Of a DNA stretch of 35,417 nt, positions 1-35,417 are shown in pieces. Positions within the stretch are counted from its first letter, which is position 1. Every line of letters starts with the position of its first letter. The notes beneath the pieces were generated by a model. That model was given only the letters and a program-made list of their open reading frames with translations, made no database searches and was not told the origin of the DNA. This DNA comes from an uncultured Lachnospiraceae bacterium (GTDB lineage: Bacteria; Bacillota; Clostridia; Lachnospirales; Lachnospiraceae): contig CAMSTM010000018.1 of NCBI GenBank assembly GCA_947063675.1, forward strand, positions 1 through 35,417, written 5' to 3'. A program made the position numbers and the translations under genes.

Positions 1-27
1 GGAACGGCAAAATTTTTTACACTTCTT

Positions 28-2229
28 TTACTTCTTTATCTCACATGAGCAAATGAATTTGGATTTCATGTATAGCGTAGGGTCAACACCATCCAGCCAT
101 ATGCACCAACGCTTCTTTCCTTTCAACAATTCTTCACCACCTACATATTCACGGATAAATTGCTCATTTTCAGGGTTTTCTTTTAACAACTGCTGTACTG
201 CTTCCTCATCTAAAACCAAATTGTTATTATCAATCGGCATTGAACCATAACACATTTCCGGCACATCTGCCAAAGGTTTTGAACGACTACGAATCAATAT
301 CGTTGGAGCATCAACCAAATATGGGTTTATGTTTTCTACTACAACATATCTTGCATCTGTGAATATATGCTTTTCTCCAATGAACCTCTCATTACAAAAG
401 CCGATAATGACACAATGGACATGGGCTTTCATAGTCGCTTCGCTTGACCATATAAATGTACGATACGCAAAGATAATGTTTGTTCCATACTGTTGTAATT
501 TAGTCCACAATACCGGAGGCTGCTCGCCCTGTGTAATGGAATTTGTAGAAACAAAAGCGGCATGTATCTTAGTACCCTGCATAGATTCGGCAGCTTTAAT
601 ATACCACCCTGTAACATAATCCATATTTCCAACGCCAGAAATACCTTTACTGTAAAGATTCAATAAATCTTTCTTTTGTTCAGGTGTTTGCTCTTTTTTT
701 CCAACAAACGGCGGATTGCCCATAATATAGTTTAGCTCCTGCTTGGGAACCACATCTGCCCAATTTATACGCAGGGCATTGCCCTCAGTAATGTTGGTGT
801 AGGACTTCAGCGGCAGAAAATCCAAGTGCATCAGAACGATTTCTTCTGTTTCCTTCATCATCTGGCTTTCCGCAATCCAAAGGGCGGTTTTTGCAACTGT
901 TACAGCAAAGTCGTTAATCTCAATGCCGTAAAACTGTCCCAGAGACACCTGAATGGGATTCCAGCCTGCATCGCCAAAGGAAATTTGCCCGTAAGATAAA
1001 ATCCTCAGCACTTCGTTTTCCAGTCGGCGCAGGCAGATGTAGGTTTCCGTCAAAAAATTCCCGCTACCACAGGCAGGGTCTAAGAAAGTCAAGGAAGCCA
1101 ACTTGTTCTGAAAATCTTCCAACTTCCGTTTTCTGGTTTTCTCTACTACGATTTCGCAAATCTCACCGAGTTCCTTTTTCAAATCATCAAGAAACAGCGG
1201 GTCAATGACTTTGTGGATATTCTCGCTGGAAGTATAGTGCATACCGCCACTGCGACGTGTTTCCGGATTCAAGGTGCTTTCAAAAACAGCGCCGAAAATA
1301 GTGGGGCTGATTTCAGACCAGTTAAAATCCGTACTGGCCTTGTCCAGCAGCAACGCCCTAATTGCATCTGTAAACGGTGGGATTTCAATATCTTCATTTG
1401 CAAACAGGCCGCCATTCACATAAGGGAATGCAGCCAACTGCGGATTATCGTCTTTCAAATACGGGTCACGATTTTCAGGCGTAGTATCCAGCACCTTAAA
1501 CAATTCAACCAGCGCTTTTCTCATGTGTCTGGTGTCATATTCTGCCAGATAGTCATGGAACATTCCATGATGCCCGAAGATGCCCGCATCCTCCGCATAT
1601 AAACAGAAAACAAGGCGCACACAAAGGACATTCAAACTTTTCAAGGCGTGTTCGCTGTCGGGATATGCATACTGTTTATGGAACGCATCATAAAGCAAGC
1701 CAACCATTTCACCGGCGGCAATAGATACTTCCATTTCACGCTTCAAATGTTCTCTGCCCTCATCAACTAAAAATTGCAGGCGGTAATATTCTTTTTCAAG
1801 ATTTTCCAGTAAAATTTCTTCCGGCTCGCCACCAGGGCGTTCCATATCGTAGACAAAAAACTTTTCAAAATTGCATGTCACGACCCAGCGTGGATGCTGC
1901 GACAGGGGCAGTTCTGTGATATAACGCTTCGCCTGCTGAAAGGGTGTCAGTAATGTACCATCTGATTGCTTAATAGGCTTTTTCATATCCTTGCCCAACC
2001 CCTTTTGTTCAATTAGTACCTTTGTGGATGGAATTGTCCCATCTATGAAACTGGTGTGATCAAGATGCACCTGCTCCTCAAATGTTATAAATTGTTCAGG
2101 ATGTTCCACACCATAGACATCACGAAGTAGCGAAAGCCAGAATGGTTGACTTTCTCCTTTTTCGTAACCTTTATCTCTCCAATATGCAGCAAATTGTCTT
2201 GCCGCTTCTTTTTGTTGTGTATCGTTCAT
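28..2229 (-). CDS. MmeI-type (type IIL) restriction-modification protein, 3'-truncated
   Basis: Family role: a single polypeptide that both methylates adenine and cuts DNA at a distance. Start chosen at 2229 because a GGAGG lies 5-6 nt upstream; an upstream in-frame extension to 2379 would overlap rlmD. Visible in the 733-residue product: an N-terminal PD-(D/E)XK-like nuclease site (D63, then E74-Q-K76), a helical linker (about 150-340), methyltransferase motif I DPACGSGNF (about 384-392) and motif IV NPPF (about 505-508), then the start of the post-catalytic region ending soon after GKKRWCIWL. Family members (about 900 residues or more) continue from here through the rest of the target-recognition domain and a C-terminal helical domain; those are missing because of a TAA at 28-30. 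Other frames of the last 70 bases still read like family sequence, so this looks like a frameshifted or decaying gene rather than a natural end. It follows rlmD by 29 bp if the rlmD slip is corrected. Confidence 0.8.
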   Translation of the reverse strand: MNDTQQKEAARQFAAYWRDKGYEKGESQPFWLSLLRDVYGVEHPEQFITFEEQVHLDHTSFIDGTIPSTKVLIEQKGLGKDMKKPIKQSDGTLLTPFQQAKRYITELPLSQHPRWVVTCNFEKFFVYDMERPGGEPEEILLENLEKEYYRLQFLVDEGREHLKREMEVSIAAGEMVGLLYDAFHKQYAYPDSEHALKSLNVLCVRLVFCLYAEDAGIFGHHGMFHDYLAEYDTRHMRKALVELFKVLDTTPENRDPYLKDDNPQLAAFPYVNGGLFANEDIEIPPFTDAIRALLLDKASTDFNWSEISPTIFGAVFESTLNPETRRSGGMHYTSSENIHKVIDPLFLDDLKKELGEICEIVVEKTRKRKLEDFQNKLASLTFLDPACGSGNFLTETYICLRRLENEVLRILSYGQISFGDAGWNPIQVSLGQFYGIEINDFAVTVAKTALWIAESQMMKETEEIVLMHLDFLPLKSYTNITEGNALRINWADVVPKQELNYIMGNPPFVGKKEQTPEQKKDLLNLYSKGISGVGNMDYVTGWYIKAAESMQGTKIHAAFVSTNSITQGEQPPVLWTKLQQYGTNIIFAYRTFIWSSEATMKAHVHCVIIGFCNERFIGEKHIFTDARYVVVENINPYLVDAPTILIRSRSKPLADVPEMCYGSMPIDNNNLVLDEEAVQQLLKENPENEQFIREYVGGEELLKGKKRWCIWLDGVDPTLYMKSKFICSCEIKK

Positions 2230-2278
2230 TTTATACCTCCGCCCAACATTTTCAAGAATCAAATCATTCCAAAATACT

Positions 2279-3961
2279 TCAATGCATATGTAATCGCCGC
2301 TTTTTTTCCGGTGGACATTTCGGCTGTCTGGCGTTCTCAGACTTCGGCTTGTTATAGTTCTCACGCTCAATAATACCATATTTCTGTTTAATCTGAGCGA
2401 TATAAAGGGAGGAAACCTTTAAGCTGGTCTGCTGCAACACACGCTCTTTTATCTGTCCGTATGTGGCGTCATTCTGGAAACCGGGCATATCCATGTCCTC
2501 TAGCGAGAACTCCACACGCACTTTCTTTGAGTCGATTTCTCCCTTGGAAAGCATTACAACCGTCTCCACCCCCACCGTCATCGGAAACATATCCACCGCC
2601 CGCACTCTCTCAGCCTCATACCCTCCGTCGCAGAGCACCTTCAAATCCCTTGCCAGCGTTGCGCTGTCGCAGCTTACATACACTACCCGCTGCGGCGTCA
2701 TTTTCAGAATCGTATCAAGGCAGGCAGCATCGCACCCCTTTCTGGGCGGGTCCACCACAATCACATCAGCAAAGATACCGTCCTTTTCATATTTTTCCGG
2801 CAGCACTTCCTCCGCCTTTCCGACAAAAAATTCCGCATTGGAAATCCCATTATTTATGGCGTTTTCCCTGGCGTTCTCGACCGCCTGAAGAATCACCTCC
2901 ACCCCGCAGACCTTCTTTGCCTTCTCCGCCAGAAACAGGGAAATCGTGCCGATACCGCAGTACAAATCCCAGACCGTCTCATGCCCGGTAAGTCCGGCAT
3001 AAGACAGAGCCAGACTGTACAGCTTTTCCGTCTGCACAGGGTTCACCTGATAAAAGGATACCGGCGAAATCGCATAGGTAATTCCCCTGCCTGTCCGCTC
3101 AAAATTATTGTCCGCATCACATACATGGATAGTATCTTTTATCGTCTCTTTTCCCCAAATCAGGCGTATTTCCTGTCCGAGAATCACGTTTGTCCTTTCC
3201 GTATTGATATTAAGTGACACGCTTGTCATATTTGGAATCATCAAAAGCGCATCCAACAGTTTCTGCTGCGCCGGAAGCTCTTTTCGTTTTCCTTTCAGGT
3301 TTACCACAAGGCACACCATGATTTCCCCGCTGCAAAAGCCCTTCCGAATCAGAACATGGCGAATCAGACCCTCCCCTGTGCTCTCATCATAGGCAGGAAC
3401 CCTGTTTTCCCTCATATAGGCAAGGATAATCTCCAGTATTTCCTTATTTTCTTTTACTCCCAGATGGCATTCTGTATTTGCCACGATGGAGTGGGTTCTT
3501 CCCGCATAAAAACCTGTGACGGGTTCTCCCTCCCTGTTCGTCCCTACAGGGTACTGGGCCTTGTTCCGATAGTAAAAAGGCTCCTCCATTCCCACAATGG
3601 GCTCCATTATACGGTCAATCTTCTCCGGCGCAAAGCCACCAATCCGTATCAGATTGTTTCTGACCTTGGATGCCTTAAACTCCAGCTGCTTTTCGTAGCT
3701 CATGCTCTGTATCTGGCAGCCGCCGCACTGTTTATGAAAGGCGCACTTTGGCTCCACACGAAAAGGAGAAGGTGTGAGCACCTTCTCTAATCTTCCGTAA
3801 GCATAGTTTTTCTTCACCCGCGTGACGCGGATTTGCGCTTTATCACCGATAATTGTATCCTTGACGAAAAAGGGAAAGCCGTCCTTTTTTCCCACTCCTT
3901 CTCCCTCAGAGGTCATATCCGTAATTTCCACCGTCAGAATCTGATTCTTTTCGTAATCCAT
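2279..3961 (-). CDS. rlmD: 23S rRNA (uracil-C5)-methyltransferase, RlmD/RumA type, with C-terminal extension and apparent frameshift
   Basis: SAM-dependent C5 methylation of a uracil in 23S rRNA (RlmD/TrmA family; exact target base not decidable here). N-terminal TRAM domain (about 1-60), iron-sulfur cysteines C73-x5-C79-x2-C82, SAM motif DLYCGIGT, motif VDPPRKGCD, and the catalytic cysteine in VYVSCDSATLARDL. Start set at 3961: GGAGG lies 6 nt upstream, whereas the ATG at 3967 abuts it with no spacing. After the enzyme comes an extra C-terminal module of about 80 residues (KVRVEFSLEDMDM onward) that I recall from Lachnospiraceae homologues. In the given sequence it ends ...CPPEKKRRLHMH; adding one A to the A7 run (T7 on the plus strand near 2301-2307) instead reads CPPEKKAAITYALKYFGMI with a stop at 2259-2261, the expected family ending. 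Starts 16 nt after the yhaM stop, so same transcript. Confidence 0.9.
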   Translation of the reverse strand: MDYEKNQILTVEITDMTSEGEGVGKKDGFPFFVKDTIIGDKAQIRVTRVKKNYAYGRLEKVLTPSPFRVEPKCAFHKQCGGCQIQSMSYEKQLEFKASKVRNNLIRIGGFAPEKIDRIMEPIVGMEEPFYYRNKAQYPVGTNREGEPVTGFYAGRTHSIVANTECHLGVKENKEILEIILAYMRENRVPAYDESTGEGLIRHVLIRKGFCSGEIMVCLVVNLKGKRKELPAQQKLLDALLMIPNMTSVSLNINTERTNVILGQEIRLIWGKETIKDTIHVCDADNNFERTGRGITYAISPVSFYQVNPVQTEKLYSLALSYAGLTGHETVWDLYCGIGTISLFLAEKAKKVCGVEVILQAVENARENAINNGISNAEFFVGKAEEVLPEKYEKDGIFADVIVVDPPRKGCDAACLDTILKMTPQRVVYVSCDSATLARDLKVLCDGGYEAERVRAVDMFPMTVGVETVVMLSKGEIDSKKVRVEFSLEDMDMPGFQNDATYGQIKERVLQQTSLKVSSLYIAQIKQKYGIIERENYNKPKSENARQPKCPPEKKRRLHMH

Positions 3962-3977
3962 ATTCATCCTCCGCCTG

Positions 3978-4922
3978 CTACTCCATCCCCGTCTTTCGCA
4001 GATTGGAATCGAACAGCCGGTTAAAGCCCATCCACTCTCCCTGGCTGCTTCCCTCGAGAATTTCCGTAAAGGTCTGCATCTTTGCGTCCGTATTGTCCGC
4101 AAAATTCAAAGCCACTGCTTCCATAATCGCCGGTTTTTTCGGCGAGCCGAATTCATATTCCCCGTGATGGGCCAGGATACAGTGTTTGATTTCACTGGCA
4201 AGCAGCGCCGGAAAACCGTCTATCTGAGCAATTTTTTCCGCAACCATCTCCGTCCCTATAACGATATGGCCGAGAAACTGCCCTTCCTCCGTGTAATCAT
4301 TCTGCGGGAAAAGCGAAAGCTCCCTTGTTTTCCCGATATCATGGCAAATCGCAGCGGTAATAAGCAAATCCCTGTTCAGCACAGAATATGCTTTGCAATA
4401 GTAGTCGCAAAGTCTTGTCACGCTTAACGTATGCTGCAAAAGGCCGCCCACAAATCCATGATGCACGGTTTTTGCCGCGGAGGACTTTTTAAATGCCCTG
4501 ATAAAATCCTCGTCCCCCACGAAAAACGCCTGCAGGAGCTGGTTCAGGCAGGGATTTTTCACCCTGTCAATAAATCCCAGCAGTTCTCCGTACATTTCTT
4601 CAATATCATACTTGCTTACCGGAAGATAATTGGAAGGCTCATATTCCCCCTCGCGGCACTTTCTGATTCTTTTTACATTTACCTGCAAAGCGCCCTGAAA
4701 GCTTGTGACGTCTCCGTATACTTCTATGTAATCCAGAACGTCAAATTCCGCGATTCCCGCATTGTTCGGGTCCCAGACCTTTGCGTCGATTGTTCCTGTT
4801 TTATCCTGTAGAATCAGATTCTCATAAGGCTTTCCGTTCTTGGTGACCGCAGCCTGTTTGTGCTTGCACAGGTAGATATCAAATAGTTTTTCCCCGTCTT
4901 TATAATCCTTGATATATTTCAT
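3978..4922 (-). CDS. yhaM: 3'-5' exoribonuclease YhaM (OB-fold plus HD domain)
   Basis: Cytoplasmic 3'-to-5' exonuclease acting on RNA (and DNA in B. subtilis), involved in mRNA turnover. The product is 314 residues, the same length as B. subtilis YhaM as I recall it. N-terminal OB-fold (about 10-90, with DKTGTIDAKVWD) and a C-terminal HD phosphohydrolase-like domain: H164 in LLQHTLSV, the HD pair in CHDIGK (about 194-195), and further histidines in HCILAHHGEYEFGSP. The start has AAAGGA about 8 nt upstream. It lies 90 bp downstream of the HtrA-like gene with no visible terminator and 16 bp upstream of rlmD, so all three are probably cotranscribed. No odd features. Confidence 0.92.
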   Translation of the reverse strand: MKYIKDYKDGEKLFDIYLCKHKQAAVTKNGKPYENLILQDKTGTIDAKVWDPNNAGIAEFDVLDYIEVYGDVTSFQGALQVNVKRIRKCREGEYEPSNYLPVSKYDIEEMYGELLGFIDRVKNPCLNQLLQAFFVGDEDFIRAFKKSSAAKTVHHGFVGGLLQHTLSVTRLCDYYCKAYSVLNRDLLITAAICHDIGKTRELSLFPQNDYTEEGQFLGHIVIGTEMVAEKIAQIDGFPALLASEIKHCILAHHGEYEFGSPKKPAIMEAVALNFADNTDAKMQTFTEILEGSSQGEWMGFNRLFDSNLRKTGME

Positions 4923-5012
4923 TTTCCAAATCCTTTCTTACCCGGCCTCGTATCAGATTTCCCTTGCGGCAAAACCGTACCGGCCTGATGCCGTTCTTTT
5001 CCCGGCGCTCTA

Positions 5013-6353
5013 TCAGGGCTTCATCCCCAGCACCGCGTTTACTTCCATTTCCATATAATTTTCCGGCCCCTGCCGCATCAAATGAACGGTTATTGTGCTT
5101 TCCGGCTGCTCTAAAAGAAGCGCTTTCACCAAATCCTGATATTCAAGAACTTCCGTTTCATTGATTTTTGTAATCACGTCGCCGCTTTGGATTCCCGCAT
5201 CCATGGCCGGTGAATCCATATCGATTTCCATAATATAAGCGCCAGGGGGAACGCCCATCTCCTCGCCTACTTCCTCTGTCACATCCACTCCGTAAACTCC
5301 GAAATAGGCAATATCCCTGTCATTGGAAAGGCTCTCCACCAGCTTTTTCAAATCGGATATTCCAATGGCGCTCACAAGATTTTTCATGTCAGAGGCATTA
5401 TATGCCATGTCGATAATTCCAACCACCTGTCCCCGCAGATTGATTAATACGCCGCTGGCATTGCTGCTTCCGTAAATATCCGTCGTGATGTATCTGTAAT
5501 TGGAATCCGGAAGCCGGATAGGATTTCCTGTAGAGGTAATATTCCCGTAGCACAGGGAGCCCTCCGTCCCTGTGGGTCTTCCCAGCGCAATCACCGGGCT
5601 TCCCACAAGATTGCTGCCTGATGTTCCGAGAACCACCGTTCCCGTGCTCTCAAGCGTGCTGCTTAGCATGGCCACCTTTGATATGGAAAGCACCGCAAGT
5701 CCGGTATTGCTGTCGCCCTTTTTAATAGCGGCCGGATATTCCTCCCCGTCCGCAAAAATCACCTTCAGGGAATCCGCGTCTTTTATGCTGCTTACATTGG
5801 CAAGAATCAAAAGCTCCTTTCCGTTATCGGCCACCACCGCGCCTGCCACCGCGCCTGCCACCGCGCCTTCGCTTTCATATTCATTCACCAGCCAACCCAC
5901 GTCCGAAGTCACTCCCACAACCGTAACCACGGACCGCTCCGCCTCCCTTGCCATGTCCTTCATATTTGCAAAAAGGGTCATATAATCCTCGCTGCCAAGC
6001 TCCATCTCCGAAAGAAGCCGAGCTATCTGCTCGTCCCCCAGCACCGCCGGCTGCGGAGAAGGCGTGGGCGTCGGGTGCATCTGCGACTCATCCGCAATCA
6101 TGTCCTCAGGAAGCACCTCGTTTTCCTCTGTTTCTTCTACCAGAACCACGGTCTGAGGCTCCTCCTCAGGGTAAAGCCTGTTGCTGATAACAGGCTCCAG
6201 CAGTAAAAACGTAAAACAGGCCACCATGCCGAATACAACCGCCATTGCCGCCGTAAGGAGCGTCCGCCGCACAAGCTTCCGCCTGTTTATGGGTCTTTGT
6301 TTGATAGTTTCCTTCATAAAATCAGTGTTGTCCTGATTTATATTCTCCTTCAT
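5013..6353 (-). CDS. Membrane-anchored HtrA-like PDZ protein lacking the catalytic triad
   Basis: Layout of a DegP/HtrA protease: basic cytoplasmic N-terminus, one membrane segment (about 32-53), an acidic/proline-rich extracellular linker (about 62-105), a trypsin-like fold (about 140-320) and a PDZ domain (about 350-440). All three catalytic positions are changed on alignment by eye: ILTNNHVI is ILANVSSI (His to Ser188), KTDLAVL is NTGLAVL (Asp to Gly218), and NSGGPL is NASGVL (Ser to Ala299). It is therefore probably a non-proteolytic binding or scaffolding protein, possibly an envelope-stress sensor or chaperone (inference). The ATG at 6353 is chosen because AAGGAG sits 7 nt upstream; the in-frame TTG at 6359 would be only 1 nt from it. 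A 12-bp tandem repeat codes for AGAVAGAVAGAV just before the region of the missing histidine. Confidence 0.82.
   Translation of the reverse strand: MKENINQDNTDFMKETIKQRPINRRKLVRRTLLTAAMAVVFGMVACFTFLLLEPVISNRLYPEEEPQTVVLVEETEENEVLPEDMIADESQMHPTPTPSPQPAVLGDEQIARLLSEMELGSEDYMTLFANMKDMAREAERSVVTVVGVTSDVGWLVNEYESEGAVAGAVAGAVVADNGKELLILANVSSIKDADSLKVIFADGEEYPAAIKKGDSNTGLAVLSISKVAMLSSTLESTGTVVLGTSGSNLVGSPVIALGRPTGTEGSLCYGNITSTGNPIRLPDSNYRYITTDIYGSSNASGVLINLRGQVVGIIDMAYNASDMKNLVSAIGISDLKKLVESLSNDRDIAYFGVYGVDVTEEVGEEMGVPPGAYIMEIDMDSPAMDAGIQSGDVITKINETEVLEYQDLVKALLLEQPESTITVHLMRQGPENYMEMEVNAVLGMKP
5834..5868. repeat. 12-bp tandem repeat, about 3 copies, inside the HtrA-like gene
   Basis: The plus strand reads ccaccgcgcctg three times in a row (the last copy one base short). 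The unit is a multiple of three, so copy changes alter the protein by four residues (Gly-Ala-Val-Ala) without a frameshift. It lies between two predicted strands of the protease-like fold. Confidence 0.9.
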
Positions 6354-6376
6354 CCGCAAGCTCCTTTTTACTGCTT

Positions 6377-6382
6377 ATTATA
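6377..6382 (-). promoter_or_regulatory. Candidate -10 box for the HtrA-like gene
   Basis: TATAAT on the minus strand, about 24 nt ahead of the ATG at 6353 and directly after the tRNA terminator. No convincing -35 hexamer is found 16-18 bp upstream, so this is tentative. Confidence 0.3.
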
Positions 6383-6384
6383 AC

Positions 6385-6417
6385 AAAAAAAGCTCTGAAA
6401 CACGATTTTCAAAGCTT
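6385..6417 (-). terminator. Rho-independent terminator after tRNA-Pro
   Basis: Minus-strand stem AAGCTTTGAAA / TTTCAGAGCTT (11 bp with one G-U pair; arms 6407-6417 and 6390-6400) closed by a short loop and followed by a run of seven T at 6385-6391. Placed 36 bp downstream of the tRNA. Confidence 0.85.
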
Positions 6418-6452
6418 CTTTGCATCAACTAATGCCACTGACGGCTGAATCA

Positions 6453-6526
<74 letters not shown>

Positions 6527-6545
6527 TAACCTTACGACAATGTAC

Positions 6546-6574
6546 ATGATACAATTTTTGCGGCCAGTTGTCAA
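6546..6574 (-). promoter_or_regulatory. Promoter of tRNA-Pro
   Basis: Minus strand: perfect -35 TTGACA (6569-6574), 17-bp spacer, -10 TATCAT (6546-6551). Transcription would start about 6539, 13 nt before the mature 5' end of the tRNA. Confidence 0.85.
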
Positions 6575-6595
6575 TGTAATTTTTACAAAAGAATG

Positions 6596-8767
6596 CTACA
6601 AAAGCAGATACACCACCGTAATAATCAGTCCGATACAAAACAGCAGCAATCCAAACGACAGGCTCCTGCTGATAATGGTTCCCACCTCGGATAATTCCTC
6701 GTAAACCATGGCAAACTTATGCTCATAATCCACATCCCGGGGCTTTTTCCTGCGAATTGTGGCATTGCACAGGCGTTTCCATCCGTTTGCCGCGCATCCC
6801 AGGGCGTGGGTAAGGGGCGTGCCCTCCTCCAGCTCGCGGGGGATTTCACTGTCCCTGTAAACCGTCTTCCTTAAAAATACCACCGCAAAGTCCACCAGGC
6901 TGTCCAGCACCCTGCAAATCACGCCGAACACAAAGGGCAGCGCCTTCAGTAAAACAGGACGGTAAACCACATCCTCCAGGTCCAGATACTTATACCACCT
7001 GTTTACGTAAACCGTCTTTCCCTCTTTCTTTTCCACAAGCCAGAGCCTTACGATAATCAGATAAATCAACACGCCGATGCCGATGGAGATTCCCGCGCCC
7101 TTTAAGTTTTCAAAGGAAAACCAGGAAGCCATGCCGTAGGCCTTTACAGAGCCCTGCAAAAATCCATAGCCCAAGTCAGCCAGGGGATTCATAATCTGAT
7201 TCGGGAAAAATCCCATAATGGGAAGAAGGGTTGCGCTGATTGTCAGCGCGGCGGCGCTGGTTTTATCCATATAGCTTCCCTTTAAGCTGTCAAACCGCTC
7301 CTGTGTCTGCGGATTACCGTTCCTCTCTACAAATAATACCACATACAGCTTTAACATATAGGCCACTGTAAGGCCGCCGCTTACAAGGAACGCCCACTCG
7401 ATTCCCCTCATGGTATCTGCGCTGAAAAATCCGGCAGCGGCTCCCTCCTCCAGCAGATTGGCATATTCCACAATGCTTTCATGAATCAGAGTCTTACTCA
7501 CATAGCCGTTCCACAGCGGCATACCGCCGATTCCCAGCGCTCCCATCAGAAAAATATAGTGAAGAAGCGGCTTTTTTCTGCCAAAGCCCTGCACCTCGTT
7601 TAAATCCAGCTTATGCACATTCATAAATACCACGCCGGCCGCCATAAACAGCGCCAGCTTAATCAGGGAATGGTTCACCATATGGAGAAAGCTTCCCCTA
7701 AGAGCAAGGGCATTATCCTGTGCCAGAAGCCCGGACATTCCCACCCCCACCAGAATAAATCCAATCTGGGAAACGGAAGAACAGGCCAAAGTCCGTTTTA
7801 AATCCACGGAGAAAAGAGCCAGCACCGCGCCCACTGCCATAGTGGCGACGCCGATTACCAGTATCAGGCTGCCGAATGCGGCGTCTCCCAGAAAAATACG
7901 GCTGGATAAAATCAGGATTCCAAACATGCCGGCTTTCGTGAGGATTCCTGAAAGCAAGGCTGAAGCCGGAGCCGGAGCAACCGGGTGGGCCTTGGGAAGC
8001 CAGATATGCAGCGGGAATGCGCCTGCCTTTGCCCCGAAGCCAAAGAGAATGCAAAGCCCTGCCGCCCACAGTCTTCCGGTGCTTACAGCGCTCCCGGCTC
8101 CCCGGCCGGCCGTTCCCGCTGCCTCCCCGGCGCCCAGTCCCGCAAAACTCCCGGCCGAATTTGCTATCTGCGCCGATAATCCGGTAAGCTGGTCGTACCG
8201 CAGAGTCCCCGTCATGTCATACAAAAGGAAAATTCCCATCAGCATCACAAGTCCGCCGATTACCGCAACTGCAAGGTAAGTGGCCGCAGCCCGCAGCGAC
8301 TCTTTCTTTTCGTCGTGAGCCACCCAGACATAGGAGGCAAGAGACATTATCTCAAAGAAGATAAACGCCGTATAAAAATCCGCGGACAAAAACACGCCTT
8401 CCGTAGCGCCCAGCGTCAGAAGCAAAAACAGGTAGTATCTGTTCCTGTTTCTGTAATGGGCAAAATATTCTCTCGAAAACAGGGTGCTCATAAACCACAT
8501 GAAAGCGGCGATTGTTCCGTAAAGCGCCCGGAAACCGTCCAGCGTAAAGAAAAGCCCCATACCGCAGACCCCCGGCAGCTCCGCTATCTCTCCGCTGCCG
8601 CCCACTGTGAGGATACGAATCAGATGATACAGGAACACTCCAAACTCGATTCCCGTCACCGCATCCGCGAAATAATTCCTCATTTCCTTATTTTTTCTTC
8701 CGATGATATATCCGATAACAGCAGACAGCATGGGAAAAAACACCGCGCCTGTAAGTAAAAATTTCAT
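6596..8767 (-). CDS. Proton-conducting transporter subunit 4 (NuoL/MrpA-type, long C-terminal region)
   Basis: Integral membrane antiporter-like subunit of the Mrp/complex I superfamily, expected to move H+ or Na+ across the membrane. The key charged residues are present: glutamate in FIFFEIMSLASY (TM5), lysines in FGFGAKAGAFPLHIWLP (TM7) and GILTKAGMFG (TM8), histidine/lysine in HMVNHSLIKLALF, and lysine in NGYVSKTLIHE (TM12). It is the longest of the four paralogues (723 residues); the last 180 or so residues add membrane helices and a charged loop, reminiscent of the NuoL tail. ATG at 8767 chosen because AGGAGG is 6 nt upstream; it starts 10 nt after the preceding gene's stop. Last gene of the operon, followed by the separately promoted tRNA-Pro. 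No terminator is visible behind it. Confidence 0.88.
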   Translation of the reverse strand: MKFLLTGAVFFPMLSAVIGYIIGRKNKEMRNYFADAVTGIEFGVFLYHLIRILTVGGSGEIAELPGVCGMGLFFTLDGFRALYGTIAAFMWFMSTLFSREYFAHYRNRNRYYLFLLLTLGATEGVFLSADFYTAFIFFEIMSLASYVWVAHDEKKESLRAAATYLAVAVIGGLVMLMGIFLLYDMTGTLRYDQLTGLSAQIANSAGSFAGLGAGEAAGTAGRGAGSAVSTGRLWAAGLCILFGFGAKAGAFPLHIWLPKAHPVAPAPASALLSGILTKAGMFGILILSSRIFLGDAAFGSLILVIGVATMAVGAVLALFSVDLKRTLACSSVSQIGFILVGVGMSGLLAQDNALALRGSFLHMVNHSLIKLALFMAAGVVFMNVHKLDLNEVQGFGRKKPLLHYIFLMGALGIGGMPLWNGYVSKTLIHESIVEYANLLEEGAAAGFFSADTMRGIEWAFLVSGGLTVAYMLKLYVVLFVERNGNPQTQERFDSLKGSYMDKTSAAALTISATLLPIMGFFPNQIMNPLADLGYGFLQGSVKAYGMASWFSFENLKGAGISIGIGVLIYLIIVRLWLVEKKEGKTVYVNRWYKYLDLEDVVYRPVLLKALPFVFGVICRVLDSLVDFAVVFLRKTVYRDSEIPRELEEGTPLTHALGCAANGWKRLCNATIRRKKPRDVDYEHKFAMVYEELSEVGTIISRSLSFGLLLFCIGLIITVVYLLL

Positions 8768-8777
8768 TCCTATCCTC

Positions 8778-10241
8778 CTAGTAAACTCCCCCTGCCACAT
8801 CCGTCAGAAATCTGGTGACAGGCCCGGAATAAAGACCAAAAAATATAATAAAAGCCGTAAATATAAACAGAGGAACCAGCATCTTCCAGTTCGGGTCCTT
8901 TATGCCCTCGAGGGACGATATCTCAAAATCCCTACCCGGAAAAAACGCCCGTATGACAATCGTAAACATATAAATCGCCGTGAGCAGCGCGGAAACCAGA
9001 AGACATACAATACCGCCATAGGCCAGTCCGTTCCCGCTTTCCACCGCCGCGGAAGCCAGATTCCACTTGCTGATAAAGCCCGCAAGCCCCGGCACGCCCA
9101 TAAGGGCAAGGGAAGACACCGTAAACACGCCGAACACACAGGGCATTTTATATCCCATTCCGTCAAGCTCATGCACATACTGCCGCTCTGTCTGGTGCAT
9201 GATTGCGCCGGCGCAGAAGAAAGCGGCAATTTTGATTACCGCATGAAAAATCAGATGGGTCAGCGCCCCTACCATGCCAGGAGGCGTCATAACCGTCACG
9301 CCGAATAAAATATACGACAGATTACTGATGGTGGAGTAGGCAAGCCTTCTTTTTATATGGGTCTCCTTAATAGCCCGGCTGCACCCGTAGACAATGGTGA
9401 ACATGACGATTGCCATCACCACATCCTGAGCCCACGTTCCCCGGAGGAAATCCGTGCCGAAGCTGTAATAGGTCAGACGGATAATGGCGAAGGCGCCGGA
9501 TTTTACCACCGCCACCGCATGGAGCAGGGCAGTTACCGGCGTGGGCGCCACACCGGCGTCCGGCAGCCATGAGTTAAAAGGCGAAATGGCCGCTTTCACA
9601 CCAAAGCCCATAAAGGCAATCACGTAAATAAGCAAAAGCACATTGGTCCTTGCGCCAATCTTTTCAGGGTCGAGCACCCCGCCTAATACAAAATCCGTAG
9701 TATTTCCGTATATGATAATAAATATCAGCCCGATAAAGGCAAAGGCCGCTCCGCCCAGGGAATAATACAGGTATTTCCGGCTGGCAAGTATGGCTTCCCT
9801 TGTCAGCGTATGCATCACCAACGGCACCGTAACAAGGGTCAGCAGCTCGTAAAAGAAATACATGGTAAGCAGATTCGCCGAAAAGGAAATTCCCAGCGTA
9901 ACGCTGTAGGTCATGGTATAGAACATAAAGAACACCTTTTCATGCTCTTCCTTCGTCATATATTCAAAGGCGTACAGCGTGGCCAGCGGCCACAGGGCGG
10001 AAACCAGACCTCCGAATACCATGCCCATCCCGTCCACGTCAAAGCTGATGGACAGATTTCCCGTAAAATTGGCCAGCGTAAATATATTTTCAGGACGGTG
10101 AACCAGAAGGGTCCACACCAGTATGCTGTTTAAAATCACCATACCTTCCAGAAAAATTTCCATATGGCTTCGCTTTTTAAAAGGAATCAGAAGAACCAGT
10201 ATGCCAGCAATCACAGGAATTAAAATAACCGATAATATCAT
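8778..10241 (-). CDS. Proton-conducting transporter subunit 3 (MrpD/NuoM-type)
   Basis: Membrane protein of 487 residues with about 14 hydrophobic helices. Signature positions: TM5 glutamate in YFFYELLTLVTVPLVMH, TM7 lysine in GFGVKAAISPFNSWLPDAG, TM8 lysine in AVAVVKSGAF, HLIFHAVIKIAAFF, and TM12 lysine in AGFISKWNLA. The ion-path residues are thus kept, which suggests a working channel rather than a relic. GGAGG lies 8 nt before the ATG. Spaced 15 nt from the preceding antiporter gene and 10 nt from the next. It is most like MrpD among classical Mrp subunits, but I cannot rank the four copies without trees. Confidence 0.88.
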   Translation of the reverse strand: MILSVILIPVIAGILVLLIPFKKRSHMEIFLEGMVILNSILVWTLLVHRPENIFTLANFTGNLSISFDVDGMGMVFGGLVSALWPLATLYAFEYMTKEEHEKVFFMFYTMTYSVTLGISFSANLLTMYFFYELLTLVTVPLVMHTLTREAILASRKYLYYSLGGAAFAFIGLIFIIIYGNTTDFVLGGVLDPEKIGARTNVLLLIYVIAFMGFGVKAAISPFNSWLPDAGVAPTPVTALLHAVAVVKSGAFAIIRLTYYSFGTDFLRGTWAQDVVMAIVMFTIVYGCSRAIKETHIKRRLAYSTISNLSYILFGVTVMTPPGMVGALTHLIFHAVIKIAAFFCAGAIMHQTERQYVHELDGMGYKMPCVFGVFTVSSLALMGVPGLAGFISKWNLASAAVESGNGLAYGGIVCLLVSALLTAIYMFTIVIRAFFPGRDFEISSLEGIKDPNWKMLVPLFIFTAFIIFFGLYSGPVTRFLTDVAGGVY

Positions 10242-10256
10242 AACCGTTCCTCCTTC

Positions 10257-11741
10257 CTAAATAATTTTCTCAATAATCCGCGACAGATATTCGGCAATCC
10301 ATCCCGGGAAAAGCCCAATTGCCACGGAAAGCACCGTAAGAACCAGCACCGGTATTGTCATAAAGGGGGACGGCTCTTTCTTTTTTATCATCTGTCCCCG
10401 GCCGCTTTCGTAGTAGTCCGCTCCCGGGAAAAATCCCTGAATCGTAAGGGGCAGAAGATACCCGGCTGTGAGCAGCGCACTGATTAACAAAACCACCGGC
10501 CCAATCCAGTCAAACCACAAAATCCCCGAGGACAACGCCCCTGTGGCCAGATACCACTTGCTGATAAATCCTCCCGTGGGCGGAATCCCAATCAGCCCCA
10601 GCGACACAATGGTATAGCACCACATAAGAAGCGGCATTTCCTTGCCGATTCCCCGAAGCTCCTCCACCCGTGTCCTTTTCGTCATATAAATGATGGCTCC
10701 CGCACAGAGAAACAGCGCCGCTTTAATAAATCCGTGGCAGAGAACGTGAAGCAGACCGCCTGTGACGGAATCCCTGTCCATAACCGCAAAGCCGAATAAA
10801 ATGTAGGATAACTGGCTGATGGTGGAATAGGCAAGACGCTTTTTTAAAACCGGCTCCCTGTAGGCAAGCATGGAACCCATAAATACGGTAAGGAGCGTCA
10901 AAACCATCCAAAATGTCTGCACCCAGGTTCCTCTTAAGAAGGAAGCCCCGAAAATATAGTAAACCACCCGGAAAATCCCCAGGATACCCGCCTTTACGAT
11001 TACCGCCGAAAGAATCGCCGAAGCAGGCGCAGGCGCAGCCGGATGGGCCGCAGTCAGCCAGGCGTGCATAGGAAACATTCCCGCCTTTACCCCGAAGCCT
11101 ATAAGCATGGCGGCCGCCACAAAAAGCAAAATCCCGCCGTGCTGCTCCGCTGCGGCAGAGCTGATGACGCCGCCTGCGCTGAAAGAAAGGGTATTGCCGT
11201 ATCTTTCAATAAAATACAGGCCAAACAACGACATGTAAGCGCCGCACAGGGAGTAAAACAGATATTTGAGCCCCGCCATAATTGCTTCCTTCGTACCGCT
11301 GTGGAGTACCAGGGGCATGGAGGTCAGGGTGAGAATTTCAAAAAACAGATAAAAGGTAACCAGATTCCCCGCAAAGCATAAAGCCAGCAAGACGCCGAAC
11401 ACAATCAGGTAAAATCCGTAGTAGCGCTTTTCCTTTTCTTCATGCTTCATATATTCAAAGGAAAAAACTCCGGCGCAAAGGCAGATAATCACCGTCATCA
11501 GAGAAAACACCACACTGACCTCGTCCACTTTAAACAGAATGGGAAGCCGGTCCGTTAAATTAAACAAAGTCAGCAGCCCGCCTCCGGCGCAGCACAGGGC
11601 AAGCCCCGCAAAAACAGCCGTGACACACAGCATGGCCGTAACCGCCGCCAGCAGTCTTTTTCTGCTTTTCATTTCGCTTCTTACCAGAAGATAAACCCCG
11701 GAAATTATGGGGAACACAATTGCTAGTAGTATATAATACAT
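10257..11741 (-). CDS. Proton-conducting transporter subunit 2 (MrpD/NuoM-type)
   Basis: 494-residue antiporter-like membrane subunit. Conserved residues are visible in order: TM5 glutamate (YLFFEILTLTSMPLVLH), TM7 lysine (GFGVKAGMFPMHAWLTAAHP), TM8 lysine (AVIVKAGILGIFR), HVLCHGFIKAALFLCAGAI, and TM12 lysine (GGFISKWYLA). Resembles subunit 3 more closely than subunits 1 or 4 in these segments, suggesting a relatively recent duplication (by eye only). Ribosome site GGGAGG 9 nt before the ATG at 11741; 14 nt from the preceding stop. Membrane location, part of the same complex as its neighbours. Confidence 0.88.
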   Translation of the reverse strand: MYYILLAIVFPIISGVYLLVRSEMKSRKRLLAAVTAMLCVTAVFAGLALCCAGGGLLTLFNLTDRLPILFKVDEVSVVFSLMTVIICLCAGVFSFEYMKHEEKEKRYYGFYLIVFGVLLALCFAGNLVTFYLFFEILTLTSMPLVLHSGTKEAIMAGLKYLFYSLCGAYMSLFGLYFIERYGNTLSFSAGGVISSAAAEQHGGILLFVAAAMLIGFGVKAGMFPMHAWLTAAHPAAPAPASAILSAVIVKAGILGIFRVVYYIFGASFLRGTWVQTFWMVLTLLTVFMGSMLAYREPVLKKRLAYSTISQLSYILFGFAVMDRDSVTGGLLHVLCHGFIKAALFLCAGAIIYMTKRTRVEELRGIGKEMPLLMWCYTIVSLGLIGIPPTGGFISKWYLATGALSSGILWFDWIGPVVLLISALLTAGYLLPLTIQGFFPGADYYESGRGQMIKKKEPSPFMTIPVLVLTVLSVAIGLFPGWIAEYLSRIIEKII

Positions 11742-11755
11742 GGCAGCAAACCTCC

Positions 11756-13249
11756 CTATGCGAACATGGCAAGGCCCTGTTCAATTAAATCCACAATCGG
11801 CTGAGAGCTTACACCTAAAATCACGTTCAAAATCACAAAACAAACCAGCGTCACCGCATACAATTTTATATTCTTAAAGGTCACCGTATCATAATTTGTA
11901 TACTCTACCGGCGTATAAATACGAATCACCGTCTTCATAAAATAAATGGCGTTTAATATGGTACTGATGCCCAGTACAATCAGGGCCGGCAGCATCTTGA
12001 TTTCATTCTGCACCGCCGCCTGGGCAAACAAAAGCTTACTGATAAACCCGGAAAACAGCGGTACGCCTACCATGGAAAGAGAGCCTACCGTAAAGGCAAC
12101 CCCCGCCCATTTGTCCCTGTAAGCCGCTCCCGTAAGGCTTAAGAACTTCCTGCTGCCGTCCGATACATCCGTAAGTCCGATGGCCGCGATAAACAAAAGC
12201 GATTTGGTGGCCGCATGGGAAAAAATGTGAAAGATACTCGCGCTCATTCCCGCCTGAGTCCCCATTCCGATGCCCATATAAATATAACCAATCTGCGCCA
12301 CGGAGGAAAAGGCAATCATCCTTCTCACGTCGTTTTCCCGAATCGCGCTTAGGGATCCGAAAACCATGGCCATCAGAGCAAAGACAAACAGGATATCTAT
12401 TATCCGGCTGTTGTGGAAAATCTCAAAGCCAATCACCCTGTAGATAATCTTTATCAGCAAAAATATGTAGCCCTTGGAAACCAGGCTGGATAAAATTGCC
12501 GCCGAGGATACCGTGGAGTAGCCGTAAGCGTCCGGCAGCCACGCATGAAAGGGAAACAGCGCGCTTTTGATGGAAAGTCCCACCGATATCAGCGCAATGG
12601 TCACAAGCAGCGGGATTCTGTAATCTCCCGTCGCATAAATCATTTCCACCTGCTCCTTGATGTTGCTCATGAGAAGATGCCCTGTAAGGTCGTAGAGCAT
12701 ACAGATTCCCATTAGTAAAAGGCCGGAACCCAAAAGGCTCATAATCATATATCTTGCCGCCGCCTCGATGGTTCTTCCGTTCTGCCTTATCATAATCAGG
12801 CCGCAGGCGGTTATGGTATTGATTTCCACAAACACATAGGCGGTAAATAAATCATTGGTATATACAAGCGCCAGAAGGGAAGATAAGAGCAAATCCGTAA
12901 GGACATAGTAAAGAAAGGTCTTGCCCTCCTCCACCTCGTCGGCCAGCTTTTTCCTGCCTCCCTCTAAGGACAAAAGCATAATGATACAGAAAAACAGCGC
13001 CGTCAGCGCCTCCAGCACCCCGGCTCTTATTTCATTTCCCCAGGGCGCGGGAAATTTACCCATCACATAAACATAGGCTTCTCCCGTTCTTACCGTATAA
13101 AGAAGGACGCCGGCATTTAAAACAATTTCTGTCAGAAGAAGCGCCTTATTTACGCGCCTGGCCGCATTTTTCTTAAGGCCCGAGCTGATAATTCCGGCAA
13201 ACAGGCACAGCAGTATGGAAACCGCCGGAAAATTCTGTACGAAGTCCAT
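11756..13249 (-). CDS. Proton-conducting transporter subunit 1 (NuoN/MrpD-type)
   Basis: 497 residues, polytopic membrane protein. TM5 glutamate in YVFVEINTITACGLIM, TM7 lysine in GLSIKSALFPFHAWLPDAYG, TM8 lysine in SSLVSKGYIFL, HIFSHAATKSLLFIA, and TM12 lysine in SGFISKLLFAQ. The GYSTVSSAAIL variant after the TM7 motif, in place of the usual HPxAPxxxSA, sets it apart from the other three. Its ATG directly abuts the TAA of the MrpC gene (13250-13252), so translation is probably coupled. It occupies the place where classical mrp operons carry mrpD. Confidence 0.88.
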   Translation of the reverse strand: MDFVQNFPAVSILLCLFAGIISSGLKKNAARRVNKALLLTEIVLNAGVLLYTVRTGEAYVYVMGKFPAPWGNEIRAGVLEALTALFFCIIMLLSLEGGRKKLADEVEEGKTFLYYVLTDLLLSSLLALVYTNDLFTAYVFVEINTITACGLIMIRQNGRTIEAAARYMIMSLLGSGLLLMGICMLYDLTGHLLMSNIKEQVEMIYATGDYRIPLLVTIALISVGLSIKSALFPFHAWLPDAYGYSTVSSAAILSSLVSKGYIFLLIKIIYRVIGFEIFHNSRIIDILFVFALMAMVFGSLSAIRENDVRRMIAFSSVAQIGYIYMGIGMGTQAGMSASIFHIFSHAATKSLLFIAAIGLTDVSDGSRKFLSLTGAAYRDKWAGVAFTVGSLSMVGVPLFSGFISKLLFAQAAVQNEIKMLPALIVLGISTILNAIYFMKTVIRIYTPVEYTNYDTVTFKNIKLYAVTLVCFVILNVILGVSSQPIVDLIEQGLAMFA

Positions 13250-13624
13250 TTACAGCCCCTCCTTTTTCAGCCGGACGGTAATCTCATCCAAATCCAGCGT
13301 GAGGTAACGCTGGTAAAGGCGCACTGTAATAGAGAGCATAAGGGCGCTGACAGATACCGAAACCACAATGCCGGTCAGAACCAGGCCGCTGGGAATCGGA
13401 TTGATGTACGCCTCCATGCTTTGCACGCCGTCCGTCACAATCGGAGCCACCCGTCCGGCAATGTAGCCCTTTTCCGCCAGGAACAGGTAAATTGCCGTAT
13501 CCATGATATTAAGTCCGATAATTTTTTTAATCAGGTTACTTTGAAGCAGCAGATTTCCGAATCCGATTCCAAATAAAATCATTGCCACCGCTTCCCCGTA
13601 ATTATTAAGAAGATTTGCTCCCAC
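13250..13624 (-). CDS. mrpC: Na+/H+ antiporter subunit C (MnhC/MrpC, NuoK-like)
   Basis: Small three-helix membrane protein homologous to NuoK, 124 residues, the normal size for MrpC. Motifs include GIGFGNLLLQSNLIKKIIGLNIMD and the conserved DPIPSGLVLTGIVVS-like stretch (here NPIPSGLVLTGIVVSVSVSA). I place the start at the GTG 13622-13624, one base after the TAA of the upstream gene (13626-13628), because GGAGAGGGGG precedes it at suitable spacing; an upstream in-frame ATG at 13663 would force a 38-bp overlap and add residues not expected in the family. Confidence 0.87.
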   Translation of the reverse strand: MGANLLNNYGEAVAMILFGIGFGNLLLQSNLIKKIIGLNIMDTAIYLFLAEKGYIAGRVAPIVTDGVQSMEAYINPIPSGLVLTGIVVSVSVSALMLSITVRLYQRYLTLDLDEITVRLKKEGL

Positions 13625-13625
13625 T

Positions 13626-14591
13626 TTACAGGCCCCCTCTCCTGAACAAGGCATAAAACGCATACATGGTACAGGCTACCTCAAGCCCCACGCAGATATC
13701 TATAGGCAGAATAATTCCGCCGCTTAAAATGTGGCCCGGCTGCCCTAAGGGTATATGGTTTTCGATTCCGTTGGCTCCCGTGATGTAAAAATAAGAACCG
13801 ATAATCCCGTACATACAAAGCGCCGTTATTTTTGCCACCTTATAGATATGCTCGTTAAAAAATCTCTGGGTTTTCTGGAAACCGAAAGCGCTCACATAGA
13901 GAATCATTCCCGCTCCCAGAATCGCTCCGCCGGAGAAACCGCCGCCGGGAGATAAATGCCCGTTTAAAATAATGTAAATACCGAAAATGAAAATAATCGG
14001 GCAAAGCACAAACGCCGTTCCCTGTAAAATCACGTCGTTTTTCGGCTCAAAATATCTGTCGCCGCCCTTTGCGTCCAGCTTCTTTAAAATTGCTTCGTCC
14101 ACCATAAGCAGAATCATCACGCAGCAGGTGGCCACAAAAAGCACGTTCGTCTCCCCGAAGGTATCAAATGCCCTGTAGGTCAGAATCATACCCGACACAA
14201 TGTTGAGGGCGCCTGTCTCCTGCAGGCCGTTTTCTATATACCGCTCCGACACGATATTGTTGTCGGGGTTGGCCGGATTGCCCGTTCTGGGAAGCCAGGA
14301 AACCGTATACAGCAAAAGCCCCACCAGTATCACGCAGAACAGAATTGCCGCCGCCACATAAATCCTGTGAAAAACCGTGAGCTTTTTGTTGTGGTCCACG
14401 TCATAAACCTTATCACGTATCATCTGTCTTTCAAACATACGCTCCAGGATAGTGTCCACCGGCGTCTCTGTCTTTTGCTGCGGCTGCATTTCCACCTCGC
14501 CTATATAGGGGTCCCGGCTGCCGGAAAGCCACCTGAAAAAGCGAAACGCCCCTGTTTTTTCATATTCGTTCTGGGGTTTTAACTTACTCAC
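13626..14591 (-). CDS. MbhE-MnhB fusion subunit of Mrp-type antiporter
   Basis: 321 residues. After a hydrophilic N-terminal stretch of about 75 residues and one membrane helix, residues about 95-165 resemble the MbhE module (N-x-V-x-x-x-L-x-x-RAFDTFGE). The second half is an MnhB/MrpB domain: GHLSPGGGFSGGAILGAG, then a region near PLGQPGHILSGGIILPIDICVGLEVAC. In classical Mrp these two pieces sit at the C-terminus of MrpA and in MrpB; in archaeal Mbh they are separate genes (MbhE, MbhF). Starts with GTG, overlapping the upstream TGA as GTGA; AAAGGAGG is 9 nt upstream, which supports this start. The cytoplasmic N-terminal extension has no assigned role. Confidence 0.83.
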   Translation of the reverse strand: MSKLKPQNEYEKTGAFRFFRWLSGSRDPYIGEVEMQPQQKTETPVDTILERMFERQMIRDKVYDVDHNKKLTVFHRIYVAAAILFCVILVGLLLYTVSWLPRTGNPANPDNNIVSERYIENGLQETGALNIVSGMILTYRAFDTFGETNVLFVATCCVMILLMVDEAILKKLDAKGGDRYFEPKNDVILQGTAFVLCPIIFIFGIYIILNGHLSPGGGFSGGAILGAGMILYVSAFGFQKTQRFFNEHIYKVAKITALCMYGIIGSYFYITGANGIENHIPLGQPGHILSGGIILPIDICVGLEVACTMYAFYALFRRGGL

Positions 14592-14917
14592 AGAGCCTCG
14601 CCTCCTTTATCGTCAGGAATCTCCATACTTTCCTCCATGGAAACCATTGTGGTATTTTCCTCGTTTTCCTTATCCTTTTCCGTCTGTATGGCATGTATCT
14701 TTTTCAGGGTGGAGAAAAATAAAATACTGGTCACTCCCGCTCCCACGGCGGCTTCCGTGATGGCAAGGTCGGGCGACTGCAGGCACACCCAGATAACCGA
14801 CATTACCAGACTGTAGGACATAAAAATCAGCACAGAATTCAGAAGGTTCCTGGAAAAACTCACCATTATGGCACACACGATTAAAAATCCCATGAGTATA
14901 CATTGAAACAGCGTCAT
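14588..14917 (-). CDS. MbhD-like subunit (DUF4040 family)
   Basis: 109-residue membrane protein with three hydrophobic helices, corresponding to MbhD of membrane-bound hydrogenases and to part of the MrpA C-terminal region. The diagnostic stretch is SPDLAITEAAVGAGVTSILF, holding a conserved membrane glutamate. C-terminal tail is charged and cytoplasmic. Start at 14917 overlaps the MrpG stop as ATGA, which argues against the longer open frame that begins at 15076. Confidence 0.85.
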   Translation of the reverse strand: MTLFQCILMGFLIVCAIMVSFSRNLLNSVLIFMSYSLVMSVIWVCLQSPDLAITEAAVGAGVTSILFFSTLKKIHAIQTEKDKENEENTTMVSMEESMEIPDDKGGEAL

Positions 14918-15318
14918 AGCTTTCCTCCCGCTTCCGCCTCTTTTTCCTTCTCCGCCTTCAGCTCCTTCTCCAAATCGGAAAGGTCCGAATATCTCTGACA
15001 GTGATTCCCCAGCTTTTCGTTGGTGATAACCTCCAGCTTTGCCAGAAGGTGAGAGGAAACCGGTGAGGCAAACCATAAAAAGATGACTATCAGCATCATT
15101 TTCAGGGTGGTAAAATTAAGGCCTGAAAAAATCATCAGCCCCACCAGGGAAAAGCTGATGCCCAGAGTATCCCCCATGGCCGCGGCGTGCATTCTGTTCA
15201 GTACATAGTGAAGATGAAACACTCCGTACAGCTCAATCAAAAAGATGAGCAACCCGGCAAGGAGAAGCGCTCCTCCTGCAATGAGACGTAACCATTCAAG
15301 AATTTCCATTACCGCCAT
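14914..15318 (-). CDS. mrpG: Na+/H+ antiporter subunit G (MnhG/MrpG)
   Basis: About 134 residues, three hydrophobic segments with the MrpG hallmark HYVLNRMHAAAMGDTLGISF followed by GLMIFSG and FLWFASPVSSHLLAKL. Longer than usual at the C-terminus, with a Lys/Glu-rich tail. ATG 15318 chosen on an AGGAAAGG site just upstream; ATG 15309 is an alternative. It overlaps the end of mrpF by about 20 bp, consistent with translational coupling. Accessory, non-channel subunit of the antiporter complex. Confidence 0.85.
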   Translation of the reverse strand: MAVMEILEWLRLIAGGALLLAGLLIFLIELYGVFHLHYVLNRMHAAAMGDTLGISFSLVGLMIFSGLNFTTLKMMLIVIFLWFASPVSSHLLAKLEVITNEKLGNHCQRYSDLSDLEKELKAEKEKEAEAGGKL

Positions 15319-15667
15319 CCCCTTTCCTGTATCCTGCATTATCATTCTTATGCCGTTTCCGGTAGTTTTCCTCATAAACACCGATATACACCTTGGCCAG
15401 CACATTCACCGCAAGGAAGCTCACCAGAGCGTAAATAAGGCAGATATCCACCAGAAATCCTTCCTTAAGCAAAAGGGCAAGAACGGCAATCATAACCATT
15501 ACCATGGTTCCCATCATATTCACAGCCATAAGCCTGTCCGCCACCCGGGGGCCTTTAACCGCCCGAATCAGACAGACAAACAGCATCAGGGCAAGGATAA
15601 TCAAAACGCCTATGTATAATTTCTGATAAATCGTTTCCAGAACCGTCAGGCTTTCACTTATCTGCAT
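15296..15667 (-). CDS. mrpF: Na+/H+ antiporter subunit F (MnhF/MrpF)
   Basis: Small membrane protein, about 123 residues, with three helices and the family pattern VRAVKGPxxADRLMAVN (here IRAVKGPRVADRLMAVN), then VDICLIYALVSFLAV. The C-terminal 30 residues are hydrophilic. Start at 15667 (MQISES) preferred because GGGGATGGGAAAA precedes it; ATGs at 15676 and 15694 are in frame and cannot be excluded. Overlaps the mrpE stop region by a few bases. Confidence 0.85.
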   Translation of the reverse strand: MQISESLTVLETIYQKLYIGVLIILALMLFVCLIRAVKGPRVADRLMAVNMMGTMVMVMIAVLALLLKEGFLVDICLIYALVSFLAVNVLAKVYIGVYEENYRKRHKNDNAGYRKGDGGNGNS

Positions 15668-16133
15668 TTTTCCCATCCCCTTCCATTTCCTCAAGCAGCT
15701 TTACAAAAACAGAGCTGTTCATTCCCTCCGCAAGGCTTTTATCCAGACAATGAACCTCATACTCGTCATTTTCCAGCATGACCGTAATGGTTCCCGGCGT
15801 AAGCGTGATGGAATTCGCCAGCAGAATCCTCGCCGGCGTGGTCTTCAAATCCGTCTTAAAGCGAACCACGGCGGGCTCAATCTCATATCGCGAGGAGGTA
15901 ATCATTTTAATCACCGCAAAATTTGCCTTGATAATCTCCTTAATCAAAACAAAGACATAATGGAGGATTTGAAACAGCTTTTTCCCCATCTTCAGGTCTG
16001 TTTTCGGGCTGTATCCTAAAAACTTGCAGGTAAACCAGTACATTATCCCTGCGATTACCAGTCCGAAGGCCGCTATTTCCAGTGTTAACTGACCGTTAAA
16101 AATCACCCATATCAGAAAAAATATGATATACAT
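15654..16133 (-). CDS. mrpE: Na+/H+ antiporter subunit E (MnhE/MrpE)
   Basis: 159 residues: two N-terminal hydrophobic helices then a cytoplasmic domain. Family features: LANSITLTPGTITVML, followed by EYEVHCLD, typical of MrpE. GAGGT lies 5 nt ahead of the ATG. First gene of the antiporter operon. The 65 bp between trxA and this gene contain a strong hairpin and no obvious sigma-A promoter, so either a weak promoter lies there or transcription reads through from trxA. Confidence 0.87.
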   Translation of the reverse strand: MYIIFFLIWVIFNGQLTLEIAAFGLVIAGIMYWFTCKFLGYSPKTDLKMGKKLFQILHYVFVLIKEIIKANFAVIKMITSSRYEIEPAVVRFKTDLKTTPARILLANSITLTPGTITVMLENDEYEVHCLDKSLAEGMNSSVFVKLLEEMEGDGKNADK

Positions 16134-16184
16134 TTTCTACCTCATTTCCGCCCGATTTCCCATCCGTCTGGCTTAAAACCGTAT

Positions 16185-16217
16185 AAAACAGGTGAGGCTT
16201 ACGCCAACACCTGTTTT
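16185..16217 (-). terminator. Terminator-like hairpin overlapping the trxA stop codon
   Basis: Perfect 10-bp inverted repeat AAAACAGGTG / CACCTGTTTT (arms 16185-16194 and 16208-16217) with an inner GGC-GTAA-GCC stem, followed on the minus strand by TTTTATAC. It includes the last trxA codons and its TAA. The arms are symmetrical, so it could act in either direction; the minus direction fits trxA. Confidence 0.7.
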
Positions 16218-16519
16218 ATCTTGTTTTCCAATTCACTTTTTGACACGGCGCCTATAACGGTGTCCACTACCTTCCCGCCCTTAAAAAACAGAAAAGTGGG
16301 AATCGACATCACCCTGTACTCTCCGGCCAGCCTCGGATTTTCATCCGTATTGCATTTACCTATCTTACATTTACCGCTGTAGCTTTCCGCAAGCTCTGCC
16401 ACAAGCGGAGCCATCATCTTACAGGGACCGCACCAGTCTGCATAAAAATCAACCAGAACAGGCATGCTGCTTTCCTTTACCTCAGCTTCGAAATTGTTGT
16501 CTGTAATTTTCAGTTCCAT
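16199..16519 (-). CDS. trxA: Thioredoxin
   Basis: Cytoplasmic disulfide reductase of 106 residues, the standard length. Active site WCGPC with cysteines at positions 30 and 33, preceded by VLVDFYADW; the cis-proline motif MSIPTFLFF is present. AAAGGAG lies 6 nt before the ATG. No thioredoxin reductase gene nearby. Flanked by trmB upstream (66 bp) and a hairpin at its stop codon. Confidence 0.95.
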   Translation of the reverse strand: MELKITDNNFEAEVKESSMPVLVDFYADWCGPCKMMAPLVAELAESYSGKCKIGKCNTDENPRLAGEYRVMSIPTFLFFKGGKVVDTVIGAVSKSELENKIKQVLA

Positions 16520-16547
16520 ATGATACTCCTTTCTTTTTCCTTTTGCA

Positions 16548-16553
16548 ATTATA
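16548..16553 (-). promoter_or_regulatory. Candidate -10 box for trxA
   Basis: TATAAT on the minus strand within CTATAATTGC, 28 nt upstream of the trxA ATG. The -35 region is poor (AAGAAG at a 17-bp spacing). Confidence 0.4.
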
Positions 16554-16585
16554 GTTTTTCCTTTTTACAGCTTCTTAACAGCATT

Positions 16586-17224
16586 TTACCTCTTTATTTC
16601 ATATTTATAAATAGGATTTCCTTTTAATGAAAATTTTTCTTCGTATTCCGTCATGATATTGCTTTTCATTTTCTCATCGTCACGGTGCAAGTCATATGTG
16701 ACAAAATCCGCTTTCCATCCCGCCTCTGGCAGCTCCTCCAACGCAAACTCAAAAAGCTCCCTGTTGTCTGTCTTAAATTCCAGAATACCGTCCTTTTTGA
16801 GAATCCTGTCATACCTTGCAAGAAATTCTTTAGAAGGCAGACGTCTTTTCGCGTGCCGGTCCTTGGGCCACGGGTCGGAAAAATTCAAATAAATTCTGTC
16901 AACCTCGCCCGGTGCGAATACCTCACCGATATCCTCCGCCTCCATGCGGATGAATAAAAGATTTTCACGCATTTCCGCATCCATCTTCTGCAGTGCCCGC
17001 AAAAGGACGCTGGAGTATTTTTCTATTCCTACATAATTGATATTGGGATTTTTCCCCGCCAGCTCATGGATAAATTTCCCCTTGCCCATACCGATTTCAA
17101 TTCTCACGGGATTATCGTTTCCGAATATTTCCCTCCAGTTTCCCTTTGCCTTTTCCGGTTCGTGGATTACCAGGGGACTGTCTGCTATGGCGTCTCTTGC
17201 GCCCTGTATATTTCTAAGCCTCAT
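16586..17224 (-). CDS. trmB: tRNA (guanine-N7-)-methyltransferase
   Basis: SAM-dependent methylation of G46 in the variable loop of tRNAs. 212 residues, the usual size. SAM-binding motif IEIGMGKGKFIHELA (about 41-55), and the family motif NFSDPWPKDRHAKRRL (about 114-129) that carries the catalytic aspartate and RNA-contacting residues. The C-terminal TEYEEKFSLKGNPIYK is also typical. The start at 17224 has only a weak purine-rich site upstream (GAGAGTCAG). Confidence 0.94.
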   Translation of the reverse strand: MRLRNIQGARDAIADSPLVIHEPEKAKGNWREIFGNDNPVRIEIGMGKGKFIHELAGKNPNINYVGIEKYSSVLLRALQKMDAEMRENLLFIRMEAEDIGEVFAPGEVDRIYLNFSDPWPKDRHAKRRLPSKEFLARYDRILKKDGILEFKTDNRELFEFALEELPEAGWKADFVTYDLHRDDEKMKSNIMTEYEEKFSLKGNPIYKYEIKR

Positions 17225-17341
17225 CTGACTCTCTGACTCTTTTCTGCAACAGTTTTCTTATTTCAGTCATTTATTTTACAACATTTTTTTCATTATTAAA
17301 AGAAGAAAATTAATAAAAGAGTTTCCGGCAAAAGAAAACTC

Positions 17342-17370
17342 TTGTCAAGCCCATCTGTTAAATGTAAACT
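17342..17370 (+). promoter_or_regulatory. Promoter of the dacF-like gene
   Basis: -35 TTGTCA (17342-17347), 17-bp spacer, -10 TAAACT (17365-17370). Predicted transcription start near 17377, about 28 nt before the ATG. A short inverted repeat (AAGAGTTT ... AAACTCTT) lies just upstream of the -35 box; its role is unclear. Confidence 0.65.
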
Positions 17371-17404
17371 AATATTTAATTTGAAACTAATAAAGGAGTT
17401 ATTT

Positions 17405-18928
17405 ATGAATTTCTTCAACCGGAAAATCTTACTTTTCAGGAAGTTTTCTCCTTCAAAATACATGCAGATAAAATATACCGTGCTGTCGGTTTTAATTATT
17501 TGCAATATTATTACCGGCAGTATCAGCGTCCATGCCGCCCCTGTAACCTCCCAGGACTATCAGGCGGAAGCCGAGGAACGCAAGGCGCTGCCCGTTCAGA
17601 CAAATGAAATCGAAAACTGGCCCGCCGGCCCGGCGATTGGCGCGCAGTCGGCAATTCTTTTAGAGGCCAACACCGGTGTACTTCTCTATGCCAAAAATAT
17701 CGATGAAAAGCTCTATCCTGCCAGTACCACAAAGCTTTTGACCTGCCTTCTTGCTGCGGAAAACAGCTCCATGGACGAAATCGTTACCTTTTCCCGCAAT
17801 GCCGTTTTCAGCATTGAACCGGGCAGCTCCAATATCGGAATCGATGAAAATGAATCCATGCCCATGGAAGAATGCCTCTACGGCATCCTGACAGGCTCCG
17901 CCAATGAGGTTGCCAACGCCGTTGCCGAGCATATCGCCGGAAGTATGGACGATTTTGCCGAAATGATGAATGAAAAGGCGGCGGAGCTTGGCTGTAAAAA
18001 TACCCACTTTGTCAACGCCCACGGACTTCATGACGAAAATCACTATACTTCCGCCTATGATTTGGCCATCATTGCCAGGGCTTTTTTTCAGAACGAACTG
18101 CTTTCCAGAATCGGAAACACCGCCACTCATCATTTTGAGCCTACGGATACACAGCCGGACGACTTTTTTAAGCGCAACAAGCATCAGCTCATTACCGGCG
18201 AAATCCCTTATGAGGGCATTAAGGGAGGGAAAACCGGTTATACGAGTGATGCGCGCCAGACTCTCGTTACCTGCGCCGAACAAAACGGCATGAAATTAAT
18301 CTGTGTTATCATGAGGGAGGAATCGCCGGAACAGTTTTATGACACTGTCAAACTGTTCGATTACGGCTTTTCCAATTTTTCCGTTGTCAATGTAAAGGAG
18401 AATGAGACCAATTACTCCATTCAAAACGCAAACTTTTTTAATACTTCCAACGATATTTTCGGAAATTCCAACCCCATTCTGGCTTTGAATCCGAACAGCT
18501 ATCTCATTATGCCCAAAACCGCTGTTTTCGATGAACTGGACTCCCGGATTTCCTATGACACCACGGTAGAAAACCAGGTGGCTGTCATCAATTATTATTA
18601 TCATGATTCCTATGTGGGAACCGCCACGGTAGACCTTGCAGAAGAAACCGCCGCTCCCTATGAGTTCGGGGCGGCGGTAAATCCCATAGAAGAAGTTCCC
18701 GCTGAGGAACCTGCCACAATTATAGTCAACATCAAAACCATATTGATTGCCGTTTTAGCGGCGGCAGGCCTTTTGATTGTGGTTTGCGTGATACGCTCTG
18801 TTATTCTCAACTACAATATTCTTGGCGGCAGCAGGGCAGCCAGAAAACATGGCAGACGCTGGTGGCGGAAAAGAAGGAAGGACGGGCCTGATTTTTCTTC
18901 TTCCCGGTTTGATAAGTTTAATTTTTAG
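17405..18928 (+). CDS. Serine-type D-Ala-D-Ala carboxypeptidase (peptidase S11, penicillin-binding)
   Basis: Trims the terminal D-alanine of peptidoglycan pentapeptides outside the cell. 507 residues: signal peptide (about 23-45, ending SVHAAP), catalytic domain with S107-T-T-K110 (PASTTK), S165-A-N167 (TGSANE) and K276-T-G (GGKTGYT), a beta-rich C-terminal domain, a C-terminal membrane helix (about 440-465) and a very basic tail rich in Arg and Lys. DacA/DacF family; DacF-like is the closest label but I do not assign a symbol. Start at 17405 chosen since AAGGAG lies 6 nt upstream. Its 3' end overlaps the convergent exonuclease gene by 11 bp. Confidence 0.93.
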   Translation: MNFFNRKILLFRKFSPSKYMQIKYTVLSVLIICNIITGSISVHAAPVTSQDYQAEAEERKALPVQTNEIENWPAGPAIGAQSAILLEANTGVLLYAKNIDEKLYPASTTKLLTCLLAAENSSMDEIVTFSRNAVFSIEPGSSNIGIDENESMPMEECLYGILTGSANEVANAVAEHIAGSMDDFAEMMNEKAAELGCKNTHFVNAHGLHDENHYTSAYDLAIIARAFFQNELLSRIGNTATHHFEPTDTQPDDFFKRNKHQLITGEIPYEGIKGGKTGYTSDARQTLVTCAEQNGMKLICVIMREESPEQFYDTVKLFDYGFSNFSVVNVKENETNYSIQNANFFNTSNDIFGNSNPILALNPNSYLIMPKTAVFDELDSRISYDTTVENQVAVINYYYHDSYVGTATVDLAEETAAPYEFGAAVNPIEEVPAEEPATIIVNIKTILIAVLAAAGLLIVVCVIRSVILNYNILGGSRAARKHGRRWWRKRRKDGPDFSSSRFDKFNF

Positions 18929-19874
18929 TGCTTTTTCCTTTGTTTTCCTTCTGGCGCTGTCTGGCCTGGGTTCTTTTTTGAATAATGTCCTGGCAATCCT
19001 CCTCCGAAATAAATTTGGAGGTTTTTACCACATACACTTTATCGTTTTCGGATTTGCGGACTCTGATTTTAAATTTCATAAAACCGTGGACCGGGCAAAG
19101 GGCAATGCTGTAATAATTCTTTCCGTTGGGCGAAAACCAGCGGATTTTCTTTCGGATATTCCTATGGCATAGATAACATTTTGTACTGATAACCTCCCTG
19201 TCCTCAAAAGCCTTCATCTTGTCTGGAAATTCCCTTGAGACGTACTTCATGTAATCATGAAACATCACATGAATTTCATCCTGACGGGTCTTCGGCAGCA
19301 CGTAAGTATCTATGGAATAATTCTCAAGTATCTCCTCTTTGAGGCAGGACAAAATACAAGCCGTATAGTAGGCGTCGCTGTAGGCCCTGTGAAAGGGAAT
19401 TTTCTTTTCAATTTCCAGAAAGTCAATGGCATGCTCTAAGCTTCTTCTGCTTTTCCGGTCCTCGTAGGCAATGCTGAAAAGCTTCTGCACATCCAGAAAA
19501 CGAATCGGCACATCGCTGAGCGGAGGCATATTATAATAATGCATATTTCTCTGCAGCTCAAACAAATCCAGCGGTCCCCAGGTACAAAAAATATAATCTG
19601 TACCGCAAAAGGAGAGGAACTCTTTTACCACCTCCGCAAAGGGACGTCCCTTTTTCAAATCCCTCATATGAAGATGAATCAGCTTTCCCGTTACCTTATG
19701 CATATGGTGATAGACAGACGGTTTAATCAGCTGGTTAAATTCATCTGTCATCACTCTGCCGCTATTTAATTTTACTGCTCCGATATCAATAATTTCGAAA
19801 GGAAGCTCTTTTGCGGCCGGCTCATTTCCGGTATCACTCTGGTTCCATTCCAAATCTAATACAATATAATTCAT
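18918..19874 (-). CDS. DEDDh-type 3'-5' exonuclease domain protein (KapD/DnaQ-like)
   Basis: 318 residues. The exonuclease domain occupies about 1-185: first carboxylates in VLDLEWNQ (D7, E9), a second-site aspartate in GPLDLFEL, and the histidine/aspartate pair in HRAYSDAYYTA. The C-terminal third has CYLCHRNIRKKIRWF, with a CxxC that may bind metal, and a basic tail; I do not recognise it. Substrate (RNA or DNA) cannot be told. ATG 19874 chosen because GGAG is 6 nt upstream; longer in-frame starts at 19886 and 19907 are less well placed. Convergent with the carboxypeptidase, divergent from the ABC exporter. Confidence 0.85.
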   Translation of the reverse strand: MNYIVLDLEWNQSDTGNEPAAKELPFEIIDIGAVKLNSGRVMTDEFNQLIKPSVYHHMHKVTGKLIHLHMRDLKKGRPFAEVVKEFLSFCGTDYIFCTWGPLDLFELQRNMHYYNMPPLSDVPIRFLDVQKLFSIAYEDRKSRRSLEHAIDFLEIEKKIPFHRAYSDAYYTACILSCLKEEILENYSIDTYVLPKTRQDEIHVMFHDYMKYVSREFPDKMKAFEDREVISTKCYLCHRNIRKKIRWFSPNGKNYYSIALCPVHGFMKFKIRVRKSENDKVYVVKTSKFISEEDCQDIIQKRTQARQRQKENKGKSTKN

Positions 19875-19921
19875 AAATTTCTCCATATAAGCATTTGCTT
19901 CTTTCAAAATAGCATGATACT

Positions 19922-19950
19922 ATATTATCATTGTGACTGGCAACTGTAAA
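19922..19950 (-). promoter_or_regulatory. Promoter of the DEDDh exonuclease gene
   Basis: Minus strand: -35 TTTACA (19945-19950), 17-bp spacer, -10 TAATAT (19922-19927). The leader would be about 40 nt. Confidence 0.55.
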
Positions 19951-19985
19951 CTTATGTATGAAAACAGAGTGAAAGTGAGAAAAGC

Positions 19986-21734
19986 ATGAAAACGGGAAAC
20001 ATGAAAAAATTCTTATCCTATTACAGGCCCTACAAAAAAATTTTTGCGGCGGATATGTTTTTTGCCTGCCTGGGCGCAGCCGTCACTCTGATTATCCCTT
20101 TGATTATCCGCTATATTACAAACGATGTTATCTACAGACCCGCAGGCGAGTCTTTAAAAATTATCCTGTCTCTCACCGGCATTATGGCGGTTTTAATTAT
20201 TCTGGAATTTTACTGTAATTATTTCATTGCCTATTACGGCCATATCATGGGCGCAAAAATGGAATACAATATGCGGAACGAGATTTTCGCCCACTACCAG
20301 AGGCTTTCCTTCAGCTTTTTTGATAATCAGAAGGTAGGGCAGCTTATGAGCCGCGTCACAAATGATTTGTTTGAAATCAGCGAGCTGTTTCACCACGGCC
20401 CCGAGGATATTGTCATTTCCATTATTAAACTGATTGGCTCCTTTTCCATTCTCCTTTCCATCAACTGGAGGCTGGCACTGGTTGCGTTCGCCATTGTTCC
20501 GGTTATGTTGGTATACGCTTTTTACTTCAATATAAAGATGAAGCGCGCTTTTGTAAAAAACAGGGCCCGGATTGCCGATATCAACGCTCAGATTGAAGAT
20601 AACCTCTCCGGTATCCGGGTGGTGAAATCCTTTGCCAATGAAGAAATGGAAATGGATAAGTTTAAGGTAGGAAACGACCGTTTTGTGGAAAGCAAAAGGG
20701 AAAGCTACCGCTATATGGGTCTTTACCACTCCGGGCTGGGCGCTTTCACTACCTTTATCAGCGTCATTGTGATTGCGGTAGGCGCCGTATTCATCACCAC
20801 AGACCTGATTTCCATTACGGATTTGATTACTTTTCTTCTTTATATTAATAACTTTACCGAGCCCATTAAAAAGCTCATCAACTTTACGGAACAGTTCCAG
20901 AACGGCGCTTCCGGCTACACACGCTTTCTGGAAATTCTGGACATTCACCCCGACATCACAGACCGGGCGGACGCAAGGGAGCTTATGAACGCAAAGGGTG
21001 ATATTACCTTTGAAAACGTGTTTTTTCATTATGAGGAGCACTCCGAAACCGTGCTTTCAAACTTAAATCTTCATGTGAATTCCGGTCAGTACATTGCGCT
21101 GGTGGGAACCTCCGGCGTGGGGAAATCCACGCTCTGCAGCCTGATTCCAAGATTTTACGATGTTTCCTCTGGCCGCATATTAATCGACGGCGAAGATATC
21201 CGGGATTACACCTTAAAAAGCCTTCGGAACAATATCGGTATCGTTCAGCAGGACGTTTACCTCTTTACCGGAAGTGTCATGGATAATATCCGATACGGAA
21301 ATCCCCATGCAACCGACGCGGAAATCGTGGCCGCCGCCCAGAACGCCAACGCCCACGAATTTATTATGAATCTTCCCGAAGGATACGACACCAATATCGG
21401 CCAGAGGGGCGTCAAGCTCTCCGGCGGTCAGAAACAGCGTCTTTCTATCGCCCGGGTTTTCCTGAAAAATCCTCCTATTCTCATTTTTGACGAGGCGACC
21501 TCCGCGTTGGATAATGAAAGTGAAAAGGTGGTACAGGAATCTCTCGAAAAGCTGGCCAAAAACCGCACCACCTTCGTTATTGCCCACAGGCTTTCCACTA
21601 TCCGCAATGCGGAAAAAATACTGGTGCTTTCCGAAAACGGGATTGCGGAGAGCGGAAACCACGAGGAGCTTCTTGCAAAGGGCGGGATTTACGCGGAGCT
21701 TTATAATATGCAGTTTAAGAGTAAGGCGGATTAA
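19986..21734 (+). CDS. ABC exporter, fused permease and ATPase (MsbA/multidrug type)
   Basis: 582-residue half-transporter, working as a homo- or heterodimer in the cytoplasmic membrane. Six helices in the first 300 residues, with NxSGIRVVKSFANEE at the intracellular coupling region; the nucleotide-binding domain has Walker A GTSGVGKS (374-381), Q-loop VQQDVYLF, signature LSGGQKQR, Walker B ILIFDEATSALD and H-loop IAHRLST. All ATPase residues are present. No second half-transporter is adjacent, so homodimer is the simplest reading. Substrate not predictable. Start at 19986 assumed; an ATG at 20001 is also possible, and neither has a strong ribosome site. Its 3' end overlaps the convergent MFS gene by 4 bp. 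Confidence 0.9.
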   Translation: MKTGNMKKFLSYYRPYKKIFAADMFFACLGAAVTLIIPLIIRYITNDVIYRPAGESLKIILSLTGIMAVLIILEFYCNYFIAYYGHIMGAKMEYNMRNEIFAHYQRLSFSFFDNQKVGQLMSRVTNDLFEISELFHHGPEDIVISIIKLIGSFSILLSINWRLALVAFAIVPVMLVYAFYFNIKMKRAFVKNRARIADINAQIEDNLSGIRVVKSFANEEMEMDKFKVGNDRFVESKRESYRYMGLYHSGLGAFTTFISVIVIAVGAVFITTDLISITDLITFLLYINNFTEPIKKLINFTEQFQNGASGYTRFLEILDIHPDITDRADARELMNAKGDITFENVFFHYEEHSETVLSNLNLHVNSGQYIALVGTSGVGKSTLCSLIPRFYDVSSGRILIDGEDIRDYTLKSLRNNIGIVQQDVYLFTGSVMDNIRYGNPHATDAEIVAAAQNANAHEFIMNLPEGYDTNIGQRGVKLSGGQKQRLSIARVFLKNPPILIFDEATSALDNESEKVVQESLEKLAKNRTTFVIAHRLSTIRNAEKILVLSENGIAESGNHEELLAKGGIYAELYNMQFKSKAD

Positions 21735-21753
21735 ATTTTTTTAATCTGCCTTA
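21722..21753. terminator. Hairpin shared by the ends of two convergent genes
   Basis: Arms 21722-21735 and 21740-21753 (taaggcggattaaa / tttaatctgcctta, one G-U pair) around a tttt loop. It contains the stop codons of both the ABC exporter (+) and the MFS transporter (-). Neither side has a long T tract beyond the stem, so termination strength is uncertain. Confidence 0.5.
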
Positions 21754-22870
21754 ATACAAACATACTTCCCAGCATACATAATCCTGCTCCGAACAGGAAA
21801 GTGGTAAAAAGGCTTTTTTCTGCCAGAGTCCCGAAGGCTATGCTGGTTCCCGCGCCGACGCTGTCGATTATTACGGCGTTGACGCTTAAGGCTGTGGCTC
21901 TGTTTTCGGCGTGAATCTGTCTGTTCTGCAGTTCTGTCTGTAGAGGCTGGAATAAACTGAAAGCAATCCGAAGCGTCAATATCCCCATAACGGAAAGCCA
22001 AGGACTGTCTGTAACTGCCAGCAAAATACAGGAAAGGGCGGCAACGGCATAGAGAAAAACGGTAAGCCTGAAATCCCCCAGCTTCTTTGTCAATCTGAAA
22101 GACCATGCCCCGCACAGGCCGGCAACCGTCACCAGAATGTAGATGTATCCCATGGCGGAGATTGTAAGCCCGCATCTTTCATACTGTAGCTGACTTAAAA
22201 ACACGGTTACTGTCTGATGCGTCTCGTTGAGAAGGGCTATTCCGATAAGGAATAAAAGAATATTTTTATTTTTGAATATCTGTTTCAACGGCAGCAGCAA
22301 GCTTTCCGTACCCGAAGCCTTTTCTTCTTCTCTCTTAACCTCCGTCAGCCCCAGAGCTAGCAGCGCTGACAGACCATAGCTGATAACCGTCAGAAAACCG
22401 GCCAGACGGTAATTGCTTCCCACAAACAGCGAAAACAAAAGCGACGCAAAAAGTAGTCCCGCGGTTCCCAGACTGTTGTAAATTCCAAACACCTTCTGAC
22501 TTTCGCCTTTTTTGCAGGAAAGATAAAGAAATGCGCTGTCCACGCCGGAAAGCCCGGCAATCACAACGCTGAGCATCACTCTTTCCAGAAGGAACCCGCC
22601 AAATCCCGACGCCTGCCAGAACACGATTTTAGAAAGAAAGTAAAGTACGCAGCAAAATAAAATCGTTCGTTTATATCCGATTTTATCAGCAATCATTCCC
22701 CAGGGAAATTCCAGAAGAAGACACAAAATGAGAGAAATGCTTTCAATTATGGTAATCTGTAAAACAGATACGCCCTGAGCCTGACGATAAAGCGTGGCAA
22801 TCGGTCCGTAAAACACCATGCCCTGCAAAAGCCCGATGGCGTACATAAGATATATATTTTTGTTTTTCAT
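21731..22870 (-). CDS. MFS transporter
   Basis: 379 residues, about 12 hydrophobic helices. The loop 2-3 motif GMIADKIGYKRTILF matches the major facilitator motif A. The lack of long soluble parts and the overall pattern suggest a drug/metabolite efflux or sugar type; I cannot name the substrate. The ATG at 22870 is preceded by AAAGGA at an unusually long distance (about 13 nt) with a GATAATTATC palindrome between. Preceded by a large inverted repeat (22887-22974). Confidence 0.85.
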   Translation of the reverse strand: MKNKNIYLMYAIGLLQGMVFYGPIATLYRQAQGVSVLQITIIESISLILCLLLEFPWGMIADKIGYKRTILFCCVLYFLSKIVFWQASGFGGFLLERVMLSVVIAGLSGVDSAFLYLSCKKGESQKVFGIYNSLGTAGLLFASLLFSLFVGSNYRLAGFLTVISYGLSALLALGLTEVKREEEKASGTESLLLPLKQIFKNKNILLFLIGIALLNETHQTVTVFLSQLQYERCGLTISAMGYIYILVTVAGLCGAWSFRLTKKLGDFRLTVFLYAVAALSCILLAVTDSPWLSVMGILTLRIAFSLFQPLQTELQNRQIHAENRATALSVNAVIIDSVGAGTSIAFGTLAEKSLFTTFLFGAGLCMLGSMFVLRQIKKI

Positions 22871-22886
22871 AAGAGATAATTATCCT

Positions 22887-22974
22887 TTCCAAATTTAAAA
22901 TGCAACAAATACAGGCCAGTCTGTAAAGCAGGCTGGCTGACATTATCATTGTAAATGTTGTTTTAAATTGGAAA
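22887..22974. repeat. Large imperfect inverted repeat with central hairpin upstream of the MFS gene
   Basis: Outer arms ttccaaatttaaaatgcaac (from 22887) and gttgttttaaattggaa (to 22974) are imperfect complements. The centre, 22912-22939, forms an 11-bp stem with one bulged base around a taaag loop. In the minus direction the inner hairpin could end the toxin-antitoxin transcript or act in the MFS leader. No clear T run follows. Confidence 0.5.
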
Positions 22975-23008
22975 ATGCATGATTGATACCTCTTAATATT
23001 GGGAGAAA

Positions 23009-23344
23009 TTATTTATATGTATATTTCTGCTGTCCAGTGAGTATCTTTTTCCAGTTACTTTCCTCACGCAGAACTCTTATAACATGTACTTCTTTTTCTG
23101 CTTCTTTTATAATATAAAAAATTATTGACGGTAAAAACAATTTTTTATGGATAGAATAGTTACGATAATAAATCTGTGTTTTTGCAAACACATTTCCCAT
23201 CACTTTCAAATCTTCTATCTGCTTTCGTATATCTCTTTGAAACTGGTCAGCCCTTTGCTTACCAAATTCCAATTCAATATAATCTGTAATATCTGTTATA
23301 TCATAAATTGCTTCCCAAGTTAAAACCACGTCATACTCTTGCAT
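23009..23344 (-). CDS. Type II toxin, RelE/ParE superfamily
   Basis: 111 residues, the normal toxin size. N-terminal helices (DVVLTWEAIYDITDITDYI), then strands including YRNYSIHKKLFLPSIIFYII and the C-terminal VHVIRVLREESNW, matching the ParE/RelE fold order. ParE-like (gyrase) versus RelE-like (ribosome mRNA) cannot be settled by eye; ParE is favoured. It overlaps the antitoxin gene by 14 bp in the standard antitoxin-first order. Confidence 0.8.
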   Translation of the reverse strand: MQEYDVVLTWEAIYDITDITDYIELEFGKQRADQFQRDIRKQIEDLKVMGNVFAKTQIYYRNYSIHKKLFLPSIIFYIIKEAEKEVHVIRVLREESNWKKILTGQQKYTYK

Positions 23345-23495
23345 TCCTTCTTAAATTCCTTAATTCAGTAATTTTCTCAAACGCTTCATCCAATAACAGT
23401 TCCCGTTCTGCCTCCATATCATCAATTCCTCTGTCAAGCATTCTAAGTAAAGATTTATTATTCTGATTGATATTCATATCTATATCTATTCCCAT
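23331..23495 (-). CDS. Small antitoxin of a RelBE/ParDE-type pair
   Basis: 54 residues, acidic with a C-terminal helix (LLRMLDRGIDDMEAERELLLDEAFEKI) of the sort that wraps a ParE/RelE toxin. No clear DNA-binding domain beyond the short N-terminal strand GIDIDMNINQ, which could be half of a ribbon-helix-helix. Start at 23495 favoured by CGGAG 8 nt upstream; the ATG at 23519 lies closer to the predicted transcription start with poor spacing. Confidence 0.72.
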   Translation of the reverse strand: MGIDIDMNINQNNKSLLRMLDRGIDDMEAERELLLDEAFEKITELRNLRRNARV

Positions 23496-23536
23496 TTGGC
23501 AATCTCCGTTTATTAACATTATTTCTGTTTTTCCTT

Positions 23537-23565
23537 ATTTTATCATATGAAAAATATTTTAGCAA
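23537..23565 (-). promoter_or_regulatory. Promoter and likely operator of the toxin-antitoxin pair
   Basis: Minus strand: -35 TTGCTA (23560-23565), 17-bp spacer, -10 TAAAAT (23537-23542). The spacer contains the palindrome TCATATGA (23543-23550), well placed for autorepression by the antitoxin complex. Confidence 0.6.
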
Positions 23566-23595
23566 TCCACGCCCTCTTGGATTTTCTCAGACTAT

Positions 23596-24981
23596 TTACT
23601 CAATCCACCTCACCACATCTCCCTTCCCAATCTCCTTATCGGAATAATCAATAATCCTGCTCTCAGCGTCAATCACTCCCGGCTCAAGTGCCACCCAGTT
23701 TTCATTTTCATCCAGAACCTTTACATTAACCTCCTCCACATAATATTCCTCTCCCAGAATACCTTCCCTCTGCCGCAGGACATAGACAAAAGGTCTGTTA
23801 TCCACCGTATAATAAACCGCATGTGGAGAAATACAACATCTGTATTTTTCTCCTCTCTCCACACGCCTTAAAACTCCCGAAAGTCCGGGAATCCACTTTA
23901 CGTTTCCGGAATCTCCGCCCTCTGAAAGACTGATAAGCGTTTCATAGCTTCCGGGCATGGTCTGACTCTCGGAAATATAATCAACTGTCACCTCTATCTC
24001 CTTTCCGCTTCCGTCCAGCTTGACCGTAGCCTCATCTCCATACCCTATATATTTTCTCTGCTCCTTGTCAAATACCACCTTGAACTGGCACGGGATGGTG
24101 TCATCCGTCAGCATCATTGCCGCCGAATCCGGGACTCTGCTGCCTGCCTCCACATAAATGCCTGTAACCATTCCCGCCGTTTTTGCAAAGACAATCCCCT
24201 CCTGACCTAAGACCTCCTGATAGTCGGCCAAATCCGTCTGCAAAAGCCGGATTTCCTCTCTGGCAACTGCAAGAGAGGCGTCCGCATTCTCCGGCAAAAG
24301 GGTGTCCTCCACAGCCCTCTGTGCGTTCTTCATAGCATTGTCCCTCTCCTGCTTCGCGTCCGCCTCTGCATAGGCGGCGCTCTGCAGCGCATCCTTCAGC
24401 CGTTCCCGTTCTTCCTCTCCAAGCCCGTTCATTCTGTCTTCTATTTCCTCATCGCTCAGCCCGTCGGTATCGCCGTAAATGGCGTCCTCCAAATCCTCCA
24501 TAGCCTGGGCGTACTGCTCAGCAGCCCTTCCCACTTCCGTATCCTTTTGTCTGGCGGCCGCATCATAATCCTCTCTTGCTCTCTTTTCGTCCAGCTCCTT
24601 TTTCTGCCTTGCAAGCTCCTGATTTTCCAGAATGGCGTTTATCTGCAGCTGAAGCTTACTGATTTGAGACTGCTTTTCCGCCATGATTTCCCTCAAATCC
24701 TCCAAATCAATCCGAAAAAGCTCGTCTCCTTCCTCCACCCTGTCCCCAATCTGGACAGAAACCGCCGACACCCGAAGGCCGCCAAGGGCATTTACTGCCT
24801 GGCTTCCGCCCTCCACTACAATACCGTCCGCCTCGACGATATGCTCAATGTATTTTTCCTCCGGCGCAGCTGTACTCACCACAGGAAGCTTTGTGGTGTA
24901 GTAGCTTTTCGATATCACAGTGCAAAGCCACATGGCCCCCATAAATATTGCAAAGCCTGCCATTATCTTCTTTTTAAACAT
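23596..24981 (-). CDS. HlyD-type membrane fusion / adaptor protein
   Basis: 461 residues: N-terminal membrane anchor (about 5-25), first half of a lipoyl/beta-barrel region (NALGGLRVSAVSVQIGDRVEEGDELF), a long Glu/Lys/Ala-rich coiled coil (about 85-235), then the second half (GMVTGIYVEAGSRV) and a beta-barrel C-terminal part. Such adaptors link inner-membrane exporters to outer components; in a Gram-positive they often partner MacB-type ABC exporters, but none is nearby. Start at 24981 chosen because AGGAGG is 6 nt upstream. It is the last gene of the operon, 71 bp after the permease gene. Partner unknown; an association with the solute-binding protein is inference from position. Confidence 0.85.
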   Translation of the reverse strand: MFKKKIMAGFAIFMGAMWLCTVISKSYYTTKLPVVSTAAPEEKYIEHIVEADGIVVEGGSQAVNALGGLRVSAVSVQIGDRVEEGDELFRIDLEDLREIMAEKQSQISKLQLQINAILENQELARQKKELDEKRAREDYDAAARQKDTEVGRAAEQYAQAMEDLEDAIYGDTDGLSDEEIEDRMNGLGEEERERLKDALQSAAYAEADAKQERDNAMKNAQRAVEDTLLPENADASLAVAREEIRLLQTDLADYQEVLGQEGIVFAKTAGMVTGIYVEAGSRVPDSAAMMLTDDTIPCQFKVVFDKEQRKYIGYGDEATVKLDGSGKEIEVTVDYISESQTMPGSYETLISLSEGGDSGNVKWIPGLSGVLRRVERGEKYRCCISPHAVYYTVDNRPFVYVLRQREGILGEEYYVEEVNVKVLDENENWVALEPGVIDAESRIIDYSDKEIGKGDVVRWIE

Positions 24982-25052
24982 CCTTCTCCTCCTTCCGCAA
25001 CACCCGGAATGATTAAGACCAGCCAAATATCTGCCGGATATTCTTCGGCTCT

Positions 25053-25946
25053 CTATTCTTTCAAACCTGAATATATAATCCCCTGCTCCAGGTAATCCTG
25101 ACCGAGCACAAACACAAAAGCAGCCGGTATCAAGGTAATGATAGACGCGCAGAAAGCAAAGCCCGCCCGCTCCCAGGTAATTTCCGGCAGGTATAAAGAC
25201 AATGGCCACAGCGACTTGTCGTCCAGAAACGCCATAGGCTGCTCCATCATATTCCAGTACTCCAGAAATCCCAGCACCAGAGCCGACAATATACCGCTTT
25301 TCCCTAAAGGCAATCCGATTTTAAAGAATAAAAACATTTCCGTTGCCCCGTCCACCCTGGCTGCTTCAAATAGCTGCATGGGGATTCCCCGAAAGCCCCC
25401 GTAACACAAAAACACGGGAAAGGTGGAAAACACCACCGGTAAAATAACTGCCGTTTGGGTATTTAACAGAGAAAAACTGTTCAAAACCAGATAACTGGAA
25501 AGCATAGTCACCTGAAAGGGCAGAAGCATCAGTACCACATAAAGGGTAAAAAGCAATTTTCCCAATCGGTTCTGATACACCGCAAAGGACCAGGCCGCAG
25601 GCACTCCGATAAAAAGCTGCCCCGCAAGAATAAGCATCACCATTTTCACGGAATTCCAGAAAAGCACGAAAAACTGCGGCGATAAAAAAAGCAGCTTTCC
25701 ATAATTGGAAAAGGAGGGAAAATCAGGCACCAGCCGCCAGCTGATAAACTGAAAGGCTTCTCCCGCCCCCTTTTCCTGGAAAATCGGTTTGAGAAGCTCC
25801 GCCAGCTCATACTGGTCCATCACCGAACCGGTAATGAGCAAAACCACAGGAAGGGCAACCAGAATCCCCGGCAGGAGGAGAATACTTCCAGATACTCCTC
25901 TTCGTATATTATCCGATATTTTAAAATTGATTTTCTTTCCCTTCAT
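25053..25946 (-). CDS. Carbohydrate-type ABC permease, MalG/UgpE family
   Basis: 297 residues with six membrane helices and the EAA loop FEAARVDGATEMFLFFKIGLP that contacts the ATPase. The N-terminal part (to about residue 75) contains a larger extracellular loop than usual between helix 1 and 2. It begins 7 nt after the stop of the partner permease. No ATP-binding gene follows, so a shared MsiK-type ATPase elsewhere is expected for transport. Confidence 0.9.
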   Translation of the reverse strand: MKGKKINFKISDNIRRGVSGSILLLPGILVALPVVLLITGSVMDQYELAELLKPIFQEKGAGEAFQFISWRLVPDFPSFSNYGKLLFLSPQFFVLFWNSVKMVMLILAGQLFIGVPAAWSFAVYQNRLGKLLFTLYVVLMLLPFQVTMLSSYLVLNSFSLLNTQTAVILPVVFSTFPVFLCYGGFRGIPMQLFEAARVDGATEMFLFFKIGLPLGKSGILSALVLGFLEYWNMMEQPMAFLDDKSLWPLSLYLPEITWERAGFAFCASIITLIPAAFVFVLGQDYLEQGIIYSGLKE

Positions 25947-25953
25947 ATTGCCC

Positions 25954-26817
25954 TCATACTTCCTTATCCCATGCCCTTTGCAGCAGTAAAATCACCAGAA
26001 AAAGAAATCCTCCGGTGCAGACTGCCGCTGCCGCCATCTTGTCAAATTCCAGATTGACGAACCAGTTATTAAACAGGTGCTGCAAAAGATAGATACTCTG
26101 CTCAGGGTACGCGCCAGCCACCAGATAAGCTTCCCTGTAAATCTTAAAGGAATTTAAAAAAGATAAAATCACGATAGTGTAAAGGCTTCCTTTTAAATTG
26201 GGCAGGACAATATACCAGATTCTCTTAAACCCTCCGGCTCCGTCCACCCTGGCCGCGTCAATCAAATCCGTGGAAATTCCCAGAATCCCGGCCAGCCACA
26301 GCACCACCGTATAGCCTGTATTTTTCCAGATATAGCTGCACACCAGCACCCAGAACGCAGCCTCCGTTCCCAGATAATCCGTATGTATCCCGCCCCACAT
26401 CCCTGTCCACTCTCCGATTCCGGTAAGGAACAAATTAAGAAAACCTTCCTTATAAAATGTCATTTTCCACACCATCACAATGGTAGCCGTGGGCATGGCA
26501 AGAGGAAATAAGTAAACAGACTTAATCAGACCGGCATTTTTCAGCTTACTCAAAGGCCAGGCGATTAAAAATCCGATAAACACCAGAAGCGGAATACATA
26601 CAAGGGTAAAGCGCAGGGTATTCTTTACCGCAAGCAAAAAAGCCTGATTACTGAAAATTGTCTGAAAGTTTGCCGCTCCGGTAAAATCTCCTGTCACCGC
26701 CGTGGTAAACGACCTTTTAAATACATCTGAAAACGGAAGAATCACAAAAATGATTACTCCCATAAAGCTGGGAGCCATGAAAAGAAAGAAAGCCCTCCGC
26801 TTTTTACTTTTTCTCAT
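25954..26817 (-). CDS. Carbohydrate-type ABC permease, MalF/UgpA family
   Basis: 287 residues, six helices, EAA motif IDAARVDGAGGFKRIWYIVLPNL. Forms the heterodimeric channel with the downstream MalG-type protein. Ribosome site GGAGGAG close to the ATG. Lies 58 bp after the solute-binding protein gene. Substrate class (sugar-like or other small polyol) is family knowledge only. Confidence 0.9.
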   Translation of the reverse strand: MRKSKKRRAFFLFMAPSFMGVIIFVILPFSDVFKRSFTTAVTGDFTGAANFQTIFSNQAFLLAVKNTLRFTLVCIPLLVFIGFLIAWPLSKLKNAGLIKSVYLFPLAMPTATIVMVWKMTFYKEGFLNLFLTGIGEWTGMWGGIHTDYLGTEAAFWVLVCSYIWKNTGYTVVLWLAGILGISTDLIDAARVDGAGGFKRIWYIVLPNLKGSLYTIVILSFLNSFKIYREAYLVAGAYPEQSIYLLQHLFNNWFVNLEFDKMAAAAVCTGGFLFLVILLLQRAWDKEV

Positions 26818-26875
26818 AAGTCTCCTCCAGACAGGGAGCTGCCAATTCTGACAGCTCCGCCCAAACCTGAATTTT

Positions 26876-29326
26876 CTACTCGGACATATAAATGGCGATA
26901 CTCTGCTCGATTGCGCTTACCGCTTCCTCAAGGCTTTCATTTCCCTTTATATATCCCGCGCCCTCGGCGTACACCGCCTCCTCAATCACGGTATCTTCCA
27001 TATAGGGAGTTTTCACCGCCTCAATCCACCCCTTAAGGGTCTCCATCTGCTCCGGCTCCATTACATAAATCCTGAAACTATAGCTCCGTCCATCGCCTGT
27101 CGATATCCCGAGGGAACTGAAAATTCCCTCCTCGCTGATAAACTTTTCATCTACCTCAAAGCTTTTTTCCAACGCGTCCTTATGGACGGAAAGTCCGTAA
27201 AAGAGCTCCTCCTGGTTTTCCGCTCCCAGAAGCACCTTTATCATCTCCTTCGCCCTGTCGATGCCGGCGGAGGAAGCGTTAATTCCCACAAGAGTCTTTG
27301 GTATAAATACATTTTTATCCATACCTTCCATAGGCTTCATTACATCATCCTCATATCCTTCCACCTTGTTTACGGAAAACTGCTCGCAGACGCTGTGGGG
27401 ATAATAAACCGTACCCATAATAACAGCTCTGTCCTCCATCAGATAGCTGGTCGCGTTGGCCACCCTGAAATAATCCGAGCTCTCTCTTGTTCCGCCATAG
27501 AAAGAAGAATATGTTCCGTTTCTTTCATTGTATTCTGTTATATCTTCTTCCGGTATTCCTTCAATCTCCGCATCATAAATCCTCTTACACTGGGTTAAAA
27601 ACTCCTTAAGCGATTCCTTATCGAGGGAGCCGTCCTCCGTTTTCCAGGAGGGGGACGAAACCATGGAAAACATCCTCATAATGCCTCTCTCTGAGTAAAT
27701 ATTAAGGAGCGCTTTGCCGGGATTATCCTTTCTTAAGGTTTCCATTGCATCGGCGATTCCTTTTAAATCCGTCATTGACGATATATATTTTTCCTTCCCC
27801 ATTACCAGAGGAAGCTGAATTTCACAGGGAATCATATAAATTTTTCCGTCTCTCCTGAAAGCGTCCACAATATTTCCGTAAAGCTCCTGCTCGTCGATAC
27901 AGTCGCTCAAATCCAGGAGAAGATTCTTTTCTATATAGGAATCAACGGGCATATTATCCAGTACCATAACATCCGGTCCCTCTCCGGCCATAATCCGGGT
28001 ATTTAGTTTCTTAAGCGCATCGTCTCTGGTCACGGAGCTTTCGCTTTCTATTCCGACCTCATATTCCACATAAACCTCGGGATTGGCGGTCTGATAGAAA
28101 TTCACGGCCTGCCGCATGGTATCGTTTTCCTTTAGGCTGTATACCTTAAGCCGTTCATTGGGAACCGTGGGAATATCAGGATTGTAGGTAAGACGAACCA
28201 GCTTGTTTCCGGAAAACAGAACAAGAAACTCATTGTCCGGCAGCGCCGTCATTCCTTTAATCAGATTGTTGGGGTTATTAAAGCTGGAGAGACTTCCGTC
28301 AACCACCTGCTCAATAGCGCTGCCCCCGATTACATGGCGGTGCAGCCCCTTGTTTCCTGCCATATAGAGGGAGCCGTCCTCCCCTCCGAAAAAGAACACG
28401 TCAAAACAATCCTGGGTGCTGTAACTCCTTTCCTCATAATTTTCTTTCAGGAAATCGCTTAATACCTCGTCTGTGATATATTCTCCCTTCTCCAAATCGT
28501 AGATAACCACTCCGTTTTTGAAACGGCCTGAGTCTATTACCATAAAATTGCCAGCAAACCGAATCTGCTCAGGCCTCCCTTCCACCGTAAGGAACTTTTC
28601 CCCCATGCCTTCACCGTTCACCTCATAAATGTTGTCTCCGAAAGTGGTTATGAAAACTCTCCCCTTATCCGAAATCCAGATTTTGTAAGGATAACCCTCT
28701 TCCTCGGAAACTTCAATCTGAACGGAAATCTGTGTTCCGTCGGGCTTTACCACAAGGCATTTTTTCTCTGTATCCCAATTGCCAAAGGAATCGTCCTCAC
28801 CGGAATCACTTGTGTCCTTTGCGCCCTCTTCACCGGCTTCTCCTTCATTTTCATCAGACGCATTATCCTTTGGAACAGTGTAAATCATGCCTGCTGTTCC
28901 GTCCGCTCCGTATGCGACGTCCAGAATCGTATATTCATTCTTCCGGGCCTCTGACTGCCACTCCAGGGTTTCTGTGGACCAGCCTGCGCCGTTATCCTCT
29001 GACACTACTCTGCCATAATACGCATCGGGAATAACGATACTGCCGTCAGAGAGTTTTGTAATTCCTTTCGGCATGACGCAGTATTCTCCTATATCCGTGG
29101 AAGTCTCCACATACCGTCCCATGGCGTTACTGCCTTCTGCGTCCTGTGTTTCCCCGCCTTTTTCTCCTTCATTTCCGGCATCCTCTATCCGGCTGCCCTG
29201 TTGTCCGTCCCCTTCTGTTTTTTCCGCCGTTTTCGTCATACTGCATCCTGTGAAAAGAGATGCCGCCATAACCAGTATCATAATAATTGACAGTATTCTT
29301 TTATGGCTTTTCGTTTTATGTAGCAT
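26876..29326 (-). CDS. Extracellular solute-binding lipoprotein with N-terminal propeller-like domain
   Basis: 816 residues, about twice the size of a family 1 solute-binding protein. Lipoprotein signal with LFTGC (Cys28 lipidated). Residues about 60-380 resemble a beta-propeller: repeated short strands with patterns such as LSDGSIVIPDAYYG, ISDKGRVFITTFGDNIYEV, GEDGSLYMAGNKGLHRHV and LPDNEFLVLFSGNKLVRL, plus an acidic disordered insert near 170-195. From about 390 on it is a family 1 solute-binding fold (RQAVNFYQTANPEVYVEYEV, GPDVMVLDNMPVDSYIE, and a typical helical C-terminus). Start at 29326 set by GAGG about 6 nt upstream and the signal peptide. Operon partner of the two permeases. Ligand unknown. 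Confidence 0.85.
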   Translation of the reverse strand: MLHKTKSHKRILSIIMILVMAASLFTGCSMTKTAEKTEGDGQQGSRIEDAGNEGEKGGETQDAEGSNAMGRYVETSTDIGEYCVMPKGITKLSDGSIVIPDAYYGRVVSEDNGAGWSTETLEWQSEARKNEYTILDVAYGADGTAGMIYTVPKDNASDENEGEAGEEGAKDTSDSGEDDSFGNWDTEKKCLVVKPDGTQISVQIEVSEEEGYPYKIWISDKGRVFITTFGDNIYEVNGEGMGEKFLTVEGRPEQIRFAGNFMVIDSGRFKNGVVIYDLEKGEYITDEVLSDFLKENYEERSYSTQDCFDVFFFGGEDGSLYMAGNKGLHRHVIGGSAIEQVVDGSLSSFNNPNNLIKGMTALPDNEFLVLFSGNKLVRLTYNPDIPTVPNERLKVYSLKENDTMRQAVNFYQTANPEVYVEYEVGIESESSVTRDDALKKLNTRIMAGEGPDVMVLDNMPVDSYIEKNLLLDLSDCIDEQELYGNIVDAFRRDGKIYMIPCEIQLPLVMGKEKYISSMTDLKGIADAMETLRKDNPGKALLNIYSERGIMRMFSMVSSPSWKTEDGSLDKESLKEFLTQCKRIYDAEIEGIPEEDITEYNERNGTYSSFYGGTRESSDYFRVANATSYLMEDRAVIMGTVYYPHSVCEQFSVNKVEGYEDDVMKPMEGMDKNVFIPKTLVGINASSAGIDRAKEMIKVLLGAENQEELFYGLSVHKDALEKSFEVDEKFISEEGIFSSLGISTGDGRSYSFRIYVMEPEQMETLKGWIEAVKTPYMEDTVIEEAVYAEGAGYIKGNESLEEAVSAIEQSIAIYMSE

Positions 29327-29348
29327 AGCTTCCTCACCTTTCCTTTTT

Positions 29349-29921
29349 TCAGGTATAAATAAATTCATAGATAAACACCTCGTCCGCCAGGAATTCTTCC
29401 CCTTTGGCATCCATTTTTCCCTTAAACTCCAGCGTCAATTCCTCTTTGATATCTGAAAAAGCGCCTTCCTTTTCCGTAACTTCCTCTCCGGCATTTTTTA
29501 CCGTCCTGATTTTAAATGTCGTGCTTTCCGTAAAATAAACGGTAATCAAGTCTTCCTCTTCTACTCCCTCCCCTACAAAAATTACTGCAACCTGCCCTCC
29601 GTCTTCCACTTCTTCCGTAAAAATTTTACTGACCACCACAAAATTATCCTTTTCGTTAATTTCCTTCACCACTCCCTCAAATGAGTCATCTCCCGCCTGG
29701 GTATTCTGACTTTCCCCGGAATTCTCATTGCCTGAATTGTTATCACCAGTGGCTTCTTTTCCGGCTTCCCCTCTGTTTTCTTCTTCGGCGCTGCCCGCAT
29801 TATCCTCCGGTTCTGTAACCGACTCCACCACGGGCTCAACCAATTGTTCCGTTTTGTTACCGCATCCGCCTGCTGCCAGCAATAAAGCCGTAAGCAGCAG
29901 AGCCGCCTTTTGTTTTCTCAT
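29349..29921 (-). CDS. Small secreted lipoprotein of unknown function
   Basis: 190 residues. Lipobox LAAGGC (Cys20), an acidic Asn/Ser/Gly-rich linker (about 35-80), then a compact beta-rich domain of about 100 residues (FEGVVKEINEKDNFVVVSK to the end) that could be an OB-like or barrel fold; I do not recognise a named family. First gene of the leftward operon, 22 bp ahead of the solute-binding protein. GGAGG is present 10 nt before the ATG. Possibly an extracellular accessory or sensor subunit (inference). Confidence 0.75.
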   Translation of the reverse strand: MRKQKAALLLTALLLAAGGCGNKTEQLVEPVVESVTEPEDNAGSAEEENRGEAGKEATGDNNSGNENSGESQNTQAGDDSFEGVVKEINEKDNFVVVSKIFTEEVEDGGQVAVIFVGEGVEEEDLITVYFTESTTFKIRTVKNAGEEVTEKEGAFSDIKEELTLEFKGKMDAKGEEFLADEVFIYEFIYT

Positions 29922-29986
29922 AAACGTCTTCTCCTCCTTCTTATATCAAATCCGTACAGATATTTCGATACCTGCCGTTTTCCTGT

Positions 29987-29992
29987 AATATA
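29987..29992 (-). promoter_or_regulatory. -10 box of the lipoprotein/transport operon
   Basis: TATATT on the minus strand, followed downstream by the lipoprotein gene (66 nt to the ATG). The expected -35 position (about 30010-30015) is filled by the TTTAGAGA repeats rather than TTGACA, as in activator-dependent promoters. Confidence 0.5.
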
Positions 29993-30001
29993 ACAGCCAA
30001 A

Positions 30002-30019
30002 TCTCTAAATTCTCTCTAA
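30002..30019 (-). promoter_or_regulatory. Operator A: two TTAGAGA half-sites, 11-bp period
   Basis: On the minus strand TTAGAGA occurs at 30013-30019 and 30002-30008, start points 11 bp apart. The pair covers the -35 zone of the leftward promoter. Spacing of about one helical turn with direct orientation is what OmpR/PhoB-type dimers bind. Confidence 0.7.
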
Positions 30020-30049
30020 AACCAAATTCATATAATAAAAAAATAAATC

Positions 30050-30067
30050 TTAGAGATAATTTAGAGA
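30050..30067 (+). promoter_or_regulatory. Operator B: two TTAGAGA half-sites, 11-bp period, facing the regulator gene
   Basis: TTAGAGA at 30050-30056 and 30061-30067 on the plus strand, again 11 bp apart. Mirror image of operator A, 48 bp away, and upstream of a possible -10 for the response regulator (TAGAAT 30088-30093 or TACTAT 30093-30098). Suggests autoregulation. Confidence 0.7.
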
Positions 30068-30125
30068 TTTTTTTTAGAAATCTGTGATAGAATACTATAA
30101 AAATGACTGGAAGAGGATGATTATA

Positions 30126-30809
30126 ATGAGAATTTTACTTGCAGAAGACGACAGAGAATTAAATCAGACCCTTACAATTTCACTGGAACTGGAGGGCTTC
30201 ACCGTTGATTCCTGCTATGACGGCGAAGAAGCCCTTTACTATGGGGAACAAAATATCTACGATGTGATTCTTTTAGACAGGATGCTTCCGCATATGGAAG
30301 GAACTTTAGTTCTCACTAATCTTCGAAAAAAGAAAATTACCACTCCGGTTATTCTCCTCACGGCTCTTGGCACTCTCTCCGATAAGGTGACGGGGCTTGA
30401 TTTGGGCGCCGACGATTATCTGGTAAAACCATTTGCCTTAGAAGAGCTTCTCGCCAGAATACGCTGCGTTACCAGGCGCCCCTCCGCACTGAATAATAAC
30501 GGAGATATTCTTCCCGTTTCCGACGTTATATGGCACATGAACGAAGACCGCCTTGAAGGACCTGCCGGGAGCTGTACCCTCTCCAAACGGGAGGCCTCTC
30601 TTATGGAAACCTTTCTGCGAAGAAAGGGACAGACTCTGTCAAGAAATCTCCTTCTCCTTAAGGTGTGGGGGCCGGACAGCGACGTGGAGGAAGGGAATCT
30701 GGACAATTATATTCATTTCCTGAGACGGCGTCTTAGAGGAACCGGAAGCGCCTTACAGATTAAAACCATCCGGGGAATCGGCTACTGCCTGCAGGATTCG
30801 CCGGACTGA
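30126..30809 (+). CDS. Response regulator, OmpR/PhoB family
   Basis: Receiver domain (about 1-115) with acidic pocket EDD (7-9), phospho-acceptor D51 in VILLDRMLP, and the lysine in LVKPF; then a winged helix DNA-binding domain (about 130-225) with YIHFLRRRLRG and the C-terminal IKTIRGIGYCL hallmark. 227 residues. Start at ATG 30126 (MRILLAEDD) chosen as the receiver domain begins there; AGAGG lies 9 nt upstream. ATG 30117 and GTG 30084 are also in frame. Likely binds operators A and B. The kinase gene follows 79 bp later. Confidence 0.92.
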   Translation: MRILLAEDDRELNQTLTISLELEGFTVDSCYDGEEALYYGEQNIYDVILLDRMLPHMEGTLVLTNLRKKKITTPVILLTALGTLSDKVTGLDLGADDYLVKPFALEELLARIRCVTRRPSALNNNGDILPVSDVIWHMNEDRLEGPAGSCTLSKREASLMETFLRRKGQTLSRNLLLLKVWGPDSDVEEGNLDNYIHFLRRRLRGTGSALQIKTIRGIGYCLQDSPD

Positions 30810-30888
30810 AAAAGCCTCCTGACAACATTCCAAAACCTTGTAATATTCATGAAATGCATGTACAGAATATTCCGGCGTGGAGGTCATC

Positions 30889-32202
30889 ATGTATAAAAAA
30901 GTGCACTTGCAGCTAACCTGCCTGTTTACGGGAATCACCGCGGCGATTATGATTATCATGTCCCTGTGTTATCTGTATGTATCAGAAAGCGGACTTTTCA
31001 GAAATCAGTATAACTCCTTCAAAAACGATATGAACACCATCGCCACCAATTTAGAGCAAATGCCTGTTATTTCCATGCAATGGCTCTCCAAAATGGAGGC
31101 GCAGGGTAATTATACCTTTTTTGCCCTGGACAATGGCGTTCCCTTTCTCTATAACCAGCTTAGCGGACATTCTGATGATTCCAGAAAAACAATTATGAAG
31201 GAATGTCTGGATGCCTATCATAATACCTTTAAAGCAACAGCTGCAAATGCCGTATCTTCTCCTTATGTGTCCTATCATGTGGAATATCAGTTTACATCGC
31301 CTTCCACAAAAGAAAAATACTTTGGATGCGTCATTTCCATAGAAAAAGGGAAATCCATGATGCAGGTTATTGTCTTTTCCCCGCTGAACATGCTGGAAAA
31401 GCAAATCTCGGAACAGCGTTTCCGCTTTTTTCTGATTGACTTAACCGCCATTATACTTCTCGCTGCCTTTTCATTCATTTTTACGGGAAAGCTCTTGCAG
31501 CCCATTTCCGAAAGCCAGCAAAGACAGGCCCGTTTCATTTCCTCTGCCTCCCACGAGCTCAGGACGCCTCTGGCCATTATTTTGTCTTCCATTGACTGCT
31601 GCCGGAATTCAGAAGATGGCAATCAGCAAAGCGCAGCGCAGCAGAGATTCCTTAAAACAATCCGGCAGGAAAGTCTTCGCATGTCCTCCTTAATCAACGA
31701 TATGCTAATCTTATCCGAGCAGGACCAGCATCTTCCTGTCCGCAAAAAAAATGTGGAATTAGATACCCTGATTATCAATTCTTATGAAGCCTTCGAGCCC
31801 CTTGCAAAGGAAAAGCAGATTACGCTTTCCGTTGAACTGCCGGAAAACATTCTTCCTCCATGCAGCTGCGACCCCGACCGCATCAGCCAGGTGATTTCCA
31901 TCTTGCTGCATAATGCCGTCAGCTATACCCAAAAACACGGAAAAATAATCCTTTCCCTCTCTTACGGCAAAATGGGCTTCCTTCTTTCAGTGAAAGACAA
32001 CGGGATTGGTATTTCCGATGAGGATAAAGGGAAGATATTTGACCGGTTTTATCGAGCGGAAAAATCCCGAAGCACCAGGGGGCACTTCGGGCTGGGATTG
32101 TCAATTGCTTACGAAATCGTTACTTCCCATAACGGAAGTATTACCGTGAAGGATGCGGTACCGAAAGGAGCCGAGTTTGTGGTTGTACTGCCGGAAAAGT
32201 GA
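30889..32202 (+). CDS. Membrane sensor histidine kinase
   Basis: 437 residues. Two membrane helices (about 9-31 and 181-200) enclose an extracellular sensor of about 150 residues of no type I recognise; no clear HAMP linker, the second helix runs straight into a short link and the H-box. Phospho-acceptor H222 in SSASHELRTPLAI, N-box HNAVSYT (341-347), G1 DNGIG (370-374), F-box FDRFYRAE, G2 GLGLSIAYEIV. Start at 30889 chosen on GGAGG 5 nt upstream. Pairs with the response regulator just before it. Confidence 0.92.
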   Translation: MYKKVHLQLTCLFTGITAAIMIIMSLCYLYVSESGLFRNQYNSFKNDMNTIATNLEQMPVISMQWLSKMEAQGNYTFFALDNGVPFLYNQLSGHSDDSRKTIMKECLDAYHNTFKATAANAVSSPYVSYHVEYQFTSPSTKEKYFGCVISIEKGKSMMQVIVFSPLNMLEKQISEQRFRFFLIDLTAIILLAAFSFIFTGKLLQPISESQQRQARFISSASHELRTPLAIILSSIDCCRNSEDGNQQSAAQQRFLKTIRQESLRMSSLINDMLILSEQDQHLPVRKKNVELDTLIINSYEAFEPLAKEKQITLSVELPENILPPCSCDPDRISQVISILLHNAVSYTQKHGKIILSLSYGKMGFLLSVKDNGIGISDEDKGKIFDRFYRAEKSRSTRGHFGLGLSIAYEIVTSHNGSITVKDAVPKGAEFVVVLPEK

Positions 32203-32237
32203 GAATTTATTTTATACTATTTTTTATAATTATTTGT

Positions 32238-32243
32238 TATAAT
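32238..32243 (+). promoter_or_regulatory. Candidate -10 box for the AAA-ATPase gene
   Basis: TATAAT 33 nt before the ATG in a very AT-rich 73-bp gap; a second TATAAT is at 32225-32230. No good -35 is visible. Confidence 0.35.
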
Positions 32244-32275
32244 ATTTATAAAAAAACATAGAAAGGCAAAATTTT

Positions 32276-33949
32276 ATGAAGCCCATTATTTCAATCGGCA
32301 ATCAGGATTTTAAGACTATCAGGGAAAATAACTATTTCTACATAGATAAAACCGCATTTATTAAGGAATGGTGGAACAGCGGAGATGTAGTTACATTAAT
32401 TACACGCCCGCGCCGCTTTGGGAAGACCCTGAATATGTGTATGACCGAGCAGTTTTTTTCCAATCAATTTGCCGGTTCCGGTAATTTATTTGAAGGCCTT
32501 TCTATCTGGAATGATGATATATTTCGTAAATTACAGGGAACTTATCCCGTAATATCTCTGAGTTTTGCATCTGTTAAGGGAAAAAACTGTCAGGAAGCAA
32601 TTGAAGGGATTAAGCAGGTCATTATAGATTTATATGTCCGTTTTGATTTTTTACGCCAGGATAACACTTTAAATCAAAGGGAAAAAGAATATTTTGATTA
32701 TATAAATGCAGACATGTCGGATACAATTGCTGCAATGTCGTTGCACAGGCTGGCGCTTTGCATGAATCATTATTATGGAAAAAGGGTTCTGATTTTTCTC
32801 GATGAATATGATACCCCTTTATTGGAGGCATATATAAACGGCTACTGGGAGGAACTGGTTTGTTTTATACGCGGATTATTTAATTCAACGTTCAAAACCA
32901 ATCCTTACCTTGAACGCGGGCTTTTGACGGGAATTACAAGAATCAGTAAAGAATCCATTTTTTCCGACCTGAACAATCTGGAAATCGTAACCACAACTTC
33001 TCATAAATATGAAACATCTTTCGGTTTTACAGAAGAAGAAGTGGCAGCTGCGCTGGATAGCTTTCAACTATCCGACCAGATAAAAAAAGTGAAAGGGTGG
33101 TATAACGGATTCCATTTCGGAGAAAGAAAAGATATTTATAATCCCTGGTCTATTACAAAATATCTGGATACCGAAAAATTCGGGAACTATTGGGTAAATA
33201 CAAGCGCAAATTCCCTTGTTGGAAAATTAATACAGGAGGGTTCCCCTGATATTAAAACTGCAATGGAAGACCTCTTGTCTGGCAGACAAATTGAAACCTT
33301 TCTGGATGAAGAAATCATTTTCAGCCATTTGAATGAAAACGACTCGTCCATTTGGAGCCTGCTTCTTGCTTCCGGATACTTAAAGGCTGATACCTTACCG
33401 GAAGAGGAAGGCGATGTTTACCATTTATCCCTTACCAATTATGAAATTCAAAATATGTTCCGTAAAATGATTCTGGATTGGTTTAGCAAATCATCTACTA
33501 AATACAATGATTTTATAAAAGCTTTGCTGACCGACGACATCCTATATATGAACCGTTTTATGAATCAAATGACATCATCTGTTTTCGGCTTTTTTGATAC
33601 AGGCACGCATCCATCAGCACAGGAGCCGGAAAGATTTTATCATGGTTTTGTGCTTGGATTAATTGCGGATTCCAAAATAGATTATATCATTACATCAAAC
33701 AGAGAAAGCGGCTTCGGCCGATATGATGTAATTATGGAGCCTAAAAACCCTTCTGATAACGCTTATGTTTTTGAATTTAAAGTACATGACCCGGACTATG
33801 AAAAAACACTGGAAGATACGGTAAAAAAAGCTCTTTCTCAAATTGATGAAAAGAATTATGATGCCCTTTTGATTTCAAGGGGAATTCCAAAGGAAAAAAT
33901 TCGTCATTATGGTTTTGCCTTTAAAGGTAAAAAAGTTCTTATTGGCTGA
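32276..33949 (+). CDS. AAA-ATPase-like / PD-(D/E)XK nuclease family protein (AAA-ATPase_like + PDDEXK_9 type)
   Basis: 557 residues. N-terminal ATPase-like domain with Walker-A-type loop RPRRFGKT (44-51) and a candidate Walker B LIFLDEYDTPLLEA; C-terminal nuclease-like domain with D484, E500-F-K502 (RYDVIMEPK ... VFEFKV), the PD-(D/E)XK arrangement. A large paralogous family in gut anaerobes, function unproved; roles in defence or mobile DNA have been guessed, not shown. The coding sequence is visibly more AT-rich than its neighbours, which fits acquisition by transfer. Start supported by AAAGG 9 nt upstream. Alone, not in an operon. Confidence 0.85.
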   Translation: MKPIISIGNQDFKTIRENNYFYIDKTAFIKEWWNSGDVVTLITRPRRFGKTLNMCMTEQFFSNQFAGSGNLFEGLSIWNDDIFRKLQGTYPVISLSFASVKGKNCQEAIEGIKQVIIDLYVRFDFLRQDNTLNQREKEYFDYINADMSDTIAAMSLHRLALCMNHYYGKRVLIFLDEYDTPLLEAYINGYWEELVCFIRGLFNSTFKTNPYLERGLLTGITRISKESIFSDLNNLEIVTTTSHKYETSFGFTEEEVAAALDSFQLSDQIKKVKGWYNGFHFGERKDIYNPWSITKYLDTEKFGNYWVNTSANSLVGKLIQEGSPDIKTAMEDLLSGRQIETFLDEEIIFSHLNENDSSIWSLLLASGYLKADTLPEEEGDVYHLSLTNYEIQNMFRKMILDWFSKSSTKYNDFIKALLTDDILYMNRFMNQMTSSVFGFFDTGTHPSAQEPERFYHGFVLGLIADSKIDYIITSNRESGFGRYDVIMEPKNPSDNAYVFEFKVHDPDYEKTLEDTVKKALSQIDEKNYDALLISRGIPKEKIRHYGFAFKGKKVLIG

Positions 33950-33971
33950 TAAAGACTTTCGAGGAAAAAGC

Positions 33972-34019
33972 ATATACAGGATATAGTTCTTTAAATTAGA
34001 AATACTATATCCTGTATAT
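33972..34019. terminator. Perfect 16-bp inverted repeat between convergent genes, likely terminator
   Basis: Arms atatacaggatatagt (33972-33987) and actatatcctgtatat (34004-34019), 16-nt loop. The minus-strand side is followed by GCTTTTTCC, so it may end the oleate hydratase transcript; the plus side has only a weak T tract. Confidence 0.6.
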
Positions 34020-34050
34020 CAAATTTTCAGTCTAATATTTCTCTGATTTT

Positions 34051-35417
34051 TTAAATCATCCCCTCTTTAATCACATCATGGTCCCGCAGTATCTTTTCAA
34101 TCACTGTCCCTTTTATTACGCGGAGCACCGGCTTCTTTAATGCGTTAAGAGGTCCGGGAAGTTCAATTTCAAGAGGCGACTTTCCGTCCATCAGTTTGAC
34201 GCTGCTGTCCAAAAGCTCACGGATATCGTAAACGCTTCCCCATACTTCCGGCACGCCTCTGTCCACGCCAAGAAGTCCGTATACTGCTTCCATTGCCGTC
34301 CTTACAGAATACTCCGTGGTAAATACGGTATCCCTCGGCGTTTCGGCGAACTGTCCAAGGAAAGCAAAGTTCACACAGCCGTCGGGAATGACGTCCGGTC
34401 TGTCTCCCCTGGTTCTCGGCATGAAGAATGCCGTGATATAAGGCATCATGGTGGGAACGCAGACTGCGCTGTTCTCTGCCAGCTCCTCAATCTCCTCCAC
34501 AGGAACGCCTAAATGGTAGAGCCATTCCTCTGTGATTTCCTTTCCGGTACACTCTTTCATTGGCTTTTTCACAAAGTCGCCGGGAACATCCGTAAACAGT
34601 CCGTATACCCAGACGCAGACCTTGTCTTTATCCTGCTCCTTAAACTGTCCCTGTCTGTTGATTGTCCAGCTCATCAGCCAGCTTGAATCCTGACAGCTCA
34701 CGATTCCTCCTGTAACCACCTTCCCGCTTCTGGGGTCGCGTTTGCAGATATTTGTAATATAAGGGATAATCTTATCGTCCAATGTGGTGACAGTAGCAGA
34801 CTCCCAGTTCGTCTTTGCAATATCGGAACAGAATTTTTCGGGATGTCCGAAAGAGGCGTCCTGTCTGGCAATATTTTTCCACAGACTCCAGCAGCCGCTG
34901 GTTCTTACCTCTGCATCTCCGTTCGGCGCATGATTCTGGTCGCCATATATAGTTCCTTCCGTACAGCTTCCGTTTGTCACAAAGACAAGGTCGTTTTCTG
35001 TGAGAACGATTCCCTTTTCCACACCTCTGTCCTTATATTCTATAGTTTTTGCCACCTTTTTCCCGTTTTTAAATTCAAAAATAACATTAGTCACTTCCGT
35101 ATGGAAGCGGAAATCAACTCCCGCCTCTTCCAGATACTTCTGCATGGGCAGAATCAGCGATTCGTACTGATTATACTTTGTAAATTTCAGTGCGCTGAAA
35201 TCCGGCAGTCCCGCAATATGATGAATAAATCTCTGGAAATAAAGCTTCATCTCAAGGGCGCTGTGCCAGTTTTCAAATGCAAACATAGTACGCCAGTACA
35301 GCCAGAAGGTAGAATCAAAAACCTCCTCGTCAAAAACGTCTTCAATGGTCTTATCGTACAAATCCTCAACACATACGGGAACGGTATCTCCTACGTTCAG
35401 AGTACCAGGAACCAGAA
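34051..35417 (-). CDS. ohyA: Oleate hydratase (MCRA family), C-terminal part
   Basis: FAD-dependent addition of water to the double bond of oleic and linoleic acid, giving hydroxy fatty acids; common in gut bacteria and a detoxification route. The visible 455 residues match the middle and C-terminal parts of the family: YWRTMFAFENWHSALEMKLY, RFIHHIAGLPDF, SGCWSLWKNIA, DSSWLMSWTINRQGQF, MPRTRGDRPDVIPDG and the final FTTEYSVRTAMEAVYGLL. The N-terminal FAD-binding GxGxxG lies beyond the right edge; the frame is open through 35417 and there is no start in view. No defect seen in what is present. Confidence 0.93.
   Translation of the reverse strand, partial: LVPGTLNVGDTVPVCVEDLYDKTIEDVFDEEVFDSTFWLYWRTMFAFENWHSALEMKLYFQRFIHHIAGLPDFSALKFTKYNQYESLILPMQKYLEEAGVDFRFHTEVTNVIFEFKNGKKVAKTIEYKDRGVEKGIVLTENDLVFVTNGSCTEGTIYGDQNHAPNGDAEVRTSGCWSLWKNIARQDASFGHPEKFCSDIAKTNWESATVTTLDDKIIPYITNICKRDPRSGKVVTGGIVSCQDSSWLMSWTINRQGQFKEQDKDKVCVWVYGLFTDVPGDFVKKPMKECTGKEITEEWLYHLGVPVEEIEELAENSAVCVPTMMPYITAFFMPRTRGDRPDVIPDGCVNFAFLGQFAETPRDTVFTTEYSVRTAMEAVYGLLGVDRGVPEVWGSVYDIRELLDSSVKLMDGKSPLEIELPGPLNALKKPVLRVIKGTVIEKILRDHDVIKEGMI

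What the first reader, a model, noticed from the sequence alone, without database searches (positions are those of the whole stretch)
23596..32202. A two-component system joined to a transport/sensing operon with an unusual gene set
Seen: lipoprotein, propeller plus solute-binding lipoprotein, MalF- and MalG-type permeases and an HlyD adaptor in one leftward run, divergent from an OmpR-type regulator and a histidine kinase. Importer permeases beside an export-type adaptor, all under an envelope-style two-component system, is not a standard sugar operon. Inference: one signalling unit in which the binding protein and permeases may serve sensing or envelope traffic rather than simple uptake.
Basis: partly seen in the sequence, partly recalled or inferred. 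Interest (0 to 1): 0.75.

Follow-up and report, generated by a model that had tools for sequence, protein, structure and literature searches.

The report
Sugar-importer genes joined to export adaptor
In this gut bacterium and many relatives, the membrane genes of a sugar-type uptake pump are inherited together with an adaptor protein otherwise known from export pumps, and here the set appears to be switched on by its own sensor pair through a DNA signal that we could identify.

Summary
It is a conserved unit. HlyD stands with the permeases in 80 of 80 named loci. Searching from MalF instead, HlyD is near at 90 of 96 places in the family sample; 5 misses are contig ends, 1 a real split. Five generic sugar-importer loci lack it. 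The regulator's probable site, TCTCTAA-N4-TCTCTAA, precedes the operon in 29 of 30 loci with a neighbouring regulator, stays with it when other genes intervene, and is absent from 13 of 13 paralogous loci with BlaI-type genes. Distant relatives, and a third copy in the own genome, add a MacB/YknZ-like gene after HlyD; some relatives, most of them in other families, also have a UgpC-type ATPase in the operon. The window's operon looks like a reduced branch of a hybrid importer/MacAB-like system for which I found no description. Assembly, direction and substrate are untested.

The parts
29349..29921 (-). small lipoprotein (LP family), first gene of the leftward operon
   Evidence: ORF with lipobox-like N terminus; no Pfam family, no NCBIfam family over its cut-off; homologues lie behind the same DNA box elsewhere
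26876..29326 (-). lipoprotein with N-terminal probable propeller and C-terminal CUT1-type solute-binding domain
   Evidence: SBP_bac_8 1.2e-10 at residues 426-709; profile vs PDB best CbpC 8e-17; weak BNR/propeller signals
25954..26817 (-). MalF-type permease
   Evidence: BPD_transp_1 1.8e-11; EAA-loop residues conserved in 77 aligned sequences
25053..25946 (-). MalG-type permease
   Evidence: BPD_transp_1 1.1e-11; EAA-loop residues conserved in 80 aligned sequences
23596..24981 (-). HlyD/MacA-type adaptor with one N-terminal membrane helix
   Evidence: HlyD_3 1.5e-7; profile vs PDB ZneB 2.5e-10, EmrA 1.1e-5; AlphaFold2 model pLDDT 83.9, pTM 0.45, helix 2-30, long helices 93-169 and 189-228, strands on both sides
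30126..30809 (+). OmpR-type response regulator
   Evidence: Response_reg 5.1e-27, Trans_reg_C 3.6e-17
30889..32202 (+). histidine kinase with two hydrophobic stretches and about 140 residues between them
   Evidence: HisKA 1.4e-15, HATPase_c 6.8e-25; hydropathy segments 5-37 and 176-207
30002..30019 (+). predicted regulator box TCTCTAAATTCTCTCTAA, about 80 bp before the lipoprotein start
   Evidence: exact match; conserved before the operon in 29 of 30 loci with a neighbouring regulator
30050..30067 (-). second predicted box, facing the regulator gene
   Evidence: exact match; with the first box it forms 21-nt arms, 95% complementary

Best explanation
The operon encodes an ABC importer of the CUT1 (MalFG/UgpAE) kind whose permease pair is fixed to an extracytoplasmic HlyD/MacA-type adaptor. 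A membrane-anchored propeller/solute-binding lipoprotein feeds it, and a UgpC/MsmK-type ATPase encoded elsewhere drives it. In the wider system a MacB/YknZ-like protein is a further part, which is missing from the operon in this branch (loss is my reading). Expression is controlled by the divergent OmpR-type pair, which binds TCTCTAA-N4-TCTCTAA boxes in front of the operon and, in the window, of its own gene. The regulon probably also includes more lipoproteins of the same family and a C39-like membrane-anchored peptidase. Shown here: gene set, conservation, box, the genes behind boxes, and a MacB-like gene and UgpC-type ATPase in relatives. Inferred: that the regulator binds the box; that permeases, adaptor and (elsewhere) MacB-like protein form one complex; that transport is inward; that the substrate is an oligosaccharide, peptide or glycopeptide of the envelope zone.
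For: HlyD beside at least one permease in 80 of 80 named loci, beside both in 78 (L060 and L077 begin inside the run). MalF-led family search: 96 places; HlyD within 7 kb in 52, beside it in 16 of 17 and 22 of 27 of the rest. Generic CUT1 loci L307 and L310-L313: 0 of 5 with HlyD or MacB. EAA loops conserved. MacB-like gene next to HlyD in 44 of 59 MalF-set loci (17 of them built the profile) and 8 of 17 other family loci; MacB_PCD above the Pfam cut-off in 5 of 7 tested; PDB best matches MacB 4.6e-14, and YknZ 6.5e-8. UgpC-type ATPase in the operon in L259/L260 (466 and 460 bits, cut-off 432) and by profile in L292, L293, L300, L304, L305. One OB_MalK ATPase at about 1e-16 in each of 4 same-genus genomes searched; in the two neighbourhoods listed (G008, G022) I saw no permease gene. 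Box: 98 sites with at most 1 mismatch in 1.485 Mb of 80 loci, against 1 in one Markov shuffle and a mean of 0.8 for 40 scrambled half-sites; 60 exact repeats at period 11, 3 at all other periods from 8 to 30.
Against: No binding, co-transcription or transport data. The MacB-like gene was found in 0 of 80 named loci of this branch, so it is not needed there. In the own genome the only OB_MalK match (2.6e-6, over Pfam's cut-off) lies beside its own permease genes on C113, and no ATPase reaches the UgpC cut-off (best 338 of 432 bits); the assembly is incomplete. The solved chains nearest to the adaptor come from efflux systems, so export is not excluded. The propeller was not modelled. One MalF place (L263) has no MalG or HlyD beside it; MalG-HlyD-MacB lie on another contig of the same genome (L291). 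Genome-wide the box is less clean: in the own genome 5 sites with at most one mismatch against 5 for the reversed control pattern; exact sites in 37 genus genomes 33 against 7. Boxes were found in only 28 of 77 more distant loci.
Confidence: 0.55

Rival explanations
1. Detoxification or exporter-type machine: HlyD (with the MacB-like protein where present) moves an antimicrobial peptide or other compound away from the membrane, as proposed for YknXYZ, and the MalFG/binding-protein half is a capture or co-sensing part.
For: Adaptor and MacB-like parts resemble efflux adaptors and MacB/YknZ. Regulators are of types often tied to envelope or antibiotic stress (recalled): OmpR-type pair here, BlaI/BlaR1-type in the paralogous clade. 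A C39-like peptidase gene lies behind the same box. A review (PMC5985334, passages read) says many Gram-positive adaptor genes are in operons with macB homologues and that YknXYZ protects against a peptide toxin.
Against: The ATPase found in relatives' operons is UgpC type; permeases keep importer EAA loops and sit beside a solute-binding protein; the MacB-like gene is missing in this branch (0 of 80).
Confidence: 0.25
2. Two machines in one regulon: an ordinary sugar importer and an HlyD adaptor that serves a different exporter, for example the neighbouring half-size ABC exporter at 19986-21734.
For: That exporter gene lies convergent to the operon in the window and in 5 of 13 same-genus type-A loci (L031, L032, L039, L042, L043).
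Against: It was not found in the held flank of the other 8 (in L033 and L037 the contig ends at HlyD, so they cannot tell) nor, apart from fragments of 28-33% identity in two, in the paralogous loci, whereas HlyD stays with MalG across families. Five generic CUT1 loci have no HlyD.
Confidence: 0.15
3. Ordinary CUT1 sugar operon; the HlyD gene is a passenger.
For: MalFG, binding protein and a shared ATPase are standard parts.
Against: HlyD near 90 of 96 MalF places, 5 of 6 misses being contig ends, and in other families too.
Confidence: 0.05

Closest known systems
CUT1 (MalFGK/UgpABCE-type, MsmX/MsmK-energised) ABC importers
   Same: MalF/MalG-type permeases with EAA loops, solute-binding lipoprotein, UgpC-type ATPase encoded elsewhere (same-genus genomes) or in the operon of relatives
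   Different: fixed HlyD adaptor; MacB-like protein in many relatives; OmpR-type or BlaI/BlaR1-type genes beside it; binding protein fused to a probable propeller, in up to four copies
MacAB / YknXYZ-type adaptor plus MacB permease systems of Gram-positives
   Same: HlyD/MacA-type adaptor followed, in relatives, by a MacB_PCD protein without its own ATPase domain (PMC5985334 passages, describe YknZ as homologous to the MacB transmembrane and periplasmic part and YknY as the separate ATPase)
   Different: where an ATPase gene was recognised in the operon it is UgpC type; MalFG permeases and a binding protein are added; the MacB-like gene is absent in the window's branch
BceRS-BceAB-type ABC transporter/two-component modules (features recalled; BceABS is in a table of the review seen)
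   Same: transporter genes beside an OmpR-type pair
   Different: kinase has a large loop between its hydrophobic segments; the transporter is MalFG/HlyD, not BceAB

Membership tests
CUT1 ABC importer | two BPD_transp_1 permeases with EAA loops | tested here: met
CUT1 ABC importer | solute-binding lipoprotein of SBP_bac_1/8 type | tested here: met
   (SBP_bac_8 in 46 of 52 homologues)
CUT1 ABC importer | UgpC/MalK-type ATPase with OB_MalK domain, own or shared | tested here: inconclusive
   present in 4 of 4 same-genus genomes searched and in operons of relatives; in the own incomplete assembly only one OB_MalK match, beside its own permeases, and none over the UgpC cut-off
CUT1 ABC importer | ATP-driven uptake of a sugar | not testable with these tools
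   needs experiment
MacAB/YknXYZ-type system | MacA/HlyD-type adaptor | tested here: met
MacAB/YknXYZ-type system | MacB_PCD permease next to the adaptor | tested here: not met
   not in the window and next to HlyD in 0 of 80 named loci; present in 44 of 59 MalF-set loci and in the own genome's third copy
MacAB/YknXYZ-type system | MacB/YknY-type ATPase | tested here: not met
   none encoded in the window run; ATPase tested in two relatives' operons is UgpC type
BceRS-BceAB module | kinase without extracytoplasmic sensing domain (recalled) | tested here: not met
   about 140 residues between two hydrophobic stretches
BceRS-BceAB module | BceB-type permease | tested here: not met
   permeases are BPD_transp_1

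The most novel reading that the evidence does not exclude
A so far undescribed class of hybrid ABC transporter in the window's phylum: a MalFG importer core driven by a UgpC-type ATPase that carries a MacA-type adaptor and a MacB/YknZ-like subunit on its outer face, fed by membrane-anchored propeller/binding lipoproteins. Lachnospiraceae have diversified it, including absence of the MacB-like part and exchange of regulators (OmpR-type pair with a TCTCTAA-N4-TCTCTAA box, or BlaI/BlaR1-type).
Probability: 0.4. Interest if true: 0.85.

Novelty: new variant of a known kind. Interest (0 to 1): 0.72.

Why it matters
Import and export ABC systems are usually treated as separate kinds with separate accessory parts; adaptors of the MacA/HlyD type belong, in the review passages I saw, to exporters or MacB-type systems. 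A lineage in which an importer permease pair is inherited together with such an adaptor, and often with a MacB-like protein and sometimes the importer's own ATPase, would ask for a new transport architecture. The identified box makes the regulation directly testable and gives a handle on the inducing signal and so on the substrate.

Tried and rejected
Passenger HlyD: rejected, HlyD being near 90 of 96 MalF places (5 of 6 misses are contig ends). Neighbouring half-size ABC exporter as HlyD's partner: found in 5 of 13 type-A loci. BlaI operator of the recalled TACA-N-TGTA type: not found before BlaI in any of 13 loci; an element TGTGATAGTC is shared by 11 of 13, function unknown. UgpC-type ATPase in the own genome: none over the cut-off. 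Literature: 10 searches, judged from their listings, showed no description of a MalFG-HlyD(-MacB) system in the open library; most subscription papers are not covered. Of the papers listed I opened passages of one (PMC5985334).
Full report
Observation. The window holds, leftward from 29921 to 23596, a small lipoprotein, an 816-aa lipoprotein with a solute-binding C-terminal half, MalF- and MalG-type permeases and an HlyD-type adaptor, and rightward from 30126 to 32202 an OmpR-type regulator and a histidine kinase. Start sites are corrected in the observation check. There is no ATPase gene in the run. The own genome has 106 BPD_transp_1 matches, so permease genes as such are common there.

Conservation in the genus. 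A search of 40 genomes (the own one included) with the adaptor found 25 with a match at E <= 0.001, weak ones included. I fetched 28 stretches and compared them with the window's proteins. L031-L043 (13 loci) all carry SBP, MalF, MalG, HlyD and the divergent regulator-kinase pair; the small lipoprotein was recognised in 9 of 13. A second copy of the four-gene core, also in the window's own genome (C10, L047), lacks the pair. In the five such loci whose neighbours I listed (L044, L047, L048, L051, L055), a BlaI-type repressor and a BlaR1-type peptidase gene precede it, as read from their sequences; for L047 Pfam gives Penicillinase_R 1.9e-26 and Peptidase_M56 1.5e-39.

Conservation in named records. 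HlyD is beside at least one of the permeases in 80 of 80 and beside both in 78; L060 and L077 begin inside the run. By profile, 52 loci have one binding-protein gene on the strand of the operon, 14 two, 5 three, 1 four and 8 none in the held stretch. A regulator homologue of over 60% identity lies divergently in 30 of 80; regulator plus kinase by profile in 28; a BlaI homologue in 13. The nearest relative listed, 95% identical in HlyD, is Bacterium 1xD8-48; Parablautia intestinalis and Lachnospiraceae bacterium 10-1 also carry the unit.

Independent test from the permease. To avoid choosing loci by HlyD, I searched 397 family genomes with a MalF alignment: 82 genomes matched at E <= 1e-60, 96 places as counted. 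The earlier HlyD search (46 of 397 genomes at E <= 1e-20) has a hit within 7 kb of 52 of these places. Of the other 44, 17 were fetched (16 with HlyD beside the permeases, L257 a contig end) and 27 (22 with HlyD, some at low scores; contig ends in L271, L273, L280, L281; a real split in L263). Total 90 of 96. The other way round, three HlyD pieces in two genomes had no MalF hit near: L290 holds HlyD and MacB-like only, and L291 MalG, HlyD and MacB-like. In the phylum sample, 6 of 398 genomes, the own one included, matched the MalF profile; all five others were fetched and have HlyD beside or near the permeases (L258-L261, L292, L293). With the MalF of one distant member as query, 21 of 398 genomes matched at 1e-50. 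Of 15 weaker places in other genomes (E 1e-50 to 1e-56) I fetched 6: five (L307, L310-L313) have neither HlyD nor a MacB-like gene in the held stretch, and L306 is cut by its contig. They serve as the control for generic sugar-importer permeases.

An extra part in relatives. Right after HlyD, 18 of 18 distant loci that I read closely (L243-L256, L259-L262) have a homologous gene of 194-480 codons. Pfam MacB_PCD is above cut-off in 5 of 7 tested, and the profile's best solved matches are MacB (4.6e-14), with YknZ at 6.5e-8. By profile the gene is next to HlyD in 44 of 59 loci of the MalF set, of which 17 built the profile; in 8 of 17 loci of the family HlyD set; and in 0 of 80 named loci. A UgpC/MalK-type ATPase gene follows in the same stretch and strand in L259, L260, L292, L293 (other families), L300 (same family as the window), L304 and L305 (another family) (the profile was built from the L233, L259 and L260 ATPases, and L259 and L260 pass the NCBIfam UgpC cut-off on their own). 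In L301 one lies some kilobases away. In L305 the MalG, HlyD, MacB-like and ATPase frames, stop to stop, abut or overlap by a few bases. The window's own genome has a third, divergent copy at C37: SBP, MalF, MalG, a 675-aa HlyD, MacB-like, SBP (L303); the same arrangement is in L308 and L309, and in L314 apart from an unrecognised gene in the first SBP's place; no regulator pair was recognised in these four stretches nor in L304 and L305. In L258, from another family of the class, the order is SBP, SBP, HlyD, MacB-like, MalF, MalG. A MalF+MalG tree of 147 loci groups 84 MacB-less loci, L059 among them (node support only 0.25), and has 11 changes of the MacB state in all, some at contig ends; the 13 BlaI-type loci fall in one 21-tip group with support 1.0 that also holds L075, L079 and L088, which carry the box, and five loci in which no BlaI gene, regulator or box was found (one, L085, has a BlaR1-type piece). 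The tree suggests that regulators were exchanged; I do not rest more on it.

Energy. EAA-loop residues are conserved in MalF (77 sequences) and MalG (80). In 4 of 4 same-genus genomes one ATPase with a strong OB_MalK domain was found, besides weaker ones in three. In the two listed neighbourhoods (L233, L234) I saw no permease gene. In the own assembly the only OB_MalK match is an ATPase beside two permease matches on C113, and none reaches the UgpC cut-off. That shared ATPases drive several type I importers is reported for MsmX-like proteins (PMC7658222, seen as search listing and start of abstract).

The DNA box. Between the two divergent promoters lie TCTCTAAATTCTCTCTAA (30002-30019, +) and its counterpart (30050-30067, -), with 21-nt arms 95% complementary. 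In the 30 named loci with a neighbouring regulator a site with at most one mismatch precedes the operon in 29; L073 has a two-mismatch site. In 17 of the 30 other ORFs lie between regulator and operon, and in 17 of 17 the box is with the operon. Of the 50 loci without a regulator in the held stretch, 25 have a site, and none of the 13 with BlaI has one. Over all 80 loci (1.485 Mb) there are 98 sites with at most one mismatch; one first-order Markov shuffle gave 1, 40 scrambled half-sites gave a mean of 0.8 and at most 5, and exact half-site repeats occur 60 times at period 11 and 3 times at all other periods from 8 to 30. Genome-wide the contrast is smaller: in the own genome 5 sites with at most one mismatch against 5 for the reversed pattern, 4 exact against 1. 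In 77 more distant loci at least one site is found in 28. In 37 genomes of the genus, 20 have exact sites, 33 in all, against 7 for the reversed pattern. Genes behind the 33: regulator 2, lipoprotein family 18, binding protein 4, C39-like peptidase 6, no ORF found 2, not fetched 1. The six peptidases are homologous, 52-99% identical, and the own-genome one matches Peptidase_C39_2 at 8e-18.

Mechanism. See Best explanation and the rivals. The regulatory part (the pair acts on this operon through the box) I hold at about 0.95, the shared-complex part at about 0.5, and inward transport at about 0.6. The adaptor model shows one N-terminal helix, strand-rich parts and long helices between them, as expected for this family (recalled), but no structural search could be run.

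Known or new. Importers with MalFG and UgpC, and MacA/YknX-type adaptors with MacB/YknZ, are both known kinds. I found no paper describing their stable combination; the searches are listed in Tried and rejected. I therefore call the finding a new variant of a known kind, with the hybrid-transporter class as the bolder reading.

Noticed in passing
window 23009-23344 (-): ParE-type toxin gene (PF05016 2.1e-9); the stretch just upstream (23336-23500), read in one frame only, has several stops, so the partner antitoxin was not identified.
   Followed up: partly
window 32276-33949 (+): AAA-ATPase_like plus PDDEXK_9 protein next to the kinase; homologues or fragments also lie in the stretches of the paralogous loci L049, L050, L054 and L056.
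   Followed up: no
window 6596-16133 (-): A long leftward run of genes that look like a multi-subunit Mrp/Mnh-type cation/proton antiporter cluster (read from the translations and recall; no family search made).
   Followed up: no
L171:431-1408 (-) and relatives in L197, L199, L211, L213, L220: Membrane-anchored C39-like peptidase behind the same regulator box, a probable second target of the regulon.
   Followed up: partly
L044, L047, L048, L051, L055; named loci L081-L083, L086, L089, L093, L099-L101, L104, L107, L109, L135: Paralogous operon copy preceded by BlaI/BlaR1-type genes; the M56 protein of L047 keeps an HELIH motif and shows no penicillin-binding domain in Pfam; TGTGATAGTC is shared before BlaI in 11 of 13 named loci.
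   Followed up: partly
L043:6102-6765: The MalG-type gene of this same-genus genome is found in two overlapping pieces in different frames, so it may be broken or misassembled there.
   Followed up: no
L303 (own genome C37:1-16000): A third, divergent copy of the system with a 675-aa HlyD, a MacB-like gene and two binding-protein genes.
   Followed up: yes
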